A stretch of DNA of 43,670 nucleotides. Origin: Desulfoluna sp. GTDB taxonomy: Bacteria; Desulfobacterota; Desulfobacteria; Desulfobacterales; Desulfolunaceae. The stretch lies in the NCBI RefSeq assembly GCF_030145185.1, contig NZ_JAQYWB010000049.1, positions 1 through 43,670 on the forward strand, given 5' to 3'. This document shows, in pieces, positions 1 through 43,670 of this stretch (positions are counted from its first letter, which is position 1; each line of letters starts with the position of its first letter). Made by a program: the position numbers and the translations under genes. The notes under the pieces are model-generated. The model was not told where the DNA came from, ran no database searches, and saw only the letters and a list, made by a program, of their open reading frames with translations.

Positions 1-99
1 TGCGCTCATATGCAAGGCATCAGAGCTGAAGATGTAGTGGTTTACCTCAAAGCTCTGATAACGCGGCAGATGAGTGCACCCGGCTCGCCCGAAGGGTGA
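1..99 (+). CDS. C-terminal end of an unidentified protein (partial)
   Basis: Frame 1 is open from the first base and stops with TGA at 97-99. It gives a plausible C-terminus (residues such as GIRAEDVVVYLKALITRQM) that I cannot assign to a family. The last six or so codons lie inside the left end of a dispersed repeat (79-230), so the repeat appears to supply the stop codon. The original gene may have ended differently before the repeat inserted. The start and most of the gene lie outside the window. It could also be a chance open frame. Confidence 0.35.
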   Translation, partial: CAHMQGIRAEDVVVYLKALITRQMSAPGSPEG

Positions 100-230
100 G
101 AAAATCAAACAGAATACCGTGGATTACATTTTGCATTTTTGAAATGACTGAAAATATTACCGCAAAGAACTGTAATTACGAATTATTCCTTAGTCCTGAT
201 TGTTTTTTCATGAAATATTCGGGATAGGGC
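79..230. repeat. Dispersed repeat family C, copy 1
   Basis: About 150 bp, shared with 4213-4731 (interrupted) and 17425-17571. Common internal blocks are AGAATACCGTGGATTACATT and AAGAACTGTAATTA, and the right end is TCATGAAATATTCGGGATAG. The best-preserved copy (17425) has terminal inverted repeats CCCGGATATTTCA / TGAAATATCCGGG, which suggests a MITE-like element without coding capacity. In this copy the left terminus is altered (CCCGGCTCGCCCGAAGGG). Confidence 0.85.
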
Positions 231-258
231 GCTGGCTTTCCCCGGCGGTCATGGTGAA

Positions 259-275
259 TTTTACAATCTGTAAAA
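259..275. promoter_or_regulatory. Perfect inverted repeat TTTTACA-ATC-TGTAAAA
   Basis: A 17-bp palindrome with 7-bp arms lies in the 257-bp interval between repeat C and the histidine kinase gene at 488. Its size and symmetry fit a dimeric regulator site, but no regulator is identifiable. A TATAAT hexamer at 352-357 is a possible -10, but it has no good -35. Nothing else was recognised in 231-487. Confidence 0.3.
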
Positions 276-487
276 GATATGTACATCCCCGCCGCCTGAG
301 TTCTTTTTATGTCCGGTGAGCAGGATCGGGCAATCTATTGATATTCAGGTCTATAATTCCGAACCTTTCTTCTTGCTCTCATTGGCACAGTCGTTGCCAC
401 TGTTTGATAGAGGCACATGGGAAAAGAGATCCGCAAACGGTGGTTTCCCATCCTCAGAAGTGACCTCAGGCACAGGATATTCAGGTT

Positions 488-2665
488 GTGAAAAGACCAA
501 AGACGGGAAAACACCAGACACCGACCCTGAAACCATCCTATCGGTACCAGCGTTCGGGAATAGAGAAAAGTATTATCATTATGGTGGCCCTGACGGCGCT
601 TATTTTTGTTGCCGCCAGTGCGGTGATGTCCCAGTGGTCTATTCGGGCCATGAGCCAGATTGTGAGGGATCAGTTCAATAGAGAGCAGATGGTTGTGGCA
701 CACAACGTCAGGGACTTTATTGAAATGAAATTTTCGGCATTAAATCGGGAGATGGTCGTTTTGTCCCGTGAGATAGAAAATGAGGGTGATCCCGAAAAGG
801 CGATTAAAATGACCCTTGCCCGTGTCATCGAATTCGGCGTCAGTAAAATTGAATACCGTGACACAGAGGCAGGCATGGTTTATACCGGCGCTCCTTTCCA
901 TGACGAACTTCTTCGGGCTTCTCTTGGAACGCAGCCGCTGCTTCCTTTTAATCTGGACGCCGACAGCCAGGGAGAATTGAGATTTTCAAGGCCGCAAAAG
1001 ACCCCCTCCGGTCTTTTTATTTTGCTGGGTATCCCCGTGGGCGGACAGGGTTCCGGGAGTCTGGTCTGTCACGTGAACATCTCATGGCTTCTTGGCCCCT
1101 CCATTAAGACGATCCGTTCCGGGCGGACCGGGTACGCATGGATTATCGATTGTGACGGAAATTTTCTGTATCACCCTGATGTCACATTTACCGGCCAGAA
1201 CGCATTTATAGCGCGGAAATCAAAATTTCCTGACCTCTCTTTTGTGGCGATCAATAAAATTCAACGGGAGGAGATGCTCAAAGGAAACCAGGGCTCGGGG
1301 TCGTATATGGCGGGATGGCATCGGGGGCAGACAGGCCCGATCGAAAAACTGATCGCATACACGCCCGTGACGATCGCAGAGGCCCCGGCTCAGACGTGGT
1401 CGATTGCGGTGGTGGCCCCTGTTTCGGAAGTGGAGGCCGCCGTGAGGGAAAAATACAATCGCCAGTTTTATGCCCAGCTGGCCGTGATCCTGATTATTAT
1501 CGGCAGTGCTTCGGTCATCATGTTTTTTGAAGTGAAATGGTCCGGGTATATGGAGAAAGAGGCCAATCGTCAGACCGATGAGCTCGTAAAATCCGAGGCG
1601 AAATACCGATCCCTTGTGGAGAGTGCGGAAGACTTTATCTTTACCGTCGATCGCAACGGGATTTTTCAGTCCATGAACAGCTTTACGTCAAATTTTTTTG
1701 AATGCAGGGCAGAGGATCATCTCGGCAAGGGGCTCTCGTCTTTGTTTCCTCTTGAGTTGAGCCGGAAGATGGAGCGGCTTTTTCACAGAATTTTTGAAAG
1801 TAAAAAAAGCATCCGAAAGGAGGCCCGGTTTGACCTAGGTGGCGCGCAGATCTTTATCGACGCCAACATGGTGCCTGTGCGCAGCGAAGAGGGGCCGGTC
1901 AACTTGGTCCTCTGCATTGCACGGGATATTACGGAAGATAAAAAACTGGAGCGTCATCTGATCCATACAGAGAAGCTGGCCTCCCTGGGAACACTGGCTG
2001 CCGGGGTTGCCCACGAGGTGAACAACCCCTTGGGCGTGATCCTTGGCTTTTGTGACCTTTTATTGCGCAAAAAAGACCCGGCCTCCCAGGAGTACGAGGA
2101 CCTTAAAACCATCGAACGCCAAGGGCTTCATTGCAAAGAGATCGTCGAAAACTTGCTGAGTTTTGTGCGTACCGGAGAAAATCAGGGGCCTCGACACACG
2201 GATTTGAACCTTTGCCTGAAAGACGTGATTCAGATCGTCAGGCATCGGCTGGCCAAAGAAAAAATTGATTTAACCACCGATCTCCTGGACACTCTGCCCC
2301 TTGTCAGGGGCGATTTTCATAAGCTTCAGCAGGTGTTTCTTAATTTGATTAACAACGCCGCCGATGCAATGCCTGAAGGTGGGTCTCTGACCCTTCGGAC
2401 ATCCATGGATACGCATCACGACATGGCAGAGATTGTGGTTCAGGATGAAGGCATCGCCATCGCAGAGAAAGATATCGATCATATATTTGAGCCGTTTTTT
2501 ACCACCAAACCCGAGGGAAGGGGAACAGGACTCGGCCTGTTTGTGAGTTACGGCATCATCACAGGGTTTGGGGGGATTATGGCGTGTGAGAGCAGGGCGC
2601 ATTCTTCATCAGATGCCGCAGACGGCGGGACAACCTTTACTGTCAAGCTGATGGTTAAATCGTGA
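488..2665 (+). CDS. Cache/PAS membrane histidine kinase
   Basis: 725-aa sensor kinase that would autophosphorylate and pass phosphate to the regulator encoded 9 bp downstream. An N-terminal cytoplasmic basic stretch is followed by TM1 (about 28-50), a periplasmic Cache-like domain (about 52-325, with a GYAWIIDCDGNFLYHP motif), TM2 (about 327-347), PAS (about 368-485), HisKA with phosphoacceptor H509 (GVAHEVNNPLG), and an HATPase domain with N-box around N618-N623 and G2 box GRGTGLGL near 678. The G1 box reads DEGIAI (D653) where DxGxGI is usual, so its second Gly is Ala657. The start is GTG at 488. ATG at 581 is an alternative but would remove the basic N-terminus and part of TM1. The ligand is unknown. 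Confidence 0.9.
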   Translation: MKRPKTGKHQTPTLKPSYRYQRSGIEKSIIIMVALTALIFVAASAVMSQWSIRAMSQIVRDQFNREQMVVAHNVRDFIEMKFSALNREMVVLSREIENEGDPEKAIKMTLARVIEFGVSKIEYRDTEAGMVYTGAPFHDELLRASLGTQPLLPFNLDADSQGELRFSRPQKTPSGLFILLGIPVGGQGSGSLVCHVNISWLLGPSIKTIRSGRTGYAWIIDCDGNFLYHPDVTFTGQNAFIARKSKFPDLSFVAINKIQREEMLKGNQGSGSYMAGWHRGQTGPIEKLIAYTPVTIAEAPAQTWSIAVVAPVSEVEAAVREKYNRQFYAQLAVILIIIGSASVIMFFEVKWSGYMEKEANRQTDELVKSEAKYRSLVESAEDFIFTVDRNGIFQSMNSFTSNFFECRAEDHLGKGLSSLFPLELSRKMERLFHRIFESKKSIRKEARFDLGGAQIFIDANMVPVRSEEGPVNLVLCIARDITEDKKLERHLIHTEKLASLGTLAAGVAHEVNNPLGVILGFCDLLLRKKDPASQEYEDLKTIERQGLHCKEIVENLLSFVRTGENQGPRHTDLNLCLKDVIQIVRHRLAKEKIDLTTDLLDTLPLVRGDFHKLQQVFLNLINNAADAMPEGGSLTLRTSMDTHHDMAEIVVQDEGIAIAEKDIDHIFEPFFTTKPEGRGTGLGLFVSYGIITGFGGIMACESRAHSSSDAADGGTTFTVKLMVKS

Positions 2666-2674
2666 GGAGGAAAG

Positions 2675-4108
2675 ATGAGCGGTCGTATTCTGATAGTCGA
2701 TGATGAAAAGGACATGTTGACACTGCTTGGCAGGATTGTTTCTGAAGATACGAATTATACGGCTGTCACGGAGAACAACCCGGAAAAAGCCCTTGAGATG
2801 TTGAGAGAGGAGCCCTTCGATTTGGTCATGACCGACTTGAACATGCCCGGGATGTCCGGGATCACCCTGATGGAAAAGGTCCGGGCGATGCGTCCAGATA
2901 TATCGGTGGTGATTCTGACGGCCTATGCCACCATTGAGACGGCGGTGGAAGCGACACGCAAAGGGGCAGACGATTATCTCACCAAGCCCTTTCGTCGGGA
3001 ACGGCTGCTGGTTACTCTGGATCGGGTGATGAAGTGCCAGCGGGTGGTGAGAGAAAACAGGCAGCTTCGCAAGGCCCTTGAAAAAAAGAACGATCTTTCC
3101 ATCATCGGATCCACGGCCTCCATGGCCGATGTGTTCCAGCGCATTCGGCAGGCAGCGCCCACCTCCGGCACGGTGCTGATTACGGGTCCCAGTGGCACGG
3201 GTAAAGAGCTGGTGGCCCGGGCCATCCACAAGAACAGCCGGAGGCGTGAAAAAAATATGGTGACGATCAACTGCGCAGCCATTCCTGAGAATATGATCGA
3301 AAGCGAGCTGTTCGGATACGTCAAGGGGGCCTTCACCGGGGCCGTGGTGGATAAGCCTGGCCTGGTGGAAGAGGCGCAAGGGGGGACCCTGTTCTTAGAT
3401 GAAATCGGAGACCTGAACCCTGGGTTTCAGACAAAATTGCTCCGGCTGCTTCAGGAAGGGGAGTACCGCCCCGTCGGCAGCGTTAAAACTCTGAAAGCAG
3501 ACCTCCGGTTTATTGCGGCCACCAACAAAAATCTGGAACAGGCCATGGTGGAAAAAACATTTCGGGCCGATCTTTTTTATCGCCTCAACGTGATTCGTAT
3601 GGAGATCCCTTCCCTTGGCGAGAGAAGGGAGGATATTCCCATTCTTTGCCATCATTTTTTTACCAAATATGCGGCACTCAATGGAAAGACGATTCAGGGG
3701 ATCGCGGCACATGCCCTCCAGGTGCTCAAGGAGAGGAATTACCCTGGCAACGTCCGGGAGCTTGAAAATATCATCGAACGGGGCGTCATTTTTTGCAACG
3801 GAGAGACCCTGACTCTTGCGGATCTGGGACTCGCCGGACCGAATCAGGGGTGTCTTCCCCGGATGAATTTAGAAAAACCTATGATGAGCTTTAAAGACGC
3901 CAAAGACGAAAATATCCGGACCTTTCACGACCTTTATATCCGTACTCTCCTGAAAGAGAGCGGCGGGAACATCAGCAAGGCCGCTGAAACGGCAGGGATA
4001 CAGAGGCAGTATCTTCACCGCCTGATGAAGGAATCGCACATTGAAGCCGATGAGTTCAGGGGCAAGAAATCGGATTCTGCCAAGGATCTTTTTCTGGTCG
4101 CTGGCTAA
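2675..4108 (+). CDS. Sigma-54-dependent response regulator (NtrC/AtoC type)
   Basis: 477-aa transcription activator and clear partner of the upstream kinase: the gap is 9 bp and there is a strong GGAGGA ribosome site. It has a receiver domain (1-120, phosphoacceptor D54 in MTDLNMPGM, K104), a AAA+ sigma-54 interaction domain (about 141-375) with Walker A GPSGTGKE near 171-178, the sigma-54 contact loop GAFTGA at 218-223 and Walker B GGTLFLDEIG near 236-245, and a C-terminal Fis-type helix-turn-helix (about 430-455, GGNISKAAETAGIQRQYLHR). All hallmark residues are present, so it should be an active enhancer-binding protein. Its targets cannot be read from the window, since no convincing sigma-54 promoter was found. 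Confidence 0.96.
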   Translation: MSGRILIVDDEKDMLTLLGRIVSEDTNYTAVTENNPEKALEMLREEPFDLVMTDLNMPGMSGITLMEKVRAMRPDISVVILTAYATIETAVEATRKGADDYLTKPFRRERLLVTLDRVMKCQRVVRENRQLRKALEKKNDLSIIGSTASMADVFQRIRQAAPTSGTVLITGPSGTGKELVARAIHKNSRRREKNMVTINCAAIPENMIESELFGYVKGAFTGAVVDKPGLVEEAQGGTLFLDEIGDLNPGFQTKLLRLLQEGEYRPVGSVKTLKADLRFIAATNKNLEQAMVEKTFRADLFYRLNVIRMEIPSLGERREDIPILCHHFFTKYAALNGKTIQGIAAHALQVLKERNYPGNVRELENIIERGVIFCNGETLTLADLGLAGPNQGCLPRMNLEKPMMSFKDAKDENIRTFHDLYIRTLLKESGGNISKAAETAGIQRQYLHRLMKESHIEADEFRGKKSDSAKDLFLVAG

Positions 4109-4164
4109 GTCCGGATCCGGCCTTTGACCAGATATCCGTTGGCGTAAAAGACCTGTTTTTAGAG

Positions 4165-4201
4165 AAAGCAGACTACTTATTTTAAGTGGTCTGCTTTTTT
4201 T
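4165..4201 (+). terminator. Rho-independent terminator after the two-component pair
   Basis: A 14-bp stem (AAAGCAGACTACTT / AAGTGGTCTGCTTT, one G-U pair) with a short AT loop is followed by a run of T. It lies 57 bp after the response regulator stop codon. Confidence 0.93.
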
Positions 4202-4212
4202 GTTTGCCCTAT

Positions 4213-4324
4213 CCCGGCTCGCCCGAAGGATGAGAAAATCAAACAGAATACCGTGGATTACATTTTGCTTTTTGAAAATAGCAGAATTTTTCATAGCAAC
4301 CCTCTGTAATAACCGTTCATTGAC
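4213..4324. repeat. Dispersed repeat family C, copy 2, left part
   Basis: Matches positions 79 onward (CCCGGCTCGCCCGAAGG, AGAATACCGTGGATTACATT) and diverges toward 4324. The right part resumes at 4690 after the inserted element 4325-4689. Confidence 0.8.
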
Positions 4325-4689
4325 GTAGCTATTCAGCTATCCATTTTTTCTTTATAACCCCGGCCTGACAGCACCCTACGCTTTTCGTCTTCCCCGCGCA
4401 GGCGGGAATCCATGTATGAAAATCCGTATCGTCCTCATTTTTACAATGCAGTACCGGGTGGATGCGTAGGGTGCGCCTTGCGCACCGTCAGGCGTATCGT
4501 AATCCGGAAACACCGCATTTTGAAATAAGACGCGTGGCCATCGTTCACTTGCGAGGCCGATGGTCCTCTCTACGGTAGAAGGTGCGGGAGCCGCACCCTA
4601 CGCGGTGATGAAAAGGTGTGACGTATTGGCATTTGAATCTTTCTGTCATTTGCCTCGACGACCTGGCGAAGGCAAACTGAATAGTTACT
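4325..4689. mobile_element. MITE-like element D, complete copy
   Basis: 365-bp non-coding element bounded by imperfect terminal inverted repeats, GTAGCTATTCAG on the left and CTGAATAGTTAC on the right (11 of 12 positions). A second copy at 20889-21212 is nearly identical over about 325 bp. It contains smaller palindromic blocks (CGTAGGGTGCGCC..., GCGGGAGCCGCACCC..., CCCGCGCAGGCGGG). It appears to have inserted into repeat C, whose two parts flank it. No transposase is present, so movement would need a factor supplied in trans. Confidence 0.75.
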
Positions 4690-4731
4690 CATTGTCTTAA
4701 TCTAATCGTTTCTCATGAAATATCCGGGATA
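4690..4731. repeat. Dispersed repeat family C, copy 2, right part
   Basis: Continues the family C sequence after the inserted element D (CTCATGAAATATCCGGGATAG end, compare 210-226 and 17551-17571). The remaining 4732-5002 interval holds no gene I can support. It must carry the promoter and leader of the exchanger gene, but no clear hexamers stand out. Confidence 0.75.
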
Positions 4732-5002
4732 GATGCCACAGAGGGGACACGGGCTGTCCACAGTGAAGTGACATTGCTGAATGGTAAGTGTCCACCCACA
4801 GGTTTTGTCTGGTGTCTGTCTTCAGGAGAGTGACAGGAAAAAAGGTGTGCTTTACTCATTGAAATCAGGGGCCTACTGGGTTTTACTTCTTTTCTTAATT
4901 TGTTGGTACGCCTTTTGTAATAACTACTACAGAAGTGAACGTCGGCAAGCAACGTACCGGCTTCGTTATTTATAAGGAATGTTGATTCAGGAAGGAGGGT
5001 TT

Positions 5003-6073
5003 ATGCAACACACTATCTGGCAATGGATCGGAGATGAAGCCTTGCTGTCGCAAGCGTTATCCGCTCTGTCAACTCCGGCCTTGCTGGGCGTAATTGTCGT
5101 CTGCATCATTTTGCTGTCCAAAGGGGCGGATTGGATGATCGACGGCGTTGTTGACCTGGCAACACGGACGGGGATTCCCAAAATAGTAATCGGTGCAACG
5201 ATTATCTCTCTGGGAACCACCATGCCCGAGGCTTTTGTTTCCGTCATGGCGGCCTTCATGGGGAACCCTGGGCTGGCCCTTGGCAACGGGGTGGGCTCCA
5301 TCATCGCGGATACCGGTCTGATTTTCGGACTCACATGCATCCTGGCAGCGGTCCCGGTCAATCGGTTTATCCTTAACAGGACCGGCTGGGTGCAGGTGGG
5401 CTCTGCAACCCTTCTCGTTTTTATTGCCGTGGTTGTGTTTTTTACCTCCTCGGGCGCTCCGGTGATCGGTCGATCCATCGGGATCTTTTTTCTGATCCTG
5501 CTGGCGGTCTATATGTACGCCACCTTCATGTGGTCAAAGCATGGCTCCCTGCAGGGTGACGAAGAGGCAGACAGTGACGAGGGGGATGAAGCCGAGCTGA
5601 TGGGGCTCTTCCAGTGTTGGCTCATGGTCATCGGCGGTCTCTTCTTCGTTGTTCTCGGTGCCCGTATTCTGGTCCCGAGTGCCTCGGAGATCGCCCTGCG
5701 GTTTGGCGTGCCTGAAGATGTTATCGCCGCGACCATGGTGGCCTTTGGAACCTCCCTGCCGGAACTTATGACCGCCATTTCGGCGATCCGAAAAGGCTAC
5801 CCCGAAATCACCGTCGGCAACATCGTCGGTGCCGATGTTCTCAATTGCCTCTTCGTTATCGGAGCGGCTGCCACGGCCAAGCCCCTGGCCATTCCACAGA
5901 ATTTCTATTTCTTCCACTTTCCGGCCATGCTCATCATCCTCTGGTCTTTCAGGGCCTTTATTACGATGAACAAGGACGGCAAGTTTAAACGGGTACAGGG
6001 TTATTGGCTACTCGGCGTCTATATCAGCTATGTGGTGCTTCAGTACGCGTTGAATGTGAAATTACCGGCTTAA
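5003..6073 (+). CDS. CaCA-family Na+/Ca2+-type cation exchanger
   Basis: 356-aa polytopic inner-membrane antiporter of the CaCA superfamily (YrbG/CaxA-like), expected to swap Ca2+ or a related cation for Na+ or H+. Both signature alpha-repeats are visible: GATIISLGTTMPEAFVSVMA with GNGVGSIIADTG in the first half, and AATMVAFGTSLPELMTAI with VGNIVGADVLN in the second. The inverted-topology halves are separated by an acidic cytoplasmic loop (residues about 182-195, DEEADSDEGDEAE). The start is ATG 5003, preceded by a strong GAAGGAGGG site. An in-frame ATG at 4979 lies upstream of that site and is less likely. The TSUP gene follows 64 bp downstream. Confidence 0.93.
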   Translation: MQHTIWQWIGDEALLSQALSALSTPALLGVIVVCIILLSKGADWMIDGVVDLATRTGIPKIVIGATIISLGTTMPEAFVSVMAAFMGNPGLALGNGVGSIIADTGLIFGLTCILAAVPVNRFILNRTGWVQVGSATLLVFIAVVVFFTSSGAPVIGRSIGIFFLILLAVYMYATFMWSKHGSLQGDEEADSDEGDEAELMGLFQCWLMVIGGLFFVVLGARILVPSASEIALRFGVPEDVIAATMVAFGTSLPELMTAISAIRKGYPEITVGNIVGADVLNCLFVIGAAATAKPLAIPQNFYFFHFPAMLIILWSFRAFITMNKDGKFKRVQGYWLLGVYISYVVLQYALNVKLPA

Positions 6074-6137
6074 AATGAACGTAAAAGACAGGACAAAATA
6101 AACAGGAAACAGGATTGGACTGAAAAGGAGAGAACGT

Positions 6138-7178
6138 ATGACTGGACATGAAAACAAGAACATGGGCTGGGAAGTGGCCCGGGAGCTGGAGAAAGAGAAG
6201 CAGACCATCGCAGAGCGGTTTATTCCCGAGTGGCGCCATATCCGCGCCGCTCTGGGGGCTGTGTTTGTCTTTTTTCTGGTGTTTCTCCTGGGCATCTGGC
6301 TGGCAGGAAACCCCTTTGAGCCCACGGTCAGGATTCAGTCCGACTGGGTCGTCGCACACGGCCTTCAGGGAAACCAGTGGACCATCGTCTGGAGTGTGGT
6401 TCTTTTGGCCGCATTTTTTGAGTTCATGGACGCCTCTGCGGGCATGGGCTTCGGGACCGCGTTGACCCCGATCCTTCTCGTGATTGGCTTTGACCCCAAG
6501 CAGATCGTGCCGGTGGTCATGGTTCAACAGGGCGTGGCAGGCATTGTCGGTGCCTTCCTTCACCGGGAATTTGAGAACGTGGAGTGGAAGTTCAGCCCCA
6601 TGTCTGAAACCGTCCGGCTCTGGCTTATTATTGCGGTGACAGGATGTATCGCGGTGGCCATCTCCATCTGCGGTGTCTACAAATACCTCCATGTGGACAA
6701 GGTCTGGATCAAGCTCTATGTGGCATGCCTGCTTCTCATGATGGGTGTGATCTCCGTTTGGAGCGCCAAGAAAGACATGCCTTATAAACCGAATAAGATG
6801 ATCGGGTTTGCTGCCCTGGCTGGGTTCAACAAAGGGGTCGGCGGCGGGGGCTACGGGCCGGTTGTGACCATCGGTGGCCTTCTCTCCGGTGTGCCTGTCA
6901 AGAGTATGCTGGCTGTGACGGCTATCTGTGAAGGCACGGTCAGTACCTTTGCCATTGTTGTCTGGCTGGCGCTTCTCTCCAGCGGTGTTCAGATTGACTA
7001 TCTGCTGCTGCCGTCCATGATGCTCGCGACCATGTTCTCTGCGGTTGCGGCACCTTACATGACCCGCGTCTTCCCGGAAAAATTGTGGAAAATCATTGTC
7101 CCGGCTTACTGCCTGATCGTGGCTGTGCTCTGCTTCTACAAGATTATTCCAGGGATCTATGCAAAACTCGTCGGCTGA
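6138..7178 (+). CDS. TauE/SafE (TSUP) family membrane exporter
   Basis: 346-aa integral membrane protein with about eight hydrophobic segments and the TSUP-type repeat: AAFFEFMDASAGMGFGTALTP in the first half and GFNKGVGGGGYGPVVTIGG in the second. The family moves sulfite, sulfonates or sulfoacetate-type organosulfur anions. The substrate here is not readable. The N-terminal 35 residues are charged and cytoplasmic. An AAGGAGAG ribosome site precedes the start. It is co-oriented with the exchanger upstream and the Cys-rich membrane protein downstream. A GC-rich hairpin at 7227-7253 separates it from the latter, so read-through may be partial. Confidence 0.9.
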   Translation: MTGHENKNMGWEVARELEKEKQTIAERFIPEWRHIRAALGAVFVFFLVFLLGIWLAGNPFEPTVRIQSDWVVAHGLQGNQWTIVWSVVLLAAFFEFMDASAGMGFGTALTPILLVIGFDPKQIVPVVMVQQGVAGIVGAFLHREFENVEWKFSPMSETVRLWLIIAVTGCIAVAISICGVYKYLHVDKVWIKLYVACLLLMMGVISVWSAKKDMPYKPNKMIGFAALAGFNKGVGGGGYGPVVTIGGLLSGVPVKSMLAVTAICEGTVSTFAIVVWLALLSSGVQIDYLLLPSMMLATMFSAVAAPYMTRVFPEKLWKIIVPAYCLIVAVLCFYKIIPGIYAKLVG

Positions 7179-7226
7179 TCTCCTCAGCAGTTGAGATGAC
7201 CCGATGACGATCATATCGTCAGACCT

Positions 7227-7253
7227 CTCCCTCCCCGATTTCGGGGGAGGGAG
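7227..7253 (+). terminator. GC-rich hairpin between TSUP gene and next gene
   Basis: A 10-bp perfect stem CTCCCTCCCC / GGGGAGGGAG with a 7-nt loop lies 49 bp after the TSUP stop codon. There is no T-run, so it is more likely a pause, stability or attenuating structure than a complete intrinsic terminator. Confidence 0.5.
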
Positions 7254-7342
7254 ACCCGACGGGATTTCGCGGTGCCGGGTTTGGAGAAGAACGAAAATGC
7301 CGGGCGGACAGCGGCCGGAGCTTGGATGAAAGGAGAGATGAA

Positions 7343-7840
7343 ATGAACGGCAACCCAATGGATCAGAGTCAGTATTTACGAAAACGCACCCACAGTATCG
7401 GGGTGAGCATGATTGTCATGGGGGGGTCGTTTTTCCTCTATTACCTTGGGCTTTTCGGAAATGTCCAGGGCCCGTTGACGCCGTCGACCCTCGGTGCTTC
7501 ATTGGCTGGGCTGGGGCTGACGAAGAAGCATATGCTCTTGTTCTTCCTTTCATTTTTTATAATGTCATTGATCTGGAATCATCTGTTTAACCTCACCGCT
7601 TTTGTGACAGGGGCTCGGCGGCGCTGCCTCGGCGAGGATGAGGAGGGCCATGTCTGTGGCGCGGTGACCCGGAAAATCAAGGGGATCTCTGCGATCGGTG
7701 AAAAGGTGGTTCAGTATGAATGCGCACAGGGGCATCTGTGCACCGAGGCTCATTTTGAGGCGGTGAAAAAAGGGGTGGTCAGCTATACGGTCACCGTTGC
7801 CGCCCTGATGTTTTGTGTCATCGTGATGTATTGTTCGTGA
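7343..7840 (+). CDS. Small membrane protein with a Cys4-type cytoplasmic segment
   Basis: 165-aa protein of unknown function. There are two N-terminal membrane segments (about 19-38 and 63-82) and one C-terminal segment (about 143-163). The loop between the second and third TM has a CxxxxxxxxxCG ... YEC-x4-C arrangement (residues about 94-136), which looks like a zinc- or metal-binding ribbon. The start chosen is ATG 7343 behind an AAGGAGAG site. The TTG at 7322 is in frame but has no site. The position after CaCA and TSUP genes suggests a transport-related accessory role, which is inference only. Confidence 0.7.
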   Translation: MNGNPMDQSQYLRKRTHSIGVSMIVMGGSFFLYYLGLFGNVQGPLTPSTLGASLAGLGLTKKHMLLFFLSFFIMSLIWNHLFNLTAFVTGARRRCLGEDEEGHVCGAVTRKIKGISAIGEKVVQYECAQGHLCTEAHFEAVKKGVVSYTVTVAALMFCVIVMYCS

Positions 7841-7877
7841 ACTGCCCGTGCGTTGGGGAATTTTTTGTTCCCGTTGA

Positions 7878-7909
7878 GGCCGGGCCGCTGTTAAGTGGTC
7901 TGGCCTTGT
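7878..7909 (+). terminator. Probable terminator after the CaCA/TSUP group
   Basis: A 12-bp stem GGCCGGGCCGCT / AGTGGTCTGGCC (three G-U pairs) with a GTTA loop is followed by TTGTTGC. The T-rich tail is weak. It lies 37 bp after the stop at 7840. Confidence 0.55.
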
Positions 7910-7987
7910 TGCGTTGCCTGAGGTGAAACCAAAAGGATGGCGTGCGACCGGAGGTCACCTCCATTCTTTGTTCAAACAGGTTTTTAA

Positions 7988-9718
7988 GTGATGTTTCACG
8001 TGATTAATAAATTCACGAAGTCATCTCTTCAGAATCGGAAGATACAAGCCATGTCTGACAGATCTTTTTTTACATTATCGGCACCCCGGGATTTTCCTTA
8101 TTATCGGAAAGTATGGAAAAGAGTGGTCGCTATTTTGACGCTTTCAGCTTTCCTGCCCCTGCTCGTCATCGGGGGGGGAATGTATTTTTACATGGCCGGT
8201 TCTTTGAAAACTAAGACGATCGATGCTCTGCAGGCCGAGGTGGTTTCTCATAAGAGGTCCATCGATTTATTTCTTTCCGAACGGATCATGGATTTAAAGT
8301 TTATTTCTCAGAACAACAACCTGGCCCAGATGGTGTCGCAGGACCGCTTTGATCGTATTTTTACCGCCCTTCAGCAGGAAAAACCCTATTTTGAAGACAT
8401 GGGCATCATCGGCAGTGACGGCAACCACCTTGCCTACATTGGGCCGTACGATCTCAAGGGGAAAAATTACCGCGAGACCCGCTGGTTTAAAATAGCGATG
8501 TCTGACGGGGTGTATGTCAGCGATGTGTTCACCGGTTTCAGGAATCAGCCCCATTTTATTATCGCGGTCAAGCGCAGGCAGGGGGAGGTCACCTGGATCC
8601 TCCGGGCCACGGTGGTCTCCGGATTGTTTGACAACATTGTGACCCGGGTGGCTCAACACCGGGACGGCGATGCCTATCTGATCAACAGCCAGGGGGTGTT
8701 CCAGACCAACCCGAGGAAGGGGGGCGGCTTGATGATGATATCTCAGGTACCGGTCCCCCAACGTTTTGAAGGCGTTCAGGTAGACGAGAAAGGCTCGGCC
8801 GTGACTCTGACCACCTGGCTTGAGGCCGTGCCATGGCTCAGTGTGGTGAGCATCCAGAAAAAAGATATTTTCAAAGAGCTGCACAAGGTGCGGACCACCG
8901 GTCTCTTTGTCGCCTTGCTGGGCGGATTTATCATTGTGTTGACCGTTCTTTTTACCACGGACAGCCTGGTGATGATGCTTGAGGATAAACGGAAAAATTT
9001 AAGGCGTCTGGACAATCGCCTGCGGACCACAGCCAGCTTTGCTTCCTCCATGGAGCTTTCAAAGGGCGTGTTCAGTGACCTGAATGATATCCTGTCAAAT
9101 ATTCACGTAACCGCTATACTGGTGAACGAGGAGGTGGGCCATGCCAGCGTGAGCGAGACCTGTTTTATCACAAACCAGATCCTCACGGAGTCCATCCGAG
9201 GGCGCAACCTGATCGACAGTTTTTTAAAGTTTGTCGGGACGGAAGACCCGGTGATTATGGAGGTGGATGTTCATCTGATCTTGGACCGGATCCTTGGCTT
9301 TCTAAAGGCCTCCCTCATTGAAAAGAATATGAGTGTAGTGGCTCATTGGGGAGAAGGATGTCCTGCTGTGAGAAGTGACGGGACGGCGCTGCGTCAGGTA
9401 TTTCAGGATCTTTTACTCAATGCGGTGGCGGTTACCGGGGCAAACGGGGCCATCGGCGTCTCCACATCCGTTACAGCCTCCAGTGTCGTGGTTTCGGTCT
9501 CCGATGCGGGGCTTCCGTTGCAGGAGGCAGAGGTCTCCCAGCTTTTTGACCCGCATTACTCCACGGGTCGTGGGGATTCAAGTCTGGGCCTCTCTATCAG
9601 CCAGCGTATTATGGAGAGGCTCGGAGGGAGCCTGACGGCCAAAAACGGGGAAGAACAAGGCGTGGTGTTTGAGATTGAGATCCCGAAGGAATTTATGAAG
9701 GAATCGTTGAAGGCGTAA
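7988..9718 (+). CDS. Cache-domain sensor with degenerate (pseudo) histidine kinase
   Basis: 576-aa membrane sensor. TM1 is about 46-69, the periplasmic double-Cache-like domain about 72-300, and TM2 about 303-323. The Cache part is clearly homologous to the protein encoded at 12325-14037 (shared LAYxGP(Y/F)DL, KNYxET, VxDxFxGFR, WILRATV, YL(I/V)NSQG). The kinase part has lost key residues. Aligned to the paralogue's [10 protein letters not shown], the acceptor His is Ser363 (GVFSDLNDIL). The first N-box Asn is Asp474, G1 is DAGLPL (second Gly to Pro510), and G2 reads DSSLGL. It should therefore not autophosphorylate by the normal route. The start used is GTG 7988; ATG 7991 or ATG 8051 are alternatives. 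The stop is 5 bp before the GNAT/HDAC gene, so the two are probably translated from one message. Confidence 0.88.
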   Translation: MMFHVINKFTKSSLQNRKIQAMSDRSFFTLSAPRDFPYYRKVWKRVVAILTLSAFLPLLVIGGGMYFYMAGSLKTKTIDALQAEVVSHKRSIDLFLSERIMDLKFISQNNNLAQMVSQDRFDRIFTALQQEKPYFEDMGIIGSDGNHLAYIGPYDLKGKNYRETRWFKIAMSDGVYVSDVFTGFRNQPHFIIAVKRRQGEVTWILRATVVSGLFDNIVTRVAQHRDGDAYLINSQGVFQTNPRKGGGLMMISQVPVPQRFEGVQVDEKGSAVTLTTWLEAVPWLSVVSIQKKDIFKELHKVRTTGLFVALLGGFIIVLTVLFTTDSLVMMLEDKRKNLRRLDNRLRTTASFASSMELSKGVFSDLNDILSNIHVTAILVNEEVGHASVSETCFITNQILTESIRGRNLIDSFLKFVGTEDPVIMEVDVHLILDRILGFLKASLIEKNMSVVAHWGEGCPAVRSDGTALRQVFQDLLLNAVAVTGANGAIGVSTSVTASSVVVSVSDAGLPLQEAEVSQLFDPHYSTGRGDSSLGLSISQRIMERLGGSLTAKNGEEQGVVFEIEIPKEFMKESLKA

Positions 9719-9723
9719 CGCTC

Positions 9724-12087
9724 ATGATATTGAAACGGGAACATATCAAACAGGCTGTGGATGCCATCGGCAAGAGACGGCCGGAGATCGCTTATACCCT
9801 CAATATCATGTTGGGGAAGGGTAGGATCGACGTGCCTTGTGCATCCGAGGCCTCGGAGGAAAAAAGACCGTATTTTTTATTCTCCGGCCGGAAAGCCTTT
9901 GTCAACAAGTACCAGTTTTTTAACGACGGAACCGCCCCGGTCGAGCAGGCCCTGTTGCTCTTTTACGGAGAGATGGCCCAGAAGCGCGCGCTGCTCCATC
10001 AAGAACCCGAGGGAACGCCCGGAAAACATGCATCTCAAACCGATACGGCCGGTCTTTCCCTGGTGATAGACTATGAAATCGATCGTGCCGCGGCCGACCT
10101 GAATCATCGCATCGCCCTGGCCCGTCAAAAAGGGGGGGAGACCGAGGGGAGCCCCCGGGTGGATTTATTGACCCACAGGCTTCAGCGGCTCGAGATGATT
10201 CGATCCGTCGATACCTTGGATGAGGGGTTTCGGCATGCCTCCGATGACCCCCCGACTCTTTTTCGGGGGGTCATCGGCGATGAGACGAAAGCCATGTTTA
10301 TGAGCTTTCCGTTTACACGGAACAGCCTGATGCAGTCCGCACGCCTCAATCTGGACTATTTCCATATTCGTTTTCTTTTGAATTGTCTTATCACCGGCAC
10401 GGAGAAGCTGCTGTTTGCCGGTGTCGCCGGGGAGGCCCTCCAGGGTCTGATCTTTCTTGAATTGTTGACGAAGCCTTTTTACCAGAGCCTTGAGGTCAAA
10501 TACATCGCGACGCGGGGTGGCTTGCCGGAGGGCAGCGGCATCCGCTCGATGAAAGGGACGGGGACCTTTATCATGGCCTCCACCTGGATGCTTTGGAAGA
10601 GCCGGTTTCCCAATGTAAAAGAGCTTTCTCTGGACTCGGAGATTGAAGCCGAACGCTTTTACTCATCCATTGGGTTTCATCGGAGGGGGCTCTACCGATG
10701 TGTCCTGACCTCCCCGGAAGGGAGGCTCCTCACCTCCATTACCGCCATGTCCGCCTTTTCGAAAAAAAGGTACCCTTCCATTACCCACTCACTGTGCAAC
10801 AGAGTGGCCGGACAGGTGAAGCTTCTCAGGCGAAGAAAAACGATGAACGGGAAGCGAAGCACGGCGCGTGAGTTTCTGAAAATTGCGATTCATCCTGCTG
10901 GGTCGGACCTGCTGGCCCGGACCACGGTGCGGCTGCTGATGAAAAACAGGTCCCGCATCCCTGAGGGCGAAGCGCTGTTTGCCCTGGCGAAGGCCTTCGG
11001 TCGAACGGCCACGCAGTCAGGCCACGGGGGGGACTCCATGCCGGTTGCGGTGGTCACGGACCGGCGATATCGGAATCATCTCCAGGGCATCGCACATCTT
11101 GAAAACTACCGGCGGATTAAGGCGGTGGAAGATGTCTTGAGTCACCGTTGTCTGGATGGGCACTGGTTCGGGATTGCCCCCCGCCTGGCGGAAATATATG
11201 AGCTGACCTGGGTGCATACCCCGGAGTATGTGGCAAAGGTGGCAAACACGTCGGGAAAAAAACTTTCTGCCTTTGACTTTGATACCCAGACGACGGAAGA
11301 GTCCTGGGCCACGGCCAGGTTGGCGGCAGGAGGGCTCTTTTCTCTTTTGGACGCCATTATGTCCGGCATGGCGCGACGGGGTTTTGCCTTTATTCGGCCT
11401 CCGGGACACCATGCCTTGCCCTCGCGGAGCATGGGGTTTTGTATTTTCAACAACGTGGCGTTGGGGGCACGGTATCTCAAGCACCGATACGGGGTCTCGA
11501 AGCTGATGATTATCGATATTGACGCCCATCACGGCAACGGCACCCAGGAGGTGTTTTATGACACCGATGAGGTCCTTTTTGTCTCTATCCACGAGTCGGG
11601 TTCGTTTCCGGGCACGGGGCGGGTTGAAGAGACCGGCCGGGGAAAGGGGGAAGGCTATACCATCAACATTCCCCTGGGCAAGGGGAGCCGGGCACGGGAC
11701 ATCGGAAGGGCGCTCTATTTTATGGCCGGACCGGTGGCGCAGGCCTATGAACCGGAGATGATCCTTGTCTCTTTTGGGTTTGACCTTTTTATTCATGACC
11801 GGCTGGCCGGCATGAAGGTGACGCCCAATGGCTATGCCATTTTAACCGCGCTTCTCCTGGAAATGGCGGAACGCCTGGCAGGGGGCCGTATTGCCTTTGT
11901 GATGGAAGGGGGCTACAGCATTGACGGGATTCGCAAATGTGGGCTTGAGGTGATGAAAGAGGTCTGCAACGTGTCGAGTGTCAGTCGGGAAAAAGTCGAT
12001 AACATACGTAAAAGTGACCTCCGCAGCCTGGCAGGCCTTAAAACCGTGATCAACACGCATAAAAAGTATTGGGAGGTCCTCCAGTAG
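9724..12087 (+). CDS. GNAT-like acetyltransferase / histone deacetylase-family fusion
   Basis: 787-aa predicted soluble protein. Residues about 435-745 form an HDAC/AcuC-type zinc deacylase: RPPGHHA at 558-564, GFCIFNN, DIDAHHGNG at 598-606 (metal ligands D600 and H602), D687 in SFGFD (usual SAGFD), and catalytic Tyr731 in EGGY. The set is complete. Residues about 215-330 look like a GNAT fold C-terminal half (MKGTGTFIMAS, then AERFYSSIGF), so an acetyltransferase is likely but less certain. The N-terminal 200 residues are unassigned. ATG 9724 begins 5 bp after the pseudokinase stop. A terminator follows at 12143. If both domains work, one polypeptide could add and remove acyl groups on a protein or small molecule. 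The substrate is unknown. Confidence 0.85.
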   Translation: MILKREHIKQAVDAIGKRRPEIAYTLNIMLGKGRIDVPCASEASEEKRPYFLFSGRKAFVNKYQFFNDGTAPVEQALLLFYGEMAQKRALLHQEPEGTPGKHASQTDTAGLSLVIDYEIDRAAADLNHRIALARQKGGETEGSPRVDLLTHRLQRLEMIRSVDTLDEGFRHASDDPPTLFRGVIGDETKAMFMSFPFTRNSLMQSARLNLDYFHIRFLLNCLITGTEKLLFAGVAGEALQGLIFLELLTKPFYQSLEVKYIATRGGLPEGSGIRSMKGTGTFIMASTWMLWKSRFPNVKELSLDSEIEAERFYSSIGFHRRGLYRCVLTSPEGRLLTSITAMSAFSKKRYPSITHSLCNRVAGQVKLLRRRKTMNGKRSTAREFLKIAIHPAGSDLLARTTVRLLMKNRSRIPEGEALFALAKAFGRTATQSGHGGDSMPVAVVTDRRYRNHLQGIAHLENYRRIKAVEDVLSHRCLDGHWFGIAPRLAEIYELTWVHTPEYVAKVANTSGKKLSAFDFDTQTTEESWATARLAAGGLFSLLDAIMSGMARRGFAFIRPPGHHALPSRSMGFCIFNNVALGARYLKHRYGVSKLMIIDIDAHHGNGTQEVFYDTDEVLFVSIHESGSFPGTGRVEETGRGKGEGYTINIPLGKGSRARDIGRALYFMAGPVAQAYEPEMILVSFGFDLFIHDRLAGMKVTPNGYAILTALLLEMAERLAGGRIAFVMEGGYSIDGIRKCGLEVMKEVCNVSSVSREKVDNIRKSDLRSLAGLKTVINTHKKYWEVLQ

Positions 12088-12142
12088 GGATCCCGAACTG
12101 TCATATGGTACTTTCCACCCCTGTCTCCTCTGTGATGACAAT

Positions 12143-12169
12143 GCCCGTGAATGCACGGGCTTTTTTTTT
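12143..12169 (+). terminator. Intrinsic terminator after GNAT/HDAC gene
   Basis: A perfect 7-bp stem GCCCGTG / CACGGGC with loop AATG is followed directly by nine T. It ends the pseudokinase-GNAT/HDAC transcription unit 56 bp after the stop. Confidence 0.95.
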
Positions 12170-12324
12170 GCCTTCTGTTATGTAAACGATGATATTTTCG
12201 AGGGTTGTCACGAAATGGCATGGAGGGCTCTGTCTGGCACGCTTGTTGTAATGCTTGTTGTATTGAACGGATAAAGAATCAGCCGGCGGAATGTTTACTT
12301 CATCATGTCCATGGGGGGGGCTGC

Positions 12325-14037
12325 ATGACTCAATACTCAGAAAGCAGAAAACAGGCACATTATTCCCGTCTCTTTCGTCGGTTTATTTTTCTGACCATGA
12401 TCTGCTCTCTGGTTCCCCTTCTCTTTGCTGGCTGGGCCATCAATATCCATTATTCACGGTTTGCCAGAGAACGCACGATGAACACCCTCTGCACCCGGGT
12501 TGATTATCACAGGAAAATTATTGAACTTTTCTTGAAGGAAAATCGGGACAGACTCGATTTCATCGCGCGCACGCATTCCAAGTCCAGCCTGGTTGAAGAG
12601 GGCCAGCTCACGCAAATTTTAGAAAATGTGAACCGCGATTCCTGGATCCTCACCGATATAGGCATCATCGATGATACCGGGGAGCACCTCGCCTATGTCG
12701 GCCCGTTTGATCTGATCGACAAAAATTATTCCGAAACCATCTGGTTCGGAGAGGTGATGGAGAAAGGCATTTATACCAGCGACATGTTTATGGGGTTCAG
12801 AAAAGTACCGCATTTTGTCATGGCTGTGGCACGGCATGAAAACGGCCGGTGCTGGATATTGAGGGCCACGGTCAACACGGATCGGTTTCGGTCCCTGGTG
12901 GAGAACATCAGGTTGGGCAAGACCGGAGATATCTATCTGGTGAACAGCCAGGGCCTCTATCAAACAAGCCTCGGGTCAGGTGGGGAGATGATGACTCCGG
13001 CTCCTGGATTTGACGGCATCGCGCACCCCCATTCGAAACCGGAGTGTTATGAAACCACCGGCAGGGGGGGGGACCAGCGGATTGTCTGTGAAACCTGGCT
13101 GGAGGATCCCCGGTGGCTTTTGGTGGCGAGCCAGGGGAAGGCCGAATTGTTTAAAGAGGTTCGTTATGCTAACAGGGCGTCCCTGGTGTATTTGCATCTC
13201 AGTGCATTGATTATTTTAATTGTCACCATCTTGATTACCCGGCACATGGTTTCGGTGATTAAAAAAAGAGATCTCGAGGTTGAATGCATGAACCTTCAAC
13301 TCATGCATGCCGGGAAAATGGCCTCCATCGGTGAGCTTTCAGCAGGCGTCGCCCATGAGATCAACAATCCCCTTGCCATCATCATGACGGAACGCCAGCT
13401 TTTGCTGGATACGGAACAAAGGGCTCGCATCACAGATGAGGTCTTCAGGAAACAATTTGAGGATTCTCTGAATCAGATTAACATCCAGGCACGTCGGTGC
13501 AAGCACATTACACGAAGCCTTTTACGGTTTGCCCGAAGGACACGCTCCGATATCGAGACCGTGGATGTGAATCAATTTATTAAAGAAGTGATCGATCTGA
13601 TGGAAAGGGAAGCCAAATCGGACGGCATCAAGTTTGTCGCGTTGCTGGAGGCCACCCTGCCGTCCATTTTGTCGGATCCCTCACAGCTTCAGCAGGTGTT
13701 TTTGAATATTATCAACAACGCCATTGAGGCCCACGAAGAAAAAGCCTGCGGTGTGATTACTATTACGACGGCTTCTGCCAAAGATCAGAGCGGGATCGTC
13801 GTCACCGTCGAAGATACGGGCACGGGAATCCAAAACAGCGATATGGGAAAAATTTTTGATCCTTTCTTTACCACAAAGCCTCCGGGAAGGGGCACTGGCC
13901 TGGGGCTCTCCATCTGCTACAGCATTGTCAAGCAGCTTGGAGGGCTGATTCACGTGGAAAGCGAAGCCGGAAAAGGGGCCGCTTTTATTCTGGAGCTGCC
14001 GTTGACCCCTCCCGAAGAGCGGGTGAAGAAGGGATGA
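12325..14037 (+). CDS. Cache-domain histidine kinase (paralogue of the 7988 protein)
   Basis: 570-aa sensor kinase from ATG 12325. TM1 is about 22-42, the periplasmic Cache domain about 45-285, and TM2 about 290-312. HisKA follows with H344 ([11 protein letters not shown]), then an HATPase domain with intact N-box ([11 protein letters not shown]), G1 (DTGTGI), F-box (FDPFFTT) and G2 (GRGTGLGLS). All catalytic motifs are present, unlike its paralogue two genes upstream. The frame is open to 12205, but 12325 starts just before TM1 with a short basic tail. It is preceded by an eight-G tract (12313-12320) that overlaps the expected ribosome-site region. A receiver-only protein follows and is its probable phosphotransfer partner. 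Confidence 0.9.
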
Positions 14038-14089
14038 ACTCGACTCCGTTTTAATTGACTGGGGAAGGTGACGTTAAAAAAAGAATCGA

Positions 14090-14131
14090 GGGGAGACGAA
14101 AAGCCGATGCACATGGCTTGGAGGCTCTCCC
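14090..14131 (+). other. Potential structured leader before the receiver gene
   Basis: An outer stem GGGGAGA / TCTCCC (14090-14096 with 14126-14131) encloses a hairpin AAGCC / GGCTT (14101-14105 with 14115-14119). It sits in the kinase-receiver interval, where no other function is visible. No known riboswitch consensus was recognised. Confidence 0.3.
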
Positions 14132-14225
14132 TGGTTTTCGATGCCCCTAAGGCGCGAGGTAAGTGTCGATGTTTTTTAGGGTCACCCATGTTGACCAACC
14201 CTTAATGAAGGAAAGGAGATGGCCT

Positions 14226-14675
14226 ATGATAGGAAGTAAAATACTATTGGTTGATGACGAGGAAATTTTTGCTAATAATATGGCGAAACTTCTCGAAAAC
14301 AGGCAGTACAAAGTCACGGCGGTCTACAATGGAGAGAGTGCCATAAGCGCTCTTGAAGACGACAAATTTGACGTCGTTGTCCTGGATCTTAAGATGCCGG
14401 GGATGGATGGACTGGCAACCCTGAAACAGATCAAGCAATTGGGGCTTCTTACCGAAACACTTCTCCTGACCGGCCACGGTTCCATTGATGCTGCCGTTGA
14501 AGCGATTCGTCTCGGAGCATACGATTTTCTCACCAAACCCTGTGAAATCGACGACCTTGTCGAAAAGATCGAGGGGGCGTGGAGAAAAAAAGATGACGCC
14601 TGGAAAATAGATATGGAGGGAAAACTGAAAAAACTTGTGGAATCACCCTCATCCGTTTTTGATTTGTTTGATTGA
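14226..14675 (+). CDS. Stand-alone receiver-domain response regulator
   Basis: 149-aa CheY-like protein consisting of one receiver domain (1-120; acidic pair D10/D11, phosphoacceptor D54 in VVLDLKMPGM, switch Thr in LLLTGHG, Lys104 in TKP) and a short charged C-terminal tail (about 120-149). It has no DNA-binding or enzymatic output domain, so it probably acts by protein contact. ATG 14226 has an AAGGAGAT site 5 bp upstream. The longer frame from 14163 lacks one. It follows the Cache kinase after a 188-bp interval that can fold (14090-14131) and ends at a strong hairpin terminator. Confidence 0.92.
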   Translation: MIGSKILLVDDEEIFANNMAKLLENRQYKVTAVYNGESAISALEDDKFDVVVLDLKMPGMDGLATLKQIKQLGLLTETLLLTGHGSIDAAVEAIRLGAYDFLTKPCEIDDLVEKIEGAWRKKDDAWKIDMEGKLKKLVESPSSVFDLFD

Positions 14676-14724
14676 TGCGTCTGACAACATATGAGGCGCT
14701 TATCCAAATGAATGGGTGAGGTTT

Positions 14725-14782
14725 ACAAATCGTGCTGGCCTCGGAATTCTGCCTGAGGCAGCCCGGTTTGTAGACTTTTTTT
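14725..14782. terminator. Terminator between receiver gene and convergent hybrid kinase gene
   Basis: A long imperfect stem (ACAAATCGTGCTGGCCTC with GAGGCAGCCCGGTTTGT) is followed by a seven-T run at 14776-14782. The T-run serves the plus-strand receiver gene. The hybrid kinase converges from the other side with its stop codon at 14781-14783, inside the same T-rich end. Confidence 0.85.
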
Positions 14783-17279
14783 ATTTATCCAGCAGAACCC
14801 GCAGCAGGATCTCCTTGAAATCCGAAAACCGGTAGGGCTTCACGGCAATGGCTTTGATGCCGTGCTCTTCATAATTCGACATGATGGGATCGCTGGCGTA
14901 GCCGCTGGAGAGGATGATTTTAGCCTGGGGATCCATGGCGAGAATCTTCTCTGATGTCTCCCGTCCCCCCATCCCTCCGGGAATGGTCAGGTCCAGAACC
15001 ACACAGTCAAAGGGCTTCCCTTCCGCCTGTCGTTTTCGATAGGCTTCTACCGTTTCATGCCCCTCCACGGTGAACGTCACCCTAATTCCCAGCTTACGTA
15101 AAATGGTCTCCAGGATTTTTCGGATCACCGCCTGATCGTCTAGAACGAGAACGTGTGCCTCAAGGGCATGGGTGTCGATATAATTCTCCAGCCTCTCTTC
15201 CAGCGGCTCTTCAATGGGTTTTGTGGCGGCAGGAAGGGAGAGGGTGAAGGTGGTGCCTTTTCCCAACTCCGAATCCACGGCGATGGTTCCGTTGTGCTTG
15301 GCGACAATGGCGTAGGTGGTGGCAAGGCCCAGCCCGCTGCCTGTTTTTTTTGTGGTGAAGTAAGGGTCGAAAATTTTATCGAGGTGTTCCGGGTCGATGC
15401 CGGTTCCGGTGTCCTGGATGGTGATGCGGACCGTGCGGCCGGAAGGCGCCTGTGCATTGCATGCGGTCAGGGAAATCACACCTCCGGTAGACATGGCCTG
15501 GTGCGCGTTGATGACCAGGTTCCCGACAATCTGGCTGAGCTGCCCCTTGTCGGCGGAGACGGGCCACAGGTCGTCATCAATGCTGGTTTCCAGGCGTGCG
15601 TTAAGCCCTTGCGCGGCGAAGGCGGCGGCTTCGGCCAGGGTTTTCCCGGCTGCGATGACTTTCCTTACAGGCTGTTCGTTTTTTGAAAAGGTGAGAAACT
15701 GACCGGTAAGCGCCACGGCCGCCTCCATGGATTCCTCGGCCGATGCGAGATAATCCATGGCTTCATGTGTTGGCGGCAGTGCCATCTTCGCCATGGAGAT
15801 GTTGCCGTAAAGCCCGGTGAGCAGATTGTTGAAGTCGTGGGCGATGCCTCCGGCGAGGATGCCCAGGGACTCCAGTTTTTTCACCCGAAGAAGGTCCTCT
15901 TCGGCTTTCATTTTATCGGTAATATCCTTGAAAATAATCACAATACCGATGGCTTTTCCCGTTTCATCCCGGATGGGGGCAAAGTTATAGCCTATCCGAT
16001 ACAACGACTCGTTTCGTGAGATCAGCATGGCTTCGGTGGTCGTTTTATCCTTATCGCTGAGTTCATCGCCGGTGAATTCAGGAAGAGAGATCGGCTGGTC
16101 TGTGTTGCGGTCCTGAAGCCGGAAGACGTCACGGATGTCTTTTCCTTCGGCATCTTCCAGGGGCCATCCCGTTAGATTCTCCGCCGCTGCGTTCAGGCGA
16201 GTGACCTTTCCGTCTGTGCCCGTGGTGATGACCGCATCTCCAATGGAGTCCAGGGTGATGCGCAGGTTCTCGTTGTTTTCCCGGATCTGTTGGGTCTGTC
16301 TGCCGACCTGTTGTCTCAAGCTGGTCGTCCAGGCCCAGAGCAGGAAGATAAGGGAGAAAACGAGTCCCGTCCCGATTTGAAGGCTGATGCGCAGGGTTTC
16401 CGGCAGGGTGACTTCACCGGTACTGACCCATCGGCGGTAGATGGCCTGTCGCCGATTTGGTTCGATTTGATCCACTATTTTTTCGAGAATGCTGAAGAGC
16501 TCCGGGTCGTCAAGGGAGGTGGCCAGGGCCAGCCGGTTGCGAAATTGCGTCTGGCCGGCAATCTGGAGATTGGTGAGTCCCAGATTTTCGATCAGGTAGG
16601 AGGCCTCCATCTGGTTGATGACCATGGCGTCACAATTCCCTGAGGAGACCTCATGAAGGCCTTTGATGCTGGTTTTTACTCCGATGGGGGTGATGTGGGG
16701 GTAGTATCGCGTCAGGTCGTCATTGACGGCATAGTTGGTGACCGCGCAGAGTTTTTTTTCGGCAAATTCCGGGATGGCTGTGCCCTGAGTGGTTTTTCGC
16801 GTGACGATGGCGTAGGGCACTTTGACGACGGGGTCGGTAAAGAGAAGGTAGCGGGCGCGCTCATCGGTGCGGTGGATCCCCAGAAAGATGAAGTTTCGGT
16901 TCGTCCTGGCGTGGTCGAGGAGCTCATTCCAGCGGGTGAATGCTTTGATGGGCAGGTTGAGGCCCAGTTGTTTTTCAATTTCTCTCAGGTAGTCCACAAA
17001 AAAGCCGTCATAATCTCCGGCTTCATCATGGAAGACGTAAGGAGGCAGGCCATCTTCAAGAAGAATCGTCAGGTCTCCCTGATGAGCTTTAAGCCAGTGG
17101 TGCTCTTCGGGTGTCAGGGAGAGAGCGTCATCCATCCGGCAGGACAGGGCGAAAAACAGGATGAGGATCGCCGCAAGCAGGTATCGAAGGGGCCATCGAA
17201 TGACCCGGTGTGAGGGAAAGCCCGGCATAGTGTCTATTGTCCATAGGGTGTGAGGGTCTTTTCCTGATGAGATTACCAC
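14781..17279 (-). CDS. Hybrid sensor histidine kinase with periplasmic solute-binding domain
   Basis: 832-aa one-piece sensor (EvgS/BvgS-like layout). The N-terminal TM or signal anchor is about 28-46. The periplasmic SBP_bac_3-type domain (about 55-290) begins with the typical LTPEEHHWLKAH. TM is about 300-318, PAS about 340-455, HisKA with H481 (GGIAHDFNNLL), then HATPase with DTGTGI and KTGSGLGL, and a C-terminal receiver (about 708-830) with D763 in VVLDLTIPGG. The binding domain would sense an amino-acid-like or other small ligand. No DNA-binding partner lies next to it. The start is GTG 17279; ATG 17228 (residue 18) is equally possible, and neither has a strong ribosome site. Monocistronic. 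Confidence 0.9.
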   Translation of the reverse strand: MVISSGKDPHTLWTIDTMPGFPSHRVIRWPLRYLLAAILILFFALSCRMDDALSLTPEEHHWLKAHQGDLTILLEDGLPPYVFHDEAGDYDGFFVDYLREIEKQLGLNLPIKAFTRWNELLDHARTNRNFIFLGIHRTDERARYLLFTDPVVKVPYAIVTRKTTQGTAIPEFAEKKLCAVTNYAVNDDLTRYYPHITPIGVKTSIKGLHEVSSGNCDAMVINQMEASYLIENLGLTNLQIAGQTQFRNRLALATSLDDPELFSILEKIVDQIEPNRRQAIYRRWVSTGEVTLPETLRISLQIGTGLVFSLIFLLWAWTTSLRQQVGRQTQQIRENNENLRITLDSIGDAVITTGTDGKVTRLNAAAENLTGWPLEDAEGKDIRDVFRLQDRNTDQPISLPEFTGDELSDKDKTTTEAMLISRNESLYRIGYNFAPIRDETGKAIGIVIIFKDITDKMKAEEDLLRVKKLESLGILAGGIAHDFNNLLTGLYGNISMAKMALPPTHEAMDYLASAEESMEAAVALTGQFLTFSKNEQPVRKVIAAGKTLAEAAAFAAQGLNARLETSIDDDLWPVSADKGQLSQIVGNLVINAHQAMSTGGVISLTACNAQAPSGRTVRITIQDTGTGIDPEHLDKIFDPYFTTKKTGSGLGLATTYAIVAKHNGTIAVDSELGKGTTFTLSLPAATKPIEEPLEERLENYIDTHALEAHVLVLDDQAVIRKILETILRKLGIRVTFTVEGHETVEAYRKRQAEGKPFDCVVLDLTIPGGMGGRETSEKILAMDPQAKIILSSGYASDPIMSNYEEHGIKAIAVKPYRFSDFKEILLRVLLDK

Positions 17280-17424
17280 ATATTCTTAGGCTGTTGAAGG
17301 ACCGGCGTCGGTTTTTTGAAAGGACGCCGGCTGCGCATCGGTAAAAGTCCGTCTTCGCCTTCGGCTACGCCGCGACAAGCCCCAAGACTTTTCGGTTGCA
17401 AGGAACTCGCATGTGATGCGTTAG

Positions 17425-17571
17425 CCCGGATATTTCACGAAGGGTGAGAAAATAAAACAGAATACCGTTGATTACATTTTGCATTTTTGAAACGACTAAA
17501 AATATGACTGCAAAGAACTGTAATTATGAATTATTCATTAGCTTTGATCGTTTTCTCATGAAATATCCGGG
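17425..17571. repeat. Dispersed repeat family C, copy 3 (best preserved)
   Basis: Bounded by inverted ends CCCGGATATTTCA...TGAGAAAA and TTTTCTCATGAAATATCCGGG. It shares internal sequence with 79-230 and 4213-4731. It lies at the 3' end of the MFS gene. The remaining 17280-17424 interval holds a G/C-rich palindromic segment (TAAAAGTCCGTC ... GACTTTT and CTTCGGCTACGCCGCGACA, the latter similar to 28657-28682) and no gene. Confidence 0.88.
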
Positions 17572-17578
17572 TTAGGGC

Positions 17579-18997
17579 TTATCCCCTGGGTTCGGGCAGG
17601 GCCTCTTCTGATTTTCTTTCCATGCGTCCCATGGAACAGAAAATGCCGAGGACGCTCAATCCGCTGAAGATGACAAAGCCGGTGCGCATGGCGTCGACAA
17701 AGGCGGTGGCGGTTTCGGCGGTCACCGGTGCATCTCCCATAAAGAGGGTGAGAATGAAGGTGATGAGGGTCATGGCAGTGAGCATTCCGATGGTTCGCAT
17801 GGTGGCGATGAGGCTGGAGGCGATGCCGTAATCTTTTGGGGCGACGCTCCCCATGACGATGGTCATGTTGGGCGAGGAGAAGAGGGCGAAACCGATCCCC
17901 AGAAGCACGAGGATAGCCAGGAGCATAGGCAGGGGGGTCTCGACTCGGAGGGTGGTGCACAGGGCCAGGGCCACGGCGCAGAGCCCCATGCCAAAGGTGG
18001 CAATCCGGGCGGGTGGCAGGGTATCTGCGAGTTTCCCGGACAGGGGGGAGAGGACGGCCTGCAGGAGGGGCTGGGTGACGAGAATGAGGCCCGCGCCCTG
18101 GGGGCTGAATCCCTTTACCTGTTGAAGGTAGAGGCTGAAAAAGAAGGTCACTCCGAAGGAGGCCGCGTAGTTGATCAGGGTGGCGAGGTTGCTCATGGCA
18201 AAGACCCGGTTGGTACTTAGAAGGCGGACGTTCAAAATGGGAGAGTTGCTTTTGCTTTCCCAGGACAGAAATCCGATCATACCGGCCAGGCCCATGGCGA
18301 GGAGCCCCACGTGGTAAGGCCCCTCCTTTAAATGGGTGGCGCCGAAAATCATCGCGAACAGCGCCGCCATGTAGAGGAGGCTGCCCAGCCAGTCAAAGGG
18401 CATGCCTTCGGCCCCTTTCCATTCCCCTTTGAGATACCTGAGGGTGAGGAACAGGGAGATGAGCTCCAGGGGGAGGGCAAAGAAGAAAATCCATCGCCAT
18501 CCGAGGTGGGTGACCATAAACCCTGCCAGGGTAGGGCCGGCGGAGAGGCCCATGTAAACAGCTGCGACAGCGATTCCCATGGCCTTGCCCCGGTGGGCCG
18601 GGGGAATCACCGAGGAGAGGATGGCCACGCTGGTGGCCGTGACCATGGAGGCGCCGGTCCCCTGGAGGAAGCGGAAGAGGATAAAGGTACCGATCGATGG
18701 GGCCAGGGCCAGCAGAAGGGTGGCGATGATGAACAGGACCGTCCCGAAGACAAAGACCTTTTTTCGCCCGTGGATGTCAGCCATCCGACCGGCAGGCAGC
18801 ATGATGAGGGCAACAGCCAGGATGTAGATCATCTCCACCATGCCGAGCTGGACAGCCCCGGCGGAGAATTCCTTGCCGATGGCAGGCAGGGCCACACCCA
18901 CGGCAGACATCATAAAGGGGGTGAGGAATTGAACCACCGATACCACGAAGACGGTGGCGGCAGGGGATGCGGTGTTTTCAGGGGCATTTGAACTCAT
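17579..18997 (-). CDS. MFS drug-efflux transporter (DHA2/EmrB-QacA-like)
   Basis: 472-aa polytopic inner-membrane exporter with about 14 hydrophobic segments. MFS motif A is GRMADIHGRKKV after TM2, and drug/H+ antiporter motif C is visible as GLSAGPTLAGFMV, followed by LGWRWIFF. The family exports hydrophobic or cationic toxicants using the proton gradient. ATG 18997 has an AAGGA site upstream. The open frame reaches 19054, but that extension is hydrophilic and lacks a site. It is downstream of the marR gene on the same strand and separated by 143 bp holding a repeat stem, so the pair is probably one marR-controlled operon. Confidence 0.93.
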   Translation of the reverse strand: MSSNAPENTASPAATVFVVSVVQFLTPFMMSAVGVALPAIGKEFSAGAVQLGMVEMIYILAVALIMLPAGRMADIHGRKKVFVFGTVLFIIATLLLALAPSIGTFILFRFLQGTGASMVTATSVAILSSVIPPAHRGKAMGIAVAAVYMGLSAGPTLAGFMVTHLGWRWIFFFALPLELISLFLTLRYLKGEWKGAEGMPFDWLGSLLYMAALFAMIFGATHLKEGPYHVGLLAMGLAGMIGFLSWESKSNSPILNVRLLSTNRVFAMSNLATLINYAASFGVTFFFSLYLQQVKGFSPQGAGLILVTQPLLQAVLSPLSGKLADTLPPARIATFGMGLCAVALALCTTLRVETPLPMLLAILVLLGIGFALFSSPNMTIVMGSVAPKDYGIASSLIATMRTIGMLTAMTLITFILTLFMGDAPVTAETATAFVDAMRTGFVIFSGLSVLGIFCSMGRMERKSEEALPEPRG

Positions 18998-19094
18998 GAT
19001 TTGCGGTGTGTCCTTGTTCGTTTCTCTGTTTTTACGTGGATGGGGCGCGAACATCTATTTTGGGTCTCGCGCCTGTTGTTATTTACTCTTTTTG

Positions 19095-19144
19095 GTAACT
19101 ATTCAGCTCTAAAAAACGCCTCCGGCGGCAAGCTGAATCGTTAC
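19095..19144. repeat. Mini inverted-repeat element carrying the common 12-mer
   Basis: Arms GTAACTATTCAGCT (19095-19108) and AGCTGAATCGTTAC (19131-19144) match the termini of element D. The loop contains the minus-strand GCCGCCGGAGGC 12-mer found upstream of many genes here. The right arm supplies the TAA stop codon of the marR gene (19141-19143). Confidence 0.75.
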
Positions 19145-19599
19145 TCTTTTTTTCCGTATTTCGCCGTCATGCCATTGGCCATGATGCGATCCAGAAGAGT
19201 GAGCGTCGTCTCTTTTTCTTCTTGGGAGAGTCCGATCACCAGCTCCTCCGATGCATTGCTCAGGACCTTGTAAAACTTTTCCTGCATCGTCCAGGCCAAG
19301 GGGGTGGCCGATACGAGTTTTTGGCGGCGGTTTTCAGGATTGACCTCCCGAGAAACCAGCCCTTTTTTCTGCAGCTGGTCCAGGGCTCGGGCCGTGGCTG
19401 CCGGGTCGATGCAGAGGGTTCGAGAGAGGGTCTCCTGGGTCACCGGGGGCTGCGCATGGAAGAGTTCTCCCAGAAAGGGAAACTGGGCAGCGGTGATGCC
19501 CAGGGCGAGCATGCCTTCCCGGGAAAGGGCTGCGTGCATGCGGTGGATCATCGCAAACCGGTAACCGAACGATGTTTTTCGTGTGGTCGGGCTTTTCAT
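19141..19599 (-). CDS. MarR-family transcriptional repressor
   Basis: 152-aa winged-helix regulator of MarR size. The central DNA-binding part includes VTQETLSRTLCIDPAATARALDQLQKKGLVSRE (recognition helix and start of wing), followed by ENRRQKLVSATPLAW (wing), with flanking helices for dimerisation. ATG 19599 has an AAGGAG site. It precedes the MFS efflux gene on the same strand and follows a near-perfect 29-bp palindrome over its own promoter. It is therefore predicted to repress itself and the pump until a ligand (probably a toxic small molecule) binds. The last codon and stop lie at the edge of a repeat element, so the C-terminus (AKYGKKE) may have been changed by insertion. Confidence 0.93.
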   Translation of the reverse strand: MKSPTTRKTSFGYRFAMIHRMHAALSREGMLALGITAAQFPFLGELFHAQPPVTQETLSRTLCIDPAATARALDQLQKKGLVSREVNPENRRQKLVSATPLAWTMQEKFYKVLSNASEELVIGLSQEEKETTLTLLDRIMANGMTAKYGKKE

Positions 19600-19628
19600 G
19601 GCGCTCCTTGAAGGTCTCCTCTCTTACT

Positions 19629-19657
19629 GTTGATATGTCAATTATTGACATGGCAAC
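19629..19657. promoter_or_regulatory. Palindromic operator of the marR-MFS operon
   Basis: 29-bp near-perfect inverted repeat centred on 19643: ATGTCAAT / ATTGACAT inner arms and GTTG / CAAC outer ends. It overlaps the downstream edge of the predicted -10 and the transcription start region, 30 bp before the marR ATG. Size and place fit a MarR dimer site. Confidence 0.85.
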
Positions 19658-19684
19658 AATAGGGCGAGTGATGTTCCTTGTCAA
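19656..19684 (-). promoter_or_regulatory. Predicted sigma-70 promoter of marR-MFS
   Basis: Minus strand: TTGACA (19684-19679), a 17-bp spacer and TATTGT (19661-19656). The operator begins inside the -10, so bound repressor would block RNA polymerase. Confidence 0.75.
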
Positions 19685-19785
19685 GAGATTCTTCTTGAAG
19701 TGCCCGGCTCCTGATTCTGCACTTATATCGGCATGGATGAAGGGGGGCGCGGGTCCCATCTGTCGCAGGTGATTTTTTGAAAGGG

Positions 19786-20778
19786 TTACAGAGACCATTC
19801 CCAGTAGGTTAAAAAGGCCTCAAAGTCGCGCATGTCTGATGCTTTCCTGGCCCATGGTTTGAGGCTTGTGTAGAACTCGGGGCCGTCCTGTCTGTTTTGG
19901 CCAAGTTTTTTGTCTTCGCCAATCCGCCAGTCGAAGGCCCACCAGCTCATCAGAAGGCGTTCCCGTGGCTTTTGACTTCCTTTGACGTAGCCTTTTCGGG
20001 GACCTTCTGTTTCATAAAAAGACGTGGATTCTCCCTGGTTAAGGGGCAGTGTTTCAAGGGTGGCGAGGGGTTGGAGAGCCGCGCTGAGGGTGGGGTAATC
20101 CCGCAGGCTGTCCCCTGGGGTCAGCCAGATGTCCTTCACCCGGTGGGTGTCGTCTCTGATCAGAATCGTGAGGCGGCGGTGTTCCCTGGGGTCGTCCCTG
20201 AGGTCAAGGTATCCGGGCAGACTCTCAGAATGAACCGTCTGCCGACTTTTTTCCCACCCGTTTGGAAAACACGCTTCGGGCAGGGACGAGGTGGGGACAA
20301 AGGCCAGGTAACAGCCGCAGGTGTGCACGCTGGTATAGAGTATCGGCAGGTTGCGGCTGTTCAGGGTGACCACCACGATCAGCCCGACATTTTTTCCTTT
20401 TCCCAGGTGGTAAGGAAAAAATCCGCCGGGAATGTTCTCGAAGTGGACGCGGTAGATCAGGTTTGTATACCTCTCTTTTGAGGTAGCGAATGCCCTTTTT
20501 TCAGCATAGATCGTCGCCTTGTCGGGGGTGACGTAGATCCGCTGGCTGTGATCAGGCCTTATCTCGGCACGGGCCGAGCCGATGAGGTTGTGTCTTTTTT
20601 CAGGGTGTTCGATGACAAATGCGGGGGCATGGCGTTCCAGGAGGGTTGGGCTGCCCTTGACCGCGAAGGTCACGCCGTCGCTTGGGGGAGGTCGTGTGGG
20701 GATTGTGGTGCAGGCAGAGAAGGCCAGGAGCATAAGCAGGGGAAGAAGACCCCTGGGTGGGTGGATGGATCGATGCAT
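19786..20778 (-). CDS. Unknown lipoprotein
   Basis: 330-aa predicted lipoprotein. The N-terminal signal ends in lipobox LAFSAC (Cys about 23), followed by a Pro/Thr-rich linker. The mature part has no domain I recognise. It contains aromatic and charged segments, a TSVHTCGCYL motif with two nearby Cys, and a C-terminal stretch with many Trp residues (MSWWAFDWRIGEDKKLG, LTYWEWSL). ATG 20778 has a strong GAGGGGG ribosome site. A B-type intergenic repeat (20822-20878) lies 44 bp upstream in the sense direction. It probably sits in the outer membrane or its inner leaflet and appears monocistronic. Confidence 0.8.
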   Translation of the reverse strand: MHRSIHPPRGLLPLLMLLAFSACTTIPTRPPPSDGVTFAVKGSPTLLERHAPAFVIEHPEKRHNLIGSARAEIRPDHSQRIYVTPDKATIYAEKRAFATSKERYTNLIYRVHFENIPGGFFPYHLGKGKNVGLIVVVTLNSRNLPILYTSVHTCGCYLAFVPTSSLPEACFPNGWEKSRQTVHSESLPGYLDLRDDPREHRRLTILIRDDTHRVKDIWLTPGDSLRDYPTLSAALQPLATLETLPLNQGESTSFYETEGPRKGYVKGSQKPRERLLMSWWAFDWRIGEDKKLGQNRQDGPEFYTSLKPWARKASDMRDFEAFLTYWEWSL

Positions 20779-20804
20779 GGAACCCCCTCTTGAACGTTTT
20801 TTTT

Positions 20805-20878
20805 GTAACTATTCAGCTTGTGCCTCCGGCGGCCCTGCCGAGGGCTAAACTTTTTAAAAGTTTACCAAACAGGTTTTA
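20805..20878 (-). repeat. Type B intergenic repeat upstream of the lipoprotein gene
   Basis: Read on the minus strand: AAAACCTGTTTGGTAAAC, then GGCAGGGCCGCCGGAGGC (20822-20878), then CTGAATAGTTAC, the element D terminus (20805-20816). The 12-mer end faces the lipoprotein start codon. It is a homologue of 26281, 30974, 38281 and 40612. Confidence 0.85.
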
Positions 20879-20888
20879 AAAATTAATC

Positions 20889-21212
20889 GTAACTATTCAG
20901 CTACCCATTTTTTCTTTATGACCCCGGTCTGACAGCACCCTACGCTTTTCGTCTTCCCCGCGCAGGCGGGGATCCATGTATGAAAATCCGTATCGTCCTC
21001 ATTTTTAGAATGAAGTACCGGGTGGATGCGTAGGGTGCGCCGTGCGCACCGTCAGGCGTATCGTAAACCGGAAACACCGCATTTTGAAATAAGACTCGTG
21101 GTCATCGTTAACTTGCGAGGCCGATGGTCCTCTCTACGGTAGAAGGTGCGGGAGCCGCACCCTACGCGGTGATGAAAAGACGTGACGTATTGGCATTTGA
21201 ATCTTTCTGTAA
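20889..21212. mobile_element. MITE-like element D, second copy (right end missing)
   Basis: Starts with GTAACTATTCAG and follows 4325-4650 almost base for base for about 325 bp. The right terminal repeat is absent, and the sequence passes at about 21212 into a fragment of intergenic repeat A. Confidence 0.85.
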
Positions 21213-21214
21213 TC

Positions 21215-21249
21215 CGCTTTCAAGGTGGCGCCACCTTGCCGCCGGAGGC
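21215..21249 (+). repeat. Type A intergenic repeat fragment
   Basis: CGCTTTCAAGGTGGCGCCAC followed by CTTGCCGCCGGAGGC. It contains the AAGGTGG / CCACCTT hairpin and the 12-mer. It lies just past the 3' end of the methyltransferase gene, the one place where it is not upstream of a start codon. This fits its fusion to the truncated element D. Confidence 0.85.
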
Positions 21250-21265
21250 AAACAAGGCCATTTTA

Positions 21266-22288
21266 TCAGATTTTTGTTCCCATGGGCTTTCGGGCCGCAA
21301 AGAGGAGGGCCCAGCTATCGTCGTCAAAGGCGGTTGTGGTCTCCTTCAGACCGCAGGCATCGCAGGCGGTCTCCAACTCGTGCTGGCTGAGGGAGTGAGA
21401 CGGATAGCCCGAAAGAGTGGCGTGGAAGGCCATGAGGGCGTTGATCGGGTTCGGTTTGCCCTCGGTGGGGGCCATGTGGTTCAGGACAAGCCATCCCCCC
21501 GGTTTGAGGGAACGGCTCAGCTTGCCGATCACCTCGCTCATGCGCCCTTTCCAGCTGTACAGGATGTGGGAAGCAAAGATGATGTCATAGACTCCGTCGG
21601 GGGATTCTGTCTCTAAATTAAGATTTTTCACCTCCATCCGCTTGGCGTAGCCGTATTTTTCGTGGAGCTTGCGGGCCGGTCCGGTGACATGGGGGAGATC
21701 GCATACGGTGGCGTAGAGACGCGGATTGGCATCGAGAAGAGCCATGCTGTAGAAGCCGTGATTTCCTCCCATGTCGCAGAGGGTGGTGGCTTCATCGAAG
21801 CCGGGCAGGTTTTGGACAAAGGAGAGGGTGGCCTGCACAGGTCCGCGCAGGGAGGCGCGCCCCATGCCCTCCAGGACTTCGGGAGTAGCCCACCCCTTTT
21901 CCATTTTCTCTTTTTCTCCGTGTGCGTTTTTCATCCGGGATGGAATATCGGAGAGGGCCGAGTCATAAAGCCCTGTGAGCATGGAGATGAAGGGGGCCTG
22001 GCAGTTATCGGAGGACTGAACGAGATATTGGTGTGCGCACGGGGCATTCTGATAGGCCCTTCCCTCTCGCTCCACCAGCTCGAGACTGCGCAGGACCTCC
22101 AGCAGGGCTTCGGTCTGGTGCGGCGTCGATTGGATGATCGCCGCCAGCTCCTCAGGGGTGGCGGGGCCTTTGGACAGTTCATCAAACAGGCGGAGCTCCA
22201 TGGCGGCTTGAAGAATTCGCGTGCCGCATCCTGCGGCGAGGATGCGATGGACAGGGCGGAAGGGGGCGGTGACGTGTGGGATGTGCAT
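21266..22288 (-). CDS. SAM-dependent O-methyltransferase (Methyltransf_2 type)
   Basis: 340-aa class I methyltransferase. An N-terminal winged-helix dimerisation region (about 10-90; AAMELRLFDELSKGPATPEELA) precedes a Rossmann domain with SAM motif I LCDMGGNHGFYSMALL (about 165-180) and a later YDIIFASHILYSW and KPGGWLVLNHM block. This layout is typical of acetylserotonin/hydroxyneurosporene-type O-methyltransferases and some related enzymes. The acceptor is unknown. The start is ATG 22288 with a GAGG site. The open frame to 22429 is unlikely to be translated. No pathway neighbours are visible. Confidence 0.88.
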   Translation of the reverse strand: MHIPHVTAPFRPVHRILAAGCGTRILQAAMELRLFDELSKGPATPEELAAIIQSTPHQTEALLEVLRSLELVEREGRAYQNAPCAHQYLVQSSDNCQAPFISMLTGLYDSALSDIPSRMKNAHGEKEKMEKGWATPEVLEGMGRASLRGPVQATLSFVQNLPGFDEATTLCDMGGNHGFYSMALLDANPRLYATVCDLPHVTGPARKLHEKYGYAKRMEVKNLNLETESPDGVYDIIFASHILYSWKGRMSEVIGKLSRSLKPGGWLVLNHMAPTEGKPNPINALMAFHATLSGYPSHSLSQHELETACDACGLKETTTAFDDDSWALLFAARKPMGTKI

Positions 22289-22605
22289 TCGGGTCCTCTC
22301 TTCTTGCGGGGGCAGTGCAAGGGCTTTTATGGATGAGGCCGAGGGGCCTCCGGGAGAGTGCCTGACCTCATATTCGATAAATTCAGGCACATACACGGCA
22401 TAGGTGTAACGGGTGTAACGAGGACTCATTGAGTAAAGGTACCTGGGTCCTTTGCCTTATTCTGGACGGGTGCATGAATTTTTAATCATAGCATTAATCT
22501 GATTGTTTTAAAAATAGTATGGGCGTCGGGCCATTCCCTTTGCTGGTAGGGACAATCGCCGGAAATCCGGACGTTTCTGTGTATTATTTTACTACTCAAA
22601 ATTGT

Positions 22606-22655
22606 TTAGGTGAGGCTAAAACCTCTTGACACTTCATACTTGCTATGGATAAAGA
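22606..22655 (+). promoter_or_regulatory. Promoter with upstream TTAG-N6-CTAA box
   Basis: TTAG (22606-22609), six bases and CTAA (22616-22619) are followed seven bases on by TTGACA (22626-22631), with an AT-rich -10 candidate TAAAGA or ATAAAG around 22649-22655. The same architecture occurs at 23946-23995. It would drive the two-gene unit at 22795. The rest of 22289-22794 holds no recognised feature. Confidence 0.55.
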
Positions 22656-22794
22656 AGATATGTCAAAGGGAGATGGAGACGGGTTGATTTATGGTGCCTC
22701 TTCGTTCGCTTTGGTGATTAAAGATCCGCTTTTCCCGGTCTTTATCCTGATGGACAACACGTTTGAATTTTTTTAAATGAAGGGACAAGAGGGC

Positions 22795-23031
22795 ATGATA
22801 CCTGAACAACATCGCCATATACTCCGAAAGATCGAGGAATTGTATGAAGACCTTTTTTCTCATGATGGCTACGGTCAGATGGAACTTGAGATGCGGTTTC
22901 TGAAAAAAGGCCAGAAAGAGATTATCATTCGATGCGGGAAAGACTATCGGTACGTGGTGGACTTTACCCCGCCTGCAGAAAATCGGCCCGAGGCCGTGCG
23001 ACGTGGGGCCACTCCAGTGAGCCCCGGGTGA
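22795..23031 (+). CDS. Small protein of unknown function
   Basis: 78-aa soluble protein with a helical start (PEQHRHILRKIEELYEDLFSHDG) and a strand-rich second half ending at a Pro-rich tail. No family recognised. ATG 22795 has an AAGAGGGC stretch upstream; ATG 22777 is an in-frame alternative without a site. Its TGA stop overlaps the next ATG (TGATG), so it is almost certainly translated together with the membrane protein that follows. Confidence 0.7.
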   Translation: MIPEQHRHILRKIEELYEDLFSHDGYGQMELEMRFLKKGQKEIIIRCGKDYRYVVDFTPPAENRPEAVRRGATPVSPG

Positions 23032-23921
23032 TGGCTGGGGTGTCGCGCCTGATGTTTCGATACCTGGCCTGGGGGCTTCCCGCTGCCATGGTATCCTGTA
23101 TAACCCTGCCGCCCGATTCTTCCCCTGGGGCACAGGCAGCATGTTTCTGGTTTGCTGTCCTCTTCTTTGTCGCGATCGCAGCTCATCTGATGGACGTCAC
23201 TGTCCGGTGGGAATCCCAATGGCCGGAAGGGAGAAAACGCTCCTTGGCTTTTCTCCTTTCCGGCTCCCTTCTTGTGTGGGGCCTTCTTTTCTATACAGGC
23301 AGGGCCGGGCTTTGGAGGGGCGGGGTGCCGGCCATTGTTTTCAGCGCCAATCTTCTCCTGATGGCAGGGCTTGTGGGGCGCTGGCTTGCCTCGGGAATTC
23401 GCCGGCCTTCTGAACTTCTCCCTGTTTGTGCAGTGGTCTGCGCTGCCGATCTGGTCAGCTTTTTTAAGGGTCCCACCGGCGCCATGGCCGATGGGGTGGC
23501 GGCGTACTATGCGGCTGGCATGGTGGGCCCCCCTCCGTGGGCGGATTTTCTCCTGGTGAAAATTCCGGTGCCGGGTATTTCCAACTGGGTTCCTCTCTTC
23601 GGCGTGACGGACTGGGCTGTTGCGGCATGCCTCACCGATGCCTATCGTCGGCTTTCTCTCGATCGGGCAGGGGCCAGGGGGGAAGGGGCGTCGCGGGGCG
23701 TAATGAATGCCTTTCCTTCGCCTGCTGTGGCGGGGCTTCTTGCGGCCATTGTGCTGGCTCATGTTACCGGGCGTTTTGTGCCCGGGATGCCCATGATGGT
23801 TCTCTTCTATCTTCCCGTTCTCCTCGCCCGGTCACGGCAGGCCAGGAGGCCGCGAAGGCATGAAGTTTGGCTTGCTTTACTTTTTCCTCTGGTTATTGCG
23901 CTGGCAGGGCGTCTAATGTGA
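23031..23921 (+). CDS. Polytopic membrane protein of unknown function
   Basis: 296-aa protein with about eight hydrophobic segments and Arg-rich cytoplasmic loops (for example SRQARRPRRHE near the C-terminus). No family motif recognised. ATG 23031 overlaps the upstream stop, giving translational coupling. The two-gene unit has its own predicted promoter at 22626 and ends before a second promoter of the same type at 23967. Confidence 0.75.
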   Translation: MAGVSRLMFRYLAWGLPAAMVSCITLPPDSSPGAQAACFWFAVLFFVAIAAHLMDVTVRWESQWPEGRKRSLAFLLSGSLLVWGLLFYTGRAGLWRGGVPAIVFSANLLLMAGLVGRWLASGIRRPSELLPVCAVVCAADLVSFFKGPTGAMADGVAAYYAAGMVGPPPWADFLLVKIPVPGISNWVPLFGVTDWAVAACLTDAYRRLSLDRAGARGEGASRGVMNAFPSPAVAGLLAAIVLAHVTGRFVPGMPMMVLFYLPVLLARSRQARRPRRHEVWLALLFPLVIALAGRLM

Positions 23922-23945
23922 TTTATTATGGAAGTTAAAAAAAAG

Positions 23946-23995
23946 TTAGGGGAGACTAAAAAATACTTGACGTATCTGCTTATCAGGGGTAAAAA
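23946..23995 (+). promoter_or_regulatory. Promoter with TTAG-N6-CTAA box upstream of the pilus cluster
   Basis: TTAG (23946-23949), six bases, CTAA (23956-23959), then TTGACG (23967-23972), a 17-bp spacer and TAAAAA (23990-23995). It parallels the site at 22606. It is the best promoter candidate for the leader and prepilin genes starting at 24412/24663. That would give a leader of more than 400 nt. Confidence 0.55.
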
Positions 23996-24411
23996 CAGAT
24001 CATCAAGGAAGGCCGAAGCCCATTGACCCGGTCTTCTTGAGCCACGTCTCCTCCGACGCAGCAGATCCTCTGGGTGGATTGTTTGCATGATGTTTAAAAC
24101 ATGTGCCGGTGATTCCCTGGAAGGATGCTGCTTCTTTGTCTGCAAGCCGCGCAAAGCCTCATCCCTCTCGATCCCTTTTTTCCAGCATTTTTTTATCCCA
24201 TCGTGCAGCGAACCACGCCTCGGGTCAGGGTCCTCTCCTTTGTTGTTGCCTCGGGAGTGGGCCCTGCACCCGACGGATCGCCGGCTTTTAAAAAAGTCAC
24301 TTTACAGCGGCTTTGACCGCTTCGCTTTGCTTTTTTGCAGATCGACTCTGCTGAGATAAATCGGCACCTGCCGGTTTAAAATATAACTACAGGAAAGGAG
24401 TTCAGTAAAAA

Positions 24412-24543
24412 TTGGAAAAAAAGTCGTCCCACCTGTCGCGGGAAAATGGCCCGGAAGGGGGATGCCTGCAGCCGGAAGAGGCTGCGGATCGGACAGGCAA
24501 AAAGGCAGTCCAGGCCCGTGCGGGCGGAGCGGTCTTTGCCTGA
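24412..24543 (+). CDS. Possible 43-aa leader peptide
   Basis: A TTG-initiated frame has an excellent AAAGGAG site (24395-24401) about ten bases upstream. It encodes a charged 43-residue peptide (EKKSSHLSRENGPEGG...) and ends in TGA at 24541-24543. The stop overlaps the ATG of the next small frame. No homologue recognised. The strong ribosome site is the main support. Confidence 0.4.
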   Translation: MEKKSSHLSRENGPEGGCLQPEEAADRTGKKAVQARAGGAVFA

Positions 24544-24579
24544 TGAGAGCCTTCGGGACGTCCCCGCGCGGCTCATCCG
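24463..24579 (+). other. Highly structured leader RNA segment
   Basis: Consecutive stems are visible: GCCTGCAGCC with GGCTG...CAGGC, then GGCAAA with TTTGCC, then GATGAG with CTCATC enclosing GGGAC/GTCCC. It precedes the first prepilin gene. It does not match the c-di-GMP (GEMM) consensus or another riboswitch I know, and it overlaps the two small frames. Confidence 0.4.
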
Positions 24580-24653
24580 TTGCAAAGAAAAACGACAGTG
24601 CTGCAGACTCTGAGGGTGGGTTGTTGACACGACTTTTGTGGAACACCATTTAG
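24543..24653 (+). CDS. Possible 36-aa peptide coupled to the prepilin gene
   Basis: ATG 24543 overlaps the stop of the preceding small frame (TGATG). The 36-residue frame ends in a TAG that forms part of the TAGGAG ribosome site of the prepilin gene at 24663. The chain of overlaps suggests a coupling or leader role, not a stand-alone protein. No homologue recognised. Confidence 0.35.
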   Translation: MRAFGTSPRGSSVAKKNDSAADSEGGLLTRLLWNTI

Positions 24654-24662
24654 GAGAAAACG

Positions 24663-25805
24663 ATGAAAACACAGACCCACGACATGCAAAAAGAGCAGAA
24701 AAATCCGAAGAAGAGCCAGGATGGCTTTACCCTCCTCGAAATCCTTGTCGTCCTGACCATCATGGGCTTCCTCATCGCCATGGTCGCCCCCAGATTGGCC
24801 GGTATTTCCGGCGGGGCCGTGGACACCGTGTGCGACTCGAATCAGAATCGGATGGTGACGTATATGTCTTCATTTTTTGAGCAGACGAATCGGTTTCCCA
24901 ATAAGCTGACCAACCTGGTGATTGAGGATGGTATTATTGCCGCAGGGACAGCTGGGAAATATCAGATTCCCATGACATCTGATCAGGATCCTGAGAATGG
25001 AGCGGAAGTTCTTGCCGCCGAGTTTTATGAGAGAAACCATTTCCATATCCACGTGTTGAATGACGATGAGGCCAAAGAGCTCAAGAAGATGGGGATCGTC
25101 AAGGTGTTTAACTTGAATGACTACAGCGGCCAGAATGATGCCGGCGATGATTTCACCGGTGATGAAACCACGAATGATATTGCTAATGATCTTGTTTTGG
25201 CTGCCGACCGTAAACCCGTCATGGAGTCGGTTACTGTTAAAGAAGACCTGGGTGTTGCTATGGTCGGTTGTGGTATCGCTGACGCCAATTTTGTTGCAAC
25301 CAATAAAACCGAGCGCGGCTGGGGAGAGCCTGAATTTATTGGCCGTATCGTTTTGGGCATGGGCCCTGAGTGCAGCCTCATCACCTCCGGTATTATCGGC
25401 AATGCCGCCCATTGTCCCGGTGGGATTCAGAACACCGACAATTGCACCTACAATGATTACAGTCTGGTTCTGCCCAGGCTGGAGGCGACGGCTGCAAGGA
25501 TGAGTGATGCCACAATAGGTGCCGTGTTCATTCCTATGGATGGTGACACTGATGAATCCGGTATTCAGATCAGCTGTTTGTCCTACGATGATGCACCCAC
25601 CAGTGGTTACGATTACGTCGGCAATACTGAGAACTTTAGATATCGTCAGTTTACGATTGATGAAGCTCAGGAAGCTTGGCAGTTTGCTACTCAGTGCCCC
25701 GAGGGACATATGTACCCCGAGGATGACGGTGAATTTTGGGGGATCGATTTTGCTCCGACGACCCCTGCTCACGGTGGGCCTAGTGCTGGTTCTATCGACG
25801 GTTAA
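24663..25805 (+). CDS. Long type IV prepilin-like protein 1 (candidate major subunit)
   Basis: 380-aa prepilin. A 21-residue basic leader ends in Gly before the class III cleavage site (G21|F22), Glu is at mature position 5, and the hydrophobic helix reads FTLLEILVVLTIMGFLIAMV. The large ectodomain (about 320 aa) has several Cys (VCDSNxNR, VGCGI, AAHCPGG) and no recognised family. It is paralogous to the protein at 41453, sharing FNLNDY, ERGWxE, GxGPE, TSGI and DEWGID-like motifs. A TAGGAGA site precedes the ATG. It opens the pilus cluster and is cleaved by a prepilin peptidase not encoded here. A hairpin at 25833 follows. Confidence 0.9.
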   Translation: MKTQTHDMQKEQKNPKKSQDGFTLLEILVVLTIMGFLIAMVAPRLAGISGGAVDTVCDSNQNRMVTYMSSFFEQTNRFPNKLTNLVIEDGIIAAGTAGKYQIPMTSDQDPENGAEVLAAEFYERNHFHIHVLNDDEAKELKKMGIVKVFNLNDYSGQNDAGDDFTGDETTNDIANDLVLAADRKPVMESVTVKEDLGVAMVGCGIADANFVATNKTERGWGEPEFIGRIVLGMGPECSLITSGIIGNAAHCPGGIQNTDNCTYNDYSLVLPRLEATAARMSDATIGAVFIPMDGDTDESGIQISCLSYDDAPTSGYDYVGNTENFRYRQFTIDEAQEAWQFATQCPEGHMYPEDDGEFWGIDFAPTTPAHGGPSAGSIDG

Positions 25806-25832
25806 GGCGTCCCTGTTAGTTTAAAGTGACAT

Positions 25833-25860
25833 ACTGCGGGGAGGGCAGCTTCCCCGCAGT
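25833..25860 (+). terminator. Hairpin after prepilin 1
   Basis: A perfect 10-bp stem ACTGCGGGGA / TCCCCGCAGT with an 8-nt loop is followed by TTCTT. It is a strong stem with a short U tract. It may terminate partly or protect the abundant prepilin transcript 3' end. Confidence 0.65.
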
Positions 25861-25934
25861 TCTTAATCCGTTTTAAGTCTGATGTAAGAACTTTGGCGTA
25901 AAATGTCACACGCCGTGGGTGCCTCGTGAACCCT

Positions 25935-26085
25935 GTAGGATGGGCAAAGGGAATGCCGTGCCCATCGGGCGCGGGGGTAACCGTCCACGCCAGAGAACGG
26001 TGCCGGTCCATCGATATTTTCGTCATTATCAGCGATGCGGGTGCCCGATGAAAGATGGGCACGCTTCGCGCTTTGCCCATCCTAC
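25935..26085. repeat. Inverted-repeat element GTAGGATGGGCAAAG
   Basis: Perfect 15-bp arms GTAGGATGGGCAAAG (25935-25949) and CTTTGCCCATCCTAC (26071-26085) flank 121 bp with further symmetric blocks (GTGCCCATCGGG / CCCGATGAAAGATGGGCAC). It looks like a paired REP-type element. No gene is seen in 25806-26378 apart from this, the hairpin and the type B repeat. Confidence 0.8.
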
Positions 26086-26280
26086 GGGCCGTCGTCGTGC
26101 GGATAATGACGGTGGCTGAGAAAGGATGGTAATCAAAAAAGCCATTGCGGCGGCTTATGTTTTTGTTCCGTCCTCATTTTTCCCGGTAAGAGGGAACCCA
26201 TAGAGTGGGCCGAAACGATGATCAAGGTCATTTTTTTAACAGCCAGACCGGATGCGCAGGGGCTGCTGTATAGCTTTTCA

Positions 26281-26350
26281 AAACCTGTTTGTTAAACCCG
26301 TCGTTATAAAATCAGGCAAAAGTTTGGCCCCCGGCAAGGCCGCCGGAGGC
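26281..26350 (+). repeat. Type B intergenic repeat before prepilin 2
   Basis: AAACCTGTTTGTTAAACCC ... AAAAGTTTGGCCCCCGGC, then AAGGCCGCCGGAGGC, followed by GCTTTTG. The 12-mer end lies 28 bp before the start codon. Confidence 0.88.
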
Positions 26351-26378
26351 GCTTTTGTTTAATGTTTAAAGTGATGTG

Positions 26379-28412
26379 ATGATGAGACGTAATTTCTTGG
26401 ATCCAACTGGTTTTACCCTCCTCGAGATCCTCGTGGCCCTGACGATCCTCGGTTTTTTAACGGCCATGGTGGTTCCGGCCATGGGGGTGATGGACAATCG
26501 GGCGAGGGCGGAGGAGACGGTGAAGCGCATGGAGCGGATCCGGCGAGCGATGCTCGGGGACCCGGATCGCTACGATGAGAAGGGGAGGCGGATCATCGGG
26601 GGGTACGTGGGGGATATGCGGAGATGGCCGGAGTTGTGGGAGGCGCGGGCGGAGATCAGGCCAAAATGTGGAGATCCTGATTGGGATGATCCCGCGGGGC
26701 CTGCCGAAGGCCTCGGCCAGGGACCGGGGTATGATCTAAGCCCCATCAAGGCTTTTTACAGGCCATCGGGGCGCTTCGTGAAGGGGCGGTGGCGGTGGAA
26801 TACTCCCTATAGAAAGCTTGAAAACCGCTCCGATAGCAACGACCACATCGGCGGCCTGGAGACGGAAAACGAGGGCCAGCCCCGAGGGCTCTGGACGCGG
26901 TATACGGAAGATTTAAATTTTACCGTGAAAGGCGCGTCTGCCGGCGTGGGGGATTACGAACCACCGGGAACGGTTGAAGGCAGCGACTGGAAGGGGCCGT
27001 ATCTCAATCCTGCCCTTGATGAGAACCTCAAAGATGCCCTTCATTTTGCCGATGATGAGGCTTCATATGAAGCCCTGGAGCCGTTTTGGCACAACTCGGG
27101 GCCTCACAACGGGTTCGAGACCTGGGAAGACGGAAGCTATGAACCGACGTCAGAGCTTGGAGAGCTTTTTGACGAAAAGGAGAGTTTTCGGCTCCTCCAG
27201 AACGACGGCCGCCTGGCGGACGGATGGGGGCGGGCGTTTCGGTTTTTTATCACCGAGGACAAAGACCGGGCGGGGAGTACGATTTTTTGGATTATCTCTG
27301 AAGGCCCGGATTATGAAGGGCGGTACCCCACCAAGGGAAGCTGCCCCCCCCTTACCTGGGACGATGATCCTGATGACACCATGGGACAAGCCTACGATCC
27401 GGACGATACGTACAATGCGGACAACATCGTGATGAAGCTTTTCTCCTATGATTGGGAGGCTGTTTTCGAAGAGGAGAAAAAGGAAAAAGAGGCCGCGACT
27501 CGCAAGCGTCTTGAGGTCATTCGGAAGGCCGTTGTGGGTGAAGCGCCCACAGGCCTGAATTACGGCTTTACCGGCGATCTTTGCCGGTTGCCGAAATTGT
27601 TCAGGTGGGAAGGTTCGTCCTGGGACGATGCGGATGAGTCGAATGCCTACACCAAAGGCCAGCCTCGGGGGCTCTGGACCGATACCCCGAATACCGCTGA
27701 TTCGGGTGATGATCTTCCCGAATCAACCTCGGGCATCGGCTGGCGGCATCGGTCCCTGAAAGAACCGGGCGGGATCGAAGACGAAAATGTTCTTCAAGAT
27801 GCCTGGGGAAGGGATCTTCTCTTTTTTTATGACGGGGCAGGTGACGCGCTGCTTGTGTTGTCACGCGGGGCGGATGGAAAATTTAATTTTTTGTCAACCA
27901 ACCCGGAGAAAACAGAGCCGGAGTCCCTGACGGAAGCCGTGGATACCTCCGGTTACGATCCGTCGGTGGTATGCAATCAGGATAACCTTCACCTGCTTAT
28001 CGATCAAAGCGATTGGATGCCGGGTTTTTTCCGTCTCGCTAAACTGACAGTGTTCAACGCAACAGCCAATGTAACCAAACTTAGATTTTTTCGAGGGGGC
28101 ACAGACGCAGCCTCGGAGACGAAGATGGCGGAGAGCCTTGTGGACGCCGATGCGGACACCCAGGTGGATGATTGGGTTGTCGGCGACGGGACAGTCCCCG
28201 CCTTGGTTTTTAATGACACCACAGCAGAGAAAGCCGTTACGGGCGCGCGGTACCTGGTGATCTGGAATGATACCGATATCGATGCCGAAGGATTAAACAC
28301 ACCCGATCCCGGCGAAGAGGGCATCACCATCATCTACCCTCTCCTTGGCGTTTCGGGGAGCGGGCAACAGGGAGAGCTGACCCTTGATGTGGGAGATTTT
28401 AAGGGGTTTTGA
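26379..28412 (+). CDS. Giant prepilin with two tandem pseudopilin units
   Basis: 677-aa prepilin: a short leader (G11|F12), Glu at +5, and helix FTLLEILVALTILGFLTAMV. The ectodomain repeats one architecture twice. Unit 1 (about 53-355) has RRAMLGD, GYVGDMRRWPEL, QPRGLW, WKGPYL, DGWGRAFRFF and NADNIVM. Unit 2 (about 378-545) has RKAVVGE, GFTGDLCRLPKLF, QPRGLW, DAWGRDLLFFYD and NQDNLHL, and is preceded by a charged helix (EEEKKEKEAATRKRLE) like the one before unit 1. A further C-terminal region (545-677) is strand-rich and acidic. GspG-like units normally occur once per 140-250-aa protein. The start could be GTG 26376, ATG 26379 or ATG 26382, and none has a good ribosome site. Confidence 0.9.
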   Translation: MMRRNFLDPTGFTLLEILVALTILGFLTAMVVPAMGVMDNRARAEETVKRMERIRRAMLGDPDRYDEKGRRIIGGYVGDMRRWPELWEARAEIRPKCGDPDWDDPAGPAEGLGQGPGYDLSPIKAFYRPSGRFVKGRWRWNTPYRKLENRSDSNDHIGGLETENEGQPRGLWTRYTEDLNFTVKGASAGVGDYEPPGTVEGSDWKGPYLNPALDENLKDALHFADDEASYEALEPFWHNSGPHNGFETWEDGSYEPTSELGELFDEKESFRLLQNDGRLADGWGRAFRFFITEDKDRAGSTIFWIISEGPDYEGRYPTKGSCPPLTWDDDPDDTMGQAYDPDDTYNADNIVMKLFSYDWEAVFEEEKKEKEAATRKRLEVIRKAVVGEAPTGLNYGFTGDLCRLPKLFRWEGSSWDDADESNAYTKGQPRGLWTDTPNTADSGDDLPESTSGIGWRHRSLKEPGGIEDENVLQDAWGRDLLFFYDGAGDALLVLSRGADGKFNFLSTNPEKTEPESLTEAVDTSGYDPSVVCNQDNLHLLIDQSDWMPGFFRLAKLTVFNATANVTKLRFFRGGTDAASETKMAESLVDADADTQVDDWVVGDGTVPALVFNDTTAEKAVTGARYLVIWNDTDIDAEGLNTPDPGEEGITIIYPLLGVSGSGQQGELTLDVGDFKGF

Positions 28413-28569
28413 CTCTTATCCCAGCTCTTTTTCGTTTGTCGTATCCGCCTTTGGGAGGCTCAGCTCCCTTTTTTGAGAGTGTGAACCCGAACTGAATGAA
28501 TCAACACAAATCCCCTTGTCTCCGAAAGCGTTTTGCTCAGGTGCGGCGTGGGCGACGCCGAATCAAAAA

Positions 28570-28592
28570 GCCGCACCGGAGTGCGGCGCTCC
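28570..28592. repeat. Palindromic repeat F (GCCGCACCGGAGTGCGGC)
   Basis: The 23-bp block also occurs twice, in opposite orientations, at 33371-33440. It lies in the 401-bp interval 28413-28813, which has no gene. That interval also contains the CTTTGGCTACGCCGCGACA block similar to 17366-17384 and the type A repeat. Confidence 0.8.
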
Positions 28593-28702
28593 GTTTCAGC
28601 TCGGCTTTCTGTTGAGGCTTTGGATCTGCTCATGAATTTGCGGCGAACGGTCCGTCTACGCCTTTGGCTACGCCGCGACACGTGCATAACCTCGCCCATC
28701 AC

Positions 28703-28793
28703 GCGAATGCGGACGCATTACAGCCCAGGGTAACGACACCCGCGGCGCATTCGCAAACCAGCTTTCAAGGTGGCACACCTTGCCGCCGGAGGC
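28703..28793 (+). repeat. Type A intergenic repeat before the PilM-PilN gene
   Basis: GCGAATGCGGACGC ... GCGCATTCGC (distal inverted arms), AAGGTGGCACACCTT hairpin, then GCCGCCGGAGGC and a seven-T run. It ends 20 bp before the TTG start. Full-length homologues are at 39474 and 42734. Confidence 0.92.
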
Positions 28794-28813
28794 TTTTTTT
28801 GGAGATTTTTTTA

Positions 28814-30316
28814 TTGTTCCCGTTTTTAGAAAAAAAGATCCTTGCGGTGGAGACGTCTGGAGAGACCATCCGGGCGGCACTCATCGTGAAAAAGGGGCGA
28901 ACGCATGAAATCCGGGATCTGGTCTCCCTTGTGCGCCCGTCCCCCGAGGACGACTTGCCGGACATCGGGATGATCAAGGAGCTTGGGGTGAGGCTGGGGG
29001 TCTCTGAAGGGCCTGCGGTTTTTGTCACCTCCATGGCGCGGGCCGTGGAGATTCCCATGGACGGGGCCCGGGTCTATGAGATGAAGCAGTACGAGCTTTG
29101 TGAGGCGGTGAAGTGGGAGGTGGAACCTTACACCGGCGTGACGGGGGACAACGCCCTGGTGGGCGTCTCCGTTGCGTCCAAGGCAGCCGTGGAGCCGGGG
29201 ATGATTATCCCGGATGACGATGACGAAGAGACCCTGGTGAACGTCTCGGTGCTGGAAAGAAACGTCTATCGGGCGGTTAAGGAGAGATTCAAGGCGGCCG
29301 GGTTTTCCCTGACGCGGATCTACCCTCCGGACGTTTGTTTCTATATGCCCTTGTATCTTGCGCCCCATGAGGAGGCCTCACGTGCCATTTTAGAGATTGG
29401 CGTGGATTACTCCAATTTCGCCATTCTTCGCGGGGGGGCTCCTTTACAGATCAACACCCTCAATATCAGTTACGAAGCCTTGAAGGAGCTGCTCTCCGGT
29501 GAGTCGGAGAGCCCCGATCTCGAAGAGACGATCAAATTTACGGTGGGACAGGCCCCCGGCCCGCTTCCCCTCGTGGTGAGCGGGGTGGGCGCGGGGGATC
29601 CCGAGGTTGTCTCGTATCTGGCTGGGGTGGTTCCCCATGGCGCGGAGCCCCTGGAGATCAGGAAAAGCGCAGGGCTCAGGGGGGGCGAGGCCGCGCAGAA
29701 TTCTGCTTTTGCGACGGTCTCCGGCGCGGGCATTCGGGAACTCAAGGCCGGAAGCACGCGGAAAATTGGCATTAGCGATGAGGAAGCCCTGGTCCTGAAG
29801 GTGAAACGGAGCGCCTATCTGATGCCCCTTGTGGTGATGGTGCTCCTTTTTCTGGTGCTCTTTTCCCACTATGAGTACATGCGCTTCAGGGAAGGGACTC
29901 TGAAAAAGGAGATGACGCACTATAAGGCAGTTTTAAGCGAGAAAAAAGCGACGAAGGCTCATTATGAGACCCTTCTTACCCGATCCAAAAAGCTTCGGGA
30001 TGAGATTGATTTTATCAAGAAACGTATCGCCTTTGCCCAAGGGGACGCAGATAAAAAAATAGACCACCTGATCCGTGTGATGGAAGGGGTGGCTGATGCA
30101 GCGCCATCCCGCGTTGTTCTTACTGATTTCACTCAGAACGGGGAGCGGCTTTATACCCTCTCCGGGGAAGCCGGCAACCTCACCTCGGTGGGGGCATACG
30201 CCACCGGCCTGCAGGCGCTTGCCTGGTGCGAGGTGGCTGAGATGAAGGAAATCAGACAGGTCGGTGCTTCTTTTGCCTTCCTTTTTTCGATTCAGACGCA
30301 GGGGGCTTCGGAGTGA
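28814..30316 (+). CDS. PilM-PilN fusion, type IV pilus alignment platform
   Basis: 500-aa protein joining two parts usually made separately. The N-terminal cytoplasmic actin-like PilM/GspL domain (about 1-300) begins EKKILAVETSGETIRAALI and has EIGVDYSNFAILRGG as its second nucleotide-fold strand. One TM (about 334-353) is followed by a PilN-like periplasmic coiled coil and ferredoxin-like fold (about 355-500). The complex links the assembly ATPase to PilO, PilP and the secretin. TTG 28814 is the probable start (GGAG site 9 bp upstream), because further upstream the frame runs through repeat A. GTGA overlaps the pilO start. Confidence 0.88.
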   Translation: MFPFLEKKILAVETSGETIRAALIVKKGRTHEIRDLVSLVRPSPEDDLPDIGMIKELGVRLGVSEGPAVFVTSMARAVEIPMDGARVYEMKQYELCEAVKWEVEPYTGVTGDNALVGVSVASKAAVEPGMIIPDDDDEETLVNVSVLERNVYRAVKERFKAAGFSLTRIYPPDVCFYMPLYLAPHEEASRAILEIGVDYSNFAILRGGAPLQINTLNISYEALKELLSGESESPDLEETIKFTVGQAPGPLPLVVSGVGAGDPEVVSYLAGVVPHGAEPLEIRKSAGLRGGEAAQNSAFATVSGAGIRELKAGSTRKIGISDEEALVLKVKRSAYLMPLVVMVLLFLVLFSHYEYMRFREGTLKKEMTHYKAVLSEKKATKAHYETLLTRSKKLRDEIDFIKKRIAFAQGDADKKIDHLIRVMEGVADAAPSRVVLTDFTQNGERLYTLSGEAGNLTSVGAYATGLQALAWCEVAEMKEIRQVGASFAFLFSIQTQGASE

Positions 30317-30855
30317 AGAAACTGACCAAGCTAGAAAAATTCGGCATGGCAGCGGCTATCGTTGTCATTGGCACCTATTTCTATATGGGCAAGGTGTACG
30401 ACCCCCAAGCCGCCTCACTTAAGAAGACGGTGACCTCCCTTAATAAGATTATTCAGGAGATCAACGCCATGGAGGAGGTAAAGTCTGAGCGCAGTATTCG
30501 GAAAACCGTTGAAAAACGTGAAGCAGAGCTGGCTGTGTTGAAGGAGAACCAGGGCGGTTCGGTAAGGCAGACCGGGGATGAATCTGAAATCACGACCCTG
30601 ATGACGGACATCAACCAACGCATCGAAGGCAGCGGGCTGAAAGCCCTTGCCATTCTCCCCATGGGAGAGGCGGAAACCGGTCTTCTCGGAGGGTTCAAAA
30701 AGTATTCACTCCAGATCAGCGGGCGCTATTATCCCTTCCTTGGTTTCATAAAGGGCCTTGAATCCATGGAGGATGCCGTGGTGATTGAACATATTACCAT
30801 GGAAAAGATGGATGACGGGCTGCCCTTGAGGATTTCCCTGGACTTGATGATTTAG
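30313..30855 (+). CDS. pilO: PilO-like pilus alignment protein
   Basis: 180-aa bitopic inner-membrane protein. A short cytoplasmic start is followed by one TM (about 10-25), a periplasmic coiled coil (about 35-85) and a C-terminal ferredoxin-like domain (about 95-180; YPFLGFIKGLESMEDAVVIEHI). It heterodimerises with PilN-type proteins. GTG 30313 overlaps the fusion gene's stop (GTGA), so the two are coupled. Identification rests on order, size and architecture, since PilO sequences diverge widely. Confidence 0.85.
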   Translation: MKKLTKLEKFGMAAAIVVIGTYFYMGKVYDPQAASLKKTVTSLNKIIQEINAMEEVKSERSIRKTVEKREAELAVLKENQGGSVRQTGDESEITTLMTDINQRIEGSGLKALAILPMGEAETGLLGGFKKYSLQISGRYYPFLGFIKGLESMEDAVVIEHITMEKMDDGLPLRISLDLMI

Positions 30856-30867
30856 CTTAAAAAAATG

Positions 30868-30938
30868 GTAACGATTCAGATCCAAAAAAAGCCTCCGGCG
30901 GCAAGGTGTGCCACCTTGAAAGGAGGTTGCAAATGCGC
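30868..30938 (-). repeat. Reverse type A fragment with element D terminus
   Basis: GTAACGATTCAG (30868-30879), then GCCTCCGGCGGCAAGGTG and TGCCACCTTGAAAGGAGGTT on the plus strand, i.e. type A reading toward pilO. It is followed after 35 bp by a forward type B copy, which makes a back-to-back pair. Confidence 0.85.
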
Positions 30939-30973
30939 TTTGGGGTTTCGATTCGCCCAAGATTGATTTTTAA

Positions 30974-31027
30974 GACCTGTTTATCAAACTTTTCAAAAGT
31001 TTGGCCCCCGGCAGGGCCGCCGGAAGC
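30974..31027 (+). repeat. Type B intergenic repeat before pilP
   Basis: GACCTGTTTATCAAAC, hairpin AAACTTTTCAAAAGTTT, then GGCCCCCGGCAGGGCCGCC and GGAAGC. The last motif has one change from the common 12-mer. It ends 54 bp before the pilP start. Confidence 0.88.
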
Positions 31028-31081
31028 TTTCTGGAATTCTGTCAAGTAACTGTAATGATGCTTATAAAACGAGATGTGCCC

Positions 31082-31441
31082 ATGAAAATGAGATGTGCTG
31101 TGTTTATTGTGCTGATGGTGGCCGGTTTTGTCCGGGTCTCCTTTGCTGAGCGGAGCCCCTTTGAGGTGCCTGCCGTGTCGAAGGATCGTTACAATTATGC
31201 GGAGGCTCTGAAGGAGGTCACCCTTAAAGGGGTTGTTTCAACGGAAAAAGGGGGCTGTGCGGTTTTTGAGAGAGGGGGGACGGAAGGGGAGGCAGAGGCC
31301 TCGATGTCTATCTATAAGCTTGGAGAAAAATTAACGGTAGTCCGGGATGGCCTTGAGCATGATTTCAGAGTTGTCTCCTTCGACGGCAAGGTCGTTCATC
31401 TTACGGCCGAAAATAAAGAGCATTTTGAGGTGACGCCATGA
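31082..31441 (+). CDS. pilP: PilP-like exported protein
   Basis: 119-aa protein with a signal peptide (about 1-22, cut after SFA) and a small beta-rich domain (about 40-115; LKGVVSTEKGGCAVFE, YKLGEKL, DHDFRVVSFDG-like strands). It matches the PilP/GspC homology-region pattern that contacts the secretin. It lacks the usual PilP lipobox. ATG 31082 is chosen because it gives a clean signal peptide; the ribosome site is weak. Its stop overlaps the secretin ATG (ATGA). Confidence 0.75.
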   Translation: MKMRCAVFIVLMVAGFVRVSFAERSPFEVPAVSKDRYNYAEALKEVTLKGVVSTEKGGCAVFERGGTEGEAEASMSIYKLGEKLTVVRDGLEHDFRVVSFDGKVVHLTAENKEHFEVTP

Positions 31442-33255
31442 GGGGGGGGCGGGGGGCCGCAGGGCTCATGGTCTTTTTTTGTGTGGCTTCTCTGGTTTCG
31501 GGGTGCAGCCACGGCAAGGGCCTTCGCAAGCCGCAGAGCCATGGCGGGATTTTTTCTTCGGTGGAGCGGGCCAAACCTGCCCCTGTTGTTGAGGCATTAC
31601 CTGAAGCGGACCTCGGCGATGGCAAGCCCATGGTGAAGGTGATTCGCGGAAAAGAAGTCCCTGACATGGAGGCGGCCCGCAGCCTTCTGGGCGAGGCGGA
31701 ATACCGGGTGGAAGGCCTTGGGGCCTCCATTGATCACCTTTACCTTAAAGGCGTAACGGTTCGGACTCTTGCGGAAATCATGACAGAGCTCTCCGGCTAT
31801 AACGTGGTGGCGTCCAACGAGGTGGCGGCTAAGCAAATAACCCTTTTTTTAAAGAACCTCACCTTTCGGGAGGCCATTGAGACCCTTTGCCGCCTGAACA
31901 ACCTCTGGTACCGCGAGGGGCGTCAGGTGGTGACCCTGATGACCGAGGCCGAGTACACCAAAGACATGGTGTCCCGAAAAAACGAGAGCACCCGCGCCTT
32001 TTATGTGCGGTATACCAACGCCGCCGACATGGCCAAGATTATTGCCGCCGCCATGGGGGATCAGGTGGTGCTGGCGGCCGTAAAGAACGAAAAGGTTTAC
32101 GGGTATCTGGAGGAAGACGACGACCCGGACGTTTCTGTGGAGAAAACGGAACGGGCGGTGAACCTTGCCGAGGGGGCAGGGCTTATCCCCGTGTCCAGGA
32201 TCCTGGCAGAGGACGGGGGCGAGGGGGGAAGGCATTTTGCAAAGATCAAAGAGAGGCATTCTGAGCGCCTGGCCGTGATCACGGTCTCCAAGCGAAACAA
32301 CTGCGTGGTGGCCCGTTCCGTGGATGAGGCGATTTTAACGGAGATCGGTAAAATTATCGAAGCCCTGGATACCCCCACGAACCAGGTGCTTCTTGAGATG
32401 AAAATTCTCCAGGTGACCTTAGGGGATAAGTTCGAGTCCTTTTTTCAGATGGATTATGAGGGGAAGGGGAACCCGGGCGCGGGAGGGAAATTTTTCAATC
32501 AACTGGTGTCCATGCCCGGGCTGGGGCTGTCGTCTACCACCGCCGGCTATCTTTTCGCAAATAATAAGTTGAACGCACGGGTTCAGTTTTTCCAGAGTCA
32601 GTCCCGGGCGGACATTATCGCCACCCCTTTTCTCATGTGCGCCAACAACAGCTCCGTGGAGTTTTTTGTGGGGGAGGAGACCCCGCTGCGCGACGAGGTG
32701 ACCACCAAGACCGTTACCCTGGGCGAATCTGAAAACACGGTGACCACCTTTGAGGTGAAGATCAAGCGGGAAGAGCTCGGCACGGACGTCACCATCGCCA
32801 CCTTTATTAACGAAGACAACACCATCACCCTGGACATCGACACCGAGATCTCCTCGGCCAACCTCAACATGACGCAGATCGGTGTCGTCAACGAAGAGAC
32901 CGGGGAGGTGGTGCCCTTTCCCCTGGACGGCATCAACACCAACAAGATCAAGTCCATTGTCTGCGCCCGGTCGGATCAGTCCATCGCCATCGGCGGCATT
33001 ATCCGCGAGGTGGATAACGTCATAGAGACCAAGGTCCCCATCCTGGGCGATATCCCTTTTCTGGGGATGCTCTTTAAAAAGAAAATTGACCACAAAACCA
33101 AAACCGAGACGGTGATCATCCTGACCCCCCATATCATCACCCATCCGGCCCTGGCCGGAAAAACCACGGAGCGTTTTTTGAAGCGGAAAAGCTCCCACCC
33201 TCAGATCACCCGGGGTGAGGAGAACCTGTTGAAGTTTGAGCTGCAGGGAAAATGA
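31438..33255 (+). CDS. pilQ: Lipoprotein secretin (PilQ/MshL/GspD family)
   Basis: 605-aa outer-membrane secretin. The lipoprotein signal ends VSGC (Cys about 22). An STN/N0-type domain (about 95-180; LKGVTVRTLAEIMTELSGYN, LTFREAIETLCRLNNLWY) precedes an N1/secretin_N region (about 180-310) with an acidic insertion (EEDDDPDVSVEKTE), and the secretin domain (about 310-575) is marked by VLLEMKILQV, QADIIATPFL-type and VPILGDIPFLGMLF motifs. It would form the gated pore for the pilus or substrate. The ATG 31438 overlaps pilP's stop. Codons 2-4 contain an eight-G run (31442-31449). An in-frame ATG at codon 11 could give a shorter signal peptide. Confidence 0.92.
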   Translation: MRGGRGAAGLMVFFCVASLVSGCSHGKGLRKPQSHGGIFSSVERAKPAPVVEALPEADLGDGKPMVKVIRGKEVPDMEAARSLLGEAEYRVEGLGASIDHLYLKGVTVRTLAEIMTELSGYNVVASNEVAAKQITLFLKNLTFREAIETLCRLNNLWYREGRQVVTLMTEAEYTKDMVSRKNESTRAFYVRYTNAADMAKIIAAAMGDQVVLAAVKNEKVYGYLEEDDDPDVSVEKTERAVNLAEGAGLIPVSRILAEDGGEGGRHFAKIKERHSERLAVITVSKRNNCVVARSVDEAILTEIGKIIEALDTPTNQVLLEMKILQVTLGDKFESFFQMDYEGKGNPGAGGKFFNQLVSMPGLGLSSTTAGYLFANNKLNARVQFFQSQSRADIIATPFLMCANNSSVEFFVGEETPLRDEVTTKTVTLGESENTVTTFEVKIKREELGTDVTIATFINEDNTITLDIDTEISSANLNMTQIGVVNEETGEVVPFPLDGINTNKIKSIVCARSDQSIAIGGIIREVDNVIETKVPILGDIPFLGMLFKKKIDHKTKTETVIILTPHIITHPALAGKTTERFLKRKSSHPQITRGEENLLKFELQGK

Positions 33256-33370
33256 AAAGCATGAAACACGTGCCCCTGGCGGCGAGGGTGGCGAAGCCAC
33301 TTTAACGAAAAACAGGCCTTGGTCATCGTTTGGGCTGCGGCCTTTAAAAAACCGAGAAAGACGAACCGAA

Positions 33371-33440
33371 ACGGAGCGCCGCACTCCGGTGCGGCTTTTT
33401 AGTTCGTCGTTACCCATGCCGCACCGGAGTGCGGCGCTCC
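33371..33440. repeat. Palindromic repeat F, paired copy
   Basis: Two inverted copies of GGAGCGCCGCACTCCGGTGC, separated by about 27 bp, form a large palindrome. The 724-bp interval 33256-33979 has no convincing gene and is a patchwork of repeats F, E and A. A short open frame at 33474-33572 may be a gene remnant. Confidence 0.85.
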
Positions 33441-33638
33441 AGGGGACAAGGGTGTTCAGGTCGTGATGTAGACATGCTGATGGCCGAAACGATGATCGAG
33501 GCCGAAAAACATCTTGAAAGCGGGTTGGGCAAACAATCAGAACCATTGGCAGCACTGCGTTATGTAGGGTGAATTTGATGTGCCAAGACGATAACGATCA
33601 ATATATCGAAATGATCCGGAAAATTAAGACTGTTTCTC

Positions 33639-33791
33639 TCGTTCCCAGGCTCCGCCTGGGAATGCTTTCCGGAGGCTCTGCCTCCATGTTTGAAACCACC
33701 GCTGCCTGTGAATTCAAACCTCACGGCTTTCCACACAGGCAAGGCGGATCCTTGCGAACGACACCCCCAGGCAGAGCCTGGAAGCGAAGAA
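33639..33791. repeat. Repeat E (CTCGTTCCCAGGCTCCGCCTGGGA)
   Basis: The palindromic TTCCCAGGCTCCGCCTGGGA block is followed by related palindromes (GGAGGCTCTGCCTCC; CCCCAGGCAGAGCCTGG at 33768-33782). A second copy is at 42651-42675. It resembles widespread REP-type palindromes. Confidence 0.8.
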
Positions 33792-33912
33792 AGGTCACGT
33801 TTTTCGAAATACGAAATCGGTATTTTTTGCAGAGACGGTTGCCGGATATCACCCTTTGCACGAATGCCTCGAAAGCATTCAGAGAACAGCGATTTTCATG
33901 CATTCGTCATAG

Positions 33913-33946
33913 GGTTTCAAGGTGCCCCCACCTTGCCGCCGGAGGC
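33913..33946 (+). repeat. Type A intergenic repeat fragment before pilT
   Basis: TTTCAAGGTGCCCCCACCTT hairpin, then GCCGCCGGAGGC and TTTTTT. It ends 33 bp before the pilT start. Confidence 0.88.
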
Positions 33947-33979
33947 TTTTTTAAAGCCCTATCAAAAACAGGAGAGATG

Positions 33980-35149
33980 ATGATAACCGATGGGAATGTG
34001 ATTGCCATGAAAGAGCGAAAACCGGGTTCCATGGACGCCCTTTTTGCCGAAACCCTGGCGCGGGGCGCCTCGGATCTTCATATGAACGCCAACATGCCAC
34101 CGGTTTTCAGGGTCAAGGGAGAGCTCATGCCCATGGCGTGTGAACCTTACAGTTCTGCTGAGATTTTTGAGCTGCTCCAGGCCATCCTGACGGAACGTCA
34201 CAAGAAGGTCCTGGAGAAGAATTTTTCAGTAGATTTTGCCGTGAGCGCTCCGGATATCGGCCGGTTTCGTGTGGCGGCTTACTACCAGCGGGGGGCGGTG
34301 AGTGTGGCCTTGAGGATGCTGGCCGACGGCATCCCCACATTTGAATCCCTGGGGCTGCCGTCGGCGGTGGGGAAGCTGGCGGAGATGCGTGACGGGTTGA
34401 TTCTTGTGACGGGGGTGACGGGATCGGGAAAGTCCACCACCCTGGCCACGGTCATCGATCATATCAACGAGAAATCACGGCAGAATATCATCACCATCGA
34501 AGACCCCATCGAGTATGTGCACATCAACAAAAACTCCATCATCAACCAGCGGGAGCTTCACTCGGACGTGGCAAGCTTTGCCGATGCCCTGCGCGATTCG
34601 TTGCGTGCGGATCCGGACGTGATCCTTGTGGGGGAGATCAGGGACTTAGAGACCATGCGCACGGCCATCATGGCTGCCGAGACGGGGCACCTTGTCTTTT
34701 CCACCCTCCACGCCCGGGATTCTCTCTCTTCGATTAATCGGCTGGTGGGGGCCTTTCCGGCGGACGAGCAGCCCCAGATAAGGCAACAGCTCTCTTCTAC
34801 CTTACGGGCCGTCGTCTCCCAGCGGTTGCTGCCCAATGTGTCGGGGGCAGGGCGTATCCCCGCCGTGGAGCTGATGTTCTGCACGTCCGGCATTGCCAAC
34901 CTCATCCGGCAGGGAAAAGACGACATGATTTATTCCGCCATAGAGACGGGCAAGTACGATGAGATGCAGACCATGGAGCAGTCCCTGGTGACACTGATTC
35001 AGTCCGGCCAGATCAGCATGGAGACGGGCCTTGCCGCGGCAAAGAACAAGAACATGTTGAAACAGCGCCTTTCGTCATGCCGTATGAACCCCATGGCGTT
35101 GACGGGGTGCCCGGGGCGCGGCACCGGTTGCCCGAGGGGACGAGGATAG
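33980..35149 (+). CDS. pilT: PilT-type pilus retraction ATPase
   Basis: 389-aa hexameric AAA-like secretion ATPase that powers pilus retraction. The N-terminal PAS-like part (TLARGASDLHMNANMPPVFRV) is followed by Walker A GVTGSGKS at 145-152, an Asp box, a Walker B-type region (DPDVILVGEIRDLETM) and the His box (THLVFSTLHA-like). SGIANLIRQGK corresponds to the PilT-specific AIRNLIREGK retraction motif. ATG 33980 has AGGAG 5 bp upstream; ATG 33977 and ATG 34007 are alternatives, and everything upstream is repeat sequence. The C-terminus has an unusual Cys/Gly/Arg tail (TGCPGRGTGCPRGRG). pilB begins directly after its stop codon. Confidence 0.94.
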   Translation: MITDGNVIAMKERKPGSMDALFAETLARGASDLHMNANMPPVFRVKGELMPMACEPYSSAEIFELLQAILTERHKKVLEKNFSVDFAVSAPDIGRFRVAAYYQRGAVSVALRMLADGIPTFESLGLPSAVGKLAEMRDGLILVTGVTGSGKSTTLATVIDHINEKSRQNIITIEDPIEYVHINKNSIINQRELHSDVASFADALRDSLRADPDVILVGEIRDLETMRTAIMAAETGHLVFSTLHARDSLSSINRLVGAFPADEQPQIRQQLSSTLRAVVSQRLLPNVSGAGRIPAVELMFCTSGIANLIRQGKDDMIYSAIETGKYDEMQTMEQSLVTLIQSGQISMETGLAAAKNKNMLKQRLSSCRMNPMALTGCPGRGTGCPRGRG

Positions 35150-36802
35150 ATGGCAGGTTTCGAACGATTCGGGGAATATCTGGTTAGCCGAGAGCTGGTC
35201 TCTCGGGATGCTCTGACGGGGCTCCTGGCGACCCAGCGGCTTGTGAAGGAACGCATCGGTCTCCTGGCCGTCCGGGAGGGGCTGATCACAGACGATCAAC
35301 TTGCCGAGGCGCTCTCGGGCCACCTGGGCATTCCCCTGATGGGGGAGATGGTGACGAACATCGAGCGGGGGGTGGTTGAGGCGATCCCTAAAAAGATGGC
35401 CCTCAAGGCCGAGGTGCTTCCCGTGGGGACCGGCGAAAAAGGGGAGCTGCTTCTTGCCTGCAGCGGTCCGGTGCCCAAGGGGGTGCTCCAGAATATGTCG
35501 CGGCTTGCCAGGCGGCAGATTCGGTTGGTGCTGACCACCCCGAAAAAGCTGAAGAAGATGCAGAATCTTTTCTTCAGTAGGGATTACGATACCTCCATCA
35601 AGATCAACACCGCCGTGGCCGTGGAGGATATCGGTTTTGGTATCGAGATTGTCGAAAAAATCCTTCTTCGCGCGGTGAACCAGGGGGCCTCGGATATTCA
35701 TGTGGAACCCGGCAAGGAGGCCCTTATTGTCCGGTTTCGCGTGGACGGGGTGATGTTTAAAACCGAGACCCTCCCCTTTGACCTTGCGTCTAAGATTATC
35801 TCCCGGATCAAGGTCCTCTCCAGCCTGGACATCGCGGAAAAGCGAAAACCCCAGGACGGCTCTTTTGCCTTTGCCCCGCGGACGTTGAATGTGGATATCG
35901 ACCCGGTGAATATCCGTGTGTCGATCCTGCCGGTGATCCATGGTGAGAAGGCCGTGCTGAGGATTCTGCCGCCCCATGACGAGGCGGTGGATCTTGCCGG
36001 AATTGGGATGAAAAAAGATCTCTATGAACGGTTTGTCGAGTCACTTCAGTTGCCCCATGGCATCGTCCTGGTCACCGGCCCCACCGGCTCGGGAAAGTCC
36101 ACCACCCTTTATGGGGCCTTAAAGCTCCTGCGCAGCGACACGATTAACATCACCACCCTGGAAGACCCGGTGGAGCTCACCATGCAGGGAATCAACCAGA
36201 CCCATATCTCCGGGTCGGAGAAGATCTCCTTTGCCGATGGCCTGCGCTCTATTTTGCGGCAGGACCCGGACGTCATCATGGTGGGGGAGATCAGGGACGC
36301 CGAGACGTTGAATGTCTCCCTTCGCGCCGCCATTACTGGCCATATGGTGCTGTCTACCCTTCATACCAACGACGCCCCCAGTGCGTTCAGCCGGTTGCAG
36401 GACATGGGGGCCGAGCCGTTTCTGGTGGCGGCTTCCGTTCGGGCGGTGCTGGCTCAACGGCTGGTGCGTCGCGTTTGCCCGGCCTGCCGGGAGACCGTCG
36501 AGATCTCCAGGCTGGAAAAGGAGATGTTAGGGCTTCCCCTTGATGAGACCTTTACCTTCAACCGGGGGCGTGGGTGCCCGGAGTGTGCGCACAGGGGCTA
36601 CCGGGGGCGGTGCGGCCTCTTCGAACTTTTTTTTATGGAGGATGAGATCAAGGAGATGGTGGTGGAGGGGCGCTCCTTCGGAGAGCTTGCAGAGTACGCC
36701 ACCGAGCACCTGGGGTTTACCACCCTGAGGCAGGACGGTATCGAAAAGATCAGGCAGGGCATCACCACCCCGGAAGAGGTGATGCGCGTGACCATGGAGT
36801 AA
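35150..36802 (+). CDS. pilB: PilB/GspE-type pilus assembly ATPase
   Basis: 550-aa extension ATPase. It has an N-terminal MshEN-type domain (about 1-145; FGEYLVSRELVSRDALTG, KERIGLLAVREGLIT), which in relatives binds c-di-GMP, a linker, and the GspE_N2-like region. The ATPase core has Walker A GPTGSGKS at 310-317, DPDVIMVGEIRDAET, and a tetra-Cys zinc motif CPAC (443-446) with CPEC (476-479). The ATG directly follows the pilT stop with no gap. Regulation by c-di-GMP is plausible, but the two 22-residue MshEN boxes are not perfect to my eye. Confidence 0.94.
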   Translation: MAGFERFGEYLVSRELVSRDALTGLLATQRLVKERIGLLAVREGLITDDQLAEALSGHLGIPLMGEMVTNIERGVVEAIPKKMALKAEVLPVGTGEKGELLLACSGPVPKGVLQNMSRLARRQIRLVLTTPKKLKKMQNLFFSRDYDTSIKINTAVAVEDIGFGIEIVEKILLRAVNQGASDIHVEPGKEALIVRFRVDGVMFKTETLPFDLASKIISRIKVLSSLDIAEKRKPQDGSFAFAPRTLNVDIDPVNIRVSILPVIHGEKAVLRILPPHDEAVDLAGIGMKKDLYERFVESLQLPHGIVLVTGPTGSGKSTTLYGALKLLRSDTINITTLEDPVELTMQGINQTHISGSEKISFADGLRSILRQDPDVIMVGEIRDAETLNVSLRAAITGHMVLSTLHTNDAPSAFSRLQDMGAEPFLVAASVRAVLAQRLVRRVCPACRETVEISRLEKEMLGLPLDETFTFNRGRGCPECAHRGYRGRCGLFELFFMEDEIKEMVVEGRSFGELAEYATEHLGFTTLRQDGIEKIRQGITTPEEVMRVTME

Positions 36803-36805
36803 CTT

Positions 36806-38023
36806 ATGCCTTTTTATACCATAACGGCCGCAGCGCAGGACGGGCGTACTTTTTCCCGTACCGTGAACGCACGGGATGAATCCTCAGCCGTCGAAGAGCT
36901 GAGAAAAGACGGGCACGTCATCATCGATATCTTCGAGGAGCGCGGCGGTGAATCGCCCGGCTTTCAGATGAAAAATTTTCAGTTTCTTACCGCCATCTCC
37001 CGGGTGAGCAATAAAAACCTGATTCTTTTCTTCCGAATGCTCTCCTCCCTGATCGCCTCGGATGTGACGATCACCGAAGCCCTGGTGATTCTCCATGAAC
37101 AGGAGGAAAATCGGAAACTCAAGGCAATCATCGGAGATATCCGGGAGCATATCGAAGGGGGCATCCCCTTAAGCGAGGCGTTTGAGAGGCATCCGAGTGT
37201 TTTTTCCGGTCTTGTCATCAACATGATTCGTGCCGGAGAACTCGGCGGAATTCTTGATGTGGTCTTAGAGCGCATTTCAGAGTACCTGGAGTCCAAAGCC
37301 GCATTAAAGTCCAAGATGATCATGAGCATGATCTACCCGGCCGTGGTGCTCGTGGTCTCCATTGGGGTGATTATTTTTCTCGTGGCCTTTGTTATCCCCC
37401 GGTTCGCAGGCCTCCTGGGGGGACGGAAGCTGCCCGCCAATACCCAACTTCTTCTCGATATGGCCGGGTTTCTCACCGACAACGCCCTGCCCCTTGTTGC
37501 CGGGTTTGCCGGGAGCATCGTGGGACTGATCGTGCTGATGATGACCGAACCCAGTCGGCGGATTATCGATCGGTATAAAATTTATATCCCCGTCATTGGC
37601 CCGGTGATCCGCTACGGGGTAATCGTTCAGTTTTCAAGAACCTTTGCTTCTCTTCTTGAGAGCGGTATTTCCCTTGTGGACGCCCTTAAATCCACGGGGG
37701 CGACCATCACAAACCTCGCAGTCAAAGAGATTATTGAAAGGATGACCGGAAATGTGCTCGCCGGAGAACCCCTCTCCACCGTGGTGGGGGAAACCGGCTT
37801 TTTTACCCCCATGGTGAAAGCCTTGACCAAAATTGGTGAGCACTCAGGGCTCCTGGATAACTCCATGGTGACCATCGCCGAACTCCATGAGCGCATTTTA
37901 GAAGAGAAGATCAATCGCATGAGCGCCATGATCGAACCGGCCCTCATCATCTCCCTGGGCGGGATCGTCGGCTACGTGGCCTGGGGCCTTATTGCCGGTA
38001 TGCTGGCCATGTACACCGGGTAG
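36806..38023 (+). CDS. pilC: PilC/GspF-type inner-membrane platform protein
   Basis: 405-aa platform with two tandem T2SSF domains (about 65-190 and 270-395) and three membrane segments (about 168-195, 225-245 and 370-400). Typical motifs are LILFFRMLSSLIASDVTITEAL, and in the second repeat IVQFSRTFASLLESGISLVDAL and FTPMVKALTKIGEHSGLLDN. The N-terminus (FYTITAAAQDGRTFSRTVNARDESSA) is the usual cytoplasmic segment. It starts 3 bp after pilB and forms the base that the ATPase turns to insert pilins. Confidence 0.95.
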   Translation: MPFYTITAAAQDGRTFSRTVNARDESSAVEELRKDGHVIIDIFEERGGESPGFQMKNFQFLTAISRVSNKNLILFFRMLSSLIASDVTITEALVILHEQEENRKLKAIIGDIREHIEGGIPLSEAFERHPSVFSGLVINMIRAGELGGILDVVLERISEYLESKAALKSKMIMSMIYPAVVLVVSIGVIIFLVAFVIPRFAGLLGGRKLPANTQLLLDMAGFLTDNALPLVAGFAGSIVGLIVLMMTEPSRRIIDRYKIYIPVIGPVIRYGVIVQFSRTFASLLESGISLVDALKSTGATITNLAVKEIIERMTGNVLAGEPLSTVVGETGFFTPMVKALTKIGEHSGLLDNSMVTIAELHERILEEKINRMSAMIEPALIISLGGIVGYVAWGLIAGMLAMYTG

Positions 38024-38039
38024 GCCAGGACAAAAAGCA

Positions 38040-38190
38040 GCCAGGGGATAAATCCCCTGGACCCAAGGTTCGCGAATGCTCCCGGCTCGCTTGTCGCGCC
38101 GTAGCCCGCTGAGGGTGTGTGGGTGGTGACACCCATCAAACGGCGAAGGCGGATTCCTCGAGCCGATCACATTCGCTGACGGGCTGCGCC
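38040..38190. repeat. Repeat G (CCAGGGGATAAATCCCCTGG and flank)
   Basis: The hairpin CCAGGGGAT / ATCCCCTGG, then GGTTCGCGAATGCTCCC and ATTCGCTGACGGGCTG, recur at 39289-39381. The first stem lies 17 bp after the pilC stop and may end or protect that transcript. Nothing else is seen in 38024-38280. Confidence 0.8.
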
Positions 38191-38280
38191 CGTGGTTAAT
38201 GGTATGGAGTTCATAAAAGAACAGGGTGTGCGTGAGACATCCTGTCTGAGTGTCAAAAGAGTCTGTCTTTACAAAATAAA

Positions 38281-38348
38281 AACTTGTTTATCAAACCCAG
38301 CCTATAAAACTTGGCAAAAGTTTGGCCCCCGGCAGGGCCGCCGGAGGC
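38281..38348 (+). repeat. Type B intergenic repeat before the PpiC-like gene
   Basis: AACTTGTTTATCAAACCC ... AAAAGTTTGGCCCCCGGCAG then GGCCGCCGGAGGC and AACTTTTC. It ends 25 bp before the start codon. Confidence 0.9.
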
Positions 38349-38373
38349 AACTTTTCAATGAAAGGACCCTGGT

Positions 38374-39246
38374 ATGAAACGTTTTATCGTTATTGTTTTT
38401 CTGGTTGTCGCACTCGTGGGATGCACCTCGGATGAAAAAGGCTCGGAGGTGGCGACCTTTAAGGGTGGAAATTTAACCGTGGAAGACCTGGAAGCCCATC
38501 TCCGGAAGCTGAAAAAGGAGAAGCGGTATCGGAACAACCCGGAGCTGCTGACCCGGGAGTTTGTCTACGATCACGCCTTGAACATGGAGATGATCATCGC
38601 CGAAGGCCTTCGGCGGGAGCTCCACCTGGACCCAGCCATTCGTCAGGAGATTCATGGCTTCATGGCGGACCTTTTCTTAAAGGTGCTCCAGGACGAACTG
38701 GTTCCCAAAATTGATCGGGAGGGCATCACCGACGAGGAGGCCCTCGCTTTTTATAAGGACAATTTGGACCTATATACAAAAAAACCCATGTACAGCGTCT
38801 CCCTTATTAAATGCGAAAAAAAAGACGATCTGGAGCGGGTCCAAGAGCAACTCCTGGCGGGCTCCATCACTTTTGAGACGGCCGCCTCTACTCACTCCGA
38901 AGATAAGGTGTCGGCCCCCCACGCTGGGGCCATCGGCAGCCGCGCCCTCTCCCGCTTCAGGCCGGACTGGCGAGAGGCAATCCAGGGGCTTGCTGTCAAC
39001 GAACTCTCACCCCCAAAAGAGATCGGTGATGCCTGGTACCTCTTCAAGCTGACCGCCAAAACCGAACCCAAGCTCTCCCCCTTTGAAGAAAAACAGGCCT
39101 ATGTCGTCAATGATTTGCTTTATGCCACATACCGGGACGCCTGGGAGACCACCTATGATCGCCTGAAACAAGAGTTCGGGGTCGAAGTAAATGAGGCCAC
39201 CCTCGAAAAATTCAAAGCGACGCCAACCATGGCCAAGGGTGGGTGA
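38374..39246 (+). CDS. SurA/PpiC-like peptidyl-prolyl isomerase lipoprotein
   Basis: 290-aa lipoprotein (lipobox VALVGC, Cys17) with a SurA-N-like helical chaperone part (about 30-125; NLTVEDLEAHLRKLKKEKRY) and a parvulin-type domain (about 130-235; EEALAFYKDNLDLYTKKPMYSVSLI, FETAASTHSEDK, GAIGSRALSRFRPDWREA). It would help fold exported proteins, perhaps the large multi-Cys prepilins or the secretin of this cluster. ATG 38374 has an AAAGGA site. The parvulin core is divergent, so chaperone activity without isomerase activity is possible. Confidence 0.85.
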   Translation: MKRFIVIVFLVVALVGCTSDEKGSEVATFKGGNLTVEDLEAHLRKLKKEKRYRNNPELLTREFVYDHALNMEMIIAEGLRRELHLDPAIRQEIHGFMADLFLKVLQDELVPKIDREGITDEEALAFYKDNLDLYTKKPMYSVSLIKCEKKDDLERVQEQLLAGSITFETAASTHSEDKVSAPHAGAIGSRALSRFRPDWREAIQGLAVNELSPPKEIGDAWYLFKLTAKTEPKLSPFEEKQAYVVNDLLYATYRDAWETTYDRLKQEFGVEVNEATLEKFKATPTMAKGG

Positions 39247-39288
39247 GCCACAGAGGGCTTAGAGGAAAAGCCAAGGGCGTGCCTCCGG

Positions 39289-39381
39289 CGGCCAGGGGAT
39301 GATCCCCTGGACCCCAGGTTGCGAATGCTCCCAGCCCTCGTACCTCGGGCTGATCTCATTCGCTGACGGGCTGTGCCTGGA
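39289..39381. repeat. Repeat G, second copy
   Basis: CCAGGGGATGATCCCCTGG, then CCCCAGGTTGCGAATGCTCCC and CATTCGCTGACGGGCTG, as at 38040. It is preceded by GCCTCCGGCGGC (39282-39293), a reversed 12-mer. The loop base differs while the stem is kept. Confidence 0.8.
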
Positions 39382-39473
39382 ATAACTCCGGCGAATTGGG
39401 GTGATTCTTTGATCCTCATCAGCACCGGCCGTTCATGCCCTTGCGACACCCGTTGCCACTCCTCACCCGTCAC

Positions 39474-39564
39474 GCGAATGCGGACGCGAGGTGCATAGAG
39501 TACCGACAGCCTGGGCGCATTCGCAAACCCGCTTTCAAGGTGGCGTCACCTTGCCGCCGGAGGC
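39474..39564 (+). repeat. Type A intergenic repeat before the exported-protein gene
   Basis: GCGAATGCGGACGC ... GCGCATTCGCAAACCCGC, AAGGTGGCGTCACCTT hairpin, then GCCGCCGGAGGC. It ends 34 bp before the chosen start. Confidence 0.92.
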
Positions 39565-39598
39565 CTGCTTTTTTACACAGGCCCATAAGGAGATGATG

Positions 39599-40123
39599 AT
39601 GATGAGACATGTAATCGTATGGACTTTTTTGTTTGTGTTTTTTTTGGCATCCAACGCCATGGCCCACTCCACCCAGGGACGATTGAAGGTGGACCTTAAA
39701 AAAGATCAACCGACGGTGGACGATGTGGCGTTTTATGTTGAGTCCTACGTGAACCGGGAGAAGTACGCCCAGAGCGGCAAGGTGACCAAAAACCGGTTTA
39801 TCGTGGATGATTTTTTGCGCATGGATTACGCGCCTGGCAGTGCCACGGTGACGTTTCGGGTCCTTGATAAAAAAGAGAACCGGAAATTTGAGGACACCGT
39901 GGTGCTGAAACGGACGAACAAAAAACGCTGGATCAACGAAGCGGATGGGGACAAGGTGGTTTATACCTTCGTGAACAAGGCACTTTACAATTACACCCAC
40001 TACATCCTCCCCGGATTAGGCGTTACGGCGCTTCTGGCCTCTTTGAGCTATCTCTCCACGTTGCTGCAGAAGCGGCGTCGCCTTGCCCACGGAAAGGGCC
40101 GCGTATTGGAGACCTCTGAATGA
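39599..40123 (+). CDS. Exported protein with C-terminal membrane anchor
   Basis: 174-aa protein of unknown function. It has a signal peptide (about 1-21, cut after SNAMA), a periplasmic beta-rich domain (about 22-135; KVDLKKDQPTVDDVAFYVESY, VTFRVLDKKENRKFEDTVVLKR), a C-terminal TM (about 137-158) and a basic cytoplasmic tail (KRRRLAHGKGR). Several ATG codons occur in a row. The AAGGAG site at 39587-39592 best serves 39599 or 39602. The stop overlaps the ATG of the GspG-like gene (ATGA), so the two are coupled and probably act together in the pilus system. Confidence 0.75.
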   Translation: MMRHVIVWTFLFVFFLASNAMAHSTQGRLKVDLKKDQPTVDDVAFYVESYVNREKYAQSGKVTKNRFIVDDFLRMDYAPGSATVTFRVLDKKENRKFEDTVVLKRTNKKRWINEADGDKVVYTFVNKALYNYTHYILPGLGVTALLASLSYLSTLLQKRRRLAHGKGRVLETSE

Positions 40124-40497
40124 TCGAGATCATGCGGCGGCTCATCGTCGGCGGCATGGCCATCGGTGTGATTGTCGCCAACTCCGATGAGGTGACCCGC
40201 TTCTTTGACGAGACCATCGCCATGGCACAATCCATCGCCACGGCCGGGGACATGCGGAGCATCGGAGACATGCTCGACTATGAGTACATGAAAAAGGGGC
40301 GCTTCCCGCCAAAAAAGGCTTTTAAAGCATGGCTGGCCCGGACCTTTGCCGAAAATAACCTGAAACCCATGACCGAAGACCACTGGGGAACCCCCTACCT
40401 CTATGAGGAAGCGGGCAGGAAAGCCTACCAGCTACGCAGTGCTGGCCCGGACAAGATCCTGGGGACCTTCGATGACATGATTCGTACGGGGCCGTAG
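40120..40497 (+). CDS. GspG-like pseudopilin domain lacking a prepilin leader
   Basis: 125-aa protein. The second half matches the GspG C-terminal pattern (WGTPYLYEE, then YQLRSAGPDKILGTFDDM, where GspG has WGxPYxY and LxSxGxDGxxGTxDDI). The N-terminus is a short hydrophobic stretch (IMRRLIVGGMAIGVIVANS) without the G|FTLxE cleavage site, followed by a helical region. It cannot be processed as a normal pilin and may be a membrane-held adaptor or cap. It is translationally coupled to the preceding exported protein. Confidence 0.78.
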   Translation: MIEIMRRLIVGGMAIGVIVANSDEVTRFFDETIAMAQSIATAGDMRSIGDMLDYEYMKKGRFPPKKAFKAWLARTFAENNLKPMTEDHWGTPYLYEEAGRKAYQLRSAGPDKILGTFDDMIRTGP

Positions 40498-40514
40498 GGC
40501 AGGGGCCGAAAATC

Positions 40515-40549
40515 AGCCTCCGGCGGCGAGGTGAGCCACCTCGAAAGCT
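40515..40549 (-). repeat. Reverse type A fragment with covariant stem
   Basis: GCCTCCGGCGGCGAGGTGAG then CCACCTCGAAAGC. The hairpin is GAGGTG/CACCTC where other copies have AAGGTG/CACCTT, a compensatory A-T to G-C change. Confidence 0.85.
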
Positions 40550-40609
40550 GATTGCCATTGCAGCGGGTGACTATGTGGGCATTTGCGAAGGTTTTCATGA
40601 AAATACCGA

Positions 40610-40680
40610 AAACCTGTTTATCAAAGCTTCACTTAATCAAACAGGCCAAAAGTTTGGCCCCCGGCAGGGCCGCCGGAGGT
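40610..40680 (+). repeat. Type B intergenic repeat before the HAMP gene
   Basis: AAACCTGTTTATCAAAGC ... AAAAGTTTGGCCCCCGGCAG then GGCCGCCGGAGGT and ATTTTTTG. It ends 42 bp before the start codon. It pairs back-to-back with the reverse type A copy at 40515, as at 30891/30974. Confidence 0.9.
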
Positions 40681-40722
40681 ATTTTTTGTCCACCCGGCAC
40701 AACCCAATAAGGAGACAGCACC

Positions 40723-41277
40723 ATGGACGTATCGTACGGCAGCGGGATGGAGGGGCAACCGCGGAGGCGTTATCTTGTGAACACGAGGTTTCAGGTCAAT
40801 CACATCCTCAGCATCAGCGTGATGGTGATTTTCGCTTTTTTGGTCATCTCCCTGTGCATGGGGTGGTTTTATCTTCATTGCAGCGATGATCGGTTGGTCT
40901 GTCACCACAACGCCACGATTCTCTGGCGGGTAGGGATTATTTTTCTTTTTTTCATGACCGGGATGATGCTCTGGTCTATCCGGTACACCCGGGCCATTGC
41001 CGGTCCCATCGAGACCCTGTGTGAGACCCTTAAAAAGGCGGAGAACGGTTCTTTTCCGGAGCATCCTGTCCGCTTCCGCCGCCATGATCTCTTTAAGCGG
41101 CTGGCTGCTCCTCTGACCGCATGCCTGACCTCCATGCAGAGGACTCGGACCACCCTGGATCAGACCCTGGATCGCCTCGAAGCCCTTCGGGGTGACCTGG
41201 CTCAGGAACGTATGGTGTCTTCAGAGATAGAAGAGGCTCTGGAGGTCATTGTTCGACAAGGCAGGGGAGGCGCATGA
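40723..41277 (+). CDS. Two-TM HAMP-like membrane protein
   Basis: 184-aa inner-membrane protein. TM1 (about 28-50) and TM2 (about 65-85) are joined by a short loop with two Cys (HCSDDRLVCHH). A HAMP-like segment follows (about 86-140; YTRAIAGPIETLCETLKKAENGSF), then a long coiled coil (about 140-175). It has no kinase, cyclase or methyl-accepting output domain. The N-terminus RRRYLVNTRFQVNHIL resembles membrane proteins that accompany HAMP signalling modules. It may relay a conformational signal within the pilus machine. An AAGGAGA site precedes the ATG. Confidence 0.78.
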   Translation: MDVSYGSGMEGQPRRRYLVNTRFQVNHILSISVMVIFAFLVISLCMGWFYLHCSDDRLVCHHNATILWRVGIIFLFFMTGMMLWSIRYTRAIAGPIETLCETLKKAENGSFPEHPVRFRRHDLFKRLAAPLTACLTSMQRTRTTLDQTLDRLEALRGDLAQERMVSSEIEEALEVIVRQGRGGA

Positions 41278-41452
41278 CAGGGAACAGGTGACGAGAAAAA
41301 ATCGTCAGGTGACGGGCAGCGCCTTTCGAGACGGAAACCCACAGTCCCTTTGGTGGGGATGTTTTTATCAATACACCCGAATAGTCAGTGGCTCAGTCAG
41401 ACCCTGTGGATGCGTTGGCTGTAAAGAAAAATCGTTTGAAAAGGAGAGACAC

Positions 41453-42598
41453 ATGCACCCAAAGCACACCCAAAAAAGAAAGCAGCCACGTGAGGCAGGG
41501 TTTACCCTGCTGGAGATTCTTGTGGTGCTCACCATCATGGGCTTTCTCATCGCCATGGTCGCCCCACGGCTTGCCGGCATCTCAAGCACGGCCTCGGGGA
41601 CGGTCTGCGATTCCAACAAAAACCGGGCCAAAACCTACATGTCCTCGTTTTACGAAAAATTTAATCACTATCCGAATCGGGTCACGAATATCGTGATGAC
41701 CGATGGGGCGGATGTCGCTGCGGCCAACGCCGCGGCTGCCGGTTACCAGATCCCCTATTGTTCCAATGAAGACCCGGATGACGGGCCGGAGGTGCTTCCG
41801 TTTGGGCATAATAACCTGTATAAATTCATGATTCATCGGTTGAGTGCTGAGGAGGCCAAGGAGTTGAAAGGGCTGGGTATTACCACGGTGCTGAATTTGA
41901 ATGATTATGCGAGCGGTGCTGAAGGGCTTGATGGGGCGGCTGATGTCAAGGGCAGACAAACTTCAACGGACCACAACAGCGGCCGCGTGAGCAACTGGGC
42001 GGATGTCGCGGCGATTACCACCAAACGGCCCATGCGGGAGGCGTGTTCGGTGGAGGCCGGTGTGGGGGTTGCCATGTGCGGATGCGGCATTGACCAACCC
42101 GGAACCGGTTTGACCTATTGCCAAGCCGAGCGGGGGTGGGCCGAAGAGGATATCTTTGCACGGATGATCTTCGGGCTCGGCCCGGAGTCGGCGCTGGTGA
42201 CCTCGGGCATCGTGAACAACGCCGCCCATTGCCCGGGAAGTATCCAGAACGCGGATAACTTTACCTTTGGTGAGTATTACCTTATTTTACCGAGGCTTGA
42301 GGCGACGGTTGAGAGGCTGGCTGATTCCGGTGTGACCTATGCCCCGTTGTGGGGTAGTGGATGCAACCTGGACCACGATCACCTGTCCGCCGGTACCCTT
42401 GAGGCGGTCTCCTGGCCGAAGAAGGGACCCCAGCCGTCTAAACCCTATAATATCACGGGTAATACATCGCACTTTAAAGTGAGGACTGGGCTGAATCTCC
42501 ACGAAGCCATGGAACCCTGGGATTACGATACGAATCGCCAGCGGTACGATGAAGTCTGGGGGATTGATCTCGCCAACTCCAACCATGGGTTGAACTGA
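41453..42598 (+). CDS. Long type IV prepilin-like protein 3 (paralogue of prepilin 1)
   Basis: 381-aa prepilin: a 16-residue basic leader (G16|F17), Glu at +5, and a first helix identical to that of prepilin 1 over about 25 residues. The ectodomain is homologous throughout to the 24663 product: VCDSNKNR, YMSSFYEKFNHYPN, LNLNDY, CGCGIDQ, ERGWAEEDIFARMI, GPESALVTSGI, NAAHCPG and YDEVWGIDLA. An AAGGAGAG site precedes ATG 41453. The open frame to 41249 lacks a site. The two paralogues flank the machine genes and may be alternative or co-assembling major subunits. Confidence 0.9.
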   Translation: MHPKHTQKRKQPREAGFTLLEILVVLTIMGFLIAMVAPRLAGISSTASGTVCDSNKNRAKTYMSSFYEKFNHYPNRVTNIVMTDGADVAAANAAAAGYQIPYCSNEDPDDGPEVLPFGHNNLYKFMIHRLSAEEAKELKGLGITTVLNLNDYASGAEGLDGAADVKGRQTSTDHNSGRVSNWADVAAITTKRPMREACSVEAGVGVAMCGCGIDQPGTGLTYCQAERGWAEEDIFARMIFGLGPESALVTSGIVNNAAHCPGSIQNADNFTFGEYYLILPRLEATVERLADSGVTYAPLWGSGCNLDHDHLSAGTLEAVSWPKKGPQPSKPYNITGNTSHFKVRTGLNLHEAMEPWDYDTNRQRYDEVWGIDLANSNHGLN

Positions 42599-42650
42599 TG
42601 ATAAAGGAGGTCATAGACGGGCATTTCTATGGCTTCAGTCGTTGATTTCC

Positions 42651-42675
42651 CTCGTTCCCAGGCTCCGCCTGGGAG
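42651..42675. repeat. Repeat E, second copy
   Basis: CTCGTTCCCAGGCTCCGCCT then GGGAGCG, as at 33639. It lies in the 287-bp interval before the DUF4405 gene, which has no coding sequence. Confidence 0.8.
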
Positions 42676-42733
42676 CGAAAAAACATAGCGGCCCACGCAC
42701 TTGCGACGCACCGTGCCGACCGCCACTCTCCCG

Positions 42734-42825
42734 GCGAATGCGGACGCATTTCAGCCTCAAGAGACGCCGTCCAATGCGCATTCGCAAACCCGCTTTCAAG
42801 GTGGCGCCACCTTGCCGCCGGAGGC
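42734..42825 (+). repeat. Type A intergenic repeat before the DUF4405 gene
   Basis: GCGAATGCGGACGC ... GCGCATTCGCAAACCCGC, AAGGTGGCGCCACCTT hairpin, then GCCGCCGGAGGC. It ends 60 bp before the start codon. Confidence 0.92.
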
Positions 42826-42885
42826 ACGTTTTTGCCCCGAATTTTAACCATAGAAGGCATTTTTTAACATTTTTCCGGAGACACC

Positions 42886-43512
42886 ATGAAGCTGAAAAAA
42901 ATCACCTCCTTGACCGCGCTGTTCTCTTTTGTCGTTCTGACGATCTCCTCCATTGTTCTGTACGTTATGCCCCATGGCCGGGTGGCGTACTGGGCCGACT
43001 GGCATTTCTGGGGGCTTGCCAAGGCCGACTGGGACAACATGCATATCAACAGCGGTATTTTGTTTCTTGTGGCGGTCTGTATTCATATCTTTCTGAACTG
43101 GACGCTTATTTTGGCCTATATCAACAACAGGGCAAAGGACGTGAAGCATGTTACCGGCGAGTTTATGGGGGCATTGGTCCTGACCCTTGCCGTTGTTGTC
43201 GGGACATACCTGATGGTCCCCCCGTTTACCTACACCCTGGAGTTGAGCGAATCCTTGAAAGACAGGGGAGAGATCCTGTATGGAAATCCTCCCTATGGTC
43301 ATGCCGAGCTTTCGTCCATCTATGTCCTGTCAAAAAGAATGGGGTTGGATCCTGAGATTTCAATGGTGAACCTTAAAAAGAGTGGCACGAAGGTGACGGG
43401 TGTGGATCAGAGTTTGCTTGAGGTTGCCAAAGCAAACCAGACCAATGCCAAGGCTATTTATCAGGTGATGAGTCAGGGGCAGGAAGGGAGGAAGAAGGGC
43501 GATAGGCGATAG
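42886..43512 (+). CDS. DUF4405-type membrane protein
   Basis: 208-aa membrane protein with three N-terminal TM segments (about 7-28, 57-80 and 95-115) and a hydrophilic C-terminal half. The signature matches DUF4405 proteins: LYVMPHGRVAYWADWHFWGL, then WDNMHINSGILFL and CIHIFLNW. The conserved His residues near the TM ends could bind haem, but this is inference. The C-terminal region (about 125-185) is predicted periplasmic or cytoplasmic and unassigned. The last four residues and the TAG stop come from the heptanucleotide array starting at 43498, so the original C-terminus was probably changed. The start has only a weak CCGGAGAC-type site. Confidence 0.85.
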   Translation: MKLKKITSLTALFSFVVLTISSIVLYVMPHGRVAYWADWHFWGLAKADWDNMHINSGILFLVAVCIHIFLNWTLILAYINNRAKDVKHVTGEFMGALVLTLAVVVGTYLMVPPFTYTLELSESLKDRGEILYGNPPYGHAELSSIYVLSKRMGLDPEISMVNLKKSGTKVTGVDQSLLEVAKANQTNAKAIYQVMSQGQEGRKKGDRR

Positions 43513-43670
43513 GCGATAGGCGATAGGCGATAGGCGATAGGCGATAGGCAAAAGGCAAAAGGCAAAAGGCAAAAGGCAAAAGGCAAAAGGCAAAAGGCAA
43601 AAGGCAAAAGGCAAAAGGCAAAAGGCAAAAGGCAAAAGGCAAAAGGCAAAAGGCAAAAGGCAAAAGGCAA
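43498..43670. repeat. Heptanucleotide tandem array (GGCGATA)7 (GGCAAAA)17+
   Basis: Seven perfect GGCGATA units (43498-43546) run directly into at least 17 perfect GGCAAAA units plus a partial one at the window edge. The array overlaps the 3' end of the DUF4405 gene. The unit length is not a multiple of three, so copy-number change shifts every downstream frame. Confidence 0.97.

Follow-up and report, generated by a model that had tools for sequence, protein, structure and literature searches.

A conserved pseudo-histidine kinase encoded directly upstream of a predicted GNAT–HDAC fusion enzyme in the order Desulfobacterales

Four genes on the forward strand of a 43,670-nucleotide stretch of a Desulfoluna sp. 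contig (hereafter the window) encode a membrane pseudo-histidine kinase (D, 7988–9718), a fusion enzyme with predicted GNAT acetyltransferase and HDAC deacetylase activities (E, 9724–12087), an intact Cache histidine kinase (F, open reading frame 12205–14037) and a receiver-only protein (G, open reading frame 14163–14675), the co-oriented set named in the original prediction. The neighbourhood is not peculiar to this strain: the module recurs across the order Desulfobacterales, with D missing its phospho-acceptor His and mostly lying directly 5' of E. We hypothesize, giving the whole explanation slightly less than an even chance, that F signals via G to D, a DivL-like membrane regulator, which would in turn switch the acetylation output of E. 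The literature searched yielded no description of such a unit.

The GNAT half of E was found in 47 of the 389 genomes sampled from the order, spanning 15 families, and once outside it. The query (A2) had been built from module members, so that re-finding the module is partly expected, although the search targeted E alone. Counting by genome gave 48 loci (the 47 order genomes with a match, and G439), with L003, L004 and L005 counted once with G652, G706 and G569; counts over these related loci are not independent. Directly 5' of E, 45 of the 48 loci have D or a piece of D truncated at a contig end (43 within 600 nt of E, including three contig-end pieces, one at only 23 bits, together with G495 and G554). 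The spacing is often 0–20 nt, with 4-nt overlaps in several loci; in the window, the predicted 5-bp gap is exact, D ending with TAA at 9718 and E beginning with ATG at 9724. A further gene, encoding a receiver domain with a CBS pair (receiver-CBS), is present in 32 of the 48 loci; it has been lost in the window's clade and is absent from the window's block. D, receiver-CBS or both precede E in all 46 readable, non-degraded loci. The G459 locus lacks D but has the other four genes (receiver-CBS, E, F and G), its E starting 6 nt after receiver-CBS.

An F orthologue (score over 800 bits) was found near E in only 36 of the 48 loci. In G057 it is encoded on the other strand, in G703 it lies 63 kb away, and the nearest Cache kinase in G029 and G611 is only 39–40% identical. 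Since F is sometimes unlinked or distant, D–E is tied to F–G more loosely than D is to E. A second GNAT-half copy in G027 (contig C234), outside the 48, has decayed: three overlapping D fragments (64–173 aa) lie directly 5' of a 486-aa GNAT half, accompanied by a 77-aa HDAC stub and by none of receiver-CBS, F or G.

Within the window, two matches to a -24/-12 element (the sigma54 consensus TGGCAC-N5-TTGC(A/T); these are pattern matches only) probably split the block into two units. The first (TGGTACGCCTTTTGTA, 4904–4919, + strand) precedes a Na+/Ca2+ exchanger gene (4979–6073; PF01699, E 1.7e-57), the first gene of its unit in the window, and the second (TGGCACGCTTGTTGTA, 12235–12250, + strand) precedes the F–G unit. 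Two matches compare with 0.55 expected, and 11 of 100 shuffles reach two; upstream of F, at least 8 of the 11 sigma54-type positions are present in 36/36 loci, against 16% of shuffles. An intrinsic-terminator-like hairpin with a T run (12143–12169, hairpin 12143–12160, + strand) lies 3' of E, the window being the only one of 35 same-strand E–F gaps to have one. E and F, separated by this hairpin and a promoter match, are thus probably not in one operon, and a single operon of all four genes was rejected on the match before F in 36/36 loci, the hairpin being confined to the window. The four genes predicted for 7988–14675 are confirmed, and the unit reaches beyond those coordinates; the original prediction included neither receiver-CBS nor the sigma54-type matches.

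The exchanger is followed on the same strand by a TauE/SafE permease (6138–7178; Pfam E 1.4e-21), which recurs upstream of the module, and by a small membrane-type protein with a Cys/His-rich stretch (7322–7840), which matches no Pfam family over cut-off and has orthologues at the same place; the gene order with the exchanger is the same in G021 and G027. Further upstream, also on the + strand, a Cache-PAS histidine kinase (488–2665; Pfam HisKA, HATPase_c, PAS and a weak dCache_1) is the probable sensor for the adjacent NtrC-type sigma54-dependent response regulator (2675–4108; Pfam receiver and Sigma54_activat), a possible activator of both sigma54-type units that would then drive two promoters. 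Kinase and/or receiver ORFs recur upstream of the module in some other loci. No close relative of E, the TauE permease, the gene at 31438 or the T2SS-F gene was found in five same-genus genomes, which may reflect either horizontal transfer or mis-binning.

D and F are paralogous Cache sensors, as proposed (31% identical over D residues 32–572, E 1.8e-77). The sequence of D, probably starting at an ATG about 8051, further in than the ORF start, matches dCache_1 (residues 87–258, 8246–8761; PF02743) and HATPase_c (9377–9688; PF02518, E 2.1e-16), with no HisKA match in the Pfam scan. F, whose start is probably the ATG about 12325 (12325–14037; ORF from TTG 12205), matches dCache_1, HisKA and HATPase_c, in keeping with the claim of an intact kinase. 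Ser363 of D (codon 9074–9076) aligns with His384 of F (13354–13356), confirming the predicted His-to-Ser change. The acceptor is His in 36/36 F orthologues over 800 bits and something other than His in 41 of the 42 readable D (of the 45, contig ends truncate G706, G529 and G695; the 42 include G582 and G554). It is the loss of His that is conserved, not the Ser, which is replaced by R, E, Q, A or L in relatives; Ser363 was thus rejected as a family-wide alternative phospho-acceptor, and its phosphorylation is unlikely to be a shared mechanism. Altered G1 (DAGLP) and G2 motifs, also part of the original prediction, are present in the window's D without being a family lesion: among 40 D, G1 is intact in 31, G2 in 21 and both in 21, the N box in 35, and all three motifs in 21. 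The shared lesion is therefore the missing His. D thus lacks the acceptor His in the DHp helix of a canonical histidine kinase and resembles the DivL-like pseudo-histidine kinases, with the fold kept, the His replaced and the protein conserved by selection. Its fold model resembles many histidine kinase cores, DivL (4q20) appearing among the matches at rank 24.

Phylogenetic analysis was carried out with 38 D, 12 of the 36 F and 13 outgroups, leaving out D under 330 aa as well as G461_D, G651_D, G582_D and G554_D. D is split from the His-bearing Cache kinases (F and 12 genuine outgroups) by one 100/100 branch. The thirteenth outgroup, L128, is an ORF chosen in error, on a branch of 8.85, and with it included two changes are reported for D; with L128 set aside, the unrooted tree, in which D forms one side of the 100/100 branch, is consistent with a single origin. 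The dN/dS of D is 0.12–0.39 (15 pairs), and low values persist even where the Cache domain and ATP motifs are gone; in four pairs of D forms without the N, G1 and G2 motifs, the kinase-like domain gives 0.21–0.29, which argues for a fold preserved in the absence of catalysis. In the majority of pairs, D is under weaker constraint than F. Random decay of D in relatives was ruled out by the dN/dS values, the single tree split and the non-His residue in 41/42 with gene order conserved. Two of the three conditions that would have refuted the original prediction, a neighbourhood unique to the strain and a randomly decaying core, thus do not hold.

The paralogy and shared architecture of D and F, together with the precedent of ChrS for pseudokinase–kinase heterodimers (PMC9491836), would suit an alternative in which D heterodimerises with F and modulates it, as ChrS does with HrrS. 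We regard this as improbable, given that D travels with E rather than F, that some genomes have F unlinked or encoded on the opposite strand, that D and F are only 31% identical, and that nine loci have a D (344–365 aa) too short for the Cache domain that F has. In the seven short D whose sequence was read, the Cache domain is missing between two hydrophobic stretches. These short forms also weaken, as a general rule, the suggestion that both sensors see the same ligand class.

D might instead serve as a dedicated phosphatase of receiver-CBS (or of G), responsive to a Cache ligand, with E merely co-expressed, a role that we consider unlikely. Such a function would fit the position of D, which in most loci is flanked immediately by receiver-CBS and E, and the 21 of 40 D with N, G1 and G2 kept. 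Most D also retain an acidic residue at +1 and Asp at +4 relative to the lost His, close to where the HisKA phosphatase motif would lie. However, the HisKA phosphatase motif has Asn or Thr at +4 of the His rather than the Asp of D, receiver-CBS is kept in five loci where D has lost N, G1 and G2, and the tight D–E adjacency is left unexplained. The change of G2 in 11/11 D of the window's clade, which lost receiver-CBS, favours the phosphatase, but G2 is also changed in eight D where receiver-CBS is kept (G057, G439, G679, G598, G595, G726, G703 and G685). A general tie between ATP-lid erosion and receiver-CBS loss was therefore rejected: it is real in one clade but is a single phylogenetic event with eight exceptions.

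The output side of the module was correctly anticipated as a GNAT-like/HDAC fusion. The C-terminal half of E matches Pfam Hist_deacetyl (residues 458–745, 11095–11958; E 4.5e-84), and a GNAT fold is predicted for residues 178–345 (10255–10758) by a structure model and PDB fold search, the Pfam GNAT match being weak (E 0.2). For the model of residues 1–430 (mean pLDDT 71), the best listed PDB matches are GNAT-fold acyltransferases (best 7rb3, E 3.8e-4), and only two of the matches listed reach E 0.001. E is fused in 37 of the 48 loci, separate adjacent pieces in 8 and unreadable in 3. The HDAC domain holds the zinc ligands (D/H/D), His pair and catalytic Tyr of a zinc deacetylase (H562/H563, D600, H602, D687 and Y731, invariant in 6/6 aligned fused E) and appears class II-like: its best solved matches are HDAC6, HDAC15 and HDAH, HDAC10 stands further down, and no class I HDAC is found among the best 60 of 137. 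The gatekeeper is Leu (DRLAG), aligned with DPLGG of HDAC6 CD2.

These features bear on a further alternative, also improbable in our view, in which E turns over acetyl groups on polyamines or similar small molecules, with the adjacent signalling genes doing no more than co-regulating it. The HDAC family does include polyamine deacetylases, HDAC10 having a Glu gatekeeper in its PEG motif (PMC11532494), and no protein target was seen in the neighbourhood. E lacks this Glu, and the polyamine deacetylase HDAC10 ranks below HDAC6, HDAC15 and HDAH among its solved matches; bacterial polyamine enzymes can lack Glu, so that the Leu weighs mainly against the HDAC10 type. With regard to protein targets, no AcsA over the family cut-off was found in the window's own genome. 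Three queries (L217, which is an acyl-CoA ligase of that genome, an ADP-forming acyl-CoA synthetase and an acetyl-CoA hydrolase) gave no consistent target near the module in the 48 neighbourhoods, with full-length matches only at G057 and G749 and short partial ones at G703 and G726; the own-genome ligase had no recurrent match. AcsA as the obvious target is thus unsupported in the window's genome and in the neighbourhoods, and the lack of a consistent nearby target counts against signalling by F through G and D to E.

G (14226–14675; ORF from GTG 14163), probably starting at the ATG about 14226, has a receiver as its sole family over the Pfam cut-off, as expected for a receiver-only protein. 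Its acidic pair, phospho-Asp Asp75 (14385–14387), Thr103 and Lys125 are conserved in at least 90% of 37 orthologues, and receiver catalytic residues are kept in both G and receiver-CBS. In the four receiver-CBS proteins scanned, no ACT match was detected, and the only resemblance of receiver-CBS to AcuB is one that many CBS proteins share.

In the explanation that we favour, F would sense an extracytoplasmic cue and phosphorylate the stand-alone receiver G. D, no longer phosphorylatable on His, would remain a membrane protein with a docking and switching role, reading the phosphorylated receiver (G, or receiver-CBS where present) as DivL does with DivK~P, and would then alter the activity or location of E, encoded directly behind it. 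With a GNAT acetyltransferase and an HDAC deacetylase on one chain, this switch would set the acetylation level of target proteins; AcuA/AcuC and Pat/LdaA suggest AMP-forming acyl-CoA ligases as possible targets, and receiver-CBS, where present, may add adenylate sensing. Gene content and order, the lost His, low dN/dS and the promoter matches are observed; we infer who phosphorylates whom, the D–E contact, the sign of control and the acetylated target. The predicted control or tethering of the acetyl-turnover enzyme by the pseudokinase fits the D–E adjacency and 4-nt overlaps, the control itself being putative.

This explanation is supported by the D–E adjacency (45/48), the D or receiver-CBS (or both) preceding E in 46/46 readable, non-degraded loci, the lost His (41/42), the 100/100 branch and the low dN/dS, by the catalytic residues of G and receiver-CBS, the invariant HDAC residues and the HDAC6-like Leu gatekeeper, and by the DivL–DivK~P and AcuB–AcuC precedents. 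Counting against it are the lower constraint on D than on F, G459 without D, the loose resemblance of receiver-CBS to AcuB, and the presence of F near E in only 36/48 loci; the 21/40 D that keep N, G1 and G2 count against a pure scaffold, which would not need them. Tentatively, and with more doubt than belief, we further propose that the D lineage is an old pseudo-histidine kinase turned regulatory subunit of a writer–eraser enzyme, through which a phosphorylated receiver, joined in most lineages by a receiver-CBS protein that may bind adenylates, would set acetylation directly, without transcription.

Phosphate signalling may thus control reversible protein acetylation in many sulfate-reducing-type bacteria. 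If D has indeed become such a regulatory subunit, this would be a new kind of bacterial signalling output, and the loss of the Cache sensor and, in some lineages, of every ATP-binding motif would trace the stepwise change of a histidine kinase into nothing more than a scaffold. D forms a graded series (full-length with ATP motifs, full-length with an eroded ATP lid, sensor-less with motifs and sensor-less without) that could reveal the purpose of a dead kinase. In many families of the order, the module thus provides a natural connection, open to testing, between phosphotransfer and lysine acetylation, two large post-translational regulatory systems of bacteria; the control of acetyltransferases and deacetylases is just beginning to be understood (AcuB, 2026).

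The DivL–DivK–CckA pathway of Caulobacter offers the comparison for D. DivL binds DivK~P and is without kinase and phosphatase activity (PMC4211667). In both systems the histidine kinase fold is kept, the acceptor His is replaced, ATP binding is weak or dispensable, and a single-domain receiver and a live kinase belong to the same pathway; the D model matches DivL 4q20 among many histidine kinase cores. DivL, however, has Tyr in place of the His, contains PAS domains and is directed at the kinase CckA, whereas D has varied residues, a Cache domain or no sensor, a GNAT–HDAC neighbour and a putative receiver binding. ChrS–HrrS of Corynebacterium is similar in that a live kinase is modulated by a paralogue without catalytic activity, but the lesion of ChrS is a CA-domain frameshift that arose in laboratory evolution rather than an ancient loss of His, and the system is not known to include an acetylation enzyme.

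For E, the Bacillus acuABC genes (GNAT AcuA, CBS-ACT AcuB and HDAC AcuC) likewise encode an acetyltransferase and a deacetylase together, E sharing the GNAT type at the level of fold, and a CBS protein is encoded alongside the module in 32/48 loci. AcuB binds and inhibits AcuC, controlling it through adenylates (PMC13121692, PMC13039410). The module differs in that its GNAT and HDAC are usually one chain, its HDAC looks class II-like (AcuC clusters with class I HDACs; PMC11532494), its CBS pair sits on a receiver domain with no ACT detected, and two kinases and a receiver are added with no AcsA adjacent. Membership in acuABC was rejected on two counts, neither an AcuB-type CBS–ACT protein (four receiver-CBS proteins scanned) nor an adjacent acsA (the window's genome and the 48 neighbourhoods) having been found. 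RpPat and LdaA of Rhodopseudomonas are separate proteins, and the accessible part of PMC6640162 mentions no two-component genes for them; like the module, they pair an acetyltransferase with a zinc deacetylase, in their case acting on acyl-CoA ligases, which makes these ligases a candidate target class for the module.

The four co-oriented genes of the original prediction were found on the + strand: D (7988-9718), a membrane pseudo-histidine kinase with Pfam matches to Cache and HATPase domains but none to HisKA; E (9724-12087), a GNAT-HDAC fusion with a Pfam histone-deacetylase domain; F (12205-14037), a complete Cache histidine kinase by Pfam; and G (14163-14675), with a receiver as its sole Pfam domain. 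D and E are separated by 5 nt, as claimed, and the proposed paralogy of D and F is borne out by 31% identity across nearly the full length; in the alignment, the predicted substitution Ser363 of D pairs with His384 of F. The ATP-binding motifs G1 and G2 of D are both altered in the window as described, but the G1 change is absent from the near relative G652. Convergent with the block is a hybrid kinase (14781-17279, - strand) with an SBP_bac_3 sensor, PAS and a C-terminal receiver, which was not seen as a module part in relatives.

By profile search, the GNAT half of E was detected in 47 of the 389 sampled Desulfobacterales genomes (23 of 150 genera, 15 families), and in 3/395 genomes of a phylum-wide sample, one of the three lying outside the order. 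The neighbourhoods of the matches were retrieved and their genes labelled by profiles of the module. Genes typically run in the order TauE permease, small membrane-type protein, receiver-CBS (a receiver with a CBS pair), D, E, F and G. The gene order sought in relatives was recovered, with D immediately 5' of E in 45/48 loci (in G706, G529 and G695 visible only as a contig-end piece) and an F orthologue above 800 bits close by in 36/48; the D-E-F-G block is a copy of a conserved module. Of the three loci without D before E, G534 stops at a contig end and G749 holds degraded remnants; only G459 genuinely lacks D, and there E begins 6 nt downstream of receiver-CBS (L206, 4169-7332). G459 is a natural knock-out of the pseudokinase in an otherwise complete module. 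G027 carries a second, decayed D-GNAT-HDAC copy (L218, G027:C234, 6468-8955) without receiver-CBS, F or G, with D fragments again just 5' of the GNAT half, a natural pseudogene for comparison with the conserved copies.

The predicted loss of the histidine extends well beyond the window: the residue is not His in 41 of the 42 D orthologues covering the site (S, R, E, Q, A or L), and the only D with His, that of G598, no longer has its N, G1 and G2 motifs. In F the acceptor is His in 36/36. A tree was built from 38 D, 12 F and 13 further Cache kinases; once L128, a wrongly picked ORF, is set aside, a 100/100 branch in it has F and the 12 genuine outgroup kinases on one side and D on the other. 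Pairwise dN/dS for D is 0.12-0.39 (15 pairs, with dS near saturation for window-G652), similar to or somewhat above that of E and above that of F in most pairs. Together these comparisons rule out a strain-specific accident as the origin of the dead kinase and indicate that D is an old pseudokinase line under selection.

The ATP-binding motifs are retained unevenly (N box 35/40, G1 31/40, G2 21/40), with all of them present in about half of the D proteins; the G2 alteration of the window D recurs in kind throughout its clade (11/11). Nine D proteins are only 344-365 aa long, and in the seven with printed sequence the two hydrophobic stretches are nearly consecutive, suggesting that the Cache domain is gone. 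Five of the nine (G595, G726, G703, G685 and G598) also lack N, G1 and G2, yet D without these motifs still lies directly 5' of E, and the kinase-like domains of the first four give dN/dS of 0.21-0.29 (4 pairs). Sensing, ATP binding and phosphorylation are therefore each dispensable for whatever holds D beside E. The best support for a scaffold or allosteric role is this retention of eroded D before E, and D may still be catalytic in lineages that retain the ATP site. Before its first hydrophobic stretch, D has a short cytoplasmic motif like DFPYYRxxW (window 8051-8130), kept in the D proteins inspected, most sensor-less ones included, which could serve in docking or targeting.

No Pfam family scores above cut-off in the N-terminal half of E. 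A GNAT fold is predicted, the best PDB matches listed being GNAT-fold acyltransferases, with only two reaching E 0.001 and middling model confidence (pLDDT 71). The HDAC catalytic residues are complete and invariant across 6 aligned fused orthologues; among solved chains, HDAC6 and other class II-type enzymes match best. E is a single chain in 37 loci, separate adjoining pieces in 8 (the degraded G749 included) and unreadable in 3, so that the fusion unites enzymes also found side by side.

The sigma54-type pattern TGGYAYN5TTGNW has two matches in the 43,670 bases (0.55 expected; two reached in 11/100 shuffles), at 4904, ahead of the exchanger gene with which the first unit opens, and at 12235, ahead of F. 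The region upstream of F matches at 8 or more of 11 positions in 36/36 loci (shuffles 16%) and at 9 or more in 28 (shuffles 3%), the match in G057 being poor. Upstream of TauE, at least 8 match in 17/26 (shuffles 11.5%), and far fewer loci reach this for D (8/33), receiver-CBS (10/31), E (11/45) and G (3/37). The simplest reading of these sites is two sigma54-type units, [exchanger]-TauE-C-[receiver-CBS]-D-E (C being the small membrane-type protein) and F-G, both possibly driven by the NtrC-type activator at 2675, encoded with its kinase at 488-4108. Among the loci, only the window has a terminator-like hairpin 3' of E.

None of the 5 same-genus and 2 same-family genomes contains the module, and four contig genes, E and three others, have no close match within the genus (5 genomes); the contig may therefore have been acquired horizontally or mis-binned. 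The reality of the module is independent of that origin. The window's own genome has a second Cache kinase and receiver cluster (G000:C21:78351-94780), and Cache kinase pairs of similar score also occur in same-genus genomes. Our literature search, with most subscription journals outside its coverage, found no description of such a unit.

Receiver-CBS lies 5' of E in 32 loci (4 called by Pfam scan, the others by profile), with D in between except at G459. Another 8 loci whose sequence extends far enough upstream lack it, and all belong to the clade of the window; a further 7 are unreadable and G749 is degraded. All 131 matches in the window's genome are to the receiver or the CBS part, none covering both; one CBS match (G000:C54:7459-7614) lies in a 226-aa open frame, roughly AcuB-sized. 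G and receiver-CBS alike conserve the receiver residues. PMC13121692 and PMC13039410 describe Bacillus AcuB as a CBS-ACT protein that binds the deacetylase AcuC and inhibits it, with adenylates controlling the effect; the two papers differ on Ap4A, which in one strengthens the interaction and in the other abolishes it. By analogy, receiver-CBS could be the functional counterpart of AcuB, although its sequence match to AcuB is only of the kind shared by CBS proteins in general and no ACT domain was seen in it, whereas AcuB has one.

The most likely relay, every arrow of which we infer, runs from F to G to D to E: F would phosphorylate G; D, incapable of phosphotransfer, would read the receiver state and relay it to E; and E, which joins writer and eraser in a single chain, would set the acetylation of its targets. 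Acyl-CoA ligases are among the known targets of acetyltransferase/deacetylase pairs (PMC6640162). The AcsA family gave several matches in the window's genome, none above the family cut-off, and with the queries used the neighbourhoods of the module showed no recurrent acyl-CoA ligase. In G057 (L137:13712-18947), an ADP-forming acyl-CoA synthetase-GNAT fusion and an acetyl-CoA hydrolase/transferase adjoin F; the hydrolase type also occurs near the degraded G749 copy. The precedent for D as reader of a phosphorylated receiver is DivL, which binds DivK~P, lacks both kinase and phosphatase activity and acts as a sensor of the phosphorylated receiver (PMC4211667).
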